Assembly: GCA_029258915.1 (NCBI GenBank)
Contig: JAPDJU010000002.1
Coordinates: 62,001 to 126,000, forward strand
DNA from: Thermoproteota archaeon
GTDB taxonomy: Archaea; Thermoproteota; Thermoprotei_A; EX4484-217-1
Direction of reading: 5' to 3'
Length of the DNA: 64,000 nucleotides
Shown piece after piece: positions 1-64,000 of the stretch. The notes under the pieces are model-generated. The model was not told the origin of the DNA. It did not search any database and worked only from the letters and a program-made list of their open reading frames with translations. Numbering within the stretch: the first letter of the stretch is position 1; every line of letters starts with the position of its first letter. A program made the translations under genes and the position numbers.

Positions 1-575
1 ACCTCTATTGTCTTATTTAAATTACTGTATAATACTAGTTTCTCATTAAACTCTAAGTTAACAACCTCAACTTTACTTCTATTACCAATGAAGGTCATGT
101 TAAGCCAATGTACATGAGGTTTTTCAGCGGGAATTCTAATAGATTTATTGATCATGTTAGCTACTTGAATATTATACCAGCTTCTAGCACAATATCCACC
201 GGTTTCAGGATCTACAATAAGCCTAGATGAGTATAAGGTAATGCTAAACATGCCAACATTAGAACTAATATTTAACGTTATTTTCTCGTTACCCTTAAGT
301 GGAGGGTTAATGTTAAAAACCATTTTTAAGTAGTAACTATTGCCTTCGATGGAAGCTTTAGCGTAATATGTGTTCTCTAATAGCTGTTTAACTTCTAATG
401 CATGAACTTCGTCTTTTAACAGTTCAAAAACATGTAAAGGTTTCGCTTTTTGTGTTAAGGTTTGTTGAAGAGTACTTTCAGTTTTCTTTGAACCATAGGA
501 TAACAATACAATAACTGAAGCCGCAACTAATGTTGCAAGCAGTATTATAGCAAACATCCTTTGCTTAATCATCAT
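1..575 (-). CDS. membrane-anchored hypothetical protein, C-terminus cut by window edge
   Basis: An open frame reads leftward from tandem ATG codons at 575 and 572 and leaves the window without a stop. A strong Shine-Dalgarno run (GGGAGG) sits just upstream; its spacing fits the ATG at 572 slightly better. The N-terminus is short and basic (MIKQR), followed by one hydrophobic segment and then a hydrophilic part with several N-x-S/T sites, so the bulk is probably outside the cell behind a single membrane anchor or signal peptide. I do not recognise the domain. Function unknown. Confidence 0.65.
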   Translation of the reverse strand, partial: MMIKQRMFAIILLATLVAASVIVLLSYGSKKTESTLQQTLTQKAKPLHVFELLKDEVHALEVKQLLENTYYAKASIEGNSYYLKMVFNINPPLKGNEKITLNISSNVGMFSITLYSSRLIVDPETGGYCARSWYNIQVANMINKSIRIPAEKPHVHWLNMTFIGNRSKVEVVNLEFNEKLVLYSNLNKTIE

Positions 576-725
576 TTTCCTCCCTTAACGACATTTTACA
601 ATTCTTAAAGTTTACACGTAATATACTTTATCCTTCATTCGTATAATAACGTTCTTTGCAACACCATACTAAACATACATTATTTAAAATCAAGTTAATC
701 AAGGTCTCTTTGTTTAAAGATTCCA

Positions 726-1403
726 TTAGAATTTCTTGAGTTTAATAATCTCTCTAATAATTAGCCTTAATGCCCATGTAATGTTAGATCCTAAAAATCT
801 ATGGTTTCTTTTAATCTCAATACTGAAAGCCTCAGTAGCAGGAGGGTTGCCGAAATGTCTTATGAAGGCTCCTCCTTTAAATGGCTTATCAATTTTCACA
901 CTATAGCCTAGCTTCTTAAAGACCATGGCTACAGAATCTATTGTTTCTTTTGAAGCTGTAGTATAGTTAGCGCATGAAATACATATGTCCGGCCACTTAG
1001 TAATAGCTTTCATACCATGAATATCCACAATAACGTTAACTAGACCATTTTTAATTAGCTCTTCTACCCTACGCCATATTGGAGTTATCAGAGCATATTC
1101 TTTGTTTAAATTATAGTCAGGTATAGGAAGATTATTTACCATATCTACCTTACTTATTGTAGGTAAAATTACTCGACATTTTTCAGCTATTCCCACTTTA
1201 AATGCTATTTCACCTGTAAGAAAGTCAACAGCAGAATTTGATGTAACAATATCCTTGAACTTATCGTAGAGGCCATATTCCTTAATTCTCGCAATTACAT
1301 CTTTAAACCTATCAGAACCAAAACCATGTAAAGCAATTACTAATATAGGGTGTTTCCCCTTAACCTCTATAAACCCTTCAAGTATATCATATCTCAAAGC
1401 CAA
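726..1403 (-). CDS. N-formylglutamate amidohydrolase-like protein
   Basis: This 225-residue protein has the pattern of the N-formylglutamate amidohydrolase (FGase-like) family: an early histidine in ALHGFGSDRF, a central VDIHGM metal-site motif, and a C-terminal GGAFIRHFG followed by FSIEIKRN, matching the family's GG...vqiEi.r ending. Family members hydrolyse formyl- or acyl-amino acids using a bound metal; the substrate here is unknown. The start is a TTG at 1403 preceded by a GAGGG run. It stands alone on the minus strand with no histidine-degradation genes nearby, so a role in that pathway is not supported. Confidence 0.6.
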   Translation of the reverse strand: MALRYDILEGFIEVKGKHPILVIALHGFGSDRFKDVIARIKEYGLYDKFKDIVTSNSAVDFLTGEIAFKVGIAEKCRVILPTISKVDMVNNLPIPDYNLNKEYALITPIWRRVEELIKNGLVNVIVDIHGMKAITKWPDICISCANYTTASKETIDSVAMVFKKLGYSVKIDKPFKGGAFIRHFGNPPATEAFSIEIKRNHRFLGSNITWALRLIIREIIKLKKF

Positions 1404-1611
1404 ACAAGCCCTCTACTCTACATAATGTTTTTCACTAATTTACCGTTTAGCAATAAAAGCTTATCTACAGTGTCTATACTTAAAAGGAGAGAATAGGTAT
1501 AGATCAATAATAGATATAATTCCTACATTTGCTCAAGTAGGTATTTTAAGCAGAACACTCCTAGTAGTTACTAGCATAGTTTATTTCTAAAAGAAAAACA
1601 TAGCTTAAGAG

Positions 1612-1839
1612 ATGATATGTTTGCGAGAAGAAAAAGAGATTAAATGTCCCTATTGCGGTTTTAAAGGTAAGCCTAAAGATTTCTATTTATTATATGAAGC
1701 AGTTGTAAATGTTACGCTAACGTCTGCTGTTAAAGAAGGTAGAGAAAGACCTCCGTTACTAGTGTGTCCTAGTTGTGGTAAAGCTTTTCCCTCTTCTAAT
1801 TTCTATGATAAGTTGAGAAGGAAAATAGCAAAACGCTAA
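1612..1839 (+). CDS. small zinc-ribbon protein
   Basis: A 75-residue protein with two CxxC knuckles (CPYCGFKG near residue 13 and CPSCGKAF near residue 52), which together can bind one structural zinc. The segment between them is about 35 residues and the tail is basic (KLRRKIAKR). Such proteins often bind nucleic acid or act as adaptors, but nothing here fixes the role. It is followed after 33 bases by a secreted beta-propeller gene that appears to have its own promoter. Confidence 0.6.
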   Translation: MICLREEKEIKCPYCGFKGKPKDFYLLYEAVVNVTLTSAVKEGRERPPLLVCPSCGKAFPSSNFYDKLRRKIAKR

Positions 1840-1858
1840 AGTACAATATCCCCTTACG

Positions 1859-1869
1859 TTTATAACTTT
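1859..1869 (+). promoter_or_regulatory. TATA-like box for the downstream propeller gene
   Basis: TTTATAACTTT lies about 25-30 bases before the ATG at 1897, the usual archaeal spacing from TATA box to transcription start. This would make the downstream mRNA leaderless and supports ATG 1897 over the upstream in-frame TTG at 1873. Confidence 0.4.
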
Positions 1870-1896
1870 ATTTTGTCACTAACCATACTTTCGGAA

Positions 1897-3336
1897 ATGA
1901 GAGTATCAGCATTAGTTAGCACACTTATTGTAGCTTTAATGTTTTTCCCTATCTTAGGGGCGATTACCTTTACACTGCATGGTATAAGCAATTCCACATA
2001 TTGGTGGGGAGGTTCAAGTAACGACTATGGCTACGCTATAGCAGCAGATGTATTTGGAGATATAGTTATTGCTGGAACCACATATAGTTTCGGCATAAAT
2101 GCTCCTACAAGTTCCAATGCTTTTATAGCAAAAATAGATGGAACAACAGGCTCTATACTATGGTCTATATGGTTCGGTGGAAGCGGAGAAGATACGGTAA
2201 ACGACATAGTAGCCGATGGTTATGGTAATATTTATGTTGTAGGAAATACTACTTCATACTCTAATGGTGGATGGGATGGCTACATACTAAAGATAGATAC
2301 CAACGGCCAAGTATTATGGAGCAGATATTGGGGAAGTAGTTATGATGAATCAGCAGAAGCTGTGACTATAGATAATACAGACAATGTATATGTTACAGGC
2401 TATGTTAAAGGACCAACATTGTATGGCAACGATATATATGTTTTCAAAACGGATAGTGACGGCAATGTATTATGGAGTAAGCTTTATCGTACGGAAGCTA
2501 ATGAGGTAGTTTACGATATAGTGTTTTCTAATGGGATATTATATGCTGTAGGTTATAGAGAATATCAGCAATCAAGTACTAGATGTATCATTTTAAAACT
2601 GTTTAGTAACGGAACAGTTTCTGAAAACAAGTATGTTGGAGGATACTCCGAAGTAGGCAAAGGAATAGCTCTAGATAGTAATGGTAACATTTACGTTATA
2701 GGTTCTTCAACATATTACACTTCAGCTCTGAGCGACATTATAGTGTTTAAAATAAGCTCTACGAGCGCCCTAGAATGGTTCATATCATTAGATTATTCAT
2801 TAAATAATGATTTTGGCGAGAGCATAGTGGTAGATGGTAGTGGTAACATATATGTTGTAGGCTATGGTGTAAGCAGTCAAGGGAACTCCGACATTATTAT
2901 AGCTAAAATAGACAATGCTGGAAACGTAGAATGGTTTAGAACATGGAGTAGCTCAGGTGTAGATAAAGGATTTGGCATAGATCTTTTAAATGACAATGTT
3001 TTAACTTTAGGTTTCTCAAACAACCTTGCTGGAACAGTAGAGTATCCAAGCTTTGAAACAGGAAGCCATCAGCCTTCAGTAAATGAGGAAGAATCATTCA
3101 CTATAGCTACAGGCTATGGGCTAGAATCAATACAGGTAACTAAAGGAACGAACTGGGATACGATATCTGAGGAAGAATTAGAACTTTTAGGTTTTAATGC
3201 TGTTCTTTTAAGCTTAGGTGGAACAGGGGAACCTAAGCCTGTACCGGAATTTTCGCTATTAACATTAATAATAGTTATGTTAGTAATAATCTTAATGATG
3301 TCTGCTAATAGTTTAAGGAAGATCATTCTAAAATAA
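1897..3336 (+). CDS. secreted/anchored beta-propeller (SBBP-type repeat) protein
   Basis: The protein has an N-terminal hydrophobic signal segment (MRVSALVSTLIVALMFF), then at least six repeats containing motifs such as GNIYVVG and DIIVFKI, each followed by an LEW or VLWS strand. This is the seven-bladed-propeller pattern of SBBP/PQQ-like repeats. It ends with PVPEFSLLTL, a hydrophobic stretch and basic residues (LRKIILK), resembling archaeal PEF-type sorting tails that anchor surface proteins. It is probably displayed on the cell surface; its ligand is unknown. An in-frame TTG at 1873 is an alternative start, but the TATA-like box favours the leaderless ATG. Confidence 0.7.
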   Translation: MRVSALVSTLIVALMFFPILGAITFTLHGISNSTYWWGGSSNDYGYAIAADVFGDIVIAGTTYSFGINAPTSSNAFIAKIDGTTGSILWSIWFGGSGEDTVNDIVADGYGNIYVVGNTTSYSNGGWDGYILKIDTNGQVLWSRYWGSSYDESAEAVTIDNTDNVYVTGYVKGPTLYGNDIYVFKTDSDGNVLWSKLYRTEANEVVYDIVFSNGILYAVGYREYQQSSTRCIILKLFSNGTVSENKYVGGYSEVGKGIALDSNGNIYVIGSSTYYTSALSDIIVFKISSTSALEWFISLDYSLNNDFGESIVVDGSGNIYVVGYGVSSQGNSDIIIAKIDNAGNVEWFRTWSSSGVDKGFGIDLLNDNVLTLGFSNNLAGTVEYPSFETGSHQPSVNEEESFTIATGYGLESIQVTKGTNWDTISEEELELLGFNAVLLSLGGTGEPKPVPEFSLLTLIIVMLVIILMMSANSLRKIILK

Positions 3337-3357
3337 CTCTTTATCAAATATTTTTAC

Positions 3358-4197
3358 TTAGTAAGGAGTGCAGTGTTTGCTTAGTATTTTATTTATCTCT
3401 TCCTCTAATTCCTTATATTCTAGTATAGAACATCTTTCAGTGTTCCAAGTAGTACGCAAGTATTTTCCTTTGTAAAGAATTTCTGCTATTTTTAGCTCTA
3501 ACTTAAGGGGTTTATCTAGGTAAGCTTCTACTTTAAGTGCTTCTTCATAGCCCGAAATAAGTGCTTCAATGACTTCTCTCATAGAAGCCTTCGTTTTAAG
3601 CAAATCATTTAAATTGGCTACCCTATATTTTACTGGATTTATTTTTCTAGTGAACGGTTTATTCTTAGGTATTTTCAGCAACTCCCTCAACATGTTTAGG
3701 TTAGCATTTACGAGTAGGGAGCCATGTAGAAATAATATGTTCCAGAATAGGGTTGCAGCTGTGCCTGAAACCTTTCCGTTTTCGACAACAATGTCATTTA
3801 TGTTTTCTACATAAGGGTTTACACCTAATTTCTTTAAGGCTATTAATACTCCACTTAAAAGCTTAGAGTAAATGTAATCTATTGGTTTTTCAATTTTTTC
3901 TTCAGGCTTAACCACTATTGAGTAGTTTACGTTGCCAAGATCATGGTATACTGCGCCGCCGCCGGTAAATCTACGGATAATAGGTACTTTGAATTTCCTA
4001 GCTAATTCCACGTTCACTTCGTCTGCTACATTTCTAAGATAACCTACGACTATGGCTTCACTATTCCTCCAAATTCTTAGACAATCATCTTTAACAATAC
4101 CTGCAGCTCTAACTCTAACAAAAGCTTCTTCAAAAGCCATATTGAACCATGGATCATCAGGTGTTTCGAAAAGCAATACTCTTAGACGCTTCAACAT
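3358..4197 (-). CDS. lplA: lipoate-protein ligase A family protein (copy 1)
   Basis: A 279-residue ligase of the biotin/lipoate transferase fold. Recognisable elements are RRFTGGGAVYHD (the family's R-R-x-[TS]-G-G-G-x-V-[YW]-H motif), NDIVVENGKVSG with the catalytic lysine in GKVSG, and HGSLLVN. The family activates lipoate or octanoate with ATP and transfers it to a lysine of lipoyl domains. I start at ATG 4197, preceded by GTGAGG at suitable spacing, rather than the upstream ATG 4233. About 80 C-terminal residues follow the catalytic core and could act as an accessory domain. A second, shorter family member lies at 49290. Confidence 0.8.
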   Translation of the reverse strand: MLKRLRVLLFETPDDPWFNMAFEEAFVRVRAAGIVKDDCLRIWRNSEAIVVGYLRNVADEVNVELARKFKVPIIRRFTGGGAVYHDLGNVNYSIVVKPEEKIEKPIDYIYSKLLSGVLIALKKLGVNPYVENINDIVVENGKVSGTAATLFWNILFLHGSLLVNANLNMLRELLKIPKNKPFTRKINPVKYRVANLNDLLKTKASMREVIEALISGYEEALKVEAYLDKPLKLELKIAEILYKGKYLRTTWNTERCSILEYKELEEEINKILSKHCTPY

Positions 4198-4341
4198 AAT
4201 TAACCTCACAGCATAAAATTGTATAGTATTCATTTAAGTTTTCTTCATAACCTTAGCCTAGGCGCTTAAAGGATGAAGAGAAATAGAAGCATTTATAACC
4301 ATGGAATATAGGAGACTTTAAATGGACTTAAGACACCTTAT

Positions 4342-4644
4342 ATGCCTAACGAATATGTTCAGAGACTGTGGGTAATGTTTAAAATTATGTTGTCAAAACA
4401 TGCCAAGTTAAGAATGAAAGAACGTAACATAAAAGAGGAAGACATTTATGATGCTTCATATAATCCTGTTCAACTTGTTTATGATTCATGGAACGATGTT
4501 TATATTGCAGTTTCTATGAAAGGTATTGCCGTTGTTTATACTTTAAGAGGGAACGTAGTAGAAATATTAACTGTTCTTGGTAAGAAAGAATACAATGCGT
4601 TAATGTCTAAGTTTAAAAATGGAAGATACAAGGTAATAATTTAA
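4342..4644 (+). CDS. DUF4258-like small protein
   Basis: A protein of up to 100 residues whose core begins SKHAKLRMKERNI and continues with a predicted beta-rich segment (YIAVSMKGIAVVYTL, VVEILTVLG). The opening H-A-x-x-R-M-x-E-R is typical of DUF4258, a RelE-like fold often seen near toxin-antitoxin genes. No antitoxin partner is adjacent, so a toxin role is only possible. ATG 4342 is the longest start; ATG 4387 would begin closer to the conserved core. Confidence 0.5.
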   Translation: MPNEYVQRLWVMFKIMLSKHAKLRMKERNIKEEDIYDASYNPVQLVYDSWNDVYIAVSMKGIAVVYTLRGNVVEILTVLGKKEYNALMSKFKNGRYKVII

Positions 4645-4655
4645 TTAACTTAGCT

Positions 4656-5051
4656 TCAGGAGAGCGTAAAGCCGAGCATCATACCTTTTGGTTTTCTAAG
4701 TGTTTCACCTATAAGTATTTCAGTTACTAAATAAATGACATCTAATAATTCTTTTGCGTTAGTGTTAGATTCAGCAGACATAGAGTTAGGATATATTTCG
4801 AAGGTAAAGATACTGTTTTCTCTTGTTTCAAACGAAATATAGGTCATGGGGTATTGTTTTTCATCATAAATCATTAATCCTCCAGCATACTTGAAACACT
4901 TGAATACTCCTAATTTGTTTTCTAATATTTCCTTCAGTTTTTCTTTAAACTTAGTTATGTGGGAAATTAGCTTTTTATATTCATCGTTTTCAAATTCAAT
5001 TATGCCGTATGATCTCGTTAAATCTTTAAACTCATAAATACTTAGCTTCAT
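4656..5051 (-). CDS. hypothetical protein
   Basis: A 131-residue soluble protein converging on the DUF4258-like gene. It starts with ATG 5051 and shows mixed alpha/beta character: a charged helix around residues 30-45 (FKEKLKEILENKL), then strands. There is no signal peptide and no recognised motif. I do not recognise the family. Reading-frame quality and amino-acid composition resemble the neighbouring genes, so I regard it as real. Confidence 0.45.
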   Translation of the reverse strand: MKLSIYEFKDLTRSYGIIEFENDEYKKLISHITKFKEKLKEILENKLGVFKCFKYAGGLMIYDEKQYPMTYISFETRENSIFTFEIYPNSMSAESNTNAKELLDVIYLVTEILIGETLRKPKGMMLGFTLS

Positions 5052-5417
5052 CGAAACACACAGTTAAGTATATTTTACCGTAATTTCTTAACCTTTCCTA
5101 AATGCACTTAGAAGAATAAATAACTGAGACTATGTTAAAACATAGGAGCGTATTTAGGCTCCTAACGTGTTTAAGAAGTTGTATTGTTTTAGAGAATACA
5201 TCAAAACTGAAGGAGAAGTATTTTAAGCTGTTTAAGAAGTATGATGTAAAAGCAAAGTTTTTTACATCAAATGATGAAAGATTCAAGTATAAGTATCTTT
5301 ATAATTTTAATCGTTTGATGTAATATTGTTTCGTAGGTTTTAAACATCTAGTTTAAAGCGAAGTAAGTTAAGAATTTAGTTTAGAATAACATACTTCTAC
5401 ACGAGGGATAAAGTTAT
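5052..5417. other. intergenic stretch ahead of the BMP transporter
   Basis: No convincing gene. A basic 63-codon frame at 5132-5323 (+) and an overlapping frame on the other strand have no motif. The right part must hold the promoter of the BMP operon; GAGGG before ATG 5418 is its likely ribosome-binding site. Confidence 0.4.
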
Positions 5418-6449
5418 ATGGCAGCTATTCCACGAAAGCTAGCTGTTATCATTATTGTAGCTATAATAGTTGCTGGAGTTATTGGATGGGCTTTAGGAGC
5501 TTTAACAAGGCCTACTCCCTCACCAACACCTAAGAGAATTAAAATGGCTTTCATATTTCCTGGGAGTATAACTGATACTGCATGGAATGAAGCTGGATAT
5601 AGAGCTATGGAAGCTTTTAGGGGTAAGCATCCTGAAGTAGAAGTTGCATGGGTACAAGGGGTTTACGATCCTGCTGCAATAGAGCCAACTATTAGAAGCT
5701 ATTGTGAACAAGGATACAACTTAATTGTTGGCGTTGGCTTTCAATATGGAGAACCTATGGCTAAACTTTCTGAAGAATACCCTAACGTATACTTCTTAGC
5801 TATTGCTGGTGCACCCCAATATGTTGGCCCTAGAGTTAGTGTAGCTGATGTCAGAACAGATCAAAGCGGATTTATTGTAAGTTATTTAGCAGTTAAAATG
5901 TCTAAGTCTAAACATGTAGCTTTCGTTGCAGGCATGGCTGTTGCAGAGCTTTCTCGTAGCGAAATAGGTCAGAGAAAAGGAATAGAGTATGCAGGATACG
6001 ATCCTGATGCAGCGCTCCATGTACATTACGTAGGAGACTTCCATGATGTGCCAGGAGCGAAAATGGCAACAACAGCTCTTATAGAAGAGCATGGCGTTGA
6101 TGTAGTTAAAGCTATGGGTGACGGCGTCCAATTGGGAGCAATATCTGCTGCTAAAGAAAAAGGAGTATATGCCATGATGAGCGGCACATATCATCCAGAA
6201 ATATATCCTGAAGGAATGCTAATGTATGAAGTATGGCACTGGGAAATAGTGTTTGAAGAATGGTATAATGACTATGTAGCAGGGAAGTTGGAAAAGGAAG
6301 GAGGAAAGGTATACTGGCTTAGCCTTGAAAACGGAGGATTAGAAATAATTCTTGGCGGAGGCTTAGTACCTCCAGAATTACAGAAGGAGATACAAACACT
6401 AATAGAGAAGATTAAAGCTGGGGAAATAGATACAGGGTTTAAACCATAA
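5418..6449 (+). CDS. BMP-family ABC transporter substrate-binding protein
   Basis: A 343-residue protein with an N-terminal hydrophobic anchor (residues 8-30) and a proline/threonine linker (RPTPSPTPK), typical of archaeal binding proteins tethered to the membrane. The body has the BMP/PnrA pattern: FIFPGSITDTAWN (the family's G.i.D.sfN element), then ADVRTDQSGF and VKAMGDGVQLGAI. BMP proteins mostly bind purine nucleosides. It heads an operon with one duplicated ATPase and two permeases (6517-10079), so the whole importer is encoded here. The exact ligand cannot be read from sequence alone. Confidence 0.85.
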   Translation: MAAIPRKLAVIIIVAIIVAGVIGWALGALTRPTPSPTPKRIKMAFIFPGSITDTAWNEAGYRAMEAFRGKHPEVEVAWVQGVYDPAAIEPTIRSYCEQGYNLIVGVGFQYGEPMAKLSEEYPNVYFLAIAGAPQYVGPRVSVADVRTDQSGFIVSYLAVKMSKSKHVAFVAGMAVAELSRSEIGQRKGIEYAGYDPDAALHVHYVGDFHDVPGAKMATTALIEEHGVDVVKAMGDGVQLGAISAAKEKGVYAMMSGTYHPEIYPEGMLMYEVWHWEIVFEEWYNDYVAGKLEKEGGKVYWLSLENGGLEIILGGGLVPPELQKEIQTLIEKIKAGEIDTGFKP

Positions 6450-6516
6450 AAACTATAAATTATCTTTTTCTCTATAGTCCTAGAAACCATAGGGAGTTTA
6501 TGGGGATTAATAGTTT

Positions 6517-8085
6517 ATGGAGAAACCAATAGTATCTATGAGGAATATAGTTAAAAGATTTCCTGGCGTAGTGGCTAATGACCATATAGACCTTGACGTT
6601 TTCAAGGGAGAAGTCTTAGCTCTTCTCGGGGAGAATGGTGCCGGTAAAACAACGCTAATGAACATACTTTATGGCCTATACAGAGCTGACAAAGGAGAAA
6701 TATACATCGACGGTAAAAATGTCTATTTTAAATCACCTAAAGATGCTATTGCACATGGCATAGGTATGGTTCATCAGCAATTTATGCTTATAGATGAACT
6801 TTCTGTTGTCGAAAATATAATGTTAGGCCTTAAAGAATACGGTTTAGTCTTAGACCTTAAAGAAGCAGTTAAGAAAATAAATAAGCTAGCACGAGAAATG
6901 GGATTTAAAATAGATCCGTGGCAGAAAGTATGGCAGCTTTCAGCAGGTGAAAAACAAAGAGTAGAAATTTTAAAAGCTATTTTCAGAAACGTTAAAGTCT
7001 TAATCTTGGATGAACCTACATCCGTTTTAACACCTCAAGAAACAAGAGAGCTGTTTAAGATCATAAAGAAACTTATAGCTAACAATATAGCAGTAATATT
7101 TATCTCGCATAAGCTACATGAAGTTATGGAAATTGCTGATAAAATAGTTGTTTTAAGAAAAGGTAAGGTTGTAGGCAAACTCAGCAGGGAACAAGCTACA
7201 CCACAATTGCTAGCAAAACTTATGGTTGGAAGAGAAGTTTTCTTAGAAATAACCAAGAGACCTAAGAAACCAGGCCATGTTGTTTTAGAGGTCAAGAATC
7301 TTAAAGCATTAAGTGATAAAGGTGTTTTAGCGTTAAAGGGGATATCGTTTAAGGTTAGAGCAGGCGAAATTGCCGGTATTGCAGGAGTTGCTGGTAACGG
7401 GCAGAAAGAACTTGCTGAAGTAATTTATGGTTTAAGAAAACCATTAGAAGGTAAAATATATCTCTTTGGTAAAGATGTAACCCATAAAGATATTTATGAA
7501 CGTATAAGAATAGGTATTTCACTAATACCTGAAAACAGGTTAGGTTTAGGTATAGTTGGAGAATTTTCTGTCGCTGAAAACCTTATTTTGGAAAGAATAG
7601 ATGAACAACCATTTTCCCTAAACATACCATTGCTTTCTAGGCTGAATATCAAGAAAATTAATGATCAAATGCTTTTAAAATACTCCAGGGAGCTTATAGA
7701 AAAATTTAGCATAGTAACACCATCACCTTTCGCTAAAGCTAAAACACTGTCTGGAGGTAATATTCAAAGACTTATCTTAGCTAGGGAGTTAGGGAGAAAA
7801 CCTGGTTTCATAATAGCTGAAGAACCAACTGCAGGACTTGATGTTAGTGCAACAGAATATGTTAGAAAATTATTATTAGAAATGAGAGAGCAGGGATACA
7901 GTATTTTACTTATTTCAGGCGACCTATCTGAAGTTCTATCCTTAAGTGATAAAGTTATGGTTATGTATGAAGGTGAAATAGTGGGTGCTTTTAGACCTGA
8001 AAAGGTCAGTTTAGATGATGTGGGGTTAATGATGACAGGTGTGAAAAGAATGCCTAGAGAGGTGATTGAGAAAATATGGGACTAG
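6517..8085 (+). CDS. ABC transporter ATP-binding protein, duplicated domain, BMP/nucleoside type
   Basis: A 522-residue protein with two ABC domains. The first has Walker A GENGAGKTT, signature LSAGEKQR and Walker B LILDEPTSVL. The second has a degenerate P-loop (GVAGNGQKE), signature LSGGNIQR and FIIAEEPTAGLD. One intact and one degenerate P-loop is standard for the ribose/YufO/BMP class. It powers nucleoside-like uptake with the two permeases that follow. Its 3' end overlaps the next gene by about 10 bases, indicating co-transcription and coupled translation. Confidence 0.88.
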   Translation: MEKPIVSMRNIVKRFPGVVANDHIDLDVFKGEVLALLGENGAGKTTLMNILYGLYRADKGEIYIDGKNVYFKSPKDAIAHGIGMVHQQFMLIDELSVVENIMLGLKEYGLVLDLKEAVKKINKLAREMGFKIDPWQKVWQLSAGEKQRVEILKAIFRNVKVLILDEPTSVLTPQETRELFKIIKKLIANNIAVIFISHKLHEVMEIADKIVVLRKGKVVGKLSREQATPQLLAKLMVGREVFLEITKRPKKPGHVVLEVKNLKALSDKGVLALKGISFKVRAGEIAGIAGVAGNGQKELAEVIYGLRKPLEGKIYLFGKDVTHKDIYERIRIGISLIPENRLGLGIVGEFSVAENLILERIDEQPFSLNIPLLSRLNIKKINDQMLLKYSRELIEKFSIVTPSPFAKAKTLSGGNIQRLILARELGRKPGFIIAEEPTAGLDVSATEYVRKLLLEMREQGYSILLISGDLSEVLSLSDKVMVMYEGEIVGAFRPEKVSLDDVGLMMTGVKRMPREVIEKIWD

Positions 8086-9137
8086 AAATAAAGTTTATCG
8101 AGAGAGAATTACATCCTATAATGTACATTATTGTACCATTGGGAGCATTTTCGCTAGCGTTTCTTTGCGGAGGCGTTTTAATGTCATGGGCTGGTGTAAA
8201 CCCTATTTCTGGTTATGAAGCATTTATTTCTGGCGCTATAGGTTCCCCTGTAAAGTTTGCAGATACTCTTGTCAGAACTACGTCTTTTCTTCTCATGGGT
8301 GTAGGTTTAGCATTTGCATTAAGGGCCAGGGTATTTAATATCGGTGCTGAAGGACAATACATCATGGGAGCTATTGTAGGAACATGGGTTGCTTTACTGC
8401 TTCAAGAAAATCTTCCACCATCAATAACCATTATTGCATCCTTAACCATGGCTATGATTATTGGCGGGTTGTGGGCAGGATTTGCAGGGTATTTAAAGGC
8501 AACACTAGGAATAAATGAAGTAGTACTAACAGTTATTATGAATTGGCTTGCTTTCAAACTTCTCCAATGGCTTTTAAGAGGCCCTCTGAAAAACCCTCTT
8601 TCAGAAATGTGGCCTATGTCTCCTCCTATTCAAGCTAAAATACCTGTGATAATTTCCGGAACAAGGCTTCACTTAGGCTTCATATTAGCAGTATTAATAG
8701 CTATCGGAGGCTACTTCCTAATGTTTAAAACAAACTATGGCTTTAAACTTAGAGTTGCAGGTATGAACCCTGATGCAGCAAAATATGCAGGATATGATGT
8801 TAGAAAAATAATAATTTCTAGTATGATCTTAAGTGGCAGCTTAGCAGGGCTTGCTGGAGCTATAGAAGTTCTAGCAGTATATCATTTCCTATATGAAGGT
8901 ATTTCAATAGGTTTAGGATATACTTCAATAATAGTTGCTTTAGTAGGTAAGTTGCATCCATTAGCTATAATACCTTCTGCATTAATGTTTGGAGCACTAT
9001 ACAATGGCGTAGTATATTTGCAATCAGCATTAGGAGTTTCATATACGTTATCTAAAGCAATGGAAGGTATGATTTATCTTTTCGTTCTTATTTCCGAGGT
9101 ATTCTTGAAATATAAAATAAGAATTATTAGGAGATGA
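8076..9137 (+). CDS. BMP-type ABC transporter permease 1
   Basis: A 353-residue polytopic membrane protein of the branched-chain-type permease family (BPD_transp_2), with the conserved FNIGAEGQYIMGA segment near residue 90 and GLAGAIEVLAVYH near residue 265. It resembles YufP/NupP-type permeases that pair with BMP binding proteins. It overlaps the ATPase gene upstream and is followed after 9 bases by the second permease, so the two probably form the heterodimeric channel. Confidence 0.85.
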   Translation: MGLEIKFIERELHPIMYIIVPLGAFSLAFLCGGVLMSWAGVNPISGYEAFISGAIGSPVKFADTLVRTTSFLLMGVGLAFALRARVFNIGAEGQYIMGAIVGTWVALLLQENLPPSITIIASLTMAMIIGGLWAGFAGYLKATLGINEVVLTVIMNWLAFKLLQWLLRGPLKNPLSEMWPMSPPIQAKIPVIISGTRLHLGFILAVLIAIGGYFLMFKTNYGFKLRVAGMNPDAAKYAGYDVRKIIISSMILSGSLAGLAGAIEVLAVYHFLYEGISIGLGYTSIIVALVGKLHPLAIIPSALMFGALYNGVVYLQSALGVSYTLSKAMEGMIYLFVLISEVFLKYKIRIIRR

Positions 9138-9146
9138 TATGCTACA

Positions 9147-10079
9147 ATGATACCATTAGAAACGTTGTCTTCAATAATAAACCTCGCAATAGCTATGTCG
9201 ACACCGTTAGCTCTTGCAGGTTTAGGTGAAGTTTATTCTGAACGTTCAGGTGTCCTAAACTTAGGTGTTGAAGGAATAATGCTTATGGGGGCTTTCACAG
9301 CTTTTCACTTTACATACATTACAGGAAACTTAATTGTAGGATATTTTACTGCAATTCTTGTAGGATTAATTTTAGGCTTAATTAAAGCAACACTATCTAT
9401 ATCGCTTAAAGTAAACCAGGTTATAGCTGGTATGGGAATTTACTTTTTAGGTTTTGGTCTCTCAGATTTTCTATATAGGACTATTTATGGTGCAGAATAT
9501 GTTACAATACAGAAATCTATTCAAGTACCTATACCCATACTGTCTTCGATACCAGTAATAGGTCCAGCATTATTCAAACAATACCCTGCCATATATTTAA
9601 CATATATGCTACTACCTTTAGCATGGTTTATACTTTACAGAACACGTTGGGGTCTCGCATTAAGAGCTGTAGGTGAAAATCCGAGAGTAGCAGATACTTT
9701 AGGCGTTAACGTTTTCCATGTCAGATACTTAGCCGTGCTCTTTGGCTCAGCTATGGCAGGGTTTGCAGGCGCATTTCTATGTTTAGGTGTTGTAGGGTTA
9801 TTTTATGAGAACTTAACGTTTGGAATGGGGTTTATTGCCATAGGGCTAGTATACTTTGGGAAATGGGATCCGCTTAGAATGTGGGCGGGATCACTAATTT
9901 TTGGTACTGCATGGTCTATTTCAACATTTCTACAAGACTACTTTACCAAGGCAGGGTATCCTACAGCAACATACTTTTTACTAATGATACCCTACATTGT
10001 AGTAATAATATCGCTAATAGCTGTTTCTAGAAAAGCTAAAGCACCTGCATCCTTAACTATACCTTACACTAGAGAATGA
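9147..10079 (+). CDS. BMP-type ABC transporter permease 2
   Basis: A 310-residue membrane protein with the family motif GVLNLGVEGIMLMGA near residue 35 and LRAVGENPRVADTLG near residue 175. It resembles YufQ/NupQ permeases and should pair with the preceding permease. It is the last gene of the importer operon; the next 250 bases are non-coding. Confidence 0.85.
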   Translation: MIPLETLSSIINLAIAMSTPLALAGLGEVYSERSGVLNLGVEGIMLMGAFTAFHFTYITGNLIVGYFTAILVGLILGLIKATLSISLKVNQVIAGMGIYFLGFGLSDFLYRTIYGAEYVTIQKSIQVPIPILSSIPVIGPALFKQYPAIYLTYMLLPLAWFILYRTRWGLALRAVGENPRVADTLGVNVFHVRYLAVLFGSAMAGFAGAFLCLGVVGLFYENLTFGMGFIAIGLVYFGKWDPLRMWAGSLIFGTAWSISTFLQDYFTKAGYPTATYFLLMIPYIVVIISLIAVSRKAKAPASLTIPYTRE

Positions 10080-10333
10080 GCTGCTAAAAACATAGAGGAA
10101 AATTACAATTTTATCTTAAAGTAGATTTTATAAAACATGCTTTTCATTAACTCTTTAAACTTTCTTCTCTGCTTCTTAAAACTTCCATTGCTATATTTTC
10201 ACGTACCTTGCAAAAATATATAAAACAATATGATGATCGAAATACCTAATATGAAGAAAGAATACCAAAACTTCTATAAGCTATTAAATGCAAAATCTCT
10301 CTACACTAAGAGCTCCAGAGTTGCAACAACTCA

Positions 10334-10792
10334 ATGGAGCCTGTTTTAAACTTACTAGTTAAAGACCATAAGAAGTTTCGAGAAATTCTAAACGAAATTA
10401 AAGAACACACAGGGAATTTTAATAAAGAACCAGTGGCTCCTGAAGAGAGATTTAATGTTATTAAAAGCATGGTTTTTACATTACATAGATTCACTATTTT
10501 AACGTACGCTTTTGAAAGCCATGTTGAGCTAAGAGATATATTACTTTCAACATTTCTCTTAAAGAGCGAATTTAAAGAGGAAACAGATAAGCTAGAAATG
10601 TATCAAGAAAACATAACATTTTTGTTAAGAAGCATAAGAAATGATTTTTTAAAGCTTAGAGAAAGAAAATCTAACTCTATAGGTAAAATAGCTTTTTCTA
10701 CTTTAAGAAAATTTATAAAAATCTGTAATGTATTTGAAGAATTTATAGTATGTGAAGAGAGAATTTTTAAGAAAATTAAAATTGAACTGTAA
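10334..10792 (+). CDS. hemerythrin-like helical protein (degenerate)
   Basis: A 152-residue, almost entirely helical protein. It opens with LLVKDHKKFREIL, like the first helix of HHE hemerythrin domains, and ends with FEEFIVCEERIFKKI, where the family usually has HE.E...lf. Some of the usual iron-binding histidines are not obvious (H12, H51 and H65 are the candidates), so iron binding is doubtful. It stands between the BMP operon and the epimerase. A four-helix protein of unknown role is the safe reading. Confidence 0.4.
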   Translation: MEPVLNLLVKDHKKFREILNEIKEHTGNFNKEPVAPEERFNVIKSMVFTLHRFTILTYAFESHVELRDILLSTFLLKSEFKEETDKLEMYQENITFLLRSIRNDFLKLRERKSNSIGKIAFSTLRKFIKICNVFEEFIVCEERIFKKIKIEL

Positions 10793-10882
10793 GGAGTTTG
10801 CCTACTAAAATTATTCAATTTAGTCTATTGATATTATAGCTTATAATATTGTATAGCCACAGTTCTTTCTGAGGTCGAATTC

Positions 10883-11839
10883 ATGGCAACGGTTCTGGTT
10901 ACTGGTGGAGCAGGTTTTATAGGTAGCCACCTAGTCGACGTTTTGTTAAGGTTGGGGTATAAAGTTCGTGTCGTAGATAATCTTAGCAGCGGCTACGTAG
11001 AAAATATAAAGTACTATTTTAAAAACCCCATGTTTGAATTCATTAAAGGGGATTTAAAGGACATGAGAGTTTGTACAGAGGCAGTCAAGAATGCTAAAAC
11101 AGTTTTCCATTTAGCAGCAAACCCTGAAGTCAGGGTTAGTGTAACAGAGCCTAAAATACATTTCAATGAAAACGTTGTTGTAACATTTAATTTGTTAGAA
11201 GCTTGTAGACGTGAAGGCGAAGTAGAGAAGTTTATTTTCGCTAGTTCAAGTACAGTTTATGGTGATGCGGAAGTATTCCCTACGCCAGAAAACCATATTT
11301 TAAAACCCATAAGTGTTTATGGAGCTTCTAAGGCTGCTTGCGAGTCTCTCATATGCTCTTACGCTTATCTATACGGCTTTAAAGCTGCAGCTATAAGATA
11401 CGCTAACATTGTTGGACCTAAACTTAGACATGGTGTAATTTACGATTTCCTTATGAAACTTAGGAAAAACCCTAAAAAACTTGGAGTTCTTGGAGATGGC
11501 ACTCAAAGAAAAAGCTATTTACATATTAGCGACGCTATAGAAGCAACCCTGCTTATAACCAATAAGCTTAAGGAAAAATTTGAAACATACAATGTAGGTA
11601 ATGAAGACTGGATAACTGTTAAGGAAATCGCTGAAATAGTTTCTTCAGTACTAGGTCTTAAACCTAAAATAGTTTTTACAGGAGGAACCCCGGATGGTAG
11701 AGGATGGCCTGGAGATGTAAAGTTCATGCTGCTAAGTATAGATAAAGTTAAGAGGCTTGGCTGGAAACCTAAGTACTCAAGTAGAGAAGCTGTTAGATTA
11801 ACTGCTGAGTCATTAGCACATGAATTATCGTTTAAATAA
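10883..11839 (+). CDS. galE: NAD-dependent sugar epimerase (UDP-glucose 4-epimerase-like)
   Basis: A 318-residue extended short-chain dehydrogenase: Rossmann NAD motif VTGGAGFIGSHL at residues 6-17, an acidic residue after strand 2 (VDNLSSG), catalytic SSS/STVYG, and the YxxxK pair Y146/K150 (VYGASK). It probably interconverts UDP-glucose and UDP-galactose or a related nucleotide sugar. It lies near a galactokinase-like gene and galT on the other strand, which supports a Leloir-type context. It is followed within about 10 bases by a cupin gene. Other UDP-sugar specificities are possible. Confidence 0.8.
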   Translation: MATVLVTGGAGFIGSHLVDVLLRLGYKVRVVDNLSSGYVENIKYYFKNPMFEFIKGDLKDMRVCTEAVKNAKTVFHLAANPEVRVSVTEPKIHFNENVVVTFNLLEACRREGEVEKFIFASSSTVYGDAEVFPTPENHILKPISVYGASKAACESLICSYAYLYGFKAAAIRYANIVGPKLRHGVIYDFLMKLRKNPKKLGVLGDGTQRKSYLHISDAIEATLLITNKLKEKFETYNVGNEDWITVKEIAEIVSSVLGLKPKIVFTGGTPDGRGWPGDVKFMLLSIDKVKRLGWKPKYSSREAVRLTAESLAHELSFK

Positions 11840-11850
11840 AGGTGTTTCAT

Positions 11851-12192
11851 ATGGTTAATAAAATACATATTAAACCTAAACAGAGATGGGAAGTTGTTTT
11901 CAGAGAAAATAACAAATGGCAATGCGGCATTTATGTGCCTGAGTTTACTTCAAAAAACCAAGTTACATTTCTTGAAAAACATAATGCGCCAGAACTCTTC
12001 TACCTAGTAAGGGGATCAATAACACTTATCCTTAGCCGTGACGGTAAGAAAATTACAGAAGTTCCTATGGAGAAAAACATCATCTACATAGTTGATGAAT
12101 GGCATAATGCGTATCGGCCTGAGGGAGTAGAGGGAGTAGCTTTAGTTATTGAACGTGAAGATATTAAAACTAAATTTCTTAAACTAAAATGA
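11851..12192 (+). CDS. small cupin-like protein
   Basis: A protein of about 113 residues with a single beta-barrel pattern: HNAPELFYLVRGSITLIL (the cupin E...G element) and later DEWHNAYRPEGVEG. I start at ATG 11851, with AAAGGTG upstream, rather than the GTG at 11842. It probably belongs to the epimerase transcription unit and may act on or bind a sugar or metal. Its 3' end overlaps the convergent GHMP kinase gene by 9 bases. The substrate is not readable. Confidence 0.5.
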   Translation: MVNKIHIKPKQRWEVVFRENNKWQCGIYVPEFTSKNQVTFLEKHNAPELFYLVRGSITLILSRDGKKITEVPMEKNIIYIVDEWHNAYRPEGVEGVALVIEREDIKTKFLKLK

Positions 12193-13461
12193 TTCTCTCT
12201 TTAAACCGACATCAATATTTACAATCCATCCTCTTTTAGCGCCCGCTTTAATGCCTACCTTTAAAACTCTTTCAGCAATACTTTTATTTTCTGTTAAGGC
12301 TATAAGTGAGCCTCCTAGCCCTGCACCTGAAATTTTGACTCCCAAAGCACCTGCTTTTAATGCTGAGTTTCTTATATGTTCAAGCTCAGGCAAGCTGAGA
12401 TCGTAAAGGTCTCTAAGTAGTTCATGTTGCTGGTTCATAATAGTACCTATCAGAGCTAATAACGGGTTACTATGTTCTAAAGAGCTCGTAATCTCTTTTT
12501 CCCATTCTTTACCAAGTACAGATACCATAACGTTGATACCCGGTATTTTTCCTTTCATAATTTTAAGAGCTAATTCTGTAGATTTATGTTCTCTAATTGT
12601 AAATAAAATTCTATTCTTAGGCTTTTCCGGTAAACGTTTTAAATAAGGCATTAATTCCTCTTCACTTAGTTCTTCCCATTTAGGCTCATAGTACTTCTCT
12701 CCTAGCTTTTGCCTTGTAAAATCAGGCAAATCGGACATTTCAAGAAGCAACTTTAAACCATAGTCTATATCTGCTTGTCTTTTAGGATGTATTTCAGCTG
12801 TGCTATGTTTTATACCTGAGTCTAAAACTACGAAAACACCCTGTCTAAAAGGTAATGCTTCAACGTTGTAGGGTGGTGTAGTTTCTATTTTAATGACACC
12901 GCCAAAAACTGAACCGTACTGGTCTAGTCTACCGCAAGGCACGCCCATAATATCATGTTCAGCATGATAAGCTATTTCAGCTATTTCTTTTTTGCTAAGG
13001 CCCAGATTAAATAGCTCATTTATAGCTCCAATAAATGATACTGTAAAAGCAGCACTACTACCTAAACCGCCACCAATAGGAACTTCGCTCAGGATAGCAG
13101 CATTAAAACCTTTAATTCCATATCCAAGTTCAAGTAGAGCTTTAATAGCTGCTCTTAAGTAGTTGCCAAACCATTTTCCCTTTCTCAATACAGGCTTGGT
13201 TACATCAAAAACGTCTTGATACTCTACATGCTCTTCTTTTAAGTTAACAGACAATATGGAACATTTTTCATTTTTTCCTTTAGATACTGCAGTATATGAT
13301 CTTAAATTAACACCTATAGAAATAACAGGTAAACCCTTATAATCTTGGTGAGTGTTTAAAAAGTCAAGTCTGCCTGGAGAGGAAGATATTAAATCAGGTT
13401 TTATATTATATTCCTTTTTAAATTCCATACTTAACTTATTAACTATAGACAAGTAAGACAC
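12184..13461 (-). CDS. galactokinase-like GHMP sugar kinase
   Basis: A 425-residue GHMP kinase with the ATP loop GGGLGSSAAFTV near residue 125 and the C-terminal KISGAGLGGSLIAL. The sugar-binding motif at residues 29-43 reads SPGRLDFLNTHQDYKG; classical galactokinases have GRVNLIGEHTDY, so the E before the His is Thr here while H38 and D40 remain. That departure suggests a different or broader sugar. It lies 25 bases downstream of galT on the same strand, so phosphorylation of galactose or a galactose-like sugar is still the best guess. Confidence 0.7.
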   Translation of the reverse strand: MSYLSIVNKLSMEFKKEYNIKPDLISSSPGRLDFLNTHQDYKGLPVISIGVNLRSYTAVSKGKNEKCSILSVNLKEEHVEYQDVFDVTKPVLRKGKWFGNYLRAAIKALLELGYGIKGFNAAILSEVPIGGGLGSSAAFTVSFIGAINELFNLGLSKKEIAEIAYHAEHDIMGVPCGRLDQYGSVFGGVIKIETTPPYNVEALPFRQGVFVVLDSGIKHSTAEIHPKRQADIDYGLKLLLEMSDLPDFTRQKLGEKYYEPKWEELSEEELMPYLKRLPEKPKNRILFTIREHKSTELALKIMKGKIPGINVMVSVLGKEWEKEITSSLEHSNPLLALIGTIMNQQHELLRDLYDLSLPELEHIRNSALKAGALGVKISGAGLGGSLIALTENKSIAERVLKVGIKAGAKRGWIVNIDVGLKRESF

Positions 13462-13486
13462 CCTAAATTTAAAATAGTAATTTAGC

Positions 13487-14512
13487 TTAAGGAATTTTTC
13501 CTAAATATTTATCCAGCTTCTTTAAAGCCTTACCACATGCTTCTCTTAGCTCATGTGCTTTCTTCTCAGGTATACCATCATATGTAAATATCCAGAAACC
13601 CCATTCAATACCAGCAGCATATTTCAGCTTATCTTTATCTCTATATGGCTGGTAAAATTCGATATGCATATGATAATAATTATAGTTCTTTTTATCCGTT
13701 GGTTTCTGATGGAAAACCATCATATAAGGCATATCTCTCTCAAATAAGGTATTATATGTTGCTGTCACGACTCTTAATATATCAGCTAAATGTAGTTTTT
13801 CTTCTTCGTTTAAATCGGGTAAGGCTTGAACATGTCTTTTAGAATAAACATGTATTTCATAAGGCCACATAGCAAAGTATGGCAGTAGAGCAGTGAAGTG
13901 TTTATTTTCATAGATTAGCCTGCTTCCTTCTTCATATTCTATCTTTATAATATCGCATAGGAGGCATCTATTTTTCTTTTTAAAATATCTTTTAAAGGAT
14001 TTTAATTCGCACATTATACGAGGTGGTATAAAAGGCAGTGCGTATATTTGCGAGTGTGGATGTGTGAGTGAAACACCTATTTCTTTACCCTTATTTCTAA
14101 ATTCAGCAACATACTTGATATAATTTAAAGACCCTAACCTACTGTATTCTTTAGCGAAAACATCTACAACTTTTCTCATATGGTCTAGGTCTATATCGCA
14201 AAGATCTCCTTCATGCATAGGGGTTTCAACAATAACTTCACAAATACCTACAGCTCTTCTTACTCTGAAAAAACCCATGTGGAAACGTGGTACTTTTAGT
14301 GCTTTAGGTGAAAGAGCTGGAAACTTGTTTGGAAGAACTATGACATCCCAAACACCTAAGTCCTTAGTTTCTGGGGTACCAGGGCAAAAGGGGCATGCTA
14401 AACCCTTTTCCTCAGGTCTCCAAGGTCTACGTCCTCTATGACCGGCAACTATAATCCACTGGCATATAAGAGGGTTCCATCTGATTTCATGTACTTTAGA
14501 TTGCTCGCCCAA
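13487..14512 (-). CDS. galT: galactose-1-phosphate uridylyltransferase family protein
   Basis: A 341-residue HIT-superfamily nucleotidyltransferase. It has a first zinc knuckle (CPFCPG), the LTHPHSQIYALP active-site strand (catalytic H-x-H-x-Q), and a second knuckle CLLCDI. It transfers UMP between UDP-glucose and a sugar 1-phosphate, linking the downstream GHMP kinase to nucleotide sugars. The start is a TTG at 14512 with AAGGTG seven bases upstream. It probably forms a two-gene operon with the kinase. The exact sugar depends on that kinase. Confidence 0.8.
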   Translation of the reverse strand: MGEQSKVHEIRWNPLICQWIIVAGHRGRRPWRPEEKGLACPFCPGTPETKDLGVWDVIVLPNKFPALSPKALKVPRFHMGFFRVRRAVGICEVIVETPMHEGDLCDIDLDHMRKVVDVFAKEYSRLGSLNYIKYVAEFRNKGKEIGVSLTHPHSQIYALPFIPPRIMCELKSFKRYFKKKNRCLLCDIIKIEYEEGSRLIYENKHFTALLPYFAMWPYEIHVYSKRHVQALPDLNEEEKLHLADILRVVTATYNTLFERDMPYMMVFHQKPTDKKNYNYYHMHIEFYQPYRDKDKLKYAAGIEWGFWIFTYDGIPEKKAHELREACGKALKKLDKYLGKIP

Positions 14513-14597
14513 TTAAAATCACCTTTTAATTACCACCTTATATTCACCTTAATAAGTCTTATTTAATTCTTAAGGTAATTTTATAATAGGGGATATT

Positions 14598-15965
14598 ATG
14601 GAAAAATCCTTGTCTAAAATTAAAATAGGAACAGCCTTCATTGTTCCACCATTAGGAGCTATAGGAGGTCCACCAGCATCTGAAAAATGGTTCAGCGAAA
14701 TAAAGGAAAGAGTTATGAGAAAGCTTAAGGAGATGTATCCGGAAATAGAATTTTCAATACATGATATAAGAGATTCTGAAGATGTTAAAAAATTTCTTGA
14801 AAATGAAGCAGGAAGTATAGGCTATGTAGTCTTCATCTTAAACTGCATAACAGGCCTAGTTAGGCCCATACTTTACAGCTATAAACCAGTTATAATGATC
14901 GCTGAATCCTATGGTGGTTCAGGAGACTTCTTACTAGAATACTCAGAAGCAAAAACCTATGATATACCTGTAATCGGCGAAGTAACTAGAGATGTTTCTA
15001 ACGAGGAAGTGCTGAAGAAAATTAACTTGCTTAGAACAATTCATTGTTTAAAGAACTCTAGGATCTTGTTCATAGTTAGCCCTAGCGAGAAATACTTGCT
15101 AAAACTAGAATATCCTCTTAGCATAGACCTGTATTCCTCATTAAAAAGCGTAGAAGCAATTACCGGAGTTACACCTATAATTTTGGACGCTAAAGAGTTT
15201 GTCAAGAAGTACTATGAACCGGTAAGCGGTAGTGAAGCTAAGACAATAGCTGATAAGTGGATTAGGGAAGCTGAGAAGAACCTTGAAACGGACATTGACG
15301 AGATTGTTAAATCGGCAAAACTTTATTTAGCTATGAGAAAAGCTGTTAAAGAATATGGAGTAAATACTATAGCAGTAAATTGCATCGTGTTAAGAAACAT
15401 TGGAATATTGGATGCTTGGCCATGCTTAGGATATATGGAACTATGGAGTGATAATATAATCCCTGTATGCGAAGCTGACCCCTATTCTGCAGTATTAATT
15501 ATTGCAGGCAAGTATTTAACGGGAAGACCGGGTTTCGTAGTTGATGTTGCTATAGATAGTTTACGTAATGAGGTTATATACTACCATTGCTACGCTCCCT
15601 TAGAACCCTTAGGGAAAGAGAAAGGAAAATATCCATATATCATTATGCCAGCTCATTTAGGTTTAAAGAAGGCCTCAATACATGTTAAACTCCCAGTAGA
15701 TGGAACAGTAACAGCTGTTGGGTTAGTTCCTGAGGACAGAATTCTAATAATGCATACTGCTGAAATAACTTCTATTGAATTCTCAAACTATGCTTGCTCG
15801 GTAAAACTCATTGGTAAAACAAATGTTAAGGCATTAGCCGAAAATTGGCTACGTAGATCAGGGTGGCATAGAGTAATATTTTATGGCGATTGGAGAGAAG
15901 AATTTAGGGAACTAGCAATACTTCTAAAGCTAAGGGTTCTCGAAGAAGATAAAATGGTGTTCTAA
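14598..15965 (+). CDS. L-fucose/L-arabinose isomerase-like protein (paralogue A)
   Basis: A 455-residue protein of the FucI/AraA-like fold. The C-terminal half has PCLGYMELWSDNIIPVCEADPYSAVL; CEAD at 291-294 matches the family motif that supplies the metal-binding acidic residues of ketol isomerases. It is followed 2 bases later by a paralogue (449 residues) and then by a sugar ABC importer. The two may form a hetero-oligomer or act on different sugars. Reaction not proven: these archaeal relatives are divergent from FucI. Confidence 0.6.
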   Translation: MEKSLSKIKIGTAFIVPPLGAIGGPPASEKWFSEIKERVMRKLKEMYPEIEFSIHDIRDSEDVKKFLENEAGSIGYVVFILNCITGLVRPILYSYKPVIMIAESYGGSGDFLLEYSEAKTYDIPVIGEVTRDVSNEEVLKKINLLRTIHCLKNSRILFIVSPSEKYLLKLEYPLSIDLYSSLKSVEAITGVTPIILDAKEFVKKYYEPVSGSEAKTIADKWIREAEKNLETDIDEIVKSAKLYLAMRKAVKEYGVNTIAVNCIVLRNIGILDAWPCLGYMELWSDNIIPVCEADPYSAVLIIAGKYLTGRPGFVVDVAIDSLRNEVIYYHCYAPLEPLGKEKGKYPYIIMPAHLGLKKASIHVKLPVDGTVTAVGLVPEDRILIMHTAEITSIEFSNYACSVKLIGKTNVKALAENWLRRSGWHRVIFYGDWREEFRELAILLKLRVLEEDKMVF

Positions 15966-15967
15966 CT

Positions 15968-17317
15968 ATGAGGAAGGTTAAAGTTAAAATTCAGCCCATA
16001 AGAATGAAGAAAGCTCTTGAAATATGGGATTCTAATGAAACACCTTTAGCTAAGACAGCATGGGTTAAAGGCCCAAAGAAGCCTAGGGATGTCCTGAGGG
16101 GTAGGGAAATTCCTCCCAAAGATGTTAGTCTAGATGCTTTAAAGGAGAAAGGCCTTGTTGAAGTATTGAAGCTCATCGAAATTAGAAAAGCTGAGGATGT
16201 AGAAAAAATACCTGAAGATGTAGATGCAATACTTATAGGAGATAGTGAAGACTGGTTTGCCGAAGACAGCGTACTTGAGAAACTTGTGCTTCTAAATAAA
16301 CCGCTACTTATTGAGTGGGATAGCTGGGGCTACTCAATTCATGGGAGAATATCAAAGCTAAGATTTCACAAGTATTCAAAAGCAAAAAGATACTTCACAA
16401 TGGACGCCGATGAAGTATTCTCACTAATAAGAGCCCTTAGAGGATATCGATTCACTAAGACGATTAAAGTATTGTACATAGGAGATTTTCCATCACACAG
16501 CGTTGCAGTAGGACCTCAAATAAGTTTAGAATATCTAAACAAACGCTTTGGTGTAGAATTCATTAAGTTAACGTTAGAAGATTACTTAAAGGAAATAAAG
16601 GAAATAAGCGACGAAAAGGTAGAGAACATAGTTAAGGAATGGAAAGAACGATTTATTATTAGGGATAACAGGGAAAAAACTTTGCATATTTATGCAAAAA
16701 CATATAAGGCCTTGAAGAACATGCTTAAAAAACACAATGCTAATGCTATTGCTATAGATTGCGCAGCATTACCTGAAATAGAGTATGTTCCATGCTTAGC
16801 ATATTCACTATTAATAGATGAAGGTATTCCTTGCGGTTGTGAAGCAGACTTATCCGCATTATTTGTTATGGCCATGTTAATGGGGGTTTCAAGCAAGTCT
16901 GTTTTAATGGGTAATCTTAACGAGAACGCTACACACATGGACATAGAAAATAACATTGTCGTAGTTAACCATGATGTTTTGCCTCCATCATTCGTCTGCC
17001 CAGCATGTAAAATTGCTTTGCGCGACTATCACGCAACAGCTAAAGGTGTTACACCATATGCGAAGCTTATAGAGGGGTTACCGGTAACTCTCGCAGGTAT
17101 GCACTGGGATATGGACAAGGTATGGGCAACTACAGGAGAAGTGGTTTGGACTGAAGATACAACACATTGTAGAGTTTCCATAGGGGTAAAGGTAAATAAT
17201 GCTAAGAGAGTAAGTAAAGATGCTTTTAGCCATCATGTAGTAATGGCGTATGGTAACTATATTAAGGAGCTTAGGCTACTAGCAGAGCTGTTGGAAATAG
17301 AGCTTATACTAATCTAA
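15968..17317 (+). CDS. L-fucose/L-arabinose isomerase-like protein (paralogue B)
   Basis: A 449-residue relative of the preceding protein, again with CEAD at residues 291-294 (IPCGCEADLSALFVMAML). The histidine-rich end (HATAKGVTPYAK, HWDMDKVW) resembles the C-terminal metal/substrate region of fucose isomerases. The FVCPACKIALRDYH segment has a CxxC that paralogue A lacks at that place, a hint of metal binding or structural divergence. Tight spacing with A indicates an operon. Likely sugar ketol-isomerase or subunit; substrate unknown. Confidence 0.6.
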   Translation: MRKVKVKIQPIRMKKALEIWDSNETPLAKTAWVKGPKKPRDVLRGREIPPKDVSLDALKEKGLVEVLKLIEIRKAEDVEKIPEDVDAILIGDSEDWFAEDSVLEKLVLLNKPLLIEWDSWGYSIHGRISKLRFHKYSKAKRYFTMDADEVFSLIRALRGYRFTKTIKVLYIGDFPSHSVAVGPQISLEYLNKRFGVEFIKLTLEDYLKEIKEISDEKVENIVKEWKERFIIRDNREKTLHIYAKTYKALKNMLKKHNANAIAIDCAALPEIEYVPCLAYSLLIDEGIPCGCEADLSALFVMAMLMGVSSKSVLMGNLNENATHMDIENNIVVVNHDVLPPSFVCPACKIALRDYHATAKGVTPYAKLIEGLPVTLAGMHWDMDKVWATTGEVVWTEDTTHCRVSIGVKVNNAKRVSKDAFSHHVVMAYGNYIKELRLLAELLEIELILI

Positions 17318-17517
17318 CATTTGAACAACCTTTTAAACTCAAAAATCCTCCATTCACTATTTTTAGAGTGATGTATTTAAGAGGAGAATATCAAGTGGTA
17401 ATTTGTGTGAAAATGGAGTCTCCTGTATGTTTATGTTATGTTTATGTATAGTGTTTACGTAACATTATAGAAATATTAATATCCTCTCACACTAATAAAT
17501 TTCCTATGGTGTGAAAG
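17318..17517. other. AT-rich intergenic region before the sugar-binding protein
   Basis: About 200 bases with no gene, carrying short near-repeats of TGTTTATGT around 17427-17450. It probably holds a promoter or 5' leader for the strongly expressed binding-protein gene that follows. Confidence 0.35.
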
Positions 17518-18534
17518 GTGCAGAAGATTTCTCTTCCAATACTTATCGCGGCTATAGTTATTATCGCAATAGTCGCTGGCGCTATAGGTTACTACGCTAA
17601 ACCTGTACCTACACCACCGCCAAAACCAGGAGAAGGCATGGTTATTTACTGGATTGGCGGTGCTGCGGGAGACCCATTCGATGCTAGATTATATAAAGGA
17701 GCCACAGATGCTGCAGAGCTTTTAGGAATTAAACTAGTTTATGTACACACCGCATGGGATCCAGATAAAATGGTTGCAGAATTTAAGAAAGCTATAGCAG
17801 CAACTCCAGATGGAATAGTTGTTATGGGTCATCCGGGTCTAGAAGCATTAGAGCCCCTGTTTGAGGATGCTGCAAATAAGGGTATTCTTGTGACCTTAGC
17901 TAACGTAGATATTCCTGAGCTAAGGGATAAATATTGGTTTACAGGATATGTTGGACAAAATCTATACATGTCAGGCTATATTCTAGCTAAAGAAGCAATT
18001 AAAAGATATGGAGACAAGTTAAAACCCGGAGCTAGAGCGGCTATATTCTCTGGAAGCTGGGAGCAGCCTGCAAGAGCTCTAAGAGCTATTGGTGTAGAAG
18101 ATGCTCTCAAAGAAGCAGGTTTAATTGTTGATAGAGTTTCTCACCCACCAGAGGTTTACGGTAGCCCTGCTGAAGGACTACCATACGTATCAGGGTATTT
18201 AGCTAAGAACCCGGATGTAGTACTGATATGTTTCGACGGTGGAGGTACAACAGCAGCTGCAGCAGACTATATGAAATCGGTAGGTAAAAGCCCAGGAGAA
18301 ATAATTGTAATAGGTTTCGACCTTACACCAGGCTCTGTTGCCGGTTTAGAGGGAGGCTATGTACAATTAGTTATCGATCAGCAACCATACCTACAAGGTT
18401 TCATGACAGTACTTAACCTGTTCTTAAGCAAGAAATACGGTTTTGCAGGCTTATATATGGACACTGGTGGTGCAGTAGTAGATTCAGAGGCTGTTAAGTG
18501 GGTTAAGGACCTAGTTGAGGCAGGTTATAGGTAA
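17518..18534 (+). CDS. ribose-type sugar ABC transporter substrate-binding protein
   Basis: A 338-residue protein with an N-terminal membrane anchor (residues 6-26), a proline-rich linker (PVPTPPPKPG) and a type-1 periplasmic-binding fold: ARLYKGATDAAELLG, PDGIVVMGHPG and VIGFDLTPGS follow the RbsB pattern. The start is GTG 17518; an in-frame TGA six bases upstream excludes earlier starts. It feeds the ATPase and permease that follow and lies behind two sugar-isomerase-like genes, so a pentose or deoxyhexose is a reasonable ligand. Confidence 0.82.
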   Translation: MQKISLPILIAAIVIIAIVAGAIGYYAKPVPTPPPKPGEGMVIYWIGGAAGDPFDARLYKGATDAAELLGIKLVYVHTAWDPDKMVAEFKKAIAATPDGIVVMGHPGLEALEPLFEDAANKGILVTLANVDIPELRDKYWFTGYVGQNLYMSGYILAKEAIKRYGDKLKPGARAAIFSGSWEQPARALRAIGVEDALKEAGLIVDRVSHPPEVYGSPAEGLPYVSGYLAKNPDVVLICFDGGGTTAAAADYMKSVGKSPGEIIVIGFDLTPGSVAGLEGGYVQLVIDQQPYLQGFMTVLNLFLSKKYGFAGLYMDTGGAVVDSEAVKWVKDLVEAGYR

Positions 18535-18631
18535 AAAATAAACCATTCTTTTTAATTTTACTTCATAATACCTTTTTAAACTTCTAATATAACCTTATTA
18601 TTAGGAACTAGAAAGATGAGGATGAATTGTT

Positions 18632-19429
18632 ATGCAGTGTTTAAAGTATATTGTTGAAACAAGAAACCTTGTAAAAAGATTTGGAGATGTGATTGCTCTT
18701 AAAGGTATAAACTTTAAAGTAAGGAATAGTGAAATAGTTGGTTTAGTTGGAGATAATGGAGCAGGAAAATCTACACTAGTAAAAATTATATCCGGAGTCT
18801 ACACACCAGACGAAGGAGAAATATACATTAAAGGGCAGAAATTCAGAAGACTAACACCTCAAAAAGCCTACGAACTAGGTATAGTTTTAGTACATCAGGA
18901 AAGAACGCTTTCAGAAAACCATACAATATGGAGAAACATTTTCATGGGAAGAGAACTTACAGGACCTTTTGGTTTTCTTAGAATTAGAAATATGAGAAAT
19001 ACTGCAACAAAGCTTCTTAAAGAAATAGGGCTTAAGGCAATGTCGGCAGACACTCCAGTAAAATATCTTTCAGGAGGCTACAAACAGGGAGTACAAATAG
19101 CTAGAGCACTATGTTTTGAAGCAGACTTAGTAATTTTAGATGAGCCAACAGTACAGCTATCCATATCTGAGGTTCAAAGGGTCTTAGAATATGTTAGGGA
19201 ACTTAAGAAAAGAGGCAAATCATGTATCTTCATTAGCCACAATATTTATCACGTATACCCTGTAGCGGACCGTTTCGTACTGCTAGATAGAGGAAAAATA
19301 GTTGCAGAATTTATGAAAACTGACTTAACACCTGAAGACCTATCACATATCATGGTTTCTATCGCTAGAACAGGAAAGATACCCGTAGAATATGAAAAGA
19401 TAAATCTAATACATAGTAGTCAAGAGTAA
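18632..19429 (+). CDS. sugar ABC transporter ATP-binding protein, single domain
   Basis: A 265-residue ATPase with Walker A GDNGAGKSTL, signature LSGGYKQGVQ and Walker B LVILDEPTVQL. Unlike RbsA it has only one ABC domain, like the FrcA-type half-ATPases of sugar importers, so it should act as a homodimer. ATG 18632 follows a GAGGATG run. It belongs with the binding protein and the permease either side. Confidence 0.82.
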   Translation: MQCLKYIVETRNLVKRFGDVIALKGINFKVRNSEIVGLVGDNGAGKSTLVKIISGVYTPDEGEIYIKGQKFRRLTPQKAYELGIVLVHQERTLSENHTIWRNIFMGRELTGPFGFLRIRNMRNTATKLLKEIGLKAMSADTPVKYLSGGYKQGVQIARALCFEADLVILDEPTVQLSISEVQRVLEYVRELKKRGKSCIFISHNIYHVYPVADRFVLLDRGKIVAEFMKTDLTPEDLSHIMVSIARTGKIPVEYEKINLIHSSQE

Positions 19430-19447
19430 TTAGCGTAGGAATGAGAC

Positions 19448-20473
19448 ATGAGTAGAAAATCCTTTAACACAAAAACATTCGCTGATACTATAGTAAACAC
19501 CTTTAACAGATACAAATTACAGGTAGCAATATCCGTAATATTCCTAGTGCTCTGGCTAATATTTTTCACTATGAACCCTGAGGGCTTCAGTGAACCTGCA
19601 ACATACGCTGCTATAACATCTGTGGCACCATTCACAATAATACCTGCACTAAGTTTAACATACGTTATTATTTCTAGAGAAATAGATCTTTCATTTCCAT
19701 CAGTTATGGCTTTAGGCGGATGGGTTTTAGCAGTAACATGGCGTGCACTTGGACCTACTCCTATAGGCGTTATCTTAGCTTTACTAGCAGGTCTAATAGC
19801 AGGATTATTGAATGGCCTTTTAGTAACCAGATGCCGTATACCATCTCTCATCGCTACCATTGGAACAATGTTTCTATGGAGAGGAGTTGTACTTGTAGCG
19901 ACAGAAGGTTTCAGCATACCCTTAGGTAAATTTAGAGGTACACCAATATTTCAGGTTTTAGTTGGAAGAATAGGCGGAATACCTATGCAAATGGTATGGG
20001 CTATAACTATCGGTATTTTGCTATGGGTTTTCCTGAACTTCCATAAATTCGGAGCATACATATACTATACTGGAGACAACAGAGACGCTGCAAGAATGTT
20101 AGGCATTAACACTGGTAAAGTATTAACATGTGTGTTTATGCTTCACGGTGTAATTGCTGCTTTTGCAGGAATATTAGTGACTCTTGAAATGGCAACGTTT
20201 TGGCCTGCCCTTGGAGAAATATACTTACTAAAGTCGATAGCATCGGTTATTGTTGGAGGAACCCCTGTAACTGGAGGTATTGGTACAGTATTTGGCACAT
20301 TTATTGGAGGACTAATATTGGAGCTTATTGAAACAGGAATTTTAGCTGTAGGTGTTACAGGTTTCTGGATTAGGCTAGTGCACGGGCTTGTTATAATAGT
20401 AGCGTTAATAGCGCAGGTTTCAATAAGAGAGCGTGAAATAAAGAGAATGCGTACAATAATGGGTATAGGATGA
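19448..20473 (+). CDS. ribose-type sugar ABC transporter permease
   Basis: A 341-residue membrane protein of the RbsC class. It has the EIDLSFPSVMALGG motif near residue 80, GDNRDAARMLGIN near residue 210 and IVGGTPVTGGIGTVFGTFIG near residue 275, all typical of this family. It closes the sugar-import operon and probably functions as a dimer with the half-size ATPase. Confidence 0.85.
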   Translation: MSRKSFNTKTFADTIVNTFNRYKLQVAISVIFLVLWLIFFTMNPEGFSEPATYAAITSVAPFTIIPALSLTYVIISREIDLSFPSVMALGGWVLAVTWRALGPTPIGVILALLAGLIAGLLNGLLVTRCRIPSLIATIGTMFLWRGVVLVATEGFSIPLGKFRGTPIFQVLVGRIGGIPMQMVWAITIGILLWVFLNFHKFGAYIYYTGDNRDAARMLGINTGKVLTCVFMLHGVIAAFAGILVTLEMATFWPALGEIYLLKSIASVIVGGTPVTGGIGTVFGTFIGGLILELIETGILAVGVTGFWIRLVHGLVIIVALIAQVSIREREIKRMRTIMGIG

Positions 20474-20474
20474 C

Positions 20475-20822
20475 TTAGCATGTTAAATGGAAAGCACCTA
20501 CAACTTTCTTACCTTCTTTAACAAGACTATTAAATTCTTTCACAGCTTCTTTTGTTGGTTTGGCTATAATCCTAACTTTCCTATTTGACATTTCCTTTAA
20601 GACATCGTTTGAAATCTCCATTAAACCATAATACCCTGTACCGACAACCAGGTATTCAAAATCCTCGTTTAATATATCCTTTAAATCCTCTAAGTGTAGG
20701 TTATGGCCTTCAATTCTCCACCAATCACTCAGAATTCTCTTAGGTGTGATAATTAAGTCTCTACTATATCTTTTACCATTAACTACCATTACTCCAAAAT
20801 CATAGTAGTCTATGTGTGCCAT
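20475..20822 (-). CDS. Mth938-like (DUF498) protein
   Basis: A small soluble protein of about 115 residues with the Mth938/NDUFAF3 pattern: DYYDFGVMVVNGKRY, then a hydrophobic strand EYLVVGTGYYG and IIAKPTKEAVKEFN. Its biochemical role in archaea is not established. I start at ATG 20822, which lies a workable distance from an AGGGG run, rather than the GTG at 20831. It converges on the permease gene with 2 bases between them. Confidence 0.65.
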   Translation of the reverse strand: MAHIDYYDFGVMVVNGKRYSRDLIITPKRILSDWWRIEGHNLHLEDLKDILNEDFEYLVVGTGYYGLMEISNDVLKEMSNRKVRIIAKPTKEAVKEFNSLVKEGKKVVGAFHLTC

Positions 20823-20940
20823 ATTTTTCACAGCCCCTAACTGTAATTTCCTAAGTAATACTATTATGTATAAAACTAGTTAAACTACTCTCTTAACATA
20901 TTTTATATTAAAGAGAACCTTAAAATGGTCTTGGAATAAT

Positions 20941-23781
20941 TTAAACATTACATGTTGGACATCCGCCAGCATAGTCTTCAGGTGCTGCATGATATTCTTT
21001 TTCCTTAAGCCTTAATCTGATAGGCATGAGTTTGGTAAGCTTCCATTCTTTAGGCTTAATTTTAAGCAGTTTCTCCTTAACACCGACATAAATAACCTGT
21101 TCTTTCTTAGACTTATCTCTGTAAACAGTTATTCCCTTACATTTAAGCCTCCAAGCTTCTAAGTAAGCTCTTCTTACATCATCTACTGTTGCTTCATGCC
21201 TTAAATTAACTGTTTTAGATACAGCGTTATCAACCCATCTTTGAAATATTGACTGCATTCTAACATGGCTTATAGGATCTATGTCATGTGCTGTTTTGTA
21301 TATTTCCTTTAATTCTTTAGGAATCCATTTAATACCTTGTATTGAGCCCTTCTCAGCGATTTCCCACATTTTTTCTTCGTCTAAAAGACCTAAACTTTTT
21401 AACTCTTCAATAAATAACCTATCTACCTCTAAGAATCTTCCAATACTTATTTGTCTAATAAAAGCTACTGCAAATAGTGGCTCTATACTTGCCGAAGTAT
21501 TTGCTATAATACTTATGCTTCCTGTAGGAGCTATTGTAGTAACTGTAGCATTCCTAATACCATACTTTTTAATTTTCTTTTTAACTGTATCCCAGTTTAT
21601 TTTCGGCCTATCTTTAACAATTTCTTTAGCATAATCTGAAACCTTATCTATATTATATATCGTAGATGCTTTTATTTGAGGTTCAAAGTTTAATTTTCCT
21701 TTAACAAAAATGCTGTCTTTAAATTCTGGAAAAGTTCCACGCTCCTTAGCAAGCTCTATGCTTGCTATTTTTCCGCAGTAAGCTATCCACTCCATAACTT
21801 TATCAGCTATAAAATATGCATCATCAGAGTCATATGGTATTCTAAGCTTTACTAGGAAATGAGCCCAACCCATGACGCCTAGTCCTATTTTTCTCGTTCT
21901 TAGTGTTGCTCTTTCTATTTCCTTACATGGAAACTTATTCACTGTTATTACATTGTCAAGAAATCTAACAGCTAACTTAACTGTTTGCCTTAACTCTTCC
22001 CAGTCAATTCTTGGTTTCCCATTAACATATTTTACAAATTTTTCTAAGTTAATACTTCCTAGGTTGCATGATTCCCAGTCAAGAGCTGGTACTTCGCCGC
22101 AATTATGACTTAAAATACCTTCAGAAATATAGCATCCATAACCTGGGATGCTTAAATCATAAACCATATATTCTCCAAGCCTTTCTACCTTTTCAACAGT
22201 TGCTTCTTTAATCCATAAACCATATGTTTCCACTTTATCTCCTTCCTTGAGTTCCGAAACTTTAGCCCAACAACAGTTCTTTAACTTAACTCTATGTTCA
22301 GGTGTAGCTTTTAATTCGAAACCTTCTTTGAAAATAATTCTGTATACATTTCTTAATCCTATTCTCCAGATAATAGCTTTAGTGGGTATAAGTTTTTCAC
22401 CATAAGGTACAAGTATTTCTGTTTCGTAACCTTTAGGTTCACCTTGTTTACTAATTTCTCTTTCTTTTTCAGCAACTCCAGCTATGATGCCTCTTTTCTT
22501 AGCTTCTTCAAAAAGCTTAGCTATAGGAACCCAGCCTTTTCTTGTAAGTATTTTAGTATCTCCTGTTACGCATGGGTTTGTAGACTTTATTTTGCCAAGT
22601 TTAGGTGTTGGATTATGTCTATTGATCTCATCTATAAATACTAGTCCAGGATCTCCTGTTCTCCAAGCACACATAACTATTTTGTTAAATAATTGTCTAG
22701 CTTTAACCCATCTAGCTTCAGCACCTTCTTTAGAACATTTTTGTATGATGTCTAATATTTTATTGCCCGATGCATTCTTTATTTCAGGACATTTTCTAGG
22801 GTTAATTAGGGGCCATTCTTCATCATTAAGTACAGCTTCCATGAAGCTATCGTATACAGCAACGCTAATATTAAAGTTTCTTAATGTTTCAATAGGTCCA
22901 CATTTCGAACTTATAAACTCTTCAATATCTGGATGCCATATGTGCATTATCCCCATATTGGCTCCTCTACGTTTACCTCCTTCCTTAATTACCTCGGTTG
23001 CCATATCGAAGATTTTCATGAAACTTAGTGGACCTGAAGACACTCCTCCAGTAGTTTCAATAATGTCTCCTTTAGGTCTTAGCTCAGAGAAGTCTGCTCC
23101 AACACCGCCTCCTGTTTTCTGAATTAAAGCTGTTATTTTAAGTGCTTCAAAAATACTGCTTAAATCATCAGCTACTGGTATTACGAAGCATGCTGAAAGC
23201 TGGCCTAAGGATGTTCCAGCATTCATTAGTGTTGGCGAGTTAGGTAAGAATTTAAGCTCTGCTATAATCTTATAGAACTTATGAGCATACTCCTTAACTT
23301 TATCCTCAGAGCCGCCATAATATTTTTCCGCTTCAGCGGTAGCGTAAGCTACTCTCTTAAACATATCATCAGGTGTTTCAATAATTCTATTTGTTTTAGG
23401 ATCTCTTAGCAAATACCTTGACTCTAAAATTTTTAAAGCATTAAATGAGAGTCTAAAATCAGTTTTAGAAAATCTTACAGGTTTCTTACCTGCATCACTA
23501 TATAGTCTGTATAATGCATAGCATTTAGCAGCATTAAGCCATGCAATATTCTTAGCTGCTTTTTGAACAAACACAAGTTCTACAGCATCTGCAATATCGG
23601 ATGAAGAAACCTTTTCTTCAAGCTTCCTACTTTCTAGAACTTCTAGAACTTCAGAAACTATTTTCGGTGCTTCATCAGGGTCTAAACCCGCACACTTAAG
23701 CGCCTTAACTATAGATCTCTCTAGTTTCTCAATAGAGAACGGTTCTTCAAAACCTCTACGCTTAACAACTTTAATTCTCAT
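20941..23781 (-). CDS. adenosylcobalamin-type (class II) ribonucleotide reductase with mini-intein
   Basis: A 946-residue precursor. It has an N-terminal ATP-cone (residues 1-95), then reductase segments PNSPTLMNAGT, LSACFV (redox Cys 198), GGGVGADFSELRPKGD and GGVSSGPLSFM. NPCGE is split by an intein at residues 404-560. The C-terminal domain has SCNLGSINL, TIAPTGSISII and a C-terminal GGCPTC redox pair. The mature enzyme would be about 789 residues and make deoxynucleotides in the B12-dependent way, as in many thermophilic archaea. A 65-codon gene lies just upstream on the same strand. Confidence 0.9.
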   Translation of the reverse strand: MRIKVVKRRGFEEPFSIEKLERSIVKALKCAGLDPDEAPKIVSEVLEVLESRKLEEKVSSSDIADAVELVFVQKAAKNIAWLNAAKCYALYRLYSDAGKKPVRFSKTDFRLSFNALKILESRYLLRDPKTNRIIETPDDMFKRVAYATAEAEKYYGGSEDKVKEYAHKFYKIIAELKFLPNSPTLMNAGTSLGQLSACFVIPVADDLSSIFEALKITALIQKTGGGVGADFSELRPKGDIIETTGGVSSGPLSFMKIFDMATEVIKEGGKRRGANMGIMHIWHPDIEEFISSKCGPIETLRNFNISVAVYDSFMEAVLNDEEWPLINPRKCPEIKNASGNKILDIIQKCSKEGAEARWVKARQLFNKIVMCAWRTGDPGLVFIDEINRHNPTPKLGKIKSTNPCVTGDTKILTRKGWVPIAKLFEEAKKRGIIAGVAEKEREISKQGEPKGYETEILVPYGEKLIPTKAIIWRIGLRNVYRIIFKEGFELKATPEHRVKLKNCCWAKVSELKEGDKVETYGLWIKEATVEKVERLGEYMVYDLSIPGYGCYISEGILSHNCGEVPALDWESCNLGSINLEKFVKYVNGKPRIDWEELRQTVKLAVRFLDNVITVNKFPCKEIERATLRTRKIGLGVMGWAHFLVKLRIPYDSDDAYFIADKVMEWIAYCGKIASIELAKERGTFPEFKDSIFVKGKLNFEPQIKASTIYNIDKVSDYAKEIVKDRPKINWDTVKKKIKKYGIRNATVTTIAPTGSISIIANTSASIEPLFAVAFIRQISIGRFLEVDRLFIEELKSLGLLDEEKMWEIAEKGSIQGIKWIPKELKEIYKTAHDIDPISHVRMQSIFQRWVDNAVSKTVNLRHEATVDDVRRAYLEAWRLKCKGITVYRDKSKKEQVIYVGVKEKLLKIKPKEWKLTKLMPIRLRLKEKEYHAAPEDYAGGCPTCNV
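22102..22572 (-). other. mini-intein in ribonucleotide reductase
   Basis: Residues 404-560 of the RNR precursor (157 residues). It begins CVTGDTKILTRKGW (block A), contains ATPEHRV (block B, with T and H), and ends YISEGILSHN followed by extein Cys (blocks F/G, with penultimate His and final Asn). There is no room for a homing endonuclease, so it is a mini-intein. It interrupts the NPCGE active-site motif directly before its Cys. Confidence 0.92.
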
Positions 23782-23806
23782 ACTTAGTTAACCTTAAATG
23801 AAAATT

Positions 23807-24004
23807 TTACGTAGACTGTTTTTTAAGTTCATTTATTTTCCTTAAAATACGGTTAAAATACTCATCATCCATAAGAGCTTCATCCCCTACCTCTGCTAAT
23901 ACATTTCTATAGGCTTCTCTTAAAGCCGGATCTAAATCTTTAATAGCATCTTCAATCATTTTCCTTCTGCTAACAACATTTTCAGGCTTAGATACGCGAC
24001 CCAC
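23807..24004 (-). CDS. small hypothetical protein upstream of RNR
   Basis: A 65-residue, mostly helical, charged protein (MGRVSKPENV to LKKQST). It lies 25 bases upstream of the RNR gene on the same strand and is probably co-transcribed with it. There are no cysteines and no domain I recognise. A regulatory or structural link to RNR is possible only by context. Confidence 0.45.
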   Translation of the reverse strand: MGRVSKPENVVSRRKMIEDAIKDLDPALREAYRNVLAEVGDEALMDDEYFNRILRKINELKKQST

Positions 24005-24221
24005 TATATATCACATCTAAATACTTTGAAAATACTTTTAAATATATTTTAAACTTAAATTACGCTTATTGCTTATTTATCATTTATCACCATTAACCAC
24101 AGTATACAAAGCATTATAGAGCTAGTTTTCTATTCTAAACTTATTATGCTTAAATTACTTTCTATTCCTAGAGTAAACTAGGAATATCTGTTTTTAGATT
24201 ATTTCACATTAGGGTTAGGGT

Positions 24222-25514
24222 GTGGGAGAGCCTGAATGGATTCAAACATATCAGAAGATATTAGATTTGCTCGAAAAACATGATAAAAATAGGAGATTTA
24301 ATTTTAAAGGCAATTTGGCTAAGGAATTTGAAAAGCTAAGAGAGGAGTTTAGGAATAGTTTTATAGAATATATTTTAGGAGCTGAAGTAAATGTTGCTAA
24401 GAAGTGGATAGATAATCTCCTTAGGGAAATAGAAGCACTTAAAAAGAGCTTAAGCATTGATGGAGTATTGTTCTCTAAAGAGCTTAGAAGTTTCATCGAA
24501 GACCCTTACGCTCATTTAAGAAAGAAAATTTTTAACTACATGTATGATCTCTTTAGACTTAAAATAGATACCGAGGAATTTGAACAAACAGCTGGAGCTG
24601 CTTTAAGAACATCTCTGCGCACTAACATGAGGTCAATATATCAAGGATGGGTTATCGCAGCAACACTAAATCTTTTAGCTGAGGAAGGCGGATACCTTGT
24701 TTATCCTGAACACAAGTACATATCGTTTGAAAGGTCAGGTAAGCAGAAGCTGGGATGGATACCTCCAAACATGGTGATGTATGTTGAAGGCAGAGGCTTC
24801 ATTAGCTTATTTATAGAAGCTCCTAGGCCTATAGGCTGGGAAGATACGCAAGACCTGAAAAGAGCATGGAGGTTCTATACTGCTTTAAGACCTGATATGC
24901 TGGTTTATGGAGGAAAAATACTAAACATTGTTAGACTAGGTCAAGACCCTCCAATAGAAAGACCTCACATGATTATTGAATGTAAAGAATTAGAAGATTG
25001 GTATGTGAGAATGAGGGATATGAGAGGCCCTTTTGCTAAACCATTAACTGCAGAAGAGTGGAGAAGCAAATGGATTCAAGGTCTATGGGACGGTTTAGCT
25101 GACATATTAGGTGTAAAAAGAACAGAAGCTGTTGAAACAGTTAAAGAAAGAAAAACCCTTAGACTTAGAGAACCTCAAATACTAGCGCTTTACAGGAAGT
25201 TCTATAATCCTGACATAATGGTTTTAGTTTCAAGATCTAAAGTGCCTGAGGAAGTCGTAGAAACCTTGAGGGAAAATAGAATTGAAGTTATAGATAACGT
25301 TGGTTATGATAGAAACAATTTAAAGGAACTTATAGAAATACTTCTTAAAATTGGAAAACACGCTTCAGGTAAAATATCTCTAGAAATTAGCTGGGAAACT
25401 TATGCTCAACTAGAGAAACTAAGTAGAATTCTAAAAATGAGCAAAGAAGAATTATTAAAGAAAATGATTAAATATGCTTTAAAACATAAAAACGATATTT
25501 ACAAGGTAAAATAG
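24222..25514 (+). CDS. candidate PD-(D/E)XK nuclease with C-terminal helical domain
   Basis: A 430-residue protein not matching a family I can name. Residues 223-255 read RPDMLVYGG...IIECKE, the spacing and chemistry of a PD-(D/E)XK nuclease core (D225, E253, K255), preceded by a helix with YQGW (140-143). Residues 330-360 (DIMVLVSRSKVPEEVVETL) look like a Rossmann-type segment. The last 50 residues (SLEISWETYAQLEKLSR.. KEELL) resemble a ribbon-helix-helix-like DNA-binding end. Start is GTG 24222. It stands alone, without an obvious methylase. Nuclease function is inferred. Confidence 0.5.
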   Translation: MGEPEWIQTYQKILDLLEKHDKNRRFNFKGNLAKEFEKLREEFRNSFIEYILGAEVNVAKKWIDNLLREIEALKKSLSIDGVLFSKELRSFIEDPYAHLRKKIFNYMYDLFRLKIDTEEFEQTAGAALRTSLRTNMRSIYQGWVIAATLNLLAEEGGYLVYPEHKYISFERSGKQKLGWIPPNMVMYVEGRGFISLFIEAPRPIGWEDTQDLKRAWRFYTALRPDMLVYGGKILNIVRLGQDPPIERPHMIIECKELEDWYVRMRDMRGPFAKPLTAEEWRSKWIQGLWDGLADILGVKRTEAVETVKERKTLRLREPQILALYRKFYNPDIMVLVSRSKVPEEVVETLRENRIEVIDNVGYDRNNLKELIEILLKIGKHASGKISLEISWETYAQLEKLSRILKMSKEELLKKMIKYALKHKNDIYKVK

Positions 25515-25520
25515 TGGATT

Positions 25521-25952
25521 CTAGCTTAAACTCCATCTATGGCTAAACTCTTTAATAACATCTACACTAGCCGGTAGAGTATTTATGAAGACTTCTAGAA
25601 ATGGATGAGCAATGCACCCGTCTAGAACGTGTCCACTATAAACCGTTCCATCGATTTTACTTGTAATTATATGTAAATGTGGATAATATAAACCATTAAA
25701 ACCTCTTACAAAGTTACCATGAAGCATTCCTACTTCTAAAACGCATTCTTCTTCTGCTTTAATGTGTACAGCATGGTATTTGTTGCCTTTAAAATAACCT
25801 ATTCTAGCTTCTTTGAGGGCACCTAAACCGAAAATTATTCCAAAATCCTTATTTATATGGGCTAAAGCCTCTTTTATCAATGAAATTAGTTCTTCTCCGG
25901 AAACTATTTTAATAAAAAACATGTTTTCAGTTAGTTTATGTACTTTAACCAT
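25521..25952 (-). CDS. DUF296 / PPC-domain protein
   Basis: A 143-residue protein with the plants-and-prokaryotes-conserved (PPC, DUF296) pattern: LVSGEEL-like start, FGIIFGLGALKEARIGYF, LHGNF and PHLHIITS followed by SGHVLDG. The histidines in PHLHI and SGH match the family's metal site. Archaeal members are trimeric, of uncertain function; some relatives bind AT-rich DNA. It converges with the nuclease-like gene. Confidence 0.65.
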   Translation of the reverse strand: MVKVHKLTENMFFIKIVSGEELISLIKEALAHINKDFGIIFGLGALKEARIGYFKGNKYHAVHIKAEEECVLEVGMLHGNFVRGFNGLYYPHLHIITSKIDGTVYSGHVLDGCIAHPFLEVFINTLPASVDVIKEFSHRWSLS

Positions 25953-26013
25953 GAAGCTTCACCGAATCTTATTTAATTCTTTGAATTATTAAAAACTATT
26001 TGAGGAGAAATTT

Positions 26014-26466
26014 GTGAAGGAAGATTATAAAGAAATAGTAAATAAGCTTGAAGAACACATAGAACTTGAAGAAAAATCAATAAGAGAATATTCTAAAGTT
26101 CTATCTAAAATTGAGAGTAAAGTACTGAAGGAAATTTTAAGAGGTATACTCATTGATAGCATTGCTCATAGAGAACTATTAAAAGCAATAATTAATGTGT
26201 TAAACAAGGTAAGCAAGGAAAAATTTGTTATTGAAGCGGAAAAAATCCCTATGAAACGTGAAGACATAGCTGAAATAGTGAAAACACTAAAGGGACATAT
26301 AAAGACGGAGGAAAGGACCGTGAGAGACCTACTATCCATAGCTGAAAAAGTAGAAATATATCCTTTAAGAGAAACCTTAAGAACATTATTTGAAGATGAA
26401 GTAAGACATCATACTGTTTTGAAAAACATTATAAGAGTCTTTGAAGAATATTCTGAAAGAGCATAG
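26014..26466 (+). CDS. ferritin-like (rubrerythrin-type) diiron helical protein
   Basis: A 150-residue four-helix protein with two similar halves. Half one has LEEHIELEEKSIREY and DSIAHRELLKAI; half two has LKGHIKTEERTVRDL and FEDEVRHHTVLKNI. The E...E-x-x-H spacing is that of ferritin-like diiron proteins. It lacks a rubredoxin Cys4 domain. It could scavenge peroxide or bind iron. GTG 26014 follows a GAGGAG run. It overlaps or directly precedes the GtrA-like gene. Confidence 0.5.
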   Translation: MKEDYKEIVNKLEEHIELEEKSIREYSKVLSKIESKVLKEILRGILIDSIAHRELLKAIINVLNKVSKEKFVIEAEKIPMKREDIAEIVKTLKGHIKTEERTVRDLLSIAEKVEIYPLRETLRTLFEDEVRHHTVLKNIIRVFEEYSERA

Positions 26467-27271
26467 AACAAGGTTATATCATGTGCTAAGTGGAAAGTAT
26501 AAAACTATTAGGCTAAGTAGGGATAAGGATCTACCATTGGTCATAGTTTTTTCGCGTAGTAAACAAGTGGAGGATATAGTAGATAATTTATTGCGCAAAA
26601 AGAAAGTAAACGATGACACCCTAATATATGGTAAGTTTCCTAAAGTTTTAACCATCTTCTTAAATCTCTTCTTAAGAATAATTCTTAAAGTAAACAAAGC
26701 CGGTGAGAGAACAATATTTCCTTTAGCAGCTATAGTATTTAGCAAAGACTTTCTAAGGAAAATAAATAATCTAAATACACCATTAGATATTATCTTTAAA
26801 CATTTAGATCCAGATAAAATACATTTTATTGACATAAGTAAAGATGTGAAAATAACTATAATTGATATTATAATGTATATATTTTATCTTCTTAAAACTT
26901 CAGAATATAGACCATTAAAATTCGCCGCTGTTGGAACCTCTGGTATATTAGTGAATGAGGGCATTTTATGGTTTCTTGTATCCTTCAACCTACTGCCTGT
27001 GTACTTGGCTAGCCCTATTGCAATAGAATCATCCATAGTCAATAACTTCTTACTTAATGACTTCTGGACTTTCAAAAAATATAGATCAGGACATTTTATT
27101 ATGCGGCTTCTAAAATATCATCTTGCTGTTGCTGCTGGAGGTATAGTGAACTATGCTGTGCTAATTACACTAACGTTTTTAGGAATATACTTCTTGCTGG
27201 CTAACTTAATAGGTATATTTTTAGGTTTCATAGTAAATTACTTATTAAGCGAATTAGTAGTATGGAGATAA
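26441..27271 (+). CDS. GtrA-like membrane protein with N-terminal extension
   Basis: The C-terminal 120 residues form a four-helix GtrA-like domain: LKFAAVGTSGILVNEG, FLLNDFWTFKK and LLKYHLAVAAGGIVNY are characteristic. GtrA proteins are thought to move polyprenyl-linked sugars or aid glycosyltransferases. The first 150 residues are not a standard glycosyltransferase and are unrecognised. The longest start (TTG 26441) overlaps the ferritin-like gene by 26 bases; GTG 26483, preceded by AAGG, is an alternative that removes the overlap. Confidence 0.6.
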   Translation: MKNILKEHRTRLYHVLSGKYKTIRLSRDKDLPLVIVFSRSKQVEDIVDNLLRKKKVNDDTLIYGKFPKVLTIFLNLFLRIILKVNKAGERTIFPLAAIVFSKDFLRKINNLNTPLDIIFKHLDPDKIHFIDISKDVKITIIDIIMYIFYLLKTSEYRPLKFAAVGTSGILVNEGILWFLVSFNLLPVYLASPIAIESSIVNNFLLNDFWTFKKYRSGHFIMRLLKYHLAVAAGGIVNYAVLITLTFLGIYFLLANLIGIFLGFIVNYLLSELVVWR

Positions 27272-27279
27272 AATATAGT

Positions 27280-28290
27280 TTATTGTTTAAATCCAGGCTT
27301 TCTAACATTTATTACCTCTTTATTTACCAGGGTTGGTGGTATTTTCCCTTCAGCAAAGGCTATTAAGTTTTTAGCTACAATTTCTGCCATCTTAGTTCTA
27401 GCTTCCCATGATGCACTTCCAGTATGAGGTGTTAATATAACGTTTTTAAACTTGTATAGTGGGTGGTCTGGAGGGAGTGGTTCTTGTTCATGTACATCTA
27501 ATGCTGCTCCAGCAATCCATTTCTCTTTTAAAGCTTTAATTAGCGCTTTAGTATTTATCACAGCCCCCCTAGCTGTGTTTATCAGGAACGCTGTTTTCTT
27601 CATGAGTTTAAGCTCCTTCTCACCTATCATATGATATGTTTCATCAGTTAAAGGTACATGTAAAGAAACAATATCTGCTTCTTTAAGAAGGGTCTCTAAT
27701 GGAACATATTTTGCTCCAAGTTCTTTCTCAAGTTTAGGCTTTCTTTTTCTACTGTAATACAGTATCTTCATGTTAAAGCCTTTAGCTCTTCTAGCAACAG
27801 CAACACCTATTCTTCCAAGACCAACTATACCTAATGTTTTACCGTAGACATCATATCCAACCATCATCATCGGATGCCATCCGGTACCACTATGATACCA
27901 TTCTCCTTTTCTAACGTATTCGTCCGATTCAACAATTCTCCTTGAAATAGCAAGTATAAGGGCCCACGTATGGTCGGCTACGGTTTCTGTCAAAACACCT
28001 GGAGTGTTGGTAACATATATTCCGTATTTAGTAGCACACTCTACATCGATATTATCGTAACCTACGGCATACTGCGCAATAATTCTAAGCTTAGGAGCAT
28101 TACTAATTAAAGAACAATCTATTTTATCAGTAACTAATGTTGCTAAAGCATCTACTTTCCTTATTTTCTCTCTGAGAACACTTTTAGGTGGGGGAGGATA
28201 ATGAGGCCAAACCTCAACTTCATAGTATTCTTTAAGCTTTTCAATAACTCTTCCAGGCAGATGCCTTGTAATAAAAAGTTTAGGCCTCAT
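27280..28290 (-). CDS. gyaR: D-2-hydroxyacid dehydrogenase (glyoxylate/hydroxypyruvate reductase type)
   Basis: A 336-residue member of the D-isomer 2-hydroxyacid dehydrogenases. It has AQYAVGYDNIDV, the NAD-binding GLGRIGVAVARR with YYSRKRK after strand 2 (basic, compatible with NADP use), NTARGAVI (catalytic Arg region), ALDVHEQEPLP and the catalytic His in LTPHTGSAS. It is close to archaeal glyoxylate reductases in layout and length. It is next to the IS607-type element, whose right end lies downstream of its start. Confidence 0.82.
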   Translation of the reverse strand: MRPKLFITRHLPGRVIEKLKEYYEVEVWPHYPPPPKSVLREKIRKVDALATLVTDKIDCSLISNAPKLRIIAQYAVGYDNIDVECATKYGIYVTNTPGVLTETVADHTWALILAISRRIVESDEYVRKGEWYHSGTGWHPMMMVGYDVYGKTLGIVGLGRIGVAVARRAKGFNMKILYYSRKRKPKLEKELGAKYVPLETLLKEADIVSLHVPLTDETYHMIGEKELKLMKKTAFLINTARGAVINTKALIKALKEKWIAGAALDVHEQEPLPPDHPLYKFKNVILTPHTGSASWEARTKMAEIVAKNLIAFAEGKIPPTLVNKEVINVRKPGFKQ

Positions 28291-28387
28291 AGTTTTACCC
28301 GATAGTGAAACGCTTTAATTATATAAATTTTAACTACAATATAAACTATTAAGTTAGAAGATTATGGAGTATTGTAGTTAGGGGTTC

Positions 28388-28437
28388 GGGTTTAATAGAC
28401 CTTCATAGACATTAGTAGTTTTTGGTCTATCAAACCC
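28388..28437 (-). ncRNA. hairpin at tnpB 3' end, probable omega-RNA 3' region
   Basis: GGGTTTAATAGACC (28388-28401) and GGTCTATCAAACCC (28424-28437) form a 14-base inverted repeat with one mismatch and a 22-base loop, straddling the tnpB stop codon. In TnpB systems the guide RNA scaffold is encoded by the 3' end of tnpB plus the adjacent element end. This hairpin is a good candidate for that scaffold. The guide would come from sequence just beyond the element end. Confidence 0.45.
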
Positions 28438-29750
28438 TTGGGGTTCATTAGGCTCGGTCTCCCTCTTGGGTTCATCGGGAGCATATCATTACCCTTGCCC
28501 CCTTTCGTGGTAACCCCACTCCCCCTCCTCATCTGCACCTTCCATAGAGAGATCATGGGTTTAATCACTACTCTATAGAAGGTACTCGGGGAAGGAGTGA
28601 AACCATACATCTTAAGGTATACATTTATCGAACCACATAATTGCCTATCTAAAGTTAGTCCACATCTACTACATTTAACCATCTGCCCCTTTCGGAGCTT
28701 TAACATCCTTCCTCCACACATGGGGCAGGTAGATGAAGTATTCCTAGGATTAACAAGCTTAACTCTACCCTTATAGCTCATGAGCTGAACTATCTGCTTC
28801 CAGTTCTGCTTAGCAACCTCTCTATTGTGCTTCTTTCTCCTATTATACATTCCCTGTTTATCTAGATCCTCGAAACCATGTATAGCGTTTGGGTATTCTC
28901 TAGCTAGTTCTGTAGTTAGCTTGTGTACAAAGTCCTTAGATCTATTTCTCTCCCTCTTACCGTGTTTTGAGATTACAGATTTAAGTGATGTTTTCCTAGA
29001 AGATTTACTCTGAGCCTTTTTCCTCTTAACCTCATGTACTCTATGTATGTGGTAGAGATGTCTTAAGTCAACTCTTATCCATCCATATCTTGGTGAGAAT
29101 CCGTCTAGAGTATATTTATTCAAATCCCAGCCTATGTACTCAGTTGTCTTCCTCTCTTCTAACGGTTTCCTAAATGTTATTATCAGTTCATCTTCCTTGA
29201 GGATTAGCTCTCCTAGCTCACAATCTTTAACTCTATTCTTGAACCACGCTCTTGATATATCGAACTCTAGATAGCGCCTCCACGCCTCGATCGTAATTCT
29301 AATCTTCCAGTCTTCAAACTTGTATAGAGTTTCCTTAACCCTGACAAACTTTCTCCTGACTACTGGCTTTTTCCTTCCCCTCCTACCCTTTAAGTAGTTC
29401 CTTCTCCACGAATTTAGAATTGAATAAGCAGTCTTAATAGCCGAATCAACATAGTGGGAAGCATATTTCCAATCTCTAAGTAGGCTATTCCTCAGATCCC
29501 TCTTAAACTCTCTAGACTTCGGAATTATTGGAATCAGTCTCTCGACATAACAGTACTTTCTTATCTTCCTCCTCCCCTGCTTAATCACATAGTGGTTTCT
29601 CCGTTTCTTCTCAATCCACTCTATGTTATCCCAAATCATGTCTACTGCTTTTTGAAGTAGATACTTGTAGCTACTTAAGAACTCTCCAATATCGTAATCA
29701 TGTTTTATCTTATAGCTAAGGATCGCGTATGAGCTTCTTTGCACCTTCAA
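28392..29750 (-). CDS. tnpB: TnpB RNA-guided nuclease (IS607 type)
   Basis: A 452-residue TnpB. RuvC-like acidic residues are all present: D209 in [10 protein letters not shown]294 in [10 protein letters not shown] and D368 in [12 protein letters not shown]. The zinc finger between the last two RuvC parts has C342/C345 (TCPMCG) and C360/C363 (CSRCG). It starts at TTG 29750, overlapping the former tnpA reading frame. The basic N-terminal half would bind the guide RNA. The protein looks functional even though its partner recombinase is interrupted. Confidence 0.9.
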
Positions 29751-30333
29751 CTACCTTCTTATATTTATGACCCCTCATTCCATAGAGTTTACCGGCAAAA
29801 TGAGAAATTATCGTAATAAGGTCTTCAACGAGTTCTTCTTAAGGAGTCTTCTCCTTCCTATTTATTACTATGATTTCAGTTCCATAACTTTTGAAAAATT
29901 GCTCAAGAGTTTTAAACCCAAATCTTACCAACCTATCTGAATAAGCTGCGATAACCTTAGAAACTTCCTTGTTCATAACCATTCTTAGTAGTTTTTGGAA
30001 ACTCCTTCTATCTTCCTTTAATCCTGAGCCAATGTCTTTCAGGATCTCTATCTCCCAGCCTCTCTCTTTAGCATAGTTCTTGATGAGTTCTATTTGTCTC
30101 TCTAAATCATCCTTTTGAGTATATGACGAGACTCTAGTATAACCTATGATTTTCCTCTTTTCATGAATCCCTAAAATACGCTTTATTTCTGATTCGGGAA
30201 CCCTCCTCTTTCCACCTACAGTCCTAACACACCTAATCTTACCTTCCTTATCCCACCTCTGAATTGTTCTTACCGCTACCCCTAGCAGCTTTGATGCCTC
30301 TTTCATAGTATAAAGTCGTTTCATGTCTATCAA
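29716..30333 (-). pseudogene. tnpA: IS607-type serine recombinase tnpA with internal stop
   Basis: The open part (164 residues, ending at the TAA at 29839-29841) has a MerR-like helix-turn-helix ([20 protein letters not shown]) and the serine resolvase core [17 protein letters not shown] (catalytic Ser 69). Directly after the TAA the same frame continues for 40 codons as [20 protein letters not shown]...[11 protein letters not shown], the conserved C-terminus of this family, ending at 29716. So a single nonsense codon, probably CAA or GAA changed to TAA, cuts off the last fifth. Length with the tail restored (205) is normal. Confidence 0.85.
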
Positions 30334-30358
30334 GATCTACTTAACAGTTTCGTTAGGC

Positions 30359-30631
30359 TTAAATATTTAATGTTGCTCTTAATATTAAGTCCTTTATTTC
30401 TTTTTTAGTAGGTTTTTCTCCTATTATCATTAATACTCCATTTATTGCGATACTTGGTGAAGGCACTATGCCATACTTTAAGGTTACACTTCCATCAGTG
30501 CTTGATTTTTCAACGATTTTCACGTTATTTAATTCAAGTTCCTTAATTACATTCTCAATTAGTTTAACTACTTCAGAATGAACTTTTTCTTTAACATTTT
30601 CTGAAATAACCTCTACTATAATTTCACTCAT
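30359..30631 (-). CDS. small thioredoxin-fold-like protein without cysteines
   Basis: An approximately 90-residue protein starting at ATG 30631, which has a clear AAGGAG nine bases upstream. The end, GIVPSPSIAINGVLMIIGEKPTKKEIKDLI, matches the cis-proline strand and last helix of small thioredoxin-like proteins (v.svPtlvingk...G). The usual CxxC is absent, so redox activity is unlikely. It follows tldE by 11 bases and probably shares its transcript. Confidence 0.55.
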   Translation of the reverse strand: MSEIIVEVISENVKEKVHSEVVKLIENVIKELELNNVKIVEKSSTDGSVTLKYGIVPSPSIAINGVLMIIGEKPTKKEIKDLILRATLNI

Positions 30632-30642
30632 GAACTTTCTCC

Positions 30643-31995
30643 TTAAAGCATATGCTTCGTAGTATGAACTTTTTCCACTAGTATATAAGGTGTAAACACT
30701 GGTGTTTCTACTTCCCACCATTTGATCTGGTAGGGTCTACTACCTATCTCTTTAATGTTACTAAATATTCTAAGTAGTTTATCCGTTATTCTAAGTTTTC
30801 TTATTGCCTTAACTATTCTTCCATCCTTTATTAAGAATAGTGCATCCCTGGTTACTGTTGAAAAACTTCCCTCAACATAGTTTTGCATTCTAGTATACCA
30901 ATTGTTGGTTACTAATATTCCATTCTTAACTTCAGATATTAACTCTTCTAGAGTAAGCTCACCTGACCTTAGCTCTAACGACCAGGGATGAGGTACTATT
31001 AACCCTGCATTTGATGTGCTTTTTACACCATACTTTGCAGCTGTTTTACTATTGTGAAGCAGTGTCTTAAAAATCCCATTTTCAATAATGATGTTTCTTC
31101 TTGTGGGTAGGCCTTCATCGTCAAATGATGTTGCTCCATAAGATTCAGGGTTCACAGGATCATCGATTAATGTTAACTTGTTTGAAAACACTTTTTCATT
31201 AACTTTTTTCCCTACAAATATTGAAAGTCCCATGTCCACGTTTAACGCTGAAGCCATTCTACCTATTACATTTAGTAAATTACCTACAACCATAGGTGAA
31301 AGTATAACGTCATAAACCCCAGGCTCTACTGTTTCTAATTTACTAGATTCTGTTGCATATTCTGAAGCTATTCTTGTTGCTTCAGCTAAGTTTTTCTCTT
31401 TAAATATTCTCCCAGCGGAAGACCATTGACCACTACCTTCACCTTTAAACACCCTAATATAGTATTCGTAAGTACCATGTTCCTCGGCAAGAGACACTCC
31501 AGCTGACGATGCTAAACTACGTACCCCCATGTTTACCTTAAACATACCCGCTATTTTATCTACGTTATAAGTTAGTGCTATGGAAATAATGTCGTCAACT
31601 ATTTTCTCAGGGTTTTCAAAAGCTTTTATAATGCTTCTATGCATCGTAAACGGAACAGATGTTGCTTCAGGTTTCGGTAATGGAGCATAATATTCCGATT
31701 CTTCAATAAAACTTATTTCAGGAAGCATTTTCCTAACTGTTTTTATAATGTTTTCTATGTTAGATGTTTCAAAGCTTACAACAGCAACCCTCTTGTTCTT
31801 AACCAAGTATATCGTTGCTATTGTTTCGTCCCAGCTTTGAACGACGCTTGGCTGGTTATTAGCTATTTTAACCATAACACTCTTAGACTTATCTATTAAA
31901 ACAATTGATTCCGAATAGCCGGCTTTCAAAACTTCTTCTAAAACTTTCTCAGCTATTTTTAAAACTATATCTCTCTCTTTAACCTTAGCTTTCAA
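30643..31995 (-). CDS. tldE: TldE/PmbA-type protease partner subunit
   Basis: A 450-residue protein of the TldD/PmbA family that lacks the HExxxH zinc site, as expected for the TldE (PmbA) partner. Motifs include PGVYDVILSPMVVGNLL, DEGLPTRRNIIIENG and the late WYTRMQNYVEGSFS. With TldD it forms a heterodimeric metalloprotease that cuts unfolded or modified peptides. It overlaps the tldD gene by 4 bases. Confidence 0.88.
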   Translation of the reverse strand: MKAKVKERDIVLKIAEKVLEEVLKAGYSESIVLIDKSKSVMVKIANNQPSVVQSWDETIATIYLVKNKRVAVVSFETSNIENIIKTVRKMLPEISFIEESEYYAPLPKPEATSVPFTMHRSIIKAFENPEKIVDDIISIALTYNVDKIAGMFKVNMGVRSLASSAGVSLAEEHGTYEYYIRVFKGEGSGQWSSAGRIFKEKNLAEATRIASEYATESSKLETVEPGVYDVILSPMVVGNLLNVIGRMASALNVDMGLSIFVGKKVNEKVFSNKLTLIDDPVNPESYGATSFDDEGLPTRRNIIIENGIFKTLLHNSKTAAKYGVKSTSNAGLIVPHPWSLELRSGELTLEELISEVKNGILVTNNWYTRMQNYVEGSFSTVTRDALFLIKDGRIVKAIRKLRITDKLLRIFSNIKEIGSRPYQIKWWEVETPVFTPYILVEKVHTTKHML

Positions 31996-33431
31996 TACGG
32001 TGCCACCCCTAAAATGATATTCCTTAATCTAACATTAGGCCCTCCAAACCATACAGGGATTCCCTGGTGGGGTTCGCCCTTACCACAGGTTCCGGCATGG
32101 AATTCTAGGTTTTTATCAGCCGCGTCAACTGATTCGTAGAAGCCTTTAGTAGTTATTTCTATTGCAGGGTTTCTTACTAAACCCTTAATCTCACCGTTTT
32201 CTATGAGGTATGATTCTAACCCTACGTATCTTTGACTCCACCTTGTATCGTCAATATTCCATTCCATATAGTTTCTTATGTATACTCCTAGTTTAATATC
32301 TTCAATTAATTCTTCAAAGCTATAATCTCCCGGTTTAAAGTAGGTATTTGACATTCTAATTATAGGCTCCGAAGTATAATCCATAGCTCTTGCCGAGCCA
32401 TTACTTTTAGTTTTGAAGATTTTTGCCGTCCATCTATTGTGTAAATGTTCATTGATTATCCCATTTTTGTACAGGTATTTAGGTCTTGCTTCAACACATT
32501 CATCATCATATAAGTAGTAACCATAGCTTCCAGGAATTGTTGGGTCGTCAATTACTGTTGATATTTCTGATCCTATTCTTTTACCGGTCATTCCTTTTCT
32601 TATGAAGCTTTCACCGGCTTGAGCTGCTTCTCTACCAAGTATTCTATCAGCTTCACTGGGGTGACCGGCAGATTCGTGCACCATTAAACCTACTATTTCA
32701 CTACCTAAAACAACATCTACTTTTCCTTTAGGAGGAGATCTTCCTTCTAAAAGGACTTTTTCTAGAACTTTTGCTTCACTATATATTTTATCGCTTACTT
32801 TCCACTTATCTAGTAATTCAAGACCTCCAGAAGCACCTAACTCATACATTCTCTGTATAGTTCCCTTTTCTGGTAAGTGAAGTATAAAGTTGTAAAAGAT
32901 GAGTATCCTAGGTATTGAGCTTTTCACTTTAGATCCCTCGCTTGTAACTATAATTTTCTCCTCAACATCATCGAAGTATTCTAAGAGTAGACTTTGAAGC
33001 TTAGCTTGAGATAAGGCATTTCGTAAACTGCTAAATACTTCCTTGTAGAACCCTATTTTCTCGTTAATAGGAACATCTTTGAACTTTTTATATTCTTTTA
33101 CTTCATAGCTGCGAGTTACAGTTTTTGTTCCGGCAAAGTTCATAGGTTCTACATACATATAAGACAGTGCTTTAGCCCTTGAAATAGCTCTTTCTAAAGC
33201 ATGTTCAAGGTTTTCTTTAGAAATATTGTTTGTTGATGAGAAACCTAGAGACCCCTTAACTAAAACCCTTATAGCAACTCCTTCACTTAATATTTTTCCC
33301 ACACTAATTATTTTATCCATCTTAGTAACAGCATATGATCCCTTATGTTTATGATATCTAGCTTCAGCATAGCTTGCACCTAGCTTAATGCCTTTTGCAA
33401 CGATGTATTCTAAAAGAGTTTCATCTATCAT
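31992..33431 (-). CDS. tldD: TldD-type zinc metalloprotease
   Basis: A 479-residue TldD with the catalytic VHESAGHPSEADR (HExxxH) and the later zinc-ligand cysteine segment HAGTCGKGEPHQGIPVW. It pairs with the TldE encoded just downstream with a 4-base overlap, so they are translationally coupled. In bacteria TldD/E matures peptide products such as microcin B17 and degrades CcdA; in archaea its targets are unknown. No ribosomal-peptide precursor gene is visible nearby. Confidence 0.9.
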   Translation of the reverse strand: MIDETLLEYIVAKGIKLGASYAEARYHKHKGSYAVTKMDKIISVGKILSEGVAIRVLVKGSLGFSSTNNISKENLEHALERAISRAKALSYMYVEPMNFAGTKTVTRSYEVKEYKKFKDVPINEKIGFYKEVFSSLRNALSQAKLQSLLLEYFDDVEEKIIVTSEGSKVKSSIPRILIFYNFILHLPEKGTIQRMYELGASGGLELLDKWKVSDKIYSEAKVLEKVLLEGRSPPKGKVDVVLGSEIVGLMVHESAGHPSEADRILGREAAQAGESFIRKGMTGKRIGSEISTVIDDPTIPGSYGYYLYDDECVEARPKYLYKNGIINEHLHNRWTAKIFKTKSNGSARAMDYTSEPIIRMSNTYFKPGDYSFEELIEDIKLGVYIRNYMEWNIDDTRWSQRYVGLESYLIENGEIKGLVRNPAIEITTKGFYESVDAADKNLEFHAGTCGKGEPHQGIPVWFGGPNVRLRNIILGVAPY

Positions 33432-33477
33432 AGATTTAAACCCTTAAGCCTCTAATTACCATAGTGATTTAAATTTT

Positions 33478-34638
33478 TCAAAAACTTTTCCTAAAAATGT
33501 TTTTACGCGGCGAACAAAGCCTGCCCCTAACCACAGTGAATTCAATATTATATGGTTCACTGTAAAGAATAAGGTTCTGAACAATGTTCTTCATAGAAAC
33601 GGGCGCTAGGTTATCATGTTTTAGATTTATTATAGTTAAGTTTGCAGGCTCTCCTTCAGTTATCGTTCCTCCTTTAATATTTAATATCCGTGTATTACCT
33701 AGCGTTATAATGTCCAAAACTTGCTGTGCTGTCAATTTAAAACTCCAATAACTAGTCCTTATGTAATAAAGCAATGCTTTGCCTTCATAGAATATAAATG
33801 GAGAATTACATGTAAACGAGCATGTACCTAATCCTAATGTTATTTTCTCTCCTATAAACTCTATTATTGGTGGTAAGCCTCCTAGGGCATAAAGCATACT
33901 ACATGAAGGTATCAGAATAACTTTACAGTTATTGCTGGCTATCTTTTTGAGTTCCCAGCTTGTGACCCATTCTAACCCAATTAGAGTAACGTTTTCTCGC
34001 AGCGCACCAATACTGTCTAAGTATTCTATGGGGAATTTTCCATATTTTTTCTTAAATTCAAATACTTCATTTCTAGTATTTGAAATATGTATGGATACCG
34101 TAATGTTTTTCTTAAATGCTTCATCTACTAATTCTTTGAACAGCTCAGGTCCTATGTTTAAAATAGAACTTACATGCACAATTTTCCCTAGCATCCTATC
34201 TGGTTTATTGAAGATAAAGGGGCCACCTATTATTTCGATAAATGTATTGATATTTTCCTGAAACTTATCATAACATATTTCCGTAGGGGCAATAGTTGTA
34301 AACCCTAATGTAGCAATTAAAGATAAGGCCTTATTCCAGGATGTTCTTAGCTTAAGTATGTTTCTCTCTAATTCACGAGCTTTATTCCATAGTTCATTCC
34401 AGCTATTTACAATATGTTCTCTAAGTTGGAACGTGAAAAGATGTATGTGAGGGTTTACAAGCCCTGGCATGACTACATGGGTTGAACAATCAATAATCTT
34501 CTCTGAAGGTTCTTTAGCGAGTTCTACACCTATTTCCTCTATGGTTTTTGTTTCTTCGTTTATTTTTAGATCTTTATTTTCCAGAATCGTTCTTTCATCA
34601 TCCTGTGTTATAATGAATCTACAGTTTTTAAGCATCAT
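33478..34638 (-). CDS. amidohydrolase-fold protein with lost metal ligands
   Basis: A 386-residue relative of the SsnA/TRZ-ATZ amidohydrolases. The first metal motif is kept (PGLVNPHIHLF, H64 and H66), and H184 in VSIHISN is kept. But the usual LAHCVW is LIGLEW (Gly 221 where His is expected) and the usual LGTDG is LGTCS (Cys 273 where Asp is expected). It may be inactive, have a binding role, or use a different metal arrangement. Its 5' end and the dph6-like gene overlap by 4 bases, placing it in an operon with dph6 and the SerK/ParB-like gene. Confidence 0.65.
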   Translation of the reverse strand: MMLKNCRFIITQDDERTILENKDLKINEETKTIEEIGVELAKEPSEKIIDCSTHVVMPGLVNPHIHLFTFQLREHIVNSWNELWNKARELERNILKLRTSWNKALSLIATLGFTTIAPTEICYDKFQENINTFIEIIGGPFIFNKPDRMLGKIVHVSSILNIGPELFKELVDEAFKKNITVSIHISNTRNEVFEFKKKYGKFPIEYLDSIGALRENVTLIGLEWVTSWELKKIASNNCKVILIPSCSMLYALGGLPPIIEFIGEKITLGLGTCSFTCNSPFIFYEGKALLYYIRTSYWSFKLTAQQVLDIITLGNTRILNIKGGTITEGEPANLTIINLKHDNLAPVSMKNIVQNLILYSEPYNIEFTVVRGRLCSPRKNIFRKSF

Positions 34639-35318
34639 TTATCAATCAACTCTACTTTCTCAATAACATATCTTCCACTAAACTCTGATATTCTTAAAAT
34701 TCTTCCTTTTACACGTAGCTTCTTTTTAAACATTGGGGCATCTATGACCAGAGTTTCTGCTTCACCTCCTTCAAACGCCGGATTGAATTTATACTTTTCA
34801 GCATATCTTATAATTTCTTCAACATCCTTTAGCGTTATCTCCTTACCTAAAAACTTCATTGGGAGACCAAAGGCATTTATTTCGGTTATTATAAATTTTA
34901 TACCATGTCTAACTACATCCCTTATGTATTCTTTTTGATCTTTTCTCCATAAAGGAGTATAGGTTTCTAAGCCGTATTTTTCAGCAATCATCATAACGTT
35001 CATTCTTTGATAATCCGATAAAAGGGCTCCAACAACGATGCCTTCTACATTGTATTTTTCAGTAGCTTCCTTAACTGCTCTATCAAGGTCTTTTATCTCT
35101 TCTCCTTTAACACCACTTGTGACTTTGAATATTTGAGGTAAATTTAATGCTTTAGCCTGAAGTTTGGTGAAATCTATTGATGGATAATGGAACATCCACG
35201 AATCTTCTCTCAAAGGTTTTAACGTTATTAAGCATGTTATTTCTAAGCCTTTAAGCATGGCTAAGTGTAGTACATATGTACTGTCCTTACCCCCAGAAAA
35301 TAGTGCACAGAATTTCAT
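34635..35318 (-). CDS. dph6: Dph6-type diphthine-ammonia ligase (PP-loop ATPase)
   Basis: A 227-residue protein with the PP-loop SGGKDSTYVLHLA at its N-terminus and the diagnostic FEGGEAETLVIDAPMFKKKL near residues 191-210. Dph6 uses ATP and ammonia to complete diphthamide on elongation factor 2. Length is normal for the archaeal form. It overlaps genes on both sides by 4 bases, so expression is tied to a SerK/ParB-like protein upstream and an amidohydrolase-like protein downstream. Confidence 0.85.
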   Translation of the reverse strand: MKFCALFSGGKDSTYVLHLAMLKGLEITCLITLKPLREDSWMFHYPSIDFTKLQAKALNLPQIFKVTSGVKGEEIKDLDRAVKEATEKYNVEGIVVGALLSDYQRMNVMMIAEKYGLETYTPLWRKDQKEYIRDVVRHGIKFIITEINAFGLPMKFLGKEITLKDVEEIIRYAEKYKFNPAFEGGEAETLVIDAPMFKKKLRVKGRILRISEFSGRYVIEKVELIDK

Positions 35319-36085
35319 GCTTCAATAACCTCTACATCATCTAAACTTCTTAACCCGCTTATAATACATGTTCTAGAAACTCCAGGGGTTACTGGTACTT
35401 TAGGTATTAAGACAAGGACATCAATTTCTTTTTCTCCTTGAAGTTTAGCTTTTAATGATCTAATATGGCCGTCAAGAATATAGTATTTTCCTTCATACTC
35501 TAAACAAACTATTGGAGCAATTTTTTCACGCCTTACATCATACTCCTTCTCAAGCTTATTTTTCTCAACATATTTCTGTGTTGGAACTAAAAAGTCTATG
35601 CTAACTCTTACTTTTTTAAGCTTAACTTCGCCACCATAAAGCTTCCTATAATATTCTATGAGCTTAATAACGGCTTTCCACGGAGTATACTCCTCGGGGA
35701 GCTCTTCCCCTGTCTTTATAGTTCTTAACCCTCTTATATCATAGGATGCTCTTGACATGTAATCGCTAAACTCTATTCTATAAGCACTGATACCTTCGTA
35801 GTCTAAAAGGTATTTAACATAAGCTCTATGATGACCATCAATAATGTAGTCTATGTTTTCTGTTTTAATAGTTATAATAGGTATATTATATTTCTCATAG
35901 ACTGTTTTCTTAAGCACAACAGCTAGTTTCTCAAGTTCAAGAAGGTTTTCTGTTGCTCTTAACCTACTAAAATTAACGAAACCTGTACTATAACTTAACT
36001 TTACTCCGTAAATTCTTTCGAAACTTAAAATTACACTACCTAATCTTAGAATTGCTTCTCTAAGCGATGAAACTATTTTAGTCAA
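35315..36085 (-). CDS. ParB/SerK-like protein with two DGHxR motifs
   Basis: A 256-residue protein with two similar motifs: YIIDGHHRAYV (D83-R87) and YILDGHIRSLKAK (D205-R209). DGHHR is the nucleotide-binding signature of the ParB/sulfiredoxin superfamily, which includes the archaeal ADP-dependent free serine kinase SerK. Two copies suggest an internal duplication or a two-site enzyme. The gene leads an operon with dph6. A small-molecule kinase role is inferred; DNA-segregation ParB is unlikely, as no helix-turn-helix is visible. Confidence 0.6.
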   Translation of the reverse strand: MTKIVSSLREAILRLGSVILSFERIYGVKLSYSTGFVNFSRLRATENLLELEKLAVVLKKTVYEKYNIPIITIKTENIDYIIDGHHRAYVKYLLDYEGISAYRIEFSDYMSRASYDIRGLRTIKTGEELPEEYTPWKAVIKLIEYYRKLYGGEVKLKKVRVSIDFLVPTQKYVEKNKLEKEYDVRREKIAPIVCLEYEGKYYILDGHIRSLKAKLQGEKEIDVLVLIPKVPVTPGVSRTCIISGLRSLDDVEVIEA

Positions 36086-36146
36086 TTACTAATCATCTTC
36101 CCTGTTCTTCTAAGATAGAATACGTAGTAGAGGTTTTTGAAGAGTA

Positions 36147-36932
36147 TTATTTTACTTCCAATATTTCAATTAGTTCCTTAAGCTTAGATGCTACAATGGT
36201 GTCTAATAGTTTTTTGGCGTCTCCTATTTCAAGTATTTCATTTATTTGAGGTTCTATAGGTAGTTCAATACATGTTCTTACATTAAACTTGTTTGCTAAG
36301 TTTTCCAAATCTATTTTTCCAAAGATTCTAATCATTTTCTCGTTTATGTTTAAATATGCCATATTATTTATCAACGCTATTATAGGTATTTTTAGGTCTT
36401 TAAGTAAATTCATTGTTCTTAAAATAACAGATACCGATAATTTAGATGGCGTTGTAACAACTACAGCTGTTCTCTCGTTTCTAACATACCTTGCTGCCGT
36501 TAAAACTTCATCACCTGTTCCTGGAGGCATATCTACTACTAAGAAGTCTAAATTACCCCAGTTCGTTATTGCTAAAACTTCTTTAATTGCATCTACTTTA
36601 GACTTTCCTCTTAAAGGTAAAGGTTCATCTCTAGCAAAAAAGGCTAAGGACATCACCTTTACTCCGTATGCTTGGGGAGGTATTAACCCATGCTTGCTTT
36701 CCTCAGGCTCAACATGTTCTAAAGAAAAAATAGTAGGTATTACGGGCCCATGAAGATCTAGATCTAAAAGTCCAGTTTTATATCCTTTATTTGCGAGGAG
36801 AAGAGATATTGTTGTTGAAATAATGCTCTTACCTACGCCTCCTTTACCGCTTAAAACAAGAAGACTTCGCTTTATATTTCTAAACTTTTTCTCTATTGCT
36901 AAATCTCTTGGATCAATTTTTTCACTTAGCAT
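36147..36932 (-). CDS. hypB: Mrp/MinD-type HypB ATPase for nickel delivery
   Basis: A 261-residue SIMIBI ATPase with P-loop VLSGKGGVGKS (residues 26-36), GLLDLDLHGPV and DMPPGTGDEV, as in Mrp/NBP35 proteins. It lacks the C-terminal CxxC of iron-sulfur carriers. It overlaps by one base with the hypA gene upstream. In Thermococcus a Mrp/MinD-type ATPase pairs with HypA in [NiFe]-hydrogenase nickel insertion; this arrangement is the same. No hydrogenase genes are in the window. Confidence 0.75.
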   Translation of the reverse strand: MLSEKIDPRDLAIEKKFRNIKRSLLVLSGKGGVGKSIISTTISLLLANKGYKTGLLDLDLHGPVIPTIFSLEHVEPEESKHGLIPPQAYGVKVMSLAFFARDEPLPLRGKSKVDAIKEVLAITNWGNLDFLVVDMPPGTGDEVLTAARYVRNERTAVVVTTPSKLSVSVILRTMNLLKDLKIPIIALINNMAYLNINEKMIRIFGKIDLENLANKFNVRTCIELPIEPQINEILEIGDAKKLLDTIVASKLKELIEILEVK

Positions 36933-37363
36933 TACTTAACAACCTCTATTGAAACTATTTTAACACCTCTACCTGAAGAAACTTCAAAATCCGGACTACC
37001 GCATTTAGGACATCTAATAAATACATTAATTAAATCTGGAACGTAATGTACTGGATTATCACATTCCTCTACTTCTTCGCCACAGAACATTTTTAAAAGC
37101 TTTTTTCTAACTTCACTAAAACTCCAAGAATACCCACAGTTTAAACATTTAAACATTGCTTCCTCAGTTTGAAAAACTATTTCTGCATTTTCCATTATCG
37201 TTTCCTCAGATAAAGCTTTAATAGCATACTTAAGAAATTCAAGGTTAAGCTGGGAAAGCTCACCAACACTAATAACTGCTTTAACAACTTTCTTAGCTCC
37301 TTCCTTCAAAGAGTAGTTTACAATAGTGTCAACTATTCCTTCGGCAATAGACCATTCATGCAT
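36932..37363 (-). CDS. hypA: HypA hydrogenase nickel chaperone
   Basis: A 143-residue HypA. It opens MHEWSIAEGI (nickel ligand His 2), has GELSQLNLEFLKYAI, and carries two zinc knuckles, CLNC (73-76) and CPKC (118-121). About 40 residues lie between the knuckles, the long loop seen in Thermococcus HypA; two extra cysteines (94 and 101) sit in this loop. It delivers nickel with the Mrp-type HypB encoded directly downstream. Confidence 0.88.
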   Translation of the reverse strand: MHEWSIAEGIVDTIVNYSLKEGAKKVVKAVISVGELSQLNLEFLKYAIKALSEETIMENAEIVFQTEEAMFKCLNCGYSWSFSEVRKKLLKMFCGEEVEECDNPVHYVPDLINVFIRCPKCGSPDFEVSSGRGVKIVSIEVVK

Positions 37364-37536
37364 GATCCTAAACCACGTAACGCAATGCTAAAACTAGTAT
37401 TGAAAAGTATCTTAATTAGCTTTTACTATAGTGTATTGCTTTAAGAAATCTAGCCAATTAACTTACGAGAGTACGGTGTATACAATATAATATATTACAC
37501 AGTATGCTAAATGCAAATATTGGGTTTAGGTGGATT

Positions 37537-37836
37537 ATGGAAGAAGAAAACATTACTTTGGGACACAGTGATGAAATGTTCTATGTTAAAGTAGGAAAAA
37601 GAAGAGTTACAAGACTACTTTACAAAATAGAAGATAATGTCATGTATTTGACTTCAATATATACTCTAAAAAAGTTTAGGGGGAAAGGTTTAGCATCAAA
37701 AATAGTAGAATATGCGATAAACTATGCTTTAGAAAAAGGTATACGAGTGCTTAAAGTTTCCTGTAGCTATGTAAAATACTGGTTAGAAAAACACCAGGAA
37801 TATGTAAAGAAGTTCTATAAGGTAATATATGAATAA
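37537..37836 (+). CDS. small GNAT-fold N-acetyltransferase
   Basis: About 99 residues from ATG 37537 (GGTGG upstream), with the acetyl-CoA loop FRGKGLASKIVEYAINYA and the ending VSCSYVKYWLEKHQEY, typical of the short YjdJ-type GNAT proteins. These are the smallest members of the superfamily; the substrate is unknown. An in-frame ATG at 37504 is a less likely start. Confidence 0.65.
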   Translation: MEEENITLGHSDEMFYVKVGKRRVTRLLYKIEDNVMYLTSIYTLKKFRGKGLASKIVEYAINYALEKGIRVLKVSCSYVKYWLEKHQEYVKKFYKVIYE

Positions 37837-38569
37837 TAGTTAGCCATTACTTGAAACATATAATTTTTGTACTGGTACTATCGTGTTAGACCTAGAGAAG
37901 CAGTAGCCAAGAAAATACTATGTATTGGTGAAGGCTTAACCTTTATGGTAGAATACTCATACCTAAGAATATTAGAAGAAAATAAAGATTAAATTTTTCT
38001 CTTCACCATAGAACTTATGGATGATATCACTATAGCGTTAAAGCCTATGGTTAGTGAAGTTTTAGAACTAGCTGGTATATTTAAGAAAACGCGTAGGAGA
38101 GAATTATAGGTACCTTGTTACTTAACATGTACTGCTTGGTGCTTATACATCCATATCCTATTTTATCCGTAGTAGGTTTCTCGAATACAGTGTTAAAGTT
38201 GTTGAACACATAGTTACAGGAGCAATCGTAGTCTATTGTCCCATCGGAAATATATAGCAGCATAGTGTTAATACCTAAAAGCAACAATATATCCTTACTC
38301 TTAAATAAACCAGTTATGTTCATAAAAGCATACTTTAAGTTTCTACATAAGCCATTACTGTTAATATCTGTTTAAACACTAAAATACCATGTAGAGTATG
38401 ATAAGCTGGGAAACTACATTACTCTAACTCATACTATGTTATAATAGCAAAACACTATAACCTATCATTATTGATCGAGCGACAAATACATAGTGACATA
38501 TTCGGGTAAACTAGGAATATAAACCATAGGCTTAAAAACTATTTTAGTCTCACTATACTATGACATCGA
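37837..38569. other. gene-poor stretch with coding-like remnants
   Basis: No confident gene. One plus-strand frame between about 37870 and 38109 reads like protein with a single TAA at 37990: before it RVRPREAVAKKILCIGEGL..., after it (ATG 38017) MDDITIALKPMVSEVLELAG, ending at 38109. This could be a decayed gene or two micro-genes. The remaining bases up to the VapC gene show nothing I can name. Confidence 0.35.
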
Positions 38570-38977
38570 TTAGCTTATCCATAGCCTTTTTACTGCAGGT
38601 ATTTTATCAAATTCCCTATCTTCACTAACTATTAGGGTAATATTATTGTTTATCATTGCTCCTAAATGTAGAGCATCTGAAGGTTTAAGACCATGTTCTA
38701 CTAATATTTTTTCAGCACTACTGTACTCTTCTTCCCCCAGACTAAGTATGTACACGTACGGGAGTATGTTAGACCGTATAAATTCTATTGAAATCCTATA
38801 TGGTATCCCATATTTTTTCTTAGAGATGTAGATTAGTTCGTCAAGTACAAGAACGTCCGTGTAAGGCTTATATTTAGTTAAAATATCTATGTAGAAGTTC
38901 TCATACAGCATCCTATCCCTGCTATTAGATAATGTGTTAAGATATATGAGAAGCGGCGAATCTATAAATGCCTTCAC
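38570..38977 (-). CDS. vapC: VapC-type PIN-domain toxin
   Basis: A 135-residue PIN protein. Acidic active-site positions are visible: D6 in KAFIDSPLLIYL, E in VLDELIY, D in PSDALHLGAM and the SEDREFD near the end. PIN toxins cleave RNA. It overlaps by 4 bases the AbrB-type antitoxin gene upstream, the normal order for a VapBC pair. Confidence 0.82.
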   Translation of the reverse strand: MKAFIDSPLLIYLNTLSNSRDRMLYENFYIDILTKYKPYTDVLVLDELIYISKKKYGIPYRISIEFIRSNILPYVYILSLGEEEYSSAEKILVEHGLKPSDALHLGAMINNNITLIVSEDREFDKIPAVKRLWIS

Positions 38978-39243
38978 TGCTCAAACTCCTCCTCAAGATA
39001 AGCTCGAGCTAGCTCACCAGGTTTAGGCTCCACTCTACTAGGAATGTTCTTTAAAACCTCGACATGTCTCCTTAACGAATCCCTAAGCTTCTCAACATCA
39101 ACCCTTCTCTTAGCAGGCCTAAGTATGATGCCATCTCTGACTTCAACAATAACTTCGTCGCCTTCATCAATACCAACGGCTTCACGAATAGCCTTAGGCA
39201 AAATAATATAGCCTTTTCTTCCAACTTTCAACCTAAGAGTCAA
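38974..39243 (-). CDS. vapB: AbrB/SpoVT-type antitoxin
   Basis: An 89-residue protein with an N-terminal swapped-hairpin DNA-binding domain: LKVGRKGYIILPKAIREAVGI and GDEVIVEVRDGIILRP are typical. The charged C-terminal half should bind and silence the PIN toxin encoded next. As with other antitoxins it probably represses its own promoter, which would lie in 39244-39300. Confidence 0.82.
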   Translation of the reverse strand: MTLRLKVGRKGYIILPKAIREAVGIDEGDEVIVEVRDGIILRPAKRRVDVEKLRDSLRRHVEVLKNIPSRVEPKPGELARAYLEEEFEQ

Positions 39244-39516
39244 ACTAAGCTCACCTATAGTAAAACTAGGGACAACCTACTATTAAATTTTCTAGCACCA
39301 ACTCTGCTCAGTTATGAACGTAATTTTATTACAGCTATGTATAAATATCATCAAATCACTAAAGAATTTCACCAAGTAACCAACATTTACCAACACTAAC
39401 TTTTAAACTAACCTATGCAGCAAATCCCTGTATTAAATAAGATTTTCAAATGAGAAGTTAAATTCTTGTTAAAAAAAATAAATATTTATCTAACCTTTGA
39501 AAAGCAGGTGATAAAA

Positions 39517-39975
39517 ATGAAGTCCAAATATGCTATTTTAGAAGCACTATTTATTACGATATTTATCACCACAACAGCCTTAATATCCGCTGGTGTAGCA
39601 TATGAATGGAAATACGGGAAAAGCTATACAGTAATATTAACAGCTGAAGTAGAAGCATACAGAACGGATAAGGCAGATGAGGTATCTTGGGAAGCAGGAG
39701 TCCATGATCGGCCTGAGATTGAGGGAGTAGAATGTGTCTGTATGTATCGGGATTTCTATATAATAGTCAACGAAACTTACATTCACGATTCATACGAATA
39801 TGGTTGGTTACCAGCACCTGATGGCAATAACTACGATTGTGATGGACATATTCACGGCAAAGCAGACTACCCCTACGCTAAAGGCTATGTAGTAAAAGCG
39901 GTCACATACATGATAGGAAAAACTAAAAACTACGGCTACGAAGGAGACCTTGAAGTCTCTACCAAACCATCATGA
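39517..39975 (+). CDS. secreted hypothetical protein
   Basis: About 152 residues from ATG 39517, which has AGGTGAT seven bases upstream. A signal peptide or anchor (residues 5-26, LEALFITIFITTTALISAG) is followed by an acidic, aromatic extracellular part containing CVCMY and CDGHIHG. The HIHG and cysteines could bind a metal. I do not recognise the family. It precedes another secreted-protein gene, which is broken. Confidence 0.5.
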   Translation: MKSKYAILEALFITIFITTTALISAGVAYEWKYGKSYTVILTAEVEAYRTDKADEVSWEAGVHDRPEIEGVECVCMYRDFYIIVNETYIHDSYEYGWLPAPDGNNYDCDGHIHGKADYPYAKGYVVKAVTYMIGKTKNYGYEGDLEVSTKPS

Positions 39976-40011
39976 GCTCTCCGGCACGCCAACAAGAGGG
40001 ATAAGAGTACA

Positions 40012-40904
40012 ATGCGCAGGGGTTTTTCTATTATCTATTTCCTTCCCACTTTAATAGTATTTCTCACTGTTTTAAACATGGTAATACCTGCGCTTTCTAC
40101 CAGTGCTAGCCATAGCTTTTATTGGATTAAACCTGGAATTTATGCTACTTATTGTTCTAATCCAAGAGTAAGCGTATTTTTTCTTAAAGACATTAAAGTC
40201 TCCGATAAAATAGTTTATGTTGTAAGACGTGGCTATCTTGCAAAGATGTGTTTTAGCTGGACAATATTAGATGTCCGCGATAACTTAGCTTATGTGAATT
40301 TCACTATTATCCTTGATGATATTTTGAAGAAAGGTATTGAGGAATGGATTCCATATGCTTTAGTAGAAGAGCCTGCACCTTCATAATGTACCCTCCTATT
40401 CCAAGTTTAGGACCTACAAGTAACGTCAGAGGCAATATGACCATAATTTATTATAATTTAACCAAGCTTACTCTAAGCAAAAACATTACCATTGACTTAA
40501 ATAACATGAAAGCATACTACGACGGGGAACCTGTCGGCTTATTCTTCTTCATTCTTCCTCCGGAAATCCTTACTGAAAATAAGCCTCTAATAGTATTCTC
40601 TGTTACCACTGATTTTAAAAAATGGAATATAGAGTATAGAGTTAACGAGAAAGATATTGATAGATATACTTACAATGCTATTGCTGATTTGAAACTCTTG
40701 CAAGAACTAAGCGAAAACGCCTCATTTAGAGTAAACTCTATTATTTTAAGTGGTCCTAGGCTTCTAAGAACAGAGACGAGAGCAGCTAATCTCTCTAAAG
40801 AACATTGGATGTACTTTGAGGAAAATAGGACTCTCATTAGCTACATATATGATCCTAAAATCCCTATAATAGCTATGAAAACGAATACTGCTTCTAAAGT
40901 ATAG
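40012..40904 (+). pseudogene. secreted protein gene split by a frameshift near 40380
   Basis: Frame one (40012-40386) has a signal peptide (FLPTLIVFLTVLNMVIPAL) and an extracellular start, stopping at TAA 40384. Frame two, open from 40344 and including the ATG at 40386 that overlaps this stop, continues the same style of extracellular sequence with N-glycosylation-like sites to 40904. A one-base change near 40380 would join them into a single protein of about 295 residues. Alternatively the TAATG overlap could couple two short genes, but part two then has no signal peptide, so a broken gene is likelier. Family unknown. Confidence 0.5.
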
Positions 40905-41116
40905 AGTATGGGAACTGTGAAATTCTCATAGCCATAGGATATGTAGAAAGCTGCAGCAATAGTATCAATTAACGTCTTATATAGGAAGGAAATCCAAAAC
41001 AATTTCCATTCCTTCACTATATAAGAGAACATTATTAAGACTATTGAAAATACGTGAATGAAAAGCGCTGAAACTCTTTCTATAATTGGTGCAGGAATAT
41101 TTTCAGCTTCAAATTA
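40841..41116 (-). pseudogene. C-terminal remnant of a membrane protein (YhfC-like)
   Basis: Reading leftward, an open frame from a stop at 41114-41116 has no start codon at its left-out N-terminus, then gives IPAPIIERVSALFIHVFSIVLIM, two more hydrophobic helices and an end at 40841. ERVSAxxxH followed by helices resembles the YhfC family of membrane proteins. Only the last ~90 residues survive, and they overlap the tail of the broken secreted-protein gene on the other strand. I read it as a decayed gene; an internal ATG at 41032 gives only a 63-residue piece. Confidence 0.45.
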
Positions 41117-41217
41117 TTGATGATATATATTAGCTTATAGGTATACTGTTTCTTGCGAGTTTAACGTGGTTAAGTCTTAAATTCTTAGTAGGAAGTATTA
41201 TTTTATGGGTTCTTTTT

Positions 41218-42396
41218 ATGGTTAAGGGTTTAGGTATTGATCCAGGTACTATGAGCTTTGATATTGCCGTTGTTGAGAATGATAGAGTTGTTTGGGAAAA
41301 ATCTATAAGCACTATTGAAGTTGCTAAGAATCCTTCAGTCCTTGTTAAAGGTGTTGAAGAAGCTGGTAAAGTAGATGTTATTGCTGGTCCTTCAGGTTAT
41401 GGAACACCAGTAGTATGGAATGAAGACATAATAGATCCTAGGGTTTTTGCTACTAAAATTCTTCTCTTAACAGATGAGGAAGATATTAGGAGAGGTGTTG
41501 AACGTGGAGAGTTTGGAATGGGTGTTTACGATGCTTTAACAAAAGTTGTTGTAGAGCTTTGGCGTAGAAAACTGCCTGTATGCTATATTCCATCAGTTAT
41601 CCTACTACCTACCGTCCCATCTTATAGGAAGATAAATAAGCTTGATATGGGTACAGCTGATAAAATGGCTATAGCTGTTCTTGCAGTTTACGATCAAGCT
41701 TCAAGACTTGGACTAAATTATGGTGAGACAAGCTTTATACTTGTAGAAATGGGTTTCGGCTATAATGCAGTAATGGCTGTTAAAAAGGGTAAAATTATTG
41801 ACAGTTTAGGCGGAACACTTGTACCAACAGGTTTCTTAACAGTAGGTCCTCTAGACGCAGAATTAGCTGTTGCAGGTAAAATGTGGGAGAGATCTGATGT
41901 ATTTTATGGAGGAGTATCTACAATATGTAGAACATTAAACGTCGAAGAAGCTGTTAGAAAATATGTTGAGGAAATAGAGCCATTTAAATCTGCTTTCGAA
42001 TCCATGTTTGAGTCTTTAGAAAAATCGGTAAGATCTCTTTTAGTATCTTTGCCTAACCCTAAAGAAATAATCATTTCAGGAAGGTTAACAAGAATACGGG
42101 ATATTAGGAAAGAAATTGAAAGAAGGCTTGGAAAAATAGCTCCTGTAGTAAAAATAAAGGGCCTTAAAGGGGCTAAGATATCTAAGGAAGCAGCTCAAGG
42201 ATACGCTATAGTAGCTGAGGGGCTTGGAGGAGGATATTTCAGAAAACTCATTGAACACATGGAGATACTTAAAGCTAAGGGAACAGTTATGAGCTGGGTT
42301 CACCATCCACGCCTCATGAAAGCTAAAGAAGAACTTAGAGAAGCCTATAGAAAAAGTGTAAAATCTGAAAAACAAAAAATATTCGACATTACATAA
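41218..42396 (+). CDS. DUF1464 family protein (ASKHA/butyrate-kinase-like)
   Basis: A 392-residue protein opening VKGLGIDPGTMSFDIAVVEND, the phosphate-1 motif of the actin/hexokinase/acetokinase fold, with FILVEMGFGYNAVMAV as a second nucleotide-binding segment. It matches archaeal DUF1464 in length and layout. Activity unknown; a small-molecule kinase is plausible. It lies 80 bases upstream of the homocitrate-synthase operon on the same strand and could be read with it. Confidence 0.65.
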   Translation: MVKGLGIDPGTMSFDIAVVENDRVVWEKSISTIEVAKNPSVLVKGVEEAGKVDVIAGPSGYGTPVVWNEDIIDPRVFATKILLLTDEEDIRRGVERGEFGMGVYDALTKVVVELWRRKLPVCYIPSVILLPTVPSYRKINKLDMGTADKMAIAVLAVYDQASRLGLNYGETSFILVEMGFGYNAVMAVKKGKIIDSLGGTLVPTGFLTVGPLDAELAVAGKMWERSDVFYGGVSTICRTLNVEEAVRKYVEEIEPFKSAFESMFESLEKSVRSLLVSLPNPKEIIISGRLTRIRDIRKEIERRLGKIAPVVKIKGLKGAKISKEAAQGYAIVAEGLGGGYFRKLIEHMEILKAKGTVMSWVHHPRLMKAKEELREAYRKSVKSEKQKIFDIT

Positions 42397-42478
42397 GAAA
42401 GTTGCAACTTAAAACATGTTTTCATTTTCTTTAATACTTCTAAATTACGTCCTTTTACCATAGGCATAGATTACAATA

Positions 42479-43708
42479 GTGTATTTAAAATATATTGAGA
42501 AAAATGTATTTGCTTACAGTGAGTGTTTAGCCTTGGTGCATGCTGTGGGTAATGTTGCTGTTAGTCCTTACAATAAAGCAAGTAAATGTAAGGTTCATCC
42601 TGTTATAATATATGATACTACACTTAGAGATGGTGAACAGTGTCCTGGAGTCTCATTTACTATTAGTGAAAAGCTTGAAATAGCTAAAATGCTTGACGAG
42701 CTTGGTATTCCTCAAATTGAAGCCGGTTTTCCCGTTGTTTCTGAAGAAGAAAGAAAAGCGATTAAAGCAATTACTAATGAAAACTTAAGGGCAGATATTC
42801 TTGTTCTATCTCGTTCACTTATAGGGGACGTTGATGAGGCTTTAAAATGCGATGTTGACGGTGTTCTAGTTTTCATGCCTCTCCCTGAGGCGCATCTTAG
42901 AAGAAAACTTAAAATAACATATGGGAAAGCCGTTGAAATGGCCGTTAAAACAGCTGAATACGCTAAAGAGCATGGGCTTTTTGTTCAAGTAAGTGTTGAA
43001 GATGCTACTAGAACTCCTTTGCAAAGGCTTTTAGACTTTTTCAGTAAAGTCGTTGAAGTAAAACCTGATAGAATAGGGTTAGCAGATACTGCAGGCTGCA
43101 TAACTCCTTCAGGTATGAAGTATTTAGTTAGAAAGATTAGGAGGAACATTGATGTTAAAGTTGCTGTCCACTGCCATAATGACTTCGGACTTGCTGTAGC
43201 AAACTCCTTAGCGGCTTACGAGGCTGGTGCTGGGGCAATATCTGTAACTGTTAATGGTATCGGTGAAAGAGCAGGTAATGCTGCTTTAGAAGAAGTTGTT
43301 ACAGCACTGTACTTTTTATATGGTGTTGATTTAGGTTTAAGACTTGAACTACTTAAACCTCTTTCAGAGCTTGTAGCTAAACTTTCAGGAATATCTTTAA
43401 ATCCCTTAAAACCTATTGTAGGTGAAAATGCTTTTCGACATGAATCTGGAATTCATGTTGCTGCGGTTCTTGAATACCCTAGAATGTATGAACCATATGA
43501 ACCAAGCCTTGTAGGTAATAGAAGGCAAATAGTTTTCGGTAAGCATTCAGGGCTTAAGGGTATTATTAAGTATTTAGAAAAACAAGGTGTTAGAGTTTCA
43601 AATAAAAAAGCTGATAAACTGCTTAAGTATGTTAAGTCTTTGCACAAAAAATTCATCGATGGAAATGAGTTAATTAACTTAGCTTTAAAGTTTGAGAAAG
43701 AGGTATAA
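42479..43708 (+). CDS. aksA: homocitrate synthase / AksA-type 2-oxoacid chain-elongating synthase
   Basis: A protein of up to 409 residues of the DRE-TIM family: YDTTLRDGEQCPG (46-57), HCHNDFG (231-237) and NGIGERAGNA (259-268). It ends soon after the TIM-barrel linker, so the leucine-sensing domain of LeuA (which brings LeuA to about 500 residues) is missing. ESGIHV (322-327) has the Val of homocitrate synthases, where isopropylmalate synthases usually read IHQ. YEPYEPSLVG also matches AksA/NifV types. It condenses a 2-oxoacid with acetyl-CoA. GTG 42479 is the longest start; TTG 42533 or GTG 42536 are alternatives. First gene of a seven-gene operon. Confidence 0.78.
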   Translation: MYLKYIEKNVFAYSECLALVHAVGNVAVSPYNKASKCKVHPVIIYDTTLRDGEQCPGVSFTISEKLEIAKMLDELGIPQIEAGFPVVSEEERKAIKAITNENLRADILVLSRSLIGDVDEALKCDVDGVLVFMPLPEAHLRRKLKITYGKAVEMAVKTAEYAKEHGLFVQVSVEDATRTPLQRLLDFFSKVVEVKPDRIGLADTAGCITPSGMKYLVRKIRRNIDVKVAVHCHNDFGLAVANSLAAYEAGAGAISVTVNGIGERAGNAALEEVVTALYFLYGVDLGLRLELLKPLSELVAKLSGISLNPLKPIVGENAFRHESGIHVAAVLEYPRMYEPYEPSLVGNRRQIVFGKHSGLKGIIKYLEKQGVRVSNKKADKLLKYVKSLHKKFIDGNELINLALKFEKEV

Positions 43709-43710
43709 CA

Positions 43711-44961
43711 ATGTCTTCAGCTATTGAAAAAATAATTTCAGACCACATAGGCAGAAAAGTACATGCAGGAGAATTCGTTGAAACCCCAATTGACCTAATT
43801 TATTTCCACGATGGAACAGGCATTCTTGTTTTTAAACATTTAGAGGAAATGCTTGTAAAAAAGGTAGGTGATGTTGAATCCATAGTTTTCTTCGATCATT
43901 CAGTACCACCGCATAGCATTGAAGCTTCAACATTGCAAAAGTATGTTTTAGAATCAAGCAGAAAGTTTGGTATATCTAAAATATACTTTATGGGTGAAGG
44001 TATAGGTCACCAAGTAATTCATGAAGAAGGCCATGTTAAACCAGGCCAAATAATTATTGGTGCGGATTCCCACACACCTACCTTAGGCGCTTTAGGTGTT
44101 CTCGCATTAGGTGTAGGAGCTTTAGATGCTGCTTACGGCTTAGCTGCTGGAAAACTATGGCTTAAAGTACCGGAAACACTACTTATTACGGTTGAAGGCA
44201 GAATACCCAAAGGTGTTTATGCTAAAGACATTATATTACATATTATAGGTTCTCTTAGAGCTTATGGGGCTTTAGGTAAAGTTGTTGAATTCTCAGGTTC
44301 TGTAACTGAAAGGCTAAATGTTGATAGCAGATTTACACTATGTAATATGTCTGTTGAAATGGGTGCTGCTTCATGTTTTCAAAAAATAGATGAAAAAACT
44401 ATAAACTACTTAAAGAACTTTGGAGTTTGTGATTTGAGAAAACACTTTTCTGATAAAGACTCTTATGTTGAAGAATACTTTTTCGATATTAGCTCCTTAG
44501 AACCTCAGGTTTCATGTCCTCATAGCGTTGATAATGTTAAATCTATTTCTGAAGTTGAAGGTACACCTGTGGACCAAATATTCATAGGTTCATGCACTAA
44601 TGGTAGGCTTGAAGACCTTGTTGAGGTAGCTAAAATACTTAAAAACGGCAAGGTGAAACCTTATGTTAAACTTATCATTGTTCCCGCTTCCAAGAGAATT
44701 CTTATGAAAGCTATGTCGTTAGGATTAATTGAAATATTTTTGAAAGCAGGGGCTATGGTGGGTGTTCCAGGCTGCGGACCATGCTTAGGTATGCATACGG
44801 GCGTTTTAGGCGATGATGAAGTAGCTATTTCTACTTCAAGTAGAAACTTTATTGGAAGAATGGGTAGTAGGAAGGCTAAAATATATTTAGCTTCACCAGC
44901 AACAGCAGCTGCTTCTGCTTTAACAGGAGAAATAACTGACCCCAGGAGGTTCTTAAAATGA
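43711..44961 (+). CDS. homoaconitase / isopropylmalate isomerase large subunit
   Basis: A 416-residue aconitase-family large subunit. It has GADSHTPTLGALG near residue 117 and three [4Fe-4S] cysteines at 295 (GSCTNG), 355 and 358 (PGCGPCLG). With the small subunit it isomerises the product of the preceding synthase via a dehydrated intermediate. Two bases separate it from the synthase and it overlaps the small subunit by 4. The large subunit alone does not decide between leucine and homocitrate pathways. Confidence 0.85.
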   Translation: MSSAIEKIISDHIGRKVHAGEFVETPIDLIYFHDGTGILVFKHLEEMLVKKVGDVESIVFFDHSVPPHSIEASTLQKYVLESSRKFGISKIYFMGEGIGHQVIHEEGHVKPGQIIIGADSHTPTLGALGVLALGVGALDAAYGLAAGKLWLKVPETLLITVEGRIPKGVYAKDIILHIIGSLRAYGALGKVVEFSGSVTERLNVDSRFTLCNMSVEMGAASCFQKIDEKTINYLKNFGVCDLRKHFSDKDSYVEEYFFDISSLEPQVSCPHSVDNVKSISEVEGTPVDQIFIGSCTNGRLEDLVEVAKILKNGKVKPYVKLIIVPASKRILMKAMSLGLIEIFLKAGAMVGVPGCGPCLGMHTGVLGDDEVAISTSSRNFIGRMGSRKAKIYLASPATAAASALTGEITDPRRFLK

Positions 44962-45446
44962 TTGTTAAGGGCCGTGTTTGGAAATTTGGAGACAACATAA
45001 GTACTGACATAATAATTCCAGGCAAATACCTTAGAACATTAAACTATAGTTTATGGGTAAAACATTTAATGGAAGGATTAGATCCCGCATTTAGCTCTAA
45101 AATCAGAAAAGGAGATATTATTGTTGCAGGTAAGAATTTTGGCTGTGGTTCAAGTAGAGAACAAGCTGTTTTAGCAATAAAACTTGCAGGTATTTCAGCA
45201 GTAGTAGCTGAGTCCTTTGGGTGGATATTCTTTAGAAACGCGATAAATAATGGACTATTAGTTGTCGAATGCCCTAACATTGTAAAGTATGTTGAAACCG
45301 GAGATATTATGGAAATAAATGTAATAGAAGGTTATGTGAAAACGCCTAGGAAAATATTATCAATAAAACCATATCCTAAATTCATAATGGACATTATTAG
45401 TTTAGGAGGGTTAACAGAGTATTATAGGAGGAAAAAACATGGTTAA
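44958..45446 (+). CDS. homoaconitase-type small subunit (YLRT loop)
   Basis: A 162-residue LeuD/HacB-type subunit with [15 protein letters not shown] and [16 protein letters not shown]. The substrate loop reads YLRT at residues 24-27. From memory of work on the Methanocaldococcus jannaschii enzymes, YLRT with Arg 26 marks homoaconitase, whereas isopropylmalate isomerases have a hydrophobic residue in place of the Arg. That favours tricarboxylate substrates (homocitrate and longer) over isopropylmalate. It overlaps both neighbours. Confidence 0.82.
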
Positions 45447-46446
45447 AATAGCTGTTATCCCAGGAGACGGTATTGGACCTGAAATAACAAATGCCGCATT
45501 AAAAGTCTTAGACAGCTTAAACATTAACTTAGAATATGAATTTTTCTACATCGGCTATAGTAGACTTCGCAAAACAGGTGAAGCGATATCAGATGACGAT
45601 ATTGAAGCAATTAAAAAAATAGGAATAGCGCTTATGGCTCCAGTAATTACGCCTTCTCCTAAGGAGGTTAAGAAGTATAGAAGCCCAGTTTTAACACTTC
45701 GTAAAGAACTAGATCTTTATGTCAACCTTAGGCCTGTTAAAAGCTTACCGGGAATACGCAGCATTAGGAGGAATGTGGATATGGTTATTGTTAGAGAAAA
45801 TATTGAGGGACTATACTATGGTGTTGAAGAAAAGTGCGGCAACGGCTATTACGCATTAATGGTTATAACGGAAAAGAATGCTAGAAGACTGGCAAAATTT
45901 GCTTTCAACTATGCTAAAAACCATGGTAGGAAGAAGGTAACTATTGTTCATAAAGCTAATGTTTTAAGGAAAACCCATGGTCTGTTCTTAAAAACATGTT
46001 TAGAGGTAGCTAAAAAATACCCTGAAATAAATGTTGAAGATTTACATGTAGATGTTGCTTCAATGTTTATGATTTTGAAGCCTGAAAAATTTGATGTAAT
46101 AATTACAACAAACATTTTTGGAGATATACTTTCAGGAGTATGTTCAGCACTAATAGGAGGTCCTGGACTTCTACCTTCAGCTAACTTAGGTGATAAATAC
46201 GCAATATTCTCTCCTGCACATGGCTCAGCACCTGACATCGCAGGTAAGAATATAGCTAACCCCATAGCTATGTTTCTTTCAGCAAAAATGATGCTTGAGA
46301 AACTAGGGTTTAACGGTGAAGCAGTGAGAATAGAGAAAGCAATAGTTAAAACGTTAAAAGCAGGAATTAAAACCCTCGATATAGGTGGTAAAGCTTCTAC
46401 AACGGAGTTTACAAAAGCAGTTATCAAGTTCCTTAAGGAGGAATGA
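45439..46446 (+). CDS. homoisocitrate/isopropylmalate-type dehydrogenase
   Basis: A 335-residue beta-decarboxylating dehydrogenase: PGDGIGPEI at the start, SPVLTLRKELDLYVNLRPVK (substrate loop and Arg residues), RENIEGLYYG (catalytic Tyr), HKANVLR (catalytic Lys) and the NAD motif APAHGSAPDIAGKN. It would oxidise and decarboxylate the isomer to a 2-oxoacid one carbon longer. SPVLTLRK resembles AksF-type enzymes more than LeuB. It overlaps the small-subunit gene by 8 bases. Confidence 0.83.
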   Translation: MVKIAVIPGDGIGPEITNAALKVLDSLNINLEYEFFYIGYSRLRKTGEAISDDDIEAIKKIGIALMAPVITPSPKEVKKYRSPVLTLRKELDLYVNLRPVKSLPGIRSIRRNVDMVIVRENIEGLYYGVEEKCGNGYYALMVITEKNARRLAKFAFNYAKNHGRKKVTIVHKANVLRKTHGLFLKTCLEVAKKYPEINVEDLHVDVASMFMILKPEKFDVIITTNIFGDILSGVCSALIGGPGLLPSANLGDKYAIFSPAHGSAPDIAGKNIANPIAMFLSAKMMLEKLGFNGEAVRIEKAIVKTLKAGIKTLDIGGKASTTEFTKAVIKFLKEE

Positions 46447-46453
46447 GTAAACA

Positions 46454-48001
46454 TTGACTATTAGAGTTTCTGAAGCCGTAGTTAAAGTTCTTGAAGACTT
46501 GAATGTTGAAACAGTATTTGGAATACCTGGAAGGTGGGTAAATCCACTGTACATTGCGTTTTCAGAATCAAAAATAAAACATGTGCTTATGAGACATGAA
46601 CAGGCGGCTGCACATGCTGCTGATGGATATGCTAGGGTATCAGGAAAAGTTGGAGTATGCTTGGCCACTGCAGGTCCAGGGGCTTTAGGATTAGTTCTAG
46701 GGATTGCTACAGCATATAAAGACCATGTACCATTACTTGCAATAACAGGTCAGGTTCCTTTAAAGCTTAAAGGAAAAAGGGTCACTGAAGAGCTAAACTT
46801 AGTGAATATTTTTAAACATATAACAAAAATGAGCTTGGAAATAACTAATCCAAGTAAAGCTTATGAACAAATATCTTTAGCCGCCATAGAGGCTCAAAGC
46901 GAATGCCCGGCTCCAGTCCATGTATCTATCCCGGAAGATGTACAGAGAAGTAAAACTTCCATTAGAAAACAACATTATTTCAAAAAACATAGAACTACAC
47001 CAAGAAAAGAAGATGTAGATATAGTTTCTGAAATGCTAAATAAAGCCGAAAAACCGCTGATTTTAGCAGGCCAAGGTGTGCTTTTAAGCAATGCTGAACA
47101 TGAACTCTGGAAGCTAGTTAAGAAAACCAGCATTCCAATTATAACAACACTTATGGCTAGGGGTATCATTCCAGAAGATAACCCTTTAAACCTAGGTTTT
47201 GCTGGATACTATGGGTCTATAGAAGCAAATAAAGCATTTGCTGAAAGTGATTTAGTCCTAGCTTTGGGCTGCAGCCTATCCTACAATACTATGTTCCACA
47301 TAAAACCTAAAGAGAAAACAATAGTTCAAGTAGATGTTAGCGAACATAACTTTAACAAGGAATATGCAACATTAACAATAAAATCAGACGTAAAAACATT
47401 CATCGCTAGGCTTCTAGAAAAAGTTAAGCCGAAAGCAAGAGCTTGGATTAAAGGAGGTAAACAGCAGTATGGGCTAAAAAATGGCAAGGGATTAAGTATT
47501 GCGAAAACACTTAGCAAAGAGCTAAGTAGGAAAACGGTTTTTGTTTTAGATATTGGAGAACACACTTTATGGTCTATTAGTAGTATTAAAGCATATATGC
47601 TAAGAACAATAATACTTCCAGGAAATTTAGCAACAGTAGGTTACTCATTACCAGCAGCAATAGGTGCTAAACTAGCTAAACCTAAAATGAATACCGTAGC
47701 TATAATGGGTGATGGAGGTTTTTATGCATCATCTAGTGAACTTGGCGTTATAAAACAATACAACATACCGATAATGATTGTAGTATACAATAATAGATAC
47801 TATGGTTTAACTAAAAAGTTTCAAGAAAAAATCTATAAGAAAAGTTTTGGCGTCTACCTTGGCGATTTCAGCTGCGCTAAAATAGCTGAAGCATACGGTA
47901 TTTCAAGCTACGTGGTTTCTAAACCCGAAGAACTTAAGGAAATTATACCTAAAAATATCGAAGAACCCTTACTTATTGAGATCACTCTAAGGTCTTCATA
48001 G
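46454..48001 (+). CDS. ThDP-dependent 2-oxoacid decarboxylase/synthase-like enzyme
   Basis: A 515-residue enzyme of the acetolactate synthase/pyruvate decarboxylase superfamily: catalytic Glu 49 in MRHEQAAAHAADGYAR and the ThDP-metal motif GDGGFYASSSE...YNN (419-447). True acetolactate synthases have GPGATN and an FQE loop; this protein has GPGALG (residues 74-79) and KGKRVTEELNL (106-116), with no FQE. No regulatory subunit gene is nearby. I infer it decarboxylates the elongated 2-oxoacid made by the four upstream enzymes. Start is TTG 46454, 8 bases after the dehydrogenase. Acetolactate synthase is the alternative. Confidence 0.7.
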   Translation: MTIRVSEAVVKVLEDLNVETVFGIPGRWVNPLYIAFSESKIKHVLMRHEQAAAHAADGYARVSGKVGVCLATAGPGALGLVLGIATAYKDHVPLLAITGQVPLKLKGKRVTEELNLVNIFKHITKMSLEITNPSKAYEQISLAAIEAQSECPAPVHVSIPEDVQRSKTSIRKQHYFKKHRTTPRKEDVDIVSEMLNKAEKPLILAGQGVLLSNAEHELWKLVKKTSIPIITTLMARGIIPEDNPLNLGFAGYYGSIEANKAFAESDLVLALGCSLSYNTMFHIKPKEKTIVQVDVSEHNFNKEYATLTIKSDVKTFIARLLEKVKPKARAWIKGGKQQYGLKNGKGLSIAKTLSKELSRKTVFVLDIGEHTLWSISSIKAYMLRTIILPGNLATVGYSLPAAIGAKLAKPKMNTVAIMGDGGFYASSSELGVIKQYNIPIMIVVYNNRYYGLTKKFQEKIYKKSFGVYLGDFSCAKIAEAYGISSYVVSKPEELKEIIPKNIEEPLLIEITLRSS

Positions 48002-48047
48002 AAAAATTTATTTTAACCCTATAAGCATCTATAACAGGGTTATAGAT

Positions 48048-49277
48048 TTGGAAAAATTCGATGTGATAATCATCGGTTCAGGTGCGGGAGGAAGCATTTT
48101 AGCTAAAGAGCTTGCTAGAAAAGGTAAAAATGTGCTAATTCTTGAAAAAGGAAGTACCATAAATGAAGCTGAGGCATTTAAAGCATATGATTTCGTATTT
48201 GCAGGCGTAGATATCTGGCGCATTATAGCAGTAGGAGGAACTACACTAGTATCCTTCGGCAACACTGTCCCAGTATTAGTTGATGAGATCAAAAGCCTAG
48301 GTTTAGATTTAAGAGATAAGATAAACGATTTAATTAAAGAATTAAAAGCTAAACCGCTTCCAGAAAAATTTAGAGGTAAAGGCACAAGAAGATTCATAGA
48401 AATAGCTAAAGAACTTAAATACAATGTTTATTTAATGCCTAAATCTATAGACCCTGAAAAATGTATTGTTCACTGCAAACATTGCACAGCAGGATGTATA
48501 ACAGGGGCTAAATGGAGTGCTCTTAAAGAGCTAAATACTGCATTATCCTTAGGGGCAAAGCTTGTTGATGAAGTAGGAAAAGTAAAGATCATAACATCAG
48601 GAGGTAAGGTGAAGGGTGTAAAATACATTAAAAATGGCGTAGAGAAAGAAGCTTATTCGTCGGTGGTTGTTTCCTGCGCAGGAGCTTTAGGAACACCTGA
48701 AATATTGTTTTCAGCAGGTTTAGAAGAAGGCATTGGTGAAAACCTTTTTGTTGACATATTTGTAACTGTAGGAGGTATTGTTGAAAACATAGAGCTTAAT
48801 AGAGAAATCGATATGCAAGCATATGTGAAATTGGAAAACGGTATTTTAACACCATTTTACAGTGTTTTCCTAAGACAACGTTACATATGTAAAGGTATTT
48901 CAGTAAGACCTAAAGACATAATGGGCATTATGGTGAAAATAGCTGATACACTATCAGGAACTGTGAGTAAGGAAGGAAAGATTTCTAAACCATTAACAGC
49001 TAAAGATATTGCCATATTAGAGGAATATTCTGAGAAAGCTGCTGAAATATTAGAAATAATGGGCGCTAATCCCAAATCAATAATTATTACACATCCAAGA
49101 GGCGTACATCCGGGGGGAACAGCAGCTATAGGTAAGGTTGTCGATAAAAACTTAGAAACAAAAATTGAAGGACTATATGTAGCGGATGCCAGTGTCCTGC
49201 CTAAAGCACCAGGGGCACCACCAATACTAACAATAATGGCTATAGCAAAACATTTAGCTAAAAATCTAAATTTCTAA
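48048..49277 (+). CDS. GMC-type FAD oxidoreductase with a four-cysteine cluster
   Basis: A 409-residue flavoprotein. N-terminal FAD motif VIIIGSGAGGSILAKELA (6-23) with E33 in LILEKG, and AVGGTTLVSFGN (61-72). It ends VHPGGTAAIG... EGLYVADASVLPK, the GMC C-terminal signature; the usual active-site Asn (NP) is replaced by APP, so its acceptor chemistry may differ. Cysteines 139, 143, 146 and 150 (CX3CX2CX3C) suggest an iron-sulfur cluster or structural zinc. In this operon it could oxidise or reduce the aldehyde formed by the ThDP enzyme. Start TTG 48048. Confidence 0.65.
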   Translation: MEKFDVIIIGSGAGGSILAKELARKGKNVLILEKGSTINEAEAFKAYDFVFAGVDIWRIIAVGGTTLVSFGNTVPVLVDEIKSLGLDLRDKINDLIKELKAKPLPEKFRGKGTRRFIEIAKELKYNVYLMPKSIDPEKCIVHCKHCTAGCITGAKWSALKELNTALSLGAKLVDEVGKVKIITSGGKVKGVKYIKNGVEKEAYSSVVVSCAGALGTPEILFSAGLEEGIGENLFVDIFVTVGGIVENIELNREIDMQAYVKLENGILTPFYSVFLRQRYICKGISVRPKDIMGIMVKIADTLSGTVSKEGKISKPLTAKDIAILEEYSEKAAEILEIMGANPKSIIITHPRGVHPGGTAAIGKVVDKNLETKIEGLYVADASVLPKAPGAPPILTIMAIAKHLAKNLNF

Positions 49278-49289
49278 CAACGAGTAAAA

Positions 49290-50033
49290 ATGGCTGAAAC
49301 ATGGAGACTTATAGTACTAAAACCGGTAGATTGCTATACAAGATGCTCTATTGATGAGGCACTGCTTAAATCTGTTGGTGAATGTAAGTCACCCAATACG
49401 CTGAGATTTCTTTCTATAAAACCTCCATCAGTAAGCATAGGGTATTTTCAAAAAATAAGAGATGTGGTGAATGTTGAGGAATGTAAGAAACTAGGTATAG
49501 ACATTGCTAGGAGGCCTAGCGGTGGAGGAGCAATATATCAAGATTATAGAGGAGAAATAACATATGCTATAGTAATTAAGTCTCATGACAAATTAGTTAA
49601 AGGATTAGATATTGAAGAAACATATAACAAACTTCTACAGTGGCTCATTAATGCCTTAAGAAAACTAGGGTTAAATGCTAAACATAAACCTCCAAACGAT
49701 ATCGTAGTTAATGGAAAGAAGATATCTGGAAATGCACAGTCAAGAAAGTATGGGGCAATACTTCAACATGGAACAATACTTATAAAAACATATAGGAATG
49801 TTATGGCTAAAGTTTTAAAGGTAAATGCTGAAAAACTGGAAAAAATAACCAGTATAGAAGACGAACTAAAAAGGAAAATAGATAGAAATATGTTAATAAA
49901 GGAATTAGCCAAAAGCTTCAAGGAAACATACGATATTGAGCTAGTAAAGTCTGATTTCACAGAATACGAGGCTAAGCTAATCGAGGAATTAAAGAAAAAA
50001 TATTCAAGTCATAAATGGATTTTTAAAAGATAA
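49290..50033 (+). CDS. lplA: lipoate/octanoate-protein ligase family protein (copy 2)
   Basis: A 247-residue ligase-fold protein: RRPSGGGAIYQD, NDIVVNGKKISGNAQSR (catalytic Lys in GKKISG) and LQHGTILI. It is the last gene of the operon, 12 bases after the flavoprotein. The family joins lipoate or octanoate to a protein lysine, or in some cases transfers it from another carrier. Differs from copy 1 (3358) in the C-terminal part and lacks its extra ~40 residues. Location suggests that the acid made by the operon is its substrate; this is inference. Confidence 0.8.
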   Translation: MAETWRLIVLKPVDCYTRCSIDEALLKSVGECKSPNTLRFLSIKPPSVSIGYFQKIRDVVNVEECKKLGIDIARRPSGGGAIYQDYRGEITYAIVIKSHDKLVKGLDIEETYNKLLQWLINALRKLGLNAKHKPPNDIVVNGKKISGNAQSRKYGAILQHGTILIKTYRNVMAKVLKVNAEKLEKITSIEDELKRKIDRNMLIKELAKSFKETYDIELVKSDFTEYEAKLIEELKKKYSSHKWIFKR

Positions 50034-50039
50034 AAACAA

Positions 50040-50885
50040 CTACATGGAATACTTAAGCTCCCTTATAAATTCCTCAATAATACCATTAAGCTCACTAGGT
50101 TTCTCATATAACACTAAGTGGCCTGCATCTTCGATTATTATGAGTCTAGAATTAGGGATAAGCTTATTTAACAATTTACTCTCACTTACTGGAGTTACCT
50201 TATCATCCCTGCCAACTATGATTAATGTTGGTACTTTAATTTCGTGAAGCCATTTTGTAGCATCGTAATCTATAAAAAACCTTGTATATCTAAATACGTA
50301 AGCTGGCAATCTTTCAAGGTATTCTTTATTGTCTTTAATAAATTCTTCAAAAACCTCTTTAGGTGTAGATGGGCTGAAAAATATTCTTCTATAAAGTCTT
50401 CTTGTAAGAGGAGTTTCTTTGTAAAGTATTTTTCTCCAAAATATTGGAGGTAAGTACCATATAATTTTATCGAAGATATCAGGTTTTATTTTAGTTAATG
50501 AACCTATTAACACTAGGCCTTTAACTTTATGTGTTCTAGCGTATGCTTGAGCTACCATACCTCCGAAACTGTGCCCTATCAAGATAGTGTCTTCAGTATT
50601 TAGTTTCCTGCTTTCGATGATTTTATCTAAGTCTTGAAGATAATCGTTTAATGAAACTTTTTTCGGCTTATCTGAGATCCCAAATCCTCTCTGATCATAA
50701 ACTATAATTCTATATTTCCTCTCAAAATATTCTACTTGATGCTTCCAATTACTGATCTGACCTGGTAGACCATGTAAAAATATTAAAGCTAATTTTTCTC
50801 TATAGCTACATTTTTCAGCGGAATCATATACATTTAGTTTTATGTTGCCTACATCTATGTAAAACGGTTTACCGCATCTAAACAT
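50040..50885 (-). CDS. alpha/beta-hydrolase
   Basis: A 281-residue hydrolase with the oxyanion strand FLHGLPG, YDQRGFGISDKP, nucleophile elbow GHSFGG (Ser 106), acid in VGRDDKVTP and His in EDAGHLVLYEKP, so the catalytic triad is complete. Substrate is not readable; esters, epoxides or thioesters are possible. It converges on the lipoate-ligase gene with 6 bases between them and is not in that operon. Confidence 0.75.
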   Translation of the reverse strand: MFRCGKPFYIDVGNIKLNVYDSAEKCSYREKLALIFLHGLPGQISNWKHQVEYFERKYRIIVYDQRGFGISDKPKKVSLNDYLQDLDKIIESRKLNTEDTILIGHSFGGMVAQAYARTHKVKGLVLIGSLTKIKPDIFDKIIWYLPPIFWRKILYKETPLTRRLYRRIFFSPSTPKEVFEEFIKDNKEYLERLPAYVFRYTRFFIDYDATKWLHEIKVPTLIIVGRDDKVTPVSESKLLNKLIPNSRLIIIEDAGHLVLYEKPSELNGIIEEFIRELKYSM

Positions 50886-51081
50886 AGCTCAGCTTACTCC
50901 AAACCATTACTTTAACTCCCATAGATGGTATACGTAAAAGAATTAAATTTATCTATATTAATGTATACACTATCATTACTTAAATTTCAATCAACATCCT
51001 CACAGCTTTTGAACATTCCTCCAGTATACTTAATAAGATAATTGAAAGTATGATTTTATGTATTTTAACTAATATCTAATC

Positions 51082-52401
51082 TTATGGTAAATTAATTCTC
51101 ATAGGCCAAGGGGTTTCCATCAGTTTATAAGCGAGCTTACAGGGCACCTTCATAACAAATGTCCATATAAATTTATGTGCAGCTATAATGCCTTTACGTG
51201 TCAGCTTTAATATTTCTTTATTGCCTTCAAGAAAACCCAAACTCTTCATAATTCTTAGACTCCACTTAAACGGTTTAGGTAAGGCTTCGAACCCGTAGCC
51301 TAACTTCTCTCTTAGAAAACTTGCATTGATAATTCCTCTGCAAAATAGCTGATCAGCGACAATTCTAGATGTTCTTTCAGATGTGTTAACACTTCTAGCA
51401 ACAGCTACGGGTAATTTATCGTTTAGCAGAGAACGTATATATTCTCTAACAGAGTGTACATTGCACCACTCGTATGTTCCTGTAAATCCGAAGGCGCCGG
51501 CTCCAAGAGCAAGTAACGGACCTGTCATTTCAAGGTTTACTGTAGAATAGTCTCCACCTTTACTCCAAGATTCTATTCTAACCATGTTATAGCTATCTAG
51601 TATTTTTTGAGATAAATTGACGAATTTTTCAAACAATTTAATAGGCTGTCTAACTTTACCTTTAACAGCATTATCCCAGATAATGGCTTGCGGCGTTAAA
51701 AGAGTTGGATATGTCGTTATTTGTGTGGGGTTAAGTTCTACTGCTATCCTTAGGTCTTCTTCCCATATTTTCAGATCTTCGCCGGGTATCATAAACATAA
51801 GATCTATATTTACAAGGTTATAGCCTGCGTTCTTACTGTTCTCCAGTGCTGCTATAGAATCTTCAGGGCCATGTCTTCTGCCCAGTTCTCTAAGTAAGCT
51901 TCTATGGAATGATTGGACACCAATACTAACTTCACTAACGCCGGCATCTCTAAGGGTAAATGTCTTAGATTCATCAGCTAAATCCTCGGGATTAGCTTCA
52001 ATACCGAAATCCGCTTTCCAGTTAAAAGTTGACTTTAATTCTTCAAGAATTACACGCCAGAAGTCTGACTGAGGAATGCTAGGTGTTCCTCCCCCCGCAT
52101 GTGCATCAACAACAACTAAGTCTAAGTCGTTAAGTAGTTTGCCAACCAATTTAATTTCCTTAATTAGGGCTTTAAAGTATTTGTTAAAGGCATTCTCATT
52201 CCAAAACTCACGGTAGTAAGGACAATATTTGCAGAAAGATCTGCAAAACGGGAAGTGAATGTATAAACCAATTTCATGTTCACTAATTTCTCGAATAAGT
52301 TTACAATGCATATTTTCAGTAACTCTTCTAAACTCTATATTGAAAACTTTATCCACTATGAATGACCAAAACTTCCATGTATTTTCATGAACAATTTCCA
52401 C
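51082..52401 (-). CDS. radical SAM protein, HemN/HemW-like
   Basis: A 439-residue radical SAM enzyme: iron-sulfur motif HFPFCRSFCKYC (Cys 53, 57 and 60), then DAHAGGGTPSIP and VSIGVQSFHRSLLRELGR, which follow the coproporphyrinogen dehydrogenase/HemW pattern. HemW-type proteins insert heme; HemN oxidises coproporphyrinogen. No other heme genes are nearby, so the exact role is open. Flanked on both sides by promoter-type non-coding DNA (50886-51081 and 52402-52716). Confidence 0.72.
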   Translation of the reverse strand: MEIVHENTWKFWSFIVDKVFNIEFRRVTENMHCKLIREISEHEIGLYIHFPFCRSFCKYCPYYREFWNENAFNKYFKALIKEIKLVGKLLNDLDLVVVDAHAGGGTPSIPQSDFWRVILEELKSTFNWKADFGIEANPEDLADESKTFTLRDAGVSEVSIGVQSFHRSLLRELGRRHGPEDSIAALENSKNAGYNLVNIDLMFMIPGEDLKIWEEDLRIAVELNPTQITTYPTLLTPQAIIWDNAVKGKVRQPIKLFEKFVNLSQKILDSYNMVRIESWSKGGDYSTVNLEMTGPLLALGAGAFGFTGTYEWCNVHSVREYIRSLLNDKLPVAVARSVNTSERTSRIVADQLFCRGIINASFLREKLGYGFEALPKPFKWSLRIMKSLGFLEGNKEILKLTRKGIIAAHKFIWTFVMKVPCKLAYKLMETPWPMRINLP

Positions 52402-52522
52402 TATAGGTGCACCATTTTAAAATAGTGGGTGCACGCTTAAAGCATTTTTCCCAATAAAATAATAAACTATGCTATAGAGCGTAATTCTTGAGCTTAAAAA
52501 TCATAGTTTCACAATTGAATAG

Positions 52523-52531
52523 TCTTATATA
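52523..52531 (+). promoter_or_regulatory. TATA-like box upstream of structured RNA candidate
   Basis: TCTTATATA/ATT lies about 25 bases before the GTGTGCCGTGAGG segment, at the archaeal TATA-to-start distance. It would start a transcript near 52553. Confidence 0.4.
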
Positions 52532-52552
52532 ATTCGTGATTATTTAGTCAGT

Positions 52553-52620
52553 GTGCCGTGAGGTAAGTCATTCCTCCCATGGGGTCCTCTCATATGAGAG
52601 GAGGTTTCATCACCTCAACT
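52553..52620 (+). ncRNA. candidate structured RNA or leader ahead of the DUF2148 gene
   Basis: Within about 70 bases there are three nested pairings: TGAGGT (52559-52564) with ACCTCA (52612-52617); CCTCC (52573-52577) with GGAGG (52600-52604); and a perfect 16-base palindrome CCTCTCATATGAGAGG (52586-52601) in between, plus CCCATGGG (52576-52583). Some of these are mutually exclusive, as in a switch. The segment is GC-rich against its AT-rich surroundings and follows a TATA-like box. It lies about 100 bases before the next gene. I match it to no known RNA family. Confidence 0.4.
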
Positions 52621-52725
52621 AATATTATTGCAGGGTAGAAAATAAGTTATTTTTCTTACAACGTTATTTGAAGTTGATAGTGTTTAAGTACTGTGTAAAG
52701 TTATTGTTTTAACCGGGTGTATCCT

Positions 52726-53223
52726 GTGATTAGGGAAAATGATTTCTTAAATGAAGTATCTTTACTTGTAGCTAAACTAATGGCTTCCTCAGCTAAAACA
52801 GCTCCTAAAGCTAAAGGAGTAGACAACATTACTGCTGTAATTTTAAGTAAAAAGGAGGAATTAGAAAAATTAGCTAAGAAAATGGAGGAACTGGCTTCAA
52901 AATATGGTAAATTCTATGCTAGAGATTCTAAAAACATTATGAACTCGGATGCAGTTGTCATACTGGGATGTAAAATAGTTAAGCTCAATCTTAAACAGCC
53001 AGAAATTTGGCGTGAAAACATAGACACAGTAGCAAGCATTTTGAATTTAGGGATAGCATTAGGTTCTGCTGCTAAAACAGCTTCAATACATAATGTTGAC
53101 AATAGGATAATGCTAAGCGCAGGTGTAGCTGCTCAAGAACTTAGGATAATAGATGCAGATATAGCTATAGCTATACCTTTAAGCATTAAGGGTAAGAACA
53201 TATTTTTTGATAGAAAATATTAA
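52726..53223 (+). CDS. DUF2148 family protein
   Basis: About 165 residues, matching DUF2148: MASSAKTAPKAKGVDNI near the start, VVILGCKIVKLNLKQPEIWR and LGIALGSAAKTASIHNVDNRIMLSAG. The family is often called ferredoxin-like, but the cysteines expected of a cluster are few here. I start at GTG 52726 (GGGTG upstream) over GTG 52717, which is also possible. Its 5' leader contains the structured RNA candidate. Confidence 0.65.
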   Translation: MIRENDFLNEVSLLVAKLMASSAKTAPKAKGVDNITAVILSKKEELEKLAKKMEELASKYGKFYARDSKNIMNSDAVVILGCKIVKLNLKQPEIWRENIDTVASILNLGIALGSAAKTASIHNVDNRIMLSAGVAAQELRIIDADIAIAIPLSIKGKNIFFDRKY

Positions 53224-53228
53224 ACAAC

Positions 53229-53669
53229 CTATTTTATTCTTTCAGCATTAATAATCATTCTTGCTTCATTAAGTTTAAGTAAAACTTCGCTTAGTATTCT
53301 AGGGACCTCCTCGTATCCTGTAATACCACCAACTATACTATCTATTATGCTTATACTTTCCCTTAAAAGCGCTATTAACCTAAAAGACCTAGTCTTAGCT
53401 TCTACCCTACTTAGCAGTTTTCGTAGGTTTTTAGAAACTCTTTTTAATTTTTCAACTGTTTTCACCAAGTGTACTTCATATTCTTCAGCTCCAAGATAAG
53501 GTAATTTTCGTGTGAGATGTTTTTGACGGAACTCTCTTCTAAACTTAGAAAATAGTGATACTTCGCCTTTAGCTACTTTATGTTTAAGAATTTCAAAAGA
53601 TCTCTTTATGTCGGCAATTTCCCTAATTATATCCTCTAATTCCTTGCCTATACTTTTTCTAAATATCAA
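53229..53669 (-). CDS. helical coiled-coil protein
   Basis: A 146-residue, nearly all-helical, basic protein (RKSIGKELEDIIREIADIKRSFEIL, then a long middle helix and GGITGYEEVPRILSEVLLKLNEA). The charged helices and ending distantly recall Snf7/CdvB (ESCRT-III-like) proteins, but the match is weak. It lies upstream of the large secreted propeller gene on the same strand, 5 bases from the convergent DUF2148 gene. Confidence 0.45.
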   Translation of the reverse strand: MIFRKSIGKELEDIIREIADIKRSFEILKHKVAKGEVSLFSKFRREFRQKHLTRKLPYLGAEEYEVHLVKTVEKLKRVSKNLRKLLSRVEAKTRSFRLIALLRESISIIDSIVGGITGYEEVPRILSEVLLKLNEARMIINAERIK

Positions 53670-53721
53670 ACAGATCTCCAGGACTAAGTTTGCCAGTATG
53701 TTTAATAAAAATGTTGTTAAG

Positions 53722-55773
53722 CTAAATTAGCTTAATTTCACTTACCGGGTTTAGTTCTTCATCAACTATTTTTACTAGGTCATATGATGCTGTATAAACA
53801 TAGTCTTCTATGTATAGTGTTCTTTGTGCTTCATGATGCTGTATAAACCCTCTTACTGACAACTTAATGTTTTCAGGTCCAGTCATTACTATGTCTACAA
53901 CGTATACTCCACTTTTACTGCCGGATACTGGGATTGCAAAATACTGTTTATTCATGTTTATCATGAACGCTTTATGATCATGAAGCACTGGCGAATATAG
54001 GTGGCCTTTAAAGGTTATTGAAGAAACTTCTTTAGGACTGGTTACGTTTGAAATATCGAATAGCGCTACCTTTAACCCTTTTACCCTATTCGTTTCCTCA
54101 TCAATATCAATCCCTACACCCATTAAGTACTTGTCGAGAAACGGATGCAAGTATTCAGAGTATCCAGGTATTTTCAGTTTTCCTAAAACCTTAGGATTCC
54201 TTGGATCTGATAAGTCTATTGCAAACAATGGATCCACTCTTCTAAATGTTACCAAAAACATTTTATCTCCCATGTACCTTGCAGCATAGATTCTCTCTCC
54301 CTTAGCTAGCCCTTCAATAGAACCTACTATTGTGAGGTTCATATCTAAGACATAAACATTGTTAACCCATGTTAGAGGTTTTTCCGTACTGAACTTTGTT
54401 AACGTTGTTGCTACTCTAAAGTAATCACCGTGCTCATCCATGGAGAACTGGTCTAAAACATGGCCTGGAACAACACCTTTAGCTGAGGCTGTAATGTCTA
54501 AACCATCAATAGCGAACCTGTAGATAACTGTTTCTTCTCCCCATGGCTTAAATATTTCCTTTAAAGCATTGTTAAATATTTTTTCTCTTTCATCGTGAGG
54601 TAGCTTGTTAAAGTATTGCTCTAACACTTCCATGATAAGTTTATACTTTTCAACTTCAGTTATAGGTTTAGATCTTATATCTTCAATTACCTCTTTAACA
54701 TCGTCTGGTGCTTTTTCAGCAATTAAATCTACTATTTTGTCAAGTACTACATAAATGTTAGGTTGTTTTCTTGATAAAACATATAGGTTCTTATGGGTCA
54801 TGTATGTGTAGTTTGACGCACCTGTCAAGAAAGTTTCTTTCCTAAATTCTCCTGTTTCCACATTTACAGCTATTATTACTGTGAATGTGTATGAAAAATC
54901 TTTTTCAAAGTACTTTATTTCATTAGGTTCTACAGGTTTACTGTTAACTAAAGGTAATGGTACTCTATCTTCAATAATAAGCGCTGGGAAGCTTACTATA
55001 ATATAGCAGTAATTATTTACTAACCTTGATGTAACGTAGTACCCTGTAACGTTAATTTCTTGAAATACTGTAGGTTCTCTAGGGTTCTCTATGTCATAAA
55101 CTATAACACTTACTAGTCCCTCTACAGGGTATATTAGAGATTTCTCAGGTATTATTGGGGGTAATGGCTGAGGCGAAATAGGCTTAACTATAGGTTTTCT
55201 TGCTATTATAGCCACCAATCTACCGTCCTTTACAAAAAGACCTAAAACACGTCCTTCCTCTATTTTAGCAATCATAGTAGCATTTTCTGGAGGATACGCT
55301 TTAACAATGTACACTTTGTCCCCTGAAGCAACATAGAGATATTTACCGTCTGTTTTAACTATATCCGCCTCGTCAACACCCTCAACTTGGATATTGGTTT
55401 TAGAATACGACCTAGAAGCTGTTCCATATGTAGCTTTTAACGTAGACTCTAGTGTTACAACGAGTTCAGGTGCAGGCGTTAATGGGACCGGAGATGGAAT
55501 AGGCGTAGGCATTGGAGTAATTTCAGGCAAAAACACTCTTGCTGGAGATGGTGCAATAACTAACCCTATTTTTGACATTACTTTTGAAAGCTTTATAGAT
55601 TCAATAATGTACTCTTTCAGCTCATCATATGAGCTGAAAGTTTTAGCCTCAACACTTTCAGGAACTTCAGGCACATTATCCTCATTACTTTGCTTAGTAG
55701 CCAACGAACATGCAAGGACAGCTGAAATTACAAGCATACATGTTATCCAGTATGCTAAAGTTTTGCTCACCAT
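53722..55773 (-). CDS. large secreted beta-propeller-domain protein
   Basis: A 683-residue protein with a signal segment (TLAYWITCMLVISAVLACSLA; a lipobox-like Ala-Cys is present), a proline-rich linker (PTPIPSPVPLTP) and the opening motif IQVEGVDEADIVKTDGKYLYV, diagnostic of the archaeal/bacterial secreted beta-propeller family PF09826. Several VYIV/VIVYDI-type blades follow. It ends without an anchor. Cell-surface protein of unknown ligand, one of two propellers in the window. Confidence 0.8.
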   Translation of the reverse strand: MVSKTLAYWITCMLVISAVLACSLATKQSNEDNVPEVPESVEAKTFSSYDELKEYIIESIKLSKVMSKIGLVIAPSPARVFLPEITPMPTPIPSPVPLTPAPELVVTLESTLKATYGTASRSYSKTNIQVEGVDEADIVKTDGKYLYVASGDKVYIVKAYPPENATMIAKIEEGRVLGLFVKDGRLVAIIARKPIVKPISPQPLPPIIPEKSLIYPVEGLVSVIVYDIENPREPTVFQEINVTGYYVTSRLVNNYCYIIVSFPALIIEDRVPLPLVNSKPVEPNEIKYFEKDFSYTFTVIIAVNVETGEFRKETFLTGASNYTYMTHKNLYVLSRKQPNIYVVLDKIVDLIAEKAPDDVKEVIEDIRSKPITEVEKYKLIMEVLEQYFNKLPHDEREKIFNNALKEIFKPWGEETVIYRFAIDGLDITASAKGVVPGHVLDQFSMDEHGDYFRVATTLTKFSTEKPLTWVNNVYVLDMNLTIVGSIEGLAKGERIYAARYMGDKMFLVTFRRVDPLFAIDLSDPRNPKVLGKLKIPGYSEYLHPFLDKYLMGVGIDIDEETNRVKGLKVALFDISNVTSPKEVSSITFKGHLYSPVLHDHKAFMINMNKQYFAIPVSGSKSGVYVVDIVMTGPENIKLSVRGFIQHHEAQRTLYIEDYVYTASYDLVKIVDEELNPVSEIKLI

Positions 55774-55915
55774 TTTAGCTAACCCATTGGAATGTTAGGG
55801 AACCATTATTTCTAAATCTAACATTTAAAACACTATTGTTCTAAACGTTCGAAATCTAAGAACATTAAACATAAAAACATGAGAATACAACATTTTAGTG
55901 AAGGGCTATTTAGCT

Positions 55916-56488
55916 ATGGTATTTACGCTTCTTCACTATGTTCACGCATACATTATTTATAAGTTTTTTAGGAAGAACTTTGATTTTAACGGTCTCATTA
56001 TTGGTAGTTTCTTACCTGACCTAGAAATCCCTGTGCTTATTCTACTAGGCTTCCGGTATCCCGTTGATAGGCTTATTCTCCATAGCTTTCTCGGCTGTTT
56101 AATGCTGTCTTGGGTTATTGGATTCCTTGTTTATCCTATTTACAGTAAGGTATTAAGGAGCATTCTTAGCGTCAAACTAGGCAAAAATAGTATGTTCAAA
56201 TATGCTTTATCTGTAGAAGTAAGTGCACTAATCCATATACTTATTGACTCTCTGCATCATGAATACAATCCATTACTTTGGCCTATAACGGTAGAAAATA
56301 TAGATAAATTTATTCTCTTTAACAACTGGTTATATGCATCAATATTTATGCACATTTTATTTACGTTGTTAATACTTATTATTATTCATGGAGAAGTAGG
56401 TTTACAGAAAATTGTTAAGAATATAACTGACATAAGTTTCTTAAAAATATGTATAGCTAGGCTTTTAATTCTAAATTGTTCAGAATAG
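55916..56488 (+). CDS. DUF4184-like membrane protein
   Basis: About 190 residues from ATG 55916 (MVFTLLHYVHAYIIYKF), which aligns with the usual DUF4184 start (MPFTLSH). It then has GSFLPDLE, RLILHSFLG and LIDSLHHEYNPLLWPI, the metal-ligand-like histidines of this family of membrane-bound hydrolase-like proteins. Four to five membrane helices. A GTG at 55898 would add six residues. Activity unproven. Confidence 0.65.
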   Translation: MVFTLLHYVHAYIIYKFFRKNFDFNGLIIGSFLPDLEIPVLILLGFRYPVDRLILHSFLGCLMLSWVIGFLVYPIYSKVLRSILSVKLGKNSMFKYALSVEVSALIHILIDSLHHEYNPLLWPITVENIDKFILFNNWLYASIFMHILFTLLILIIIHGEVGLQKIVKNITDISFLKICIARLLILNCSE

Positions 56489-56530
56489 CTAGGTCTTATT
56501 TTAAGCATAGCCTACTGAAACGTTCTAAGC

Positions 56531-57115
56531 TTAAATTTTACTGTACTTACCGTAAACATATCCAATAATTAATCCTACAATTAATCCTCCTAAGTGAGCT
56601 ATTATGTTTATTCCGAAACCTACATTCATCATAAATATGAGGAAAGCGTAAATTAGCGCTACAAATATCCCCCTACCATGAACTCCTTCAAACATTATTA
56701 ATGCTCCAAAAACACCGAAAATTGCTCCGCTAGCACCTGCACTAATAGTTAAGGGAGGCAGAAGGAATAGGGTTAGAATATTTCCAAATAATCCGCTTAA
56801 AACATATATGGTAAAGTAGAGGAGCTTTCCAAATGTTTTCTCAGCTCCACAACCTAAAATATAAATCCAAAATAAATTGAAAAGTAAATGAACTAAGTTT
56901 ATATGTACAAAAACTGCTGTGAAAAGTTGCCACCAAAAACCACATTTTAAAACATAAACATTAAATTGACCAATTAAAGCTAAAATATTAGCATTTATTT
57001 CTACGAAATTTCCTCCAACTAAACCACACATAATATATATGATAGTATTAGCTAGCAGAATGAGTTTAGTTAAACTACAATCATTACTATCATACTTCAT
57101 GTTAAGGTACGACAC
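56531..57115 (-). CDS. rhomboid-family intramembrane serine protease
   Basis: A 194-residue, six-helix membrane protein with FTAVFVHINLVHLLFNLF, the catalytic GASGAIFGVFG (Ser 129) and AHLGG (His 174). Both members of the Ser-His dyad are present, so it should be active. Substrates would be single-pass membrane proteins such as the secreted/anchored proteins in this window. Two nearby starts, M1 and M6, are possible. Confidence 0.85.
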   Translation of the reverse strand: MSYLNMKYDSNDCSLTKLILLANTIIYIMCGLVGGNFVEINANILALIGQFNVYVLKCGFWWQLFTAVFVHINLVHLLFNLFWIYILGCGAEKTFGKLLYFTIYVLSGLFGNILTLFLLPPLTISAGASGAIFGVFGALIMFEGVHGRGIFVALIYAFLIFMMNVGFGINIIAHLGGLIVGLIIGYVYGKYSKI

Positions 57116-57303
57116 AGATAACTAGATTTATAAACTAGGTAATAATATTTTTCTCGAAGTTTAAAAATGTAATTAAATATTAGTTAAAGTATATTAGAAA
57201 TTTTTTGAAAAAATTCTTACATACTTCTCTTTAGTTTATTAAAGAAAAGTTTAAAGAGTTGTATTATTTAATTGGATTTTGTACAGCAATAAGTTAAGAT
57301 GGG

Positions 57304-58995
57304 TTGGAGGATATGGAGTTTGGTAAAGGGTTAGTAAAAAATGCTGTTGTTTTAGTAGCAGTCTTAATAATAGGAGCTATTGCTCCACCTCTTTTACCGC
57401 CACTACTAGCTATAGCATTAGCCTTCATTACTAAACAGGTGTTAGTAGCGCTTTTCGCCGGTGTGTGGATTGGAGCTTTAATGACTATGCAGTGGAATGT
57501 TCTAGGAGGTACTACTAAAACATTAGAGTGGATCATAGGCAATGTTACCGATAGCTGGAATGCAACAATACTAGTATTTGACTTCATAATAGGTGCGCTC
57601 ATAGGGGTACTTTACATTTCAGGATCTATGTTCTCCCTCGCCTCAGAGCTATCGAAGAAAGTAAAGTCTGCTAGAGGAGTAAGCTTGTTAGGATGGTTTT
57701 TAGGGGTGGCAGTGTTTTTCGATGACTATGCTAATACAGTTATTGTAGGCAATGCTTCAAGACCTTTAACAGATAAGCTAAGAGTTAGCAGAGAACTTCT
57801 AAGCTATATCGTTGATTCTACAGCAGCTCCGGTGGCTGGACTAGCAATTGTATCTACGTGGATAGGTTATGAGGTTAGCTTGATCAAGGACTCGTTCGGC
57901 CACTTGCAGAGCTTATTTAGTGAAGGAAAAATAGCTATGGCACCGGATGTAGGAGCTATGTACGCTTGGCTTATGAGTGTCCCCTTCAGATACTACAGTA
58001 TTTTAGCTATAATACTTGTACTGCTAGTAGTACTTACAAGAAGACATTATGGTCCAATGCTTAAAGCAGAATATAGGGCTGTAAGCGAAGGTAAACCTAT
58101 TAGAGATGGTGCTCAACCATTAATGCCTACTGAAACTGTTCTTGGAGAAGCAAAGTCGTCTGCACCTTGGTGGATTTTCGCATCTTCAGTTATAGTGTTA
58201 GTCATCATTACAGTGTTTGGAATGTGGGTTACTGGAGGTGGTGATGAATGGTGGACCGTGCCGTTTACGGATGCATTGATGAATGCTGATGCTGCAACAG
58301 CGTTACTATGGGGTTCATTTGGTGCCTATATTTTTGCAGCTGCGACAGTTTTAGTTACTAGAAGTATGAAATTCTCTGAAATAATGGACTCTACTATTAG
58401 AGGTATGTATTTAATGGTTTACGCTAACGCTATCTTAGTCTTAGCTTGGAGTATTAAATCAGCTGCAGAAGCTGTTGGAACAGCAGAATATGTTGTAGGT
58501 TTAGCAACAGCTGCTGGAGTACCAGCAATGATCGTTCCTGCAATAGTGTTTCTAGCAGCATGTTTCATTTCGTTTACAACGGGAACAAGCTGGGGAACTT
58601 TCGGAGTTATGATGCCAATAGCAATACCTATGGCGTGGCAGGTTGCTTTACTTCAAGGAGCAGACCCCTACATAGTAACATATGCTTCAATAGCAAGCGT
58701 TTTCGCGGGAGGCATTTTCGGAGATCATTGCAGTCCGATAAGCGATACGACAATAATGTCATCAATGTTTAGCGGTTCAGACCACATAGACCATGTTAAC
58801 ACACAACTACCATACGCATTAACGGCAGCAGGAATATCAGCAGTACTCTTCGCATTGTTTGCTTCAGGCATAACACTGCCCTTAATACTGTTACCTGTAG
58901 GCGTGGCACTACTCATAGTTTTCCATAGAATGCTCAATACATGGTATGCTAGGAGATTAAAACTGCCAGAAGTCGTACCGAACTATACTTCATAG
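57304..58995 (+). CDS. nhaC: NhaC-family Na+/H+ antiporter
   Basis: A 563-residue, multi-helix transporter with FFDDYANTVIVGNASRPLTDK near residue 138, FTTGTSWGTFGVMMP near residue 425 and GDHCSPISDTTIMSS near residue 475, all diagnostic of the NhaC family. It exchanges Na+ for H+ (or couples malate/lactate in some relatives). Start may be TTG 57304 or ATG 57313; a GGAGG run lies just before the ATG but unusually close to it. Stand-alone gene. Confidence 0.85.
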   Translation: MEDMEFGKGLVKNAVVLVAVLIIGAIAPPLLPPLLAIALAFITKQVLVALFAGVWIGALMTMQWNVLGGTTKTLEWIIGNVTDSWNATILVFDFIIGALIGVLYISGSMFSLASELSKKVKSARGVSLLGWFLGVAVFFDDYANTVIVGNASRPLTDKLRVSRELLSYIVDSTAAPVAGLAIVSTWIGYEVSLIKDSFGHLQSLFSEGKIAMAPDVGAMYAWLMSVPFRYYSILAIILVLLVVLTRRHYGPMLKAEYRAVSEGKPIRDGAQPLMPTETVLGEAKSSAPWWIFASSVIVLVIITVFGMWVTGGGDEWWTVPFTDALMNADAATALLWGSFGAYIFAAATVLVTRSMKFSEIMDSTIRGMYLMVYANAILVLAWSIKSAAEAVGTAEYVVGLATAAGVPAMIVPAIVFLAACFISFTTGTSWGTFGVMMPIAIPMAWQVALLQGADPYIVTYASIASVFAGGIFGDHCSPISDTTIMSSMFSGSDHIDHVNTQLPYALTAAGISAVLFALFASGITLPLILLPVGVALLIVFHRMLNTWYARRLKLPEVVPNYTS

Positions 58996-59051
58996 ATATA
59001 GTAGGTAAGATACTATAACATCTAAAACTTTTTTACATCTATAACAAGGCT

Positions 59052-59765
59052 TTAAGGTGAAATATGAACGACAGGGACTATAGATAGTCCTGCCGCATGG
59101 TTTTCGCTTAAATATTTTAACATGTTTTTCACTACGCTTAACATGTCTACGTAGTATAGAAATGGTTTTCCTTTAGAACACTTTATTCTCCAATACCTAT
59201 TGGTATCGATTTTTATTTTTTCACGCCTATTTCTTAATATTTGCTCTATTTCTAAAGAACCTAGCTTAAACTTGCTAATTACTTCCATAGCCTCCATTAC
59301 TGATTGCTCGTAAATATCGATTATACTATAATCGGCTATTCTTAAATGAAGTTTCCACTGCCTAACATCCATAACTTTGTCTTTACATATTCTAACTACT
59401 TCGCTGGATAAAGATTCAATATACGGTATAAACCTGCTGCCTAAAACAAGTAAGGGTGAGATGTATGAAGAAGCTAAAATAAGTGCTTCGAAAACTTCAA
59501 AGGGTGTTGAGAAATTGTTTGAAAGAATCTCTGCCATGTCCTTAAGCTCAATTACAGGGTAAACTATTCTTCTTAAAGGTCTACCTTTTAGATAGTCTTT
59601 AAGTTCGTCTTTATATTTTTCAAATAGTGAAGGAGGTAAACCCAAATTCTTATATTTAAACCTGTTCATAAGCCACTTAATAGAGTTCTTAACTCCCTCT
59701 TCTCTAAGGTCGAAAAGAACTACTCCTCTAAGATTTTTAACTAAAGCAGCATATTTAGCAAACAA
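59052..59765 (-). CDS. hypothetical protein
   Basis: A 237-residue, mainly helical soluble protein (MFAKYAALVKNLRGVV...). No signal peptide, no catalytic motif that I can identify. The 150-220 region is rich in charged residues (RNRREKIKIDTNRYWRIK). It lies alone between the antiporter and another unknown gene on the same strand. I do not recognise the family. Confidence 0.5.
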   Translation of the reverse strand: MFAKYAALVKNLRGVVLFDLREEGVKNSIKWLMNRFKYKNLGLPPSLFEKYKDELKDYLKGRPLRRIVYPVIELKDMAEILSNNFSTPFEVFEALILASSYISPLLVLGSRFIPYIESLSSEVVRICKDKVMDVRQWKLHLRIADYSIIDIYEQSVMEAMEVISKFKLGSLEIEQILRNRREKIKIDTNRYWRIKCSKGKPFLYYVDMLSVVKNMLKYLSENHAAGLSIVPVVHISP

Positions 59766-59874
59766 GCTTTATTCCTCCATTAAAATTTACATAGTACATT
59801 AGTTTAAAAGGTTAGTTTAACTACACAATAATAAGTACACTTAGGAGGTTACTTTTCTGGTTTAAGCTTTATAG

Positions 59875-60369
59875 CTAATTCTCGACTAAATGTTTAAGTC
59901 TAGGTATAGATTTTATGTCGTTTAAAATTTCATTATAAATTTCATCTTTAGAATAGCCTTTATAAAGAACTGCGGGTCCTACAGAGAATTCTATTTCTTT
60001 CTTTAACGACTTGACCTTAATTTTAACTTCTTTATTTGTTAGCGGTTTTTTAACCTTAATGTATATGATTTCGCTGTACGGTATTAGAAAGCTTCCTTTC
60101 GAAAGTTTAAGAACCTCATTAACATCTATTTTTATTCCTTTAAGCAAATCTATTCTTCCTTTAACTTCTCTTCCTCTACGCCACAAATCTAGAAAAGCCA
60201 AGGCTTCGGTAAGTAAGTTTAGCTTACACAGAGCCTGCATAAAATCTGCGACTCTGCTTATTCTTTTAACAAATACAATGTTATTCTTGGTGAATAATAA
60301 TATATTAACTACTAAACCTGAAACATTAACTTCATACACTGGAATAGCTACTAAAATTGTTTCCTCCAA
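59875..60369 (-). CDS. hypothetical protein
   Basis: A 164-residue protein with a beta-rich N-terminus (VAIPVYEVNVSGLVVNILLFTKNNIVFVKR) and a second beta segment (FLIPYSEIIYIKVKK...). The layout, a strand-rich element around one helix, recalls archaeal pleckstrin-homology-like 'bPH' or DUF-type domains, but I cannot name it. It is on the same strand as 59052 and upstream of it. Confidence 0.45.
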   Translation of the reverse strand: MEETILVAIPVYEVNVSGLVVNILLFTKNNIVFVKRISRVADFMQALCKLNLLTEALAFLDLWRRGREVKGRIDLLKGIKIDVNEVLKLSKGSFLIPYSEIIYIKVKKPLTNKEVKIKVKSLKKEIEFSVGPAVLYKGYSKDEIYNEILNDIKSIPRLKHLVEN

Positions 60370-60426
60370 AACTAACTTCCTGAAAATTTTTAGGAGAACT
60401 TTTTTAATGTTTTGAAGGAGGAGATA

Positions 60427-61264
60427 ATGACTAAAACTTTCATAGCTTACACGCTTATAATTACTATATTAACCACTTTACTTAGCGCTATGATATACTT
60501 TAAAACTACACTCCAATCGTACCTTTTGGTATAGACAAGGCTAAGGTCTTTTTAGAAAAACAGTATATTGAAGAATTAGGTTTACTTAGAGCAACATGTT
60601 ATTGTAGCACTGATGCTTATAGAGTTTACATAGCATCAGACAATCTTTTGGCTATGTGAGCATTGGCTATTCTAGGTTCTAAACCGACACAAAACGTTTC
60701 CAAAACTTTATCTAAATACGGAGGAGGTTTTGATAATCTACATGAGGTTCTCTTAGGCTACGAAATAGGGGACCTATTTTACTGCAGATACTACGAGAAC
60801 TTAGGTTATGTTCGCTTAGGAAGCCACAATATTTTTGAACTTCTTTACGAAAAGCCGAATAGAACCTGCATTATTACTGACTGGAATAAGTATGCTGACT
60901 TACTAGTATATAAGGCGCTAAACGAAATAATTAGGAAACACAATATCGAATATGCTGAGAAACTTATGGATAAACTTATGAAGCTATGGAGTGGTTTCGG
61001 ATTTATAGATAAAGCCTTTAAAGGCTCATATGAAAGCTACAAAGTCGCTTTGGCAGTATACCTTTGGAGAACAATAAGAAAGTATAATCCAACATATACT
61101 AAATATGCTGAGACTATATTATAGATAGCATAACCTATATTCTTCAAGATAAGAATTTAGGAGGATTCTATACGCACTACAGTGTTATCAATGGTAAAAT
61201 AGTACCTTATGACGACATTAATGTGGAAACAACGTCAATATTTATAATATCATATCTGCAATAG
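60427..61264 (+). pseudogene. decayed secreted-protein gene (one shift, one stop, one shift)
   Basis: ATG 60427 with a strong GGAGG opens a signal peptide (TKTFIAYTLIITILTTLLSAMIY). The frame then fails, but a frame continuing from about 60510 (TPIVPFGIDKAKVFLEKQY...) carries on the protein, hits TGA at 60657, and continues in the same frame (ALAILGSKPTQNV... to AETIL) to a TAG at 61122. From there a third frame (DSITYILQDKNLGGFYTHYSV... ISYLQ) runs to TAG 61262. Together they read as one protein of about 275 residues, perhaps a helical toroid. Three breaks mean a pseudogene or assembly errors. Confidence 0.7.
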
Positions 61265-61335
61265 AAGCCAAGGAAAACGAAATAGTTTTAAGATTGTATG
61301 CATAAGGTTTTACATTAGTTAGTAAAGGTGATAAA

Positions 61336-62190
61336 TTGAAGTTCAATGTACTAGGCAATAAAGTTAAGGTTTTAGCTGTCATTGGAGCAGGTAAAATGGG
61401 CTCTACTATCATACGTGCTGTTAAGAAATATAGCAATGTAGAAATTATTGCTACAGGTCGAAGAGACGTAACTTTACATGCTGCTGAAAAACTTGGAGCC
61501 AAAGCTACTAGAGATAATGACTATGCCGTAAGGAACGCGGAAACGGTTGTTTTAAGCGTTAAACCACAACACTTCCCTGTTGTCGCAAAGCAGGTTAGAA
61601 AAAGCTCTTGGGAGGGAAAAATTGTTGCTTCAATTATGGCAGGTATTAGAATAAGCACTTTAAAATCCGTCATTAAGAATGCTGAAGTTTACCGTGCAAT
61701 GCCGAATATTAATGCCTTAGTTAATAAGGCAACAACTGCTATAGCTAAAGAAGAAAATCTAAGTAAAGCGAAAGGTAAGGAAGCTGTTGAAGAGCTATTC
61801 AGATGTCTAGGTACTGTTTACTGGGTTCCAGAAGAAATATTAGATGTCTGGACAAGTTTAGCTGGAAGCGGTCCAGCTTTCTTAGCTGAAATAGTTGACG
61901 CACTTGTTTTAGGCGCTGTTGCTTCAGGTATGCCTAGGGATCTAGCCTATAAAGCAATACTCGATGTTTTAGAAGGTACAGCTAAGCTCTTAAGAAAAAG
62001 ATCAGTACATCCAGCTGAAATAAGAGATGAAGTAACGACACCAGCAGGAACCACCATTAGAGGAATTATGGTATTAGAATCTGAAGGTGTAAAAGCAGCG
62101 CTAATGAAGACTATAGAAGAATCATATAGGAGATCAGTACAGATAGGTAATGAAATAGATCAGTATATAAGAAGACAGTTAGGCTTATAA
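61336..62190 (+). CDS. proC: pyrroline-5-carboxylate reductase
   Basis: A 284-residue enzyme with the NADP motif AVIGAGKMGSTII (residues 15-27), SVKPQHFP, YRAMPNINALV and the C-terminal signature beginning LAGSGPAFLAEIVDAL and TTPAGTTIRGI. It makes proline from pyrroline-5-carboxylate. Start TTG 61336 follows AAAGGTGAT. Full length for the family. No other proline genes are adjacent. Confidence 0.88.
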   Translation: MKFNVLGNKVKVLAVIGAGKMGSTIIRAVKKYSNVEIIATGRRDVTLHAAEKLGAKATRDNDYAVRNAETVVLSVKPQHFPVVAKQVRKSSWEGKIVASIMAGIRISTLKSVIKNAEVYRAMPNINALVNKATTAIAKEENLSKAKGKEAVEELFRCLGTVYWVPEEILDVWTSLAGSGPAFLAEIVDALVLGAVASGMPRDLAYKAILDVLEGTAKLLRKRSVHPAEIRDEVTTPAGTTIRGIMVLESEGVKAALMKTIEESYRRSVQIGNEIDQYIRRQLGL

Positions 62191-62376
62191 TAATCTTAGA
62201 GTCTTTGTAGTTTAGCTTTCCAGTAAAGACTTCTTAATTTGTTCTTATTGTAGTTTAATAGTAGATTTTCGTTGCTGATTTAAAATAGAGTGAAGAGTAA
62301 GTAATTTTAATAATACCTTATTTAGGAGAAATGTCCCGGTGACTAGAGTAGTAGCGTTAGGTGTGGATGATAGTTC

Positions 62377-64000
62377 ATGAAGAAGCCTGTTAGAGCTATA
62401 CAGTATAATTTGGAAGATCCTTACGGGTATTTCATAAGTAAATTTACTGCTAAAAAATTAGTAAACTATACTAAAAGAATGCATGCTAACGTTATTGTTG
62501 TTTTTGCAAGAGATGCTTGGGGTAGAAGACTTTATTTAAAAGGCAAGGTAGCACCTAAACATCCTAGGCTGACAAAAGAAACCTGCCTTGAAGAACTAGT
62601 TAAACTAGCTAGTGAAAACAATATTAAAGTAGTTATCATGGTTGCGCATACAGCTAATAAACACATGTATGAAGAACATCCAGAATGGGTTCAAGTAAAC
62701 GTTAAGGGAGAGCCCGTAATTTTAGAACATGTACCGTTTGGAGTAGCAATTAAACATCCTCAATGGCCTCTTCTCTGTTTAAATTCGCCATATATGAGTT
62801 ACTTAGAGCAGGAGGTTAAAGAGGCAATAAGTATAATAAAACCCTATGCTGTACTTTTAGATTCTTTCAGATATCAGCCAGATTATCAAAAAGCATGCTA
62901 CTGTAAATACTGTAGAGAAAAATTCCGTAAAGAAACAGGGTACGATCTCCCTGAAGAAGAAAACTGGGAGAGCAGAGAGTGGAAGGAGGCTTGGAAATGG
63001 AGATATAAAGTTGTTTTAGAATCTATGAGGAAACTATGGAAAATAGCTAAAGAAGCTAAAAAAGATATAGTATTCATGTACAATAATCATCCAGCAGGAT
63101 GGTCTGGTAGAGCAAACAAAGTACTTGAAGAAGCAAGAGACATCATAGATGCAGTCTTTGCTGAATGCAGTGAAGCAGATCATCAACCTCCAGGATTTAT
63201 TTCTGAAATGGTTAGGCTCACCAAAGCCATGAGCGGAGGCAAACCTGTTTGGGCTTCTAGAAATGCTTTTCACATGTATAGAACAGTTACTTCTACTACA
63301 CCCTTAGCTGTTAAGCAAGGGCTTAGAGAAGCATTTATTGCTGGAGGCTCACCTTGGATCTTATTCTTCTCCTCAACTTTAACTCAAGATGCTAGAATAA
63401 TGGATGCTGTTTCAGAAGTTTATTCCGAAATAGAAAAACTAGAAGACTACATGGAATATGCAGAACCCCTAAAATATGTAGGAATTATAGCGTCTAATAA
63501 TACAAGAGACTGGTATGGCAGAGACAACCCAGCATCCTATGTTGATGAAACTAGAGGATTCTACTATGCATTAATCCATAAACATGTACCTGTAGAGTTC
63601 GTGACTGATAAGGACTTAGAAAATTATGAAAGACTTAAAGACTATAAATTACTGATCCTAGCAAATAACACATGTATTTCTGATAGAGCATTGGATAACA
63701 TTAGAAAATACGTTAAAAATAAAGGTAAACTCTTAGTAACATATCAGGCAACAATATTAAATGAAGAAGGAATTGAAAGAGGAGATTTTGGTTTATCGGA
63801 CATTATGGGCTTCCATTATGAGGGCCTATTTGAAACACCATGGAGTTATACTGTAATAGAAAAAGAAGACATATTGTCTAAAGGTGTACCTAAGACCATA
63901 CTTTTGGGAGACATGAGCTACACCTTTAGAAAAACCCGTGTCGAACATGGCTTAGGAAACCATGCTAGGCTAAGAGTAGAGTCGGATGAGGTAGAAGTTG
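62377..64000 (+). CDS. glycoside hydrolase-like protein (GHL6/GH42-like), 3' end outside window
   Basis: An open frame from ATG 62377 (an in-frame TAG lies six bases upstream, excluding earlier starts) to the window edge, at least 541 residues. It starts with a TIM-barrel-like part (RAIQYNLEDPYGYFISKF, VVFARDAWGR, VLLDSFRY with a CYCKYC segment near 175) and continues with a region like the beta-galactosidase trimerisation domain (VGIIASNNTRDWYG, KLLILANNTC). This matches hypothetical glycosyl hydrolase 6 proteins, some linked to alpha-L-fucosidases. It fits the sugar-importer and isomerase genes in the window. Catalytic acids not assigned. Confidence 0.7.
   Translation, partial: MKKPVRAIQYNLEDPYGYFISKFTAKKLVNYTKRMHANVIVVFARDAWGRRLYLKGKVAPKHPRLTKETCLEELVKLASENNIKVVIMVAHTANKHMYEEHPEWVQVNVKGEPVILEHVPFGVAIKHPQWPLLCLNSPYMSYLEQEVKEAISIIKPYAVLLDSFRYQPDYQKACYCKYCREKFRKETGYDLPEEENWESREWKEAWKWRYKVVLESMRKLWKIAKEAKKDIVFMYNNHPAGWSGRANKVLEEARDIIDAVFAECSEADHQPPGFISEMVRLTKAMSGGKPVWASRNAFHMYRTVTSTTPLAVKQGLREAFIAGGSPWILFFSSTLTQDARIMDAVSEVYSEIEKLEDYMEYAEPLKYVGIIASNNTRDWYGRDNPASYVDETRGFYYALIHKHVPVEFVTDKDLENYERLKDYKLLILANNTCISDRALDNIRKYVKNKGKLLVTYQATILNEEGIERGDFGLSDIMGFHYEGLFETPWSYTVIEKEDILSKGVPKTILLGDMSYTFRKTRVEHGLGNHARLRVESDEVEV

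What the first reader, a model, noticed from the sequence alone, without database searches (positions are those of the whole stretch)
42479..50033. Seven-gene operon: chain-elongation enzymes fused to a ThDP enzyme, a GMC flavoprotein and a lipoate-type ligase
Sequence shows tight spacing or overlap through all seven genes. The first four are the homocitrate/2-oxoacid elongation cycle (AksA-, AksD-, AksE- and AksF-like). The last three are not leucine or AAA-lysine genes. Inference: iterated elongation makes a medium-chain 2-oxoacid (such as 2-oxosuberate); the ThDP enzyme decarboxylates it to an aldehyde (7-oxoheptanoate); the flavoprotein changes its redox state; the ligase attaches the acid to a carrier. 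This could be a route to coenzyme B-like thiol, pimelate (biotin) or a lipoyl precursor. Genes for the decarboxylation step of coenzyme B synthesis are, to my knowledge, not settled.
Basis: partly seen in the sequence, partly recalled or inferred. Interest (0 to 1): 0.82.

Follow-up and report, generated by a model that had tools for sequence, protein, structure and literature searches.

The report
Coenzyme-B-style operon proposed for lipoate
In an archaeon with no methane-making enzyme, genes kin to those that methanogens appear to use for their sulfur coenzyme B sit in one operon with a lipoate-attaching ligase, and the organism has lost exactly the lipoate enzyme (LipS2) whose product such an operon could supply, which suggests an undescribed way to build lipoic acid and points to candidate genes for the unsolved coenzyme B pathway.

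Summary
The seven-gene operon is real: AksA, AksD, AksE, AksF, a ThDP enzyme, a GMC flavoprotein, LplA. Its nearest kin are clusters in mcr-bearing archaea: aksA-(MMP4)-aksD-aksE-(aksF)-ThDP-MMP11-GMC. In 200 genomes of the phylum, GMC tracks mcrA (20 of 24 mcr+, 5 of 176 mcr-). That makes them candidates for the missing steps of coenzyme B synthesis. The window's genome has no mcrA. It has lipoyl proteins (GcvH, an E2) and keeps LipS1, but no LipS2, LplB, LipA or BioB was found. In a sister genome lipS1-lipS2/lplA-lplB lie beside glnA; here, and in a same-genus genome, the lipS2-lplA-lplB block is gone. Published work shows LipS1 acts only on 8-mercaptooctanoyl groups, the product of LipS2. 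Best reading: the operon makes 8-mercaptooctanoate by coenzyme-B-type chemistry (2-oxoglutarate elongated to 2-oxoazelate, decarboxylated to 8-oxooctanoate, thiolated), LplA attaches it, and LipS1 adds the second sulfur. Leucine synthesis is disfavoured (YLRT motif in AksE, AksA clade, ThDP motif), and so is biotin (no BioB). Gene content, kinship and losses are shown; substrates, chain length and the GMC reaction are inferred. Caveats: one complete genome carries the full operon, LplB is missing, and relative G202 breaks the simple rule.

The parts
42479..43708 (+). AksA-like homocitrate/2-oxoacid elongation synthase, 409 aa, no LeuA allosteric domain
   Evidence: PF00682 and HCS_D2; groups with AksA of mcr-linked Methanomethylicota clusters, support 100/99; 68% identical to the partial AksA of G115
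43711..44961 (+). AksD-like homoaconitase large subunit
   Evidence: TIGR02086 533.6 bits over cut-off 410; 52-56% identity to cluster AksDs
44958..45446 (+). AksE-like homoaconitase small subunit
   Evidence: TIGR02087 202.5 bits over cut-off 109; 62-67% identity to cluster AksEs
45027..45038 (+). YLRT substrate-loop motif of AksE (residues 24-27)
   Evidence: Same as solved homoaconitase small subunit 2pkp (YLRT); isopropylmalate/citramalate isomerase 3vba has YLVY; YLRT/YLRS in all cluster AksEs
45439..46446 (+). AksF-like homoisocitrate-type dehydrogenase
   Evidence: Best NCBIfam model AksF2_Meth 394 bits, below its cut-off 540; 61% identical to AksF of the G115 cluster
46454..48001 (+). 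ThDP enzyme, proposed 2-oxo-dicarboxylate decarboxylase
   Evidence: Three TPP-enzyme domains; 37-46% identical to ThDP enzymes of the mcr-linked clusters; shared motifs differ from acetolactate synthase
48048..49277 (+). Short GMC-type flavoprotein with an embedded Fe-S-type cysteine motif, proposed reductive thiolation step
   Evidence: PF00732 and PF05199; model pLDDT 83.5, best folds fructose and FAD-glucose dehydrogenases; sister to the G115 GMC, 100/98
48462..48497 (+). Cysteine motif CIVHCKHCTAGC (C139, C143, C146, C150) of the GMC protein
   Evidence: Invariant in 13 aligned homologs and in 8 aligned archaeal and bacterial homologs
49290..50033 (+). LplA-type ligase catalytic domain, proposed to attach the mercapto acid to lipoyl domains
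   Evidence: LplA-B_cat 158 bits, LplA_large 182 bits; kin of LplA genes beside lipS1/lipS2 in other genomes; absent from the mcr-linked aks clusters

Best explanation
The operon is a lipoyl-precursor pathway built from coenzyme-B-type enzymes. AksA/D/E/F elongate 2-oxoglutarate by repeated cycles to a long 2-oxo-dicarboxylate, most likely 2-oxoazelate (C9). The ThDP enzyme removes the 2-oxo carboxyl, giving 8-oxooctanoate. The Fe-S GMC flavoprotein, with a sulfide donor and reduced ferredoxin or similar, turns the aldehyde into a thiol, 8-mercaptooctanoate. LplA attaches this to the lysine of GcvH and E2 lipoyl domains. LipS1, encoded elsewhere in the genome, adds the C6 sulfur, giving lipoyl. 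LipS2, which normally makes the 8-mercaptooctanoyl group from octanoyl, is thereby dispensable and is gone. Shown: gene content, kinship, losses, motifs. Inferred: substrates, number of cycles, the GMC reaction, and LplA acting without LplB.
For: (1) Nearest kin of the operon lie in mcr-bearing archaea, in clusters with methanogenesis markers 4 and 11; GMC tracks mcrA 20/24 vs 5/176 (not phylogenetically independent). (2) This genome (99.66% complete) has no mcrA but has GcvH, GcvT and a lipoyl E2. (3) LipS1 present at 280 bits, over cut-off, with its radical SAM and auxiliary cysteines; LipS2 absent (28.9 bits against cut-off 270), no LipA seen among the radical SAM genes, no LplB. (4) Synteny with sister G201 shows lipS2-lplA-lplB missing between lipS1 and glnA here and in same-genus G200. 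(5) T. kodakarensis LipS1 acts only on 8-mercaptooctanoyl, LipS2 only on octanoyl (PMC9585515). (6) LplA of the operon is kin of the LplA that sits beside lipS1/lipS2 elsewhere. (7) AksE YLRT loop argues for dicarboxylate substrates. (8) In an ANME-1 genome the GMC homolog follows HcyBio and a NIL/ferredoxin protein, the aldehyde-to-thiol pair of homocysteine synthesis. (9) 24 of 27 LipS1-bearing genomes examined also have LipS2; the exceptions are this genome, same-genus G200, and G202.
Against: Only one complete genome carries the full operon; G200 is 67% complete and the operon was not found there. G202 (same order) has a diverged, frame-broken LipS1, no LipS2 and no matching operon, so LipS2 loss alone does not imply the operon. 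LplB, part of the archaeal bipartite ligase, is missing, so LplA must work alone or as a transferase. Chain length cannot be read from sequence. Coenzyme B function of the kin clusters is itself an inference. GMC homologs also occur in LipS2-bearing or mcr-less genomes (G035, G166, several bacteria), in other clades.
Confidence: 0.6

Rival explanations
1. The operon makes plain octanoate (elongation of a monocarboxylic 2-oxoacid, decarboxylation to octanal, oxidation by the GMC protein to octanoate). LplA attaches octanoate and LipS1 alone inserts both sulfurs.
For: GMC enzymes are often oxidases/dehydrogenases; the source of octanoate in archaea is an open question (PMC10332631); LplA and LipS1 are present.
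Against: T. kodakarensis LipS1 gives no product from octanoyl or 6-mercaptooctanoyl peptide. The YLRT loop and AksA clade point to dicarboxylates. GMC kin track mcrA, where a thiol, not a fatty acid, is needed.
Confidence: 0.12
2. The operon makes coenzyme B or a coenzyme-B-like free thiol kept after loss of Mcr, and LplA is in the operon by chance or forms the amide with threonine (phosphate).
For: The enzymes are kin of mcr-linked clusters. LplA-type chemistry (carboxylate activation, amide formation) could suit mercaptoheptanoate plus an amine.
Against: No mcrA; MMP11, present in the kin clusters, is not in this operon; LplA kin lie beside lipS1/lipS2; does not explain the matched loss of LipS2. 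Hdr genes and MMP11 elsewhere in this genome were not tested.
Confidence: 0.15
3. An ordinary leucine or AAA-lysine type pathway with an acetolactate-synthase-like enzyme and unrelated neighbours.
For: These are the only such enzymes in the genome; NCBIfam ranks the ThDP enzyme nearest to acetolactate synthases, though far below cut-off.
Against: YLRT loop; AksA groups with mcr-linked cluster AksAs and not with the LeuA-like enzymes of its own class; the ThDP group lacks the RFDDR stretch of acetolactate synthase; GMC and LplA unexplained.
Confidence: 0.05
4. A pimelate route for biotin: 2-oxosuberate to 7-oxoheptanoate, oxidised to pimelate and used for biotin.
For: The genome has biotin-dependent carboxylase genes and a biotin ligase (L050, read by eye).
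Against: No BioB at family cut-off among 33 radical SAM genes; the best seen is 53.7 bits against 225. A separate biotin ligase exists, and the operon's ligase is LplA-type.
Confidence: 0.03

Closest known systems
Archaeal LipS1/LipS2-LplA/LplB lipoyl assembly (Thermococcus kodakarensis type)
   Same: Same LipS1 family, LplA-type ligase and lipoyl targets; same 8-mercaptooctanoyl intermediate expected
   Different: LipS2 and LplB absent; LplA sits in a chain-elongation operon; the C8 sulfur would come from aldehyde thiolation of a free acid instead of radical sulfur insertion into octanoyl
Coenzyme B biosynthesis (AksA, AksD/E, AksF; later steps unassigned)
   Same: Homologous elongation enzymes; ThDP and GMC partners shared with mcr-linked clusters; an omega-mercapto acid as predicted product
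   Different: No mcrA; MMP11 replaced in the operon by LplA; probably one elongation cycle more (C8 instead of C7 thiol acid)
HcyBio/COG1900 aldehyde sulfur transfer (L-ASST for homocysteine, MMP16 for coenzyme M)
   Same: Aldehyde-to-thiol chemistry; a GMC homolog lies directly after HcyBio and NIL/ferredoxin in an ANME-1 genome
   Different: No HcyBio gene in the window's operon; whether the genome has one was not tested
Fe-S GMC dehydrogenases (fructose dehydrogenase, Burkholderia FAD-glucose dehydrogenase)
   Same: Best fold matches; GMC fold with FAD; those enzymes carry an Fe-S cluster (own knowledge)
   Different: About 15% identity; 409 aa, smaller; a four-cysteine ferredoxin-like motif; anaerobic archaeal context

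Membership tests
LipS-type lipoyl assembly pathway | LipS1 with radical SAM and auxiliary cluster cysteines | tested here: met
   NF053742 280 bits, cut-off 230; C26/C30/C33 and C234/C276/C277 match T. kodakarensis C27/31/34 and C230/276/277
LipS-type lipoyl assembly pathway | LipS2 | tested here: not met
   Best 28.9 bits against cut-off 270 in a 99.66% complete genome; missing at the syntenic locus here and in G200
LipS-type lipoyl assembly pathway | LplA with LplB (bipartite ligase) | tested here: not met
   Two LplA-type genes; no LplB homolog
LipS-type lipoyl assembly pathway | Lipoyl acceptor proteins in the genome | tested here: met
   GcvH (PF01597) and an E2 with lipoyl domain
Coenzyme B biosynthesis | AksA/D/E/F elongation enzymes acting on dicarboxylic 2-oxoacids | tested here: inconclusive
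   Homology, AksA clade and YLRT motif fit; AksA and AksF are below NCBIfam equivalog cut-offs; no activity tested
Coenzyme B biosynthesis | Host uses methyl-coenzyme M reductase | tested here: not met
   No McrA match in the genome
Coenzyme B biosynthesis | MMP11 in the same cluster | tested here: not met
   Present in the G115 cluster and the f11 clusters; no such gene in the window operon; elsewhere in the genome not tested
Acetolactate synthase | Score over an equivalog cut-off and RFDDR FAD-site stretch | tested here: not met
   401.8 bits against cut-off 866, 387.7 against 538; LGCSLSYNT in place of FGVRFDDRVT
Leucine isopropylmalate pathway | Non-arginine substrate loop in the small isomerase subunit | tested here: not met
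   YLRT as in homoaconitase, not YLVY as in 3vba
GMC oxidoreductase | GMC N and C domains | tested here: met
   PF00732 44.7 bits (cut-off 23), PF05199 46.3 bits (cut-off 24.6); fold match
GMC oxidoreductase | Bound FAD and Fe-S cluster | not testable with these tools
   FAD motif and invariant four-cysteine motif only

The most novel reading that the evidence does not exclude
A new route to lipoic acid in which the C8 sulfur is installed by reductive thiolation of a chain-elongated aldehyde acid, so that coenzyme B and lipoyl synthesis share one chemistry; and the ThDP, GMC and MMP11 genes are the missing decarboxylation, thiolation and amide-forming steps of coenzyme B synthesis (MMP11 stands in the kin clusters where this genome has LplA).
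Probability: 0.5. Interest if true: 0.93.

Novelty: new variant of a known kind. Interest (0 to 1): 0.85.

Why it matters
Two open questions become testable with one set of genes. Papers state that the source of the octanoyl group for archaeal lipoate is unresolved (PMC10332631) and that the coenzyme B pathway is still unknown (PMC12068725; two unknown proteins estimated in PMC3087415). The gene cluster names concrete candidates for the decarboxylase, the thiolation enzyme and the ligase. The loss of LipS2 in a genome that keeps LipS1 turns the lipoate reading into a sharp prediction: the operon must deliver an 8-mercaptooctanoyl group.

Tried and rejected
Plain octanoate route: set lower because LipS1 has no activity on octanoyl substrate in the literature and LipS2 is lost. 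Biotin/pimelate: rejected, no BioB. Leucine/acetolactate: rejected on motif and tree evidence. Treating G202 as a second clean case: rejected; its GMC is broken, resembles that of G035 and is not in an operon, its LipS1 has an internal stop, and its AksA-like gene falls outside the cluster clade. A simple vertical origin of LplA from the lipS locus is not claimed: the tree puts it near the LplA of Methanomethylicota and fused LplAB forms, with moderate support. Promoter and terminator scans were at or below chance, and Rfam found nothing at gathering score in 38000-54000. Paper searches for MMP11 together with coenzyme B, and for the YLRT motif, found nothing.
Full report
OBSERVATION. The seven ORFs lie at 42479-50033 on the + strand with gaps of 2, -4, -8, 7, 46 and 12 bp. 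Pfam and NCBIfam give: HMGL-like plus HCS_D2; IPMI/homoaconitase large and small subunits; Iso_dh; a three-domain TPP enzyme; GMC oxidoreductase; LplA-B catalytic domain. The window lies in a 1.6 Mb genome, 99.66% complete. The first gene is the only HMGL-type synthase in it above cut-off.

KIN CLUSTERS. The GMC protein was searched in 200 genomes of the phylum: 25 have it. McrA is in 24 of the same 200. Twenty have both; the four mcr+ genomes without GMC are 74-87% complete; Fisher p is 3e-19, but the genomes are not independent. At family level the double positives are f11, f35 and f38. f11 contains Candidatus Methanomethylicota WYZ-LMO11: the locus found under that name (L085) is a 29,042-base contig that corresponds to G069:C59. 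In f11 the gene order is aksA - methanogenesis marker 4 - aksD - aksE - ThDP - methanogenesis marker 11 - GMC. In G115 (f38, mcr+) it is aksA-D-E-F - ThDP - MMP11 - GMC. That cluster is nearest to the window's operon: aksE 67%, aksF 61%, aksD 56%, GMC 50%, ThDP 47%. In the GMC tree the window's protein is sister to that of G115 (100/98), inside a clade with Methanobacteriaceae and ANME-1 proteins (96/99), apart from bacterial homologs. The AksA tree puts the window's protein with f11 cluster AksAs (100/99) and not with the LeuA-like proteins of its own class. So the operon is of mcr-linked type and was most likely acquired by transfer. By established pathway knowledge AksA/D/E/F make 2-oxosuberate for coenzyme B; the later steps are unassigned (PMC3087415; PMC12068725). 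The co-located ThDP, GMC and MMP11 genes are therefore good candidates for those steps (inference).

ENZYME DETAILS. AksE carries YLRT, as in the solved homoaconitase small subunit 2pkp, where the isopropylmalate/citramalate isomerase 3vba has YLVY; all cluster AksEs have YLRT or YLRS. That this loop selects dicarboxylate-extended substrates is my own knowledge of published work on methanogen homoaconitase. The ThDP enzyme is far below acetolactate synthase cut-offs and has LGCSLSYNT where a solved acetolactate synthase has FGVRFDDRVT; the cluster enzymes share an invariant tryptophan in PG(M/R)W. The GMC protein has four invariant cysteines, C139, C143, C146 and C150; its model (pLDDT 83.5) best matches fructose dehydrogenase and FAD-glucose dehydrogenase, which are known to carry an Fe-S cluster (own knowledge). 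In an ANME-1 contig the GMC gene follows an HcyBio gene and a NIL/4Fe-4S gene; HcyBio/COG1900 proteins turn aldehydes into thiols in homocysteine and coenzyme M synthesis. This supports a role in reductive thiolation.

THIS GENOME HAS NO MCR BUT NEEDS LIPOATE. McrA is absent. GcvH and a 2-oxoacid dehydrogenase E2 with a lipoyl domain are present, with neighbours that read as GcvT, GcvP subunits and E1. Of 33 radical SAM genes one is LipS1 (280 bits, cut-off 230), with all catalytic and auxiliary cysteines described for T. kodakarensis. LipS2 is absent: best 28.9 bits against cut-off 270. No LipA motif was found, and no LipA or BioB match at family cut-off appeared in the scans shown. LplB is absent. 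Two LplA-type genes exist, both inside the window.

A MATCHED LOSS. In sister genome G201 the order is orf - lipS1 - lipS2 / lplA - lplB - glnA. In this genome and in same-genus G200 the flanks are collinear, but lipS1 is followed directly by glnA: lipS2, lplA and lplB are gone. Of 27 genomes with LipS1 that were examined, 24 have LipS2; the exceptions are this genome, G200 and G202. In other genomes lplA lies beside lipS1/lipS2, and the operon's LplA is of that kind.

WHY 8-MERCAPTOOCTANOATE. T. kodakarensis LipS2 acts only on octanoyl and LipS1 only on 8-mercaptooctanoyl substrates (PMC9585515). A genome with LipS1 and no LipS2 therefore needs a source of 8-mercaptooctanoyl groups. Coenzyme-B-type chemistry makes just this kind of molecule: 2-oxosuberate gives 7-mercaptoheptanoate, and one more cycle (2-oxoazelate) gives 8-mercaptooctanoate. 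LplA then does what it does with octanoate or lipoate. In the operon LplA stands in for MMP11 of the kin clusters. Since LplA forms an amide from an acid, MMP11 (TiaS-like) may do so in coenzyme B synthesis (speculative).

WEAK POINTS. The full operon is known from one complete genome; G200 is 67% complete and the operon was not found there. G202 has a diverged, broken LipS1 without LipS2 and lacks the operon. LplB is missing, so the ligase mechanism is uncertain. Chain length is not readable from sequence. No activity has been tested. Confidence in the lipoate reading is 0.6; that the operon is a coenzyme-B-type dicarboxylate elongation and decarboxylation pathway of some kind I hold at about 0.85.

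Noticed in passing
window 3358-4233 (-): A second LplA-type ligase (291 aa) about 45 kb from the operon, in a separate clade with an LplA of G202.
   Followed up: partly
window 41218-42396 (+): DUF1464 protein with weak similarity to butyrate kinases, same strand, 82 bp upstream of aksA; a possible carboxylate kinase. MMP4 in the f11 clusters has weak similarity to phosphate butyryltransferase.
   Followed up: no
window 51082-52401 (-): HemW/HemN-like radical SAM protein just downstream of the operon on the other strand, below all family cut-offs.
   Followed up: no
L032, L036-L038, L044, L085: In Methanomethylicota-type genomes methanogenesis markers 4 and 11 lie inside the aks-ThDP-GMC cluster, which suggests roles in coenzyme B synthesis.
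   Followed up: partly
L077:8086-11251: ANME-1 contig with HcyBio, NIL/4Fe-4S and GMC genes in a row.
   Followed up: partly
L190:7078-8736: Lipoyl E2 of this genome carries a C-terminal carboxymuconolactone-decarboxylase/AhpD-like domain.
   Followed up: no
L272:123-1370 (G202): A GMC gene resembling that of G035, split over reading frames at a contig end, in a genome with a broken LipS1 and no LipS2.
   Followed up: partly
L087, L092: Omnitrophota GMC homologs lie some 3 kb downstream of genes that look like aconitase-type, dehydrogenase, dihydrolipoyl dehydrogenase and LipB genes; different GMC clade, function unclear (the LipB and dehydrogenase names are read by eye).
   Followed up: no

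Follow-up and report, generated by a model that had tools for sequence, protein, structure and literature searches.

We find that the small subunit (SSU) gene of an aconitase-family isomerase in a non-methanogenic member of the Thermoproteota probably encodes a homoaconitase-type protein that belongs to a coenzyme-B-type operon for 2-oxoacid elongation and decarboxylation. The original prediction had favored tricarboxylate intermediates over leucine synthesis on three sequence signs, namely, the YLRT loop of the SSU, an IHV motif in the neighboring synthase, and the missing LeuA regulatory domain of that synthase. This conclusion holds well, with phylogeny, synteny, and the absence of IlvD as its main support rather than the motif, but two of the three signs proved not to be diagnostic. 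The wider operon and the lack of MCR in the host lie beyond those earlier observations.

Operon structure and host genome

The SSU gene is the fourth in a packed run on the + strand of the window (the whole stretch of 64,000 nucleotides that was analyzed), extending from a DUF1464 gene through an LplA-type ligase gene (Table 1). The large subunit (LSU) and SSU genes overlap by 4 bases, the SSU and dehydrogenase genes overlap by 8 bases, and the six core operon genes are all intact, packed, and in frame. Translation of the synthase probably begins downstream of the listed GTG, and the link of the DUF1464 gene to the operon is unproven. Promoter and terminator scans gave no excess over shuffled sequence.

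Table 1. Genes of the operon and other features of the window
Feature	Coordinates	Strand	Remarks
DUF1464 butyrate-kinase-like protein	41218..42396	+	directly upstream of the synthase, 82 bp gap
Homocitrate-synthase-like synthase, AksA-like	42479..43708	+	without LeuA regulatory domain
Aconitase-family LSU, AksD/HacA-like	43711..44961	+	best PDB match 4kp2
Homoaconitase-type SSU (probable), AksE/HacB-like	44958..45446	+	YLRT loop, residues 24-27
Homoisocitrate/isocitrate-type dehydrogenase (IDH), AksF-like	45439..46446	+	best PDB match T. thermophilus enzyme
ThDP (TPP) enzyme, operon-specific subfamily	46454..48001	+	without RF[SAD]DR motif
GMC-fold FAD oxidoreductase	48048..49277	+	four invariant Cys (139, 143, 146, 150)
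LplA-type lipoate/biotin-family ligase	49290..50033	+	12 bp behind the GMC oxidoreductase
Second LplA-type lipoate ligase	3361..4233	-	31% identity to the operon ligase
PnrA-type ABC uptake system	5418..10079	+	substrate-binding protein, ATPase, two permeases; of a kind that typically imports nucleosides
IS607-like element, TnpB-like protein	28392..29750	-	Cas12f1-like TNB domain
IS607-like element, MerR-type/serine-resolvase protein	29839..30333	-

The closest counterpart of this locus is an operon of the Methanomethylicia with the order synthase-[MMP4]-LSU-SSU-(IDH)-TPP enzyme-[MMP11]-GMC oxidoreductase. It occurs in families f18 and f45, whose named records are Candidatus Methanosuratincola, Methanomethylicus, and relatives. 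The gene order of the window agrees with it, and the shared genes have their closest relatives in this operon. Unlike the methanogen versions, the window gave no match to MMP4 or MMP11, and it carries the DUF1464 gene directly upstream and the LplA-type ligase gene downstream of the GMC gene. The genome G158, in comparison, has the full operon including MMP4, MMP11, and the dehydrogenase. Searching the whole host genome for MMP11, we obtained nothing beyond a TiaS-like partial domain match.

The GC content of the operon (0.359) is close to that of the window (0.352 ± 0.007), and its codon use is within the host range; the related loci of G158 (0.51) and G131 (0.28) differ in GC. A contaminating contig or a very recent transfer is therefore unlikely.

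The host genome (1.6 Mb in 15 contigs, 99.66% complete) has one SSU of the LeuD/HacB family and one HMGL-type synthase above cut-off. We found no IlvD in it, while IlvD was present in 19 of the 41 genomes searched, and no match to PF02249 (MCR alpha). LysW was also not detected in the host, although this absence is not absolute because the model scores archaeal members low; weak LysW matches do occur in relatives and methanogens. Users of both lipoate and biotin are present in the host, which encodes GcvH, GcvT, GcvPA, GcvPB, and a 2-oxoacid dehydrogenase E1/E2 pair with a lipoyl domain on the one side, and a biotin carboxylase, a biotin carrier protein, and a biotin-ligase-family protein on the other.

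Isomerase, synthase, and dehydrogenase

The SSU is a 162-aa aconitase C-terminal-domain protein of the LeuD/HacB family. Translating the ORF, we found YLRT at residues 24-27 with the arginine at residue 26, exactly as predicted. In the alignment with solved structures, the homoaconitase MJ1271 (2pkp) has YLRT; the loop reads YLVY in MJ1277 (3vba), an isopropylmalate/citramalate isomerase, and YNLT in the P. horikoshii isomerase (1v7l). MJ1277 is, however, the nearest solved SSU by score, and the window protein resembles MJ1277/LeuD in fold, length, and best single PDB score. It differs from MJ1277 in the loop and in its clade, and the leucine context is missing in the window.

We built an SSU tree from which the loop columns had been removed. 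The window SSU fell in a 17-member clade (support 100/99), where it is sister to the G158 SSU (support 99/94). The remaining 16 members come from MCR-bearing Methanomethylicia, and the window SSU is 58-67% identical to the SSUs of their operons. All 17 have YLRS or YLRT as the loop. Among the 84 aligned SSUs, YLR[ST] was found in 17/17 members of this clade and in 3/67 others, which are MJ1271 and two Methanobacteriaceae copies; the match is thus not fortuitous. One of the latter two exceeds the curated HacB2_Meth cut-off (302 bits), and the two copies support the link of the loop to homoaconitase. A single origin of the YLR loop was not rejected, nor was it established (p-AU 0.15 for all 20 rows and 0.37 for the clade plus MJ1271).

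The loop had been taken to point to homoaconitase; it is a good mark of the coenzyme-B-type clade but not of homoaconitases in general. SSUs located 2-3 kb from lysW, which are expected to be the homoaconitases of lysine synthesis, carry YLVL, YLVI, YLTL, YLVY, or YKAK. In the MCR-bearing family f42 the loop is YLSL and YLR copies are absent, and HLRF occurs in one member of a leucine-like clade. We dropped the labels "YLVY = leucine" and "YKF = lysine" for the other paralogues, since lysW adjoins YLV and YLT copies. Eight loci (L033, L034, L039, L042, L044, L045, L048, and L049) hold another paralogous set, in which YKF-type loops go with a divergent TTLRDG[QM]Q synthase and, in most of the loci, with a dehydrogenase; it possibly represents a Re-citrate-type route. 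The genomes G002, G003, and G006 carry this set and gave no IlvD or LysW matches.

The partner enzymes gave the same picture. The LSU tree placed the window in the same 17-row clade (support 99), and the synthase tree (97, or 99 for an 11-row set) and the dehydrogenase tree (99) were also concordant with the SSU tree. The LSU carries the cluster-ligand motifs GSCTNGR and PGCGPC, and its best PDB match is the large subunit of the MJ homoaconitase. The best PDB matches of the synthase and the dehydrogenase are a homocitrate synthase and the homoisocitrate dehydrogenase of T. thermophilus, respectively, while isocitrate dehydrogenase models score nearly equal to the homoisocitrate models on the dehydrogenase.

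Both synthase features on which the prediction had relied are present, IHV at residues 325-327 (in the 409-aa reading) and a domain content of HMGL-like plus HCS_D2 in Pfam with no LeuA regulatory domain. Neither discriminates as assumed. The IHV motif is shared by the AGIHVHGVL synthases of relatives, and at one locus (L046) such a synthase adjoins acetolactate synthase and IlvD genes. Synthase frames of about 375-410 aa lacking the LeuA domain are common in this class. The operon-type synthases share ESGIHVAA[VI][LMI] (ESGIHVAAVL in the window), as compared with AGIHVHGV[LV] in the others.

Curated NCBIfam equivalog models gave scores below their cut-offs. The window SSU reached 189 and 180 bits against 230, the 189 bits being with HacB2_Meth, and the Methanomethylicia copies likewise remained under the HacB2_Meth cut-off (192-207 bits). 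The values were 485 against 550 for HacA_Meth and 394 against 540 for AksF2_Meth.

ThDP enzyme and GMC oxidoreductase

The ThDP enzyme (515 aa) has its nearest homologues in families f18 and f45 (37-47% identity), and most genomes of these families also hold an ordinary acetolactate-synthase-like copy. It shares 35-38% identity with the large subunit of acetolactate synthase, as well as the ThDP fold and the cofactor motifs. In contrast, it is shorter, and a GCSLSYNT-type sequence takes the place of RF[SAD]DR. Every operon-type ThDP enzyme has other residues in place of this acetolactate synthase motif but keeps the ThDP motifs, which supports a decarboxylase role. All 17 other genomes with an operon-type ThDP enzyme have MCR (17/17), whereas the host has none.

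Sequence searches of the PDB with the GMC protein returned weak matches only. Its predicted model (pLDDT 95.6) had as best fold matches fructose and FAD-glucose dehydrogenases, enzymes that contain an Fe-S cluster. The four cysteines of the window protein are invariant in 21 sequences, an arrangement that fits a putative Fe-S cluster. Across the phylum (398 genomes), the GMC gene is present in 27, MCR in 27, and both in 22 (Fisher p about 8e-27, a figure that overstates the case as the genomes are not independent). The GMC gene alone is no marker of the operon, because orthologues without the operon were found in other archaea and bacteria.

Several loci show the GMC gene in other settings. 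Two nearly complete MCR-less genomes (L167 in G090 and L168 in G268) have the oxidoreductase with no adjoining operon. In the MCR-bearing family f42 (loci L169-L172, L219, and L226), the GMC gene is apart from the elongation genes. In G003, which is of the same order as the host, a GMC relative (L175, 126-1352) is split over three frames, which may reflect a pseudogene or an error of assembly.

Proposed pathway and alternative explanations

In coenzyme B synthesis, a single synthase, isomerase, and dehydrogenase serve the three rounds that convert 2-oxoglutarate to 2-oxosuberate, which is then turned into a semialdehyde, and about two unknown proteins act after the known elongation enzymes (PMC3087415). 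The window likewise has a single such set, and its linked synthase, both isomerase subunits, and dehydrogenase are of the methanogen clade, as expected for an aks system. It shares with the coenzyme B isomerase (MJ1003/MJ1271, AksDE) the YLRT loop, an aconitase-family LSU, and an AksF-like dehydrogenase. It differs in the sub-threshold equivalog scores, the MCR-less host, and the linked lipoate-ligase-like gene.

We propose that the LSU and SSU would form an isomerase for tricarboxylates, acting on homocitrate and probably on longer homologues. Together with the synthase and the dehydrogenase, it would elongate 2-oxoglutarate to 2-oxoadipate, 2-oxopimelate, and 2-oxosuberate. The ThDP enzyme would then decarboxylate the elongated 2-oxoacid (2-oxosuberate), giving an omega-semialdehyde whose oxidation state may be changed by the FAD/Fe-S-like GMC enzyme. 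The end product in the MCR-less host could be coenzyme B itself, a different C7 thiol, or a C7 acid destined for biotin or lipoate, and such an acid might be used by the adjacent LplA-type ligase. Substrate and end product are inferred, as are the reactions of the ThDP and GMC enzymes and the chain length, which is not readable from sequence. Counted against this proposal are the low equivalog scores, MJ1277 as the nearest solved SSU, and the lack of MMP4 and MMP11 in the operon and of MCR in the host, along with a non-methanogenic Methanocellales genome that lost AksA-F together with MCR (PMC11176372).

The same genes could be assigned to amino acid synthesis. In one reading, the subunits would be the isopropylmalate isomerase of the leucine pathway and the ThDP enzyme an acetolactate synthase, in agreement with resemblances at the family level (to LeuCD and to acetolactate synthase) and with the PDB score of MJ1277. 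This is very unlikely, as no IlvD was found in a nearly complete genome, the ThDP enzyme has lost the RF[SAD]DR that acetolactate-synthase-type sequences keep, and the SSU falls outside the YLVY/HLKY clades, grouping instead with the YLR[ST] clade of methanogens. We also consider quite unlikely a homoaconitase for a single elongation round in the alpha-aminoadipate/LysW pathway of lysine. The chemistry would be the same and this is the sole homoaconitase-type set in the genome; however, lysine synthesis has no place for the ThDP and GMC enzymes, the lysW-linked SSUs of methanogens are a different paralogue with other loops, and LysW was not found in the host, with a model that is weak for archaeal members. 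A route from citrate to 2-oxoglutarate for glutamate (Re-citrate synthase, aconitase, and isocitrate dehydrogenase) is unlikely. The nearly equal isocitrate dehydrogenase scores speak for it, and Re-citrate synthase belongs to the same synthase family, as far as a reference cited in PMC3087415 indicates. But order mates that possibly have such a route use the YKF-loop paralogue and a DGQQ-type synthase, and the ThDP and GMC neighbors would be left unexplained.

Since the host lacks the methane-making enzyme, the operon set must either make something else or be a leftover of a methanogenic past; with MCR missing, and the MMP4 and MMP11 of the operon as well, coenzyme B has no obvious use in this organism. 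That the genes are a decaying relic with no selected function now seems quite improbable to us. The loss of MCR, MMP11, and the operon copy of MMP4 and the broken oxidoreductase relative in G003 would agree with decay, yet the six core genes are intact and packed with host-like composition and codon use, and the comparable MCR-less methanogen relative has lost its Aks genes (PMC11176372).

Returning to the coenzyme-B-type elongation operon, the conserved ThDP and FAD enzymes are candidates for the late steps of coenzyme B synthesis. In the literature, we found nothing matching on these late steps or on such an operon outside methanogens. More tentatively, and with less than even confidence, we suggest that a non-methanogenic member of the Thermoproteota uses the pathway for the C7 block of another cofactor, either a thiol resembling coenzyme B or, for biotin or lipoate, a pimelate-type acid that is activated by the LplA-type ligase of the operon, and that the ThDP enzyme and the Fe-S GMC enzyme are the decarboxylase and the redox enzyme of coenzyme B synthesis in the Methanomethylicia.

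In summary, across MCR-bearing Methanomethylicia the operon joins a specific ThDP subfamily and a specific FAD oxidoreductase to the genes for elongation, so that the gaps in coenzyme B synthesis become directly testable. Its presence in an MCR-less host shows that such a set can persist after methanogenesis is lost, or serve without it. This bears on the question of whether Thermoproteota lost methanogenesis, and on the source of medium-chain acids for biotin and lipoate in archaea without fatty-acid synthesis.

Follow-up and report, generated by a model that had tools for sequence, protein, structure and literature searches.

Introduction

Archaeal box C/D sRNAs have a size of about 50-70 nt (PMC7994747). 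A comparative study of such RNAs (PMC4644070) accepts a guide when at least nine consecutive Watson-Crick pairs cover the N+5 position, and it speaks of a double guide when the two targets lie within 100 nt of each other; 262 of the 489 sRNAs treated there are of this kind. For sR88 versus sR39/sR119 of Methanopyrus kandleri the same source proposes a circular rearrangement, in which the two guides were repositioned.

Here we describe an intergenic element from an archaeal genome of 1.6 Mb in 15 contigs. The window, i.e. the whole stretch of DNA that was analyzed, comprises 64,000 nucleotides (C2:62001-126000). A sequence-only reading of the window had singled out the element as a promoter-linked structured RNA in front of a DUF2148 gene. 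Our analysis points, with a probability of about 0.9, to a different gene on the opposite strand, namely a double-guide box C/D sRNA that would direct 2'-O-methylation of 16S rRNA.

Results

The locus and its pairings

The element is located in a 315-base gap between two divergent genes, one for a radical SAM protein (minus strand, 51082-52401) and the other for a DUF2148 protein (plus strand; PF09918, E 6.1e-27). Judged by eye from its relatives, the DUF2148 gene probably starts with GTG at 52726 rather than at 52717; as had been noted, this is some 100 bases past the segment of interest. The radical SAM neighbor is present in only 2 of 21 genomes, its own included, so that there is no usable synteny. 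Just upstream of the radical SAM start the word GGTGCAC occurs twice (52406-52434) and flanks a palindrome-like core, ATTTTAAAAT, which is a possible operator. The gap also includes, by eye, a 19-codon plus-strand frame with an ATG at 52579 and a stop ending at 52638.

The segment 52553-52620 is indeed GC-rich (51% G+C versus 35% in the window); at the threshold used, the 213-kb contig has 12 intergenic clusters of this type, the segment among them. The described pairings were found as well, with an outer stem of 6 bp (TGAGGT 52559-52564 / ACCTCA 52612-52617) and a middle stem of 5 bp (CCTCC 52573-52577 / GGAGG 52600-52604). The palindrome, TCCTCTCATATGAGAGGA at 52585-52602, is perfect, but it is 18 bases long and not 16. 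It is the longest perfect palindrome in the window; palindromes of at least 18 bases are not rare, however, as 16 of 60 simulated windows held one.

The TATA-like word TTATATAA, which precedes the segment by 25 bases, is present too. Since this word is its own reverse complement, it gives no direction and is no evidence for the plus strand; for the same reason the strand-hits counted in the contig, 8 of them intergenic and 18 in all, correspond to 4 and 9 places. In none of the four motif models did it come out among the top four sites on the plus strand of the gap.

Folding of the plus strand is unexceptional and does not go beyond chance. The 68-nt segment has a z of -1.01 (32 of 200 shuffles were as good), while 86 nt give -1.64 (7/200) and 148 nt give -1.13 (23/200). 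On the minus strand, the same 86 nt reach -2.06 (7/200). What does go beyond chance is that the minus strand, beside C/D boxes, is complementary to 16S rRNA.

A proposed minus-strand RNA with C/D boxes and two guides

Read from the minus strand, the predicted RNA has the layout C - D' guide - D' - linker - C' - D guide - D (Table 1). The D' guide starts one base past GUGAUGA and ends one base ahead of AUGA; the D guide ends one base before CUGA. An sRNA of this kind would be transcribed, assembled into an RNP and used in methylation; the words given here as the exact D' and C' boxes are the probable ones.

Table 1. Features of the candidate box C/D sRNA gene and of its surroundings (positions in the window; 16S positions refer to the SSU locus).
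Feature	Position	Strand	Basis and remarks
Box C/D sRNA gene, approximate	52544..52622	-	Boxes, guides, flanking TTAG/CTAA; ends inferred (5' near 52622-52617, 3' near 52544)
UUAG, may form the 5' arm of a weak terminal stem (3' arm CUAA 52547-52544)	52619..52622	-	4 bp; 5 nt from C box
C box GUGAUGA, perfect RUGAUGA	52607..52613	-	Sequence
D' guide ACCUCCUCUCA	52595..52605	-	11 Watson-Crick pairs with 16S 1696-1706; N+5 G1699
D' box AUGA, degenerate, 3/4 of CUGA	52590..52593	-	Choice inferred from spacing
D'-C' linker, long (18 nt)	52572..52589	-	Start continues the 16S target copy UGAGAGGA (52592-52585)
C' box AUGACUU, degenerate (alternative GGAAUGA 52574-52568)	52565..52571	-	Inferred from spacing and the G157 relative
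D guide ACCUCACGGCAC	52553..52564	-	12 Watson-Crick pairs with 16S 1726-1737; N+5 C1729
D box CUGA, perfect	52548..52551	-	Sequence
Candidate promoter AATAACTTATTTTC	52638..52651	-	About 26 nt before likely 5' end; weak motif models
Palindromic TATA-like word TTATATAA	52525..52532	.	Noted in the sequence-only reading

The minus-strand RNA also contains short copies of its own targets. Eight nucleotides of the first target stand beside the D' guide, and 7 nt of the second target (UGAGGUG, 52617-52611) occur at the flank of the C box. The palindrome and the outer stem exist because the guides can pair with these copies in their own RNA; the middle stem is the D' guide paired with the linker.

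Complementarity to rRNA and controls

The element was compared with the rRNA genes of its own genome, and 16S positions were numbered on the SSU locus match of 2196 bases. Both rRNA matches (L022, L023) are longer than the respective models, with 2196 versus 1478 bases for the SSU and 3712 versus 2987 for the LSU; both genes therefore probably carry introns or insertions.

The minus strand has two perfect 16S-complementary runs, the 12 nt of the D guide and the 11 nt of the D' guide. Both exceed nine consecutive pairs and cover N+5, and their 16S targets start 30 nt apart, i.e. within the 100 nt that define a double guide. C1729 aligns with position 1074 in the E. coli copy that was compared (strain A24), which we take to be 1075 in standard E. 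coli numbering; the G1699 site has no clean alignment to this copy. The targets are presumably in the h34-h35 region. The main text of PMC4644070 makes no mention of a site for six site numbers, 1075 and 1043 included. The D guide has a further perfect match of 10 nt to 23S rRNA (LSU locus 1404-1413), which also covers N+5, so that the 16S rRNA is not the sole possible target.

Dinucleotide shuffling of the minus strand gave a complement to rRNA of 12 nt in 7 of 1000 cases; on the plus strand the longest run is 9, a length reached by 678 of 1000 shuffles. When the guide segments were permuted in 20,000 trials, at least 11 pairs were obtained for D' in 79 and at least 12 for D in 15 of them; both together occurred in none. 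Both strands of the 213 kb were scanned for a perfect C box paired with CTGA and accompanied by an rRNA guide of 9 nt, with limits on boxes and spacing that had been chosen with the site already in view. This element was the sole hit, and it has both guides, with targets less than 100 nt apart. The control scans gave one single-guide site with antisense rRNA and two with reversed rRNA; neither gave a double-guide site. With such strict demands on the C and D boxes, the scan misses C/D genes whose boxes diverge. Two GC-rich intergenic segments that the strict scan passed over, at C2 25449 and 210020 (L119, L128), contain repeated GATGA words and look C/D-like by eye.

A distant relative with swapped guides

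The exact D guide followed by CTGA occurs in 1 of 229 genomes of the class, which is the genome of the window. The pattern of C box and D' guide was found in 2 of the 229, namely in its own genome and in G157. The same pattern read backwards, which served as a control, matched 3 genomes; the count by itself hence means nothing.

The G157 site itself (L132, minus strand) has the form of a canonical C/D sRNA: ATGATGA - GGCTTACGGCACT - CTGA - short spacer - GTGATGA - CACCTCCTCTCA - CTGA. Its guides were matched to the 16S rRNA of the window genome only. In this comparison the D guide of G157 forms 12 pairs at the place of the window D' guide, with N+5 off by one (A1700); its D' guide forms 10 consecutive pairs (one G-U) at the site of the window D guide and has the same N+5. 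Both 16S sites are thus matched by the guides of G157; the guide pair is the same in the two RNAs, with the D and D' positions exchanged. The pattern ACGGCAC.{0,2}CTGA, which was picked post hoc, appeared in 1 of 20,000 shuffles of the 98-nt upstream flank of G157. Recurrence among relatives thus amounts to 1 of the 228 other class genomes, and this genome belongs to another family.

Searches beside DUF2148 genes and with the whole element

DUF2148 was found in 16 of the 60 genomes searched, its own included. The 96 other DUF2148 loci of our comparison are 16 from this search and 80 from GTDB contigs; L017 and L028 among them are apparently one contig. Searched with the gap sequence, these 96 loci gave a single match at E <= 1, of 14 bases and with E 0.45. 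A link between the element and the DUF2148 gene, as it had been proposed, is probably wrong. Comparison of the upstream regions by eye, for which the L019 sequence was too short, revealed that several relatives have TATA-like words about 40 nt ahead of the DUF2148 start, as does the window (TTTAAGTA, 52683-52690). Since TTTAAGTA lies between the element and the gene, it would place the DUF2148 promoter downstream of the element. No mention of DUF2148 was found in the literature searched.

Some of the other loci have an upstream element of their own. In genomes of family f4 (L004, L005, L007, L009, L010, L014) we see by eye a common element GTTAACT...AGTTAATTAGCGATTAACTACCC...TTGATCA, 100-200 bases before DUF2148, and a similar stretch is present in L006; it was not seen in the gap of the window.

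In the window no Rfam model matched at gathering level, and at relaxed level the only match was to a microRNA family (E 1.8), beside the site. A covariance search among related archaea had been suggested as a check; it was run with a model of the plus-strand fold, for which one sequence was entered twice, and found no credible relative in 229 class or 398 phylum genomes. In the class genomes it returned 8 matches besides its own at E <= 1. The best of them (E 0.0015) sits within a frame of 602 codons. L111, L113 and L114, which are partly outside long frames, and L112, which overlaps only a 65-codon frame, are at chance level for the amount of sequence searched. With laxer filters, a search of 21 relatives gave only its own site and one of the earlier 8; the 398 phylum genomes, which are partly the same as the class set, gave its own site alone at E <= 0.01.

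Searches at the DNA level led to a 26-base match in G006, which is off the element and within a reading frame. Among the weak matches in its own genome one lies at or just after the end of a frame, and the rest are apparently coding (by eye). The palindrome was absent from viral contigs, where a 17-mer was present in one contig; plasmids and phages had no match to the element.

A candidate promoter on the minus strand

An earlier round of promoter motif learning had resulted in a mixed motif, which was set aside, and four weak models were used. Two of these place the candidate promoter AATAACTTATTTTC among the best 0.5% and 1.1% of intergenic positions; in the other two it is outside the top four minus-strand sites. 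In the survey of Tripp et al. 2017 only 20% of archaeal C/D genes have a TATA-like motif within 50 nt upstream (PMC7994747); a weak promoter is hence no obstacle.

Other candidate elements in the contig

Two further GC-rich intergenic segments, 12774-12890 of L118 (C2 12774) and 17231-17400 of L120 (C2 57231), have best z values of -2.87 and -2.97 and no Rfam match even at E 1; they are candidates for unannotated RNAs. C2 156997-157190 (L125) looks by eye like an intron-bearing tRNA gene; ARAGORN as run reported no tRNA in the contig. A long inverted repeat at C2 135659-135760 (L124), GTGGCCCC...GGGGCCAC, with a z of about -4.9, has by eye the look of transposon ends, and the hairpins at C2 208439 and 209712 (L128) resemble transposon ends too (by eye).

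Discussion

Most probably the element belongs to a known RNA type, as a member not described before, with an ordinary mechanism and two odd details. The binding of L7Ae, Nop5 and fibrillarin is established for the box C/D family, and genes for these proteins are expected in archaea. The three proteins would bind the sRNA at its C/D and C'/D' motifs, the two guides would pair with the neighboring sites in the 16S rRNA, and fibrillarin would methylate the 2'-O of the nucleotide paired to the fifth guide position before each D box, i.e. G1699 and C1729. The odd details are the degenerate D' and C' boxes with a linker that copies a target, and a swap of guides relative to a distant relative. Several points speak against the assignment: D' and C' are degenerate, their linker is long, and the possible terminal stem has 4 bp and is not adjacent to the C box; furthermore, the D guide also matches 23S rRNA, no relative of the whole element turned up in the searches, the backward control matched more genomes than the pattern that led to G157, and the D' guide is predicted to be concealed in the free RNA.

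The sequence-only reading had offered two options, a switch or an autonomous small RNA, and had placed the start of the RNA near 52553 on the plus strand. A small-RNA gene is very probable also in our view, but on the minus strand, where the C/D boxes and the 16S complementarity sit; the strand and the start that had been assigned are probably wrong, and so is the switch. The alternative pairings are those of guides with target-like copies in the same RNA. A leader or riboswitch acting in cis on the DUF2148 gene from a start near 52553 is very unlikely. The pairings on which this idea is built are real, the gene does follow about 100 bases on and a TATA-like box lies 25 bases upstream, but that box is palindromic, the folding is unexceptional, and neither the 96 other loci nor the covariance model revealed a conserved leader; furthermore, a TATA-like word stands, by eye, between element and gene where relatives also have one. 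An equally poor case can be made for another small RNA on either strand, for example an H/ACA-like guide for pseudouridylation. GC-rich intergenic sequence in an AT-rich genome and a long imperfect plus-strand hairpin with internal loops would fit such an RNA; yet nine of ten pocket definitions are at control level against rRNA, the remaining one, on the plus strand, was reached by 2 of 20 shuffled controls and is unremarkable among ten, and Rfam has no match.

Two other explanations, which do without an RNA guide, have hardly any likelihood. The palindrome, as the longest perfect one in the window and with its position between the divergent radical SAM and DUF2148 genes, could be taken for the binding site of a dimeric regulator. 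However, the genome has no second copy even when up to 3 mismatches are allowed, and the arrangement of guide and target copy already accounts for the palindrome. The 12 and 11 letters that the element has in common with 16S could also be remnants of a decayed or rearranged antisense 16S fragment. The minus-strand RNA, however, has the antisense of 1696-1706 first and that of 1726-1737 second; antisense 16S has them the other way round, so that the element is not a colinear fragment. Moreover, each segment is placed one base ahead of a D-type box, and the same pair of segments recurs in the canonical C/D sRNA of G157.

If the element is a double-guide sRNA, it may also be gated by itself. In the predicted fold of the free RNA the D' guide is buried in a hairpin, also at 75 C. 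The 8-nt target copy almost immediately after the D' guide would form a perfect hairpin that conceals the guide, and the D guide would pair through its 5' half with the flank of the C box; the long linker would be a by-product of circular permutation relative to the form in G157. Temperature or RNP assembly could then decide whether the guides are exposed, and with this affect methylation of the 16S rRNA or the folding of its target region. We regard this scenario, which builds on predicted folding, as rather unlikely and mention it as a tentative idea.

With the guide reading, what appeared to be an unknown structured RNA becomes a guide for ribosome methylation that can be put to the test, in a lineage that has received little study. 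It also illustrates that apparent folding of a GC-rich patch can reflect a guide RNA encoded on the opposite strand. Rfam models gave no report of this element; comparing such finds with the rRNA of the same genome is therefore a cheap first check. The locus also adds a case of guide swap between distant relatives and a guide with a target-copying linker.

Compared with the archaeal double-guide C/D sRNAs that have been described, the element has the same perfect C and D boxes, the same type of 16S guides with 11 and 12 pairs over N+5, and targets less than 100 nt apart. Its D' and C' boxes, in contrast, are degenerate, and the linker between them, 18 nt long, opens with a copy of the D' target. 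From C box to D box it measures 66 nt, and with its flanks it may extend to 79 nt, versus the about 50-70 nt given for archaeal C/D sRNAs (PMC7994747). With the C/D sRNA of G157 it shares GTGATGA-C/A-ACCTCCTCTCA, and the remaining guide of G157, judged on the 16S rRNA of the window genome, is directed to the second site of the element and to its N+5 nucleotide; G157 in contrast has its guides swapped between D and D', canonical CTGA twice, a short D'-C' spacer and A1700 at N+5. The pair from M. kandleri, sR88 versus sR39/sR119, consists of paralogs in one species with other targets, but the repositioning of guides proposed for it is of the kind that seems to hold for G157 and the window.
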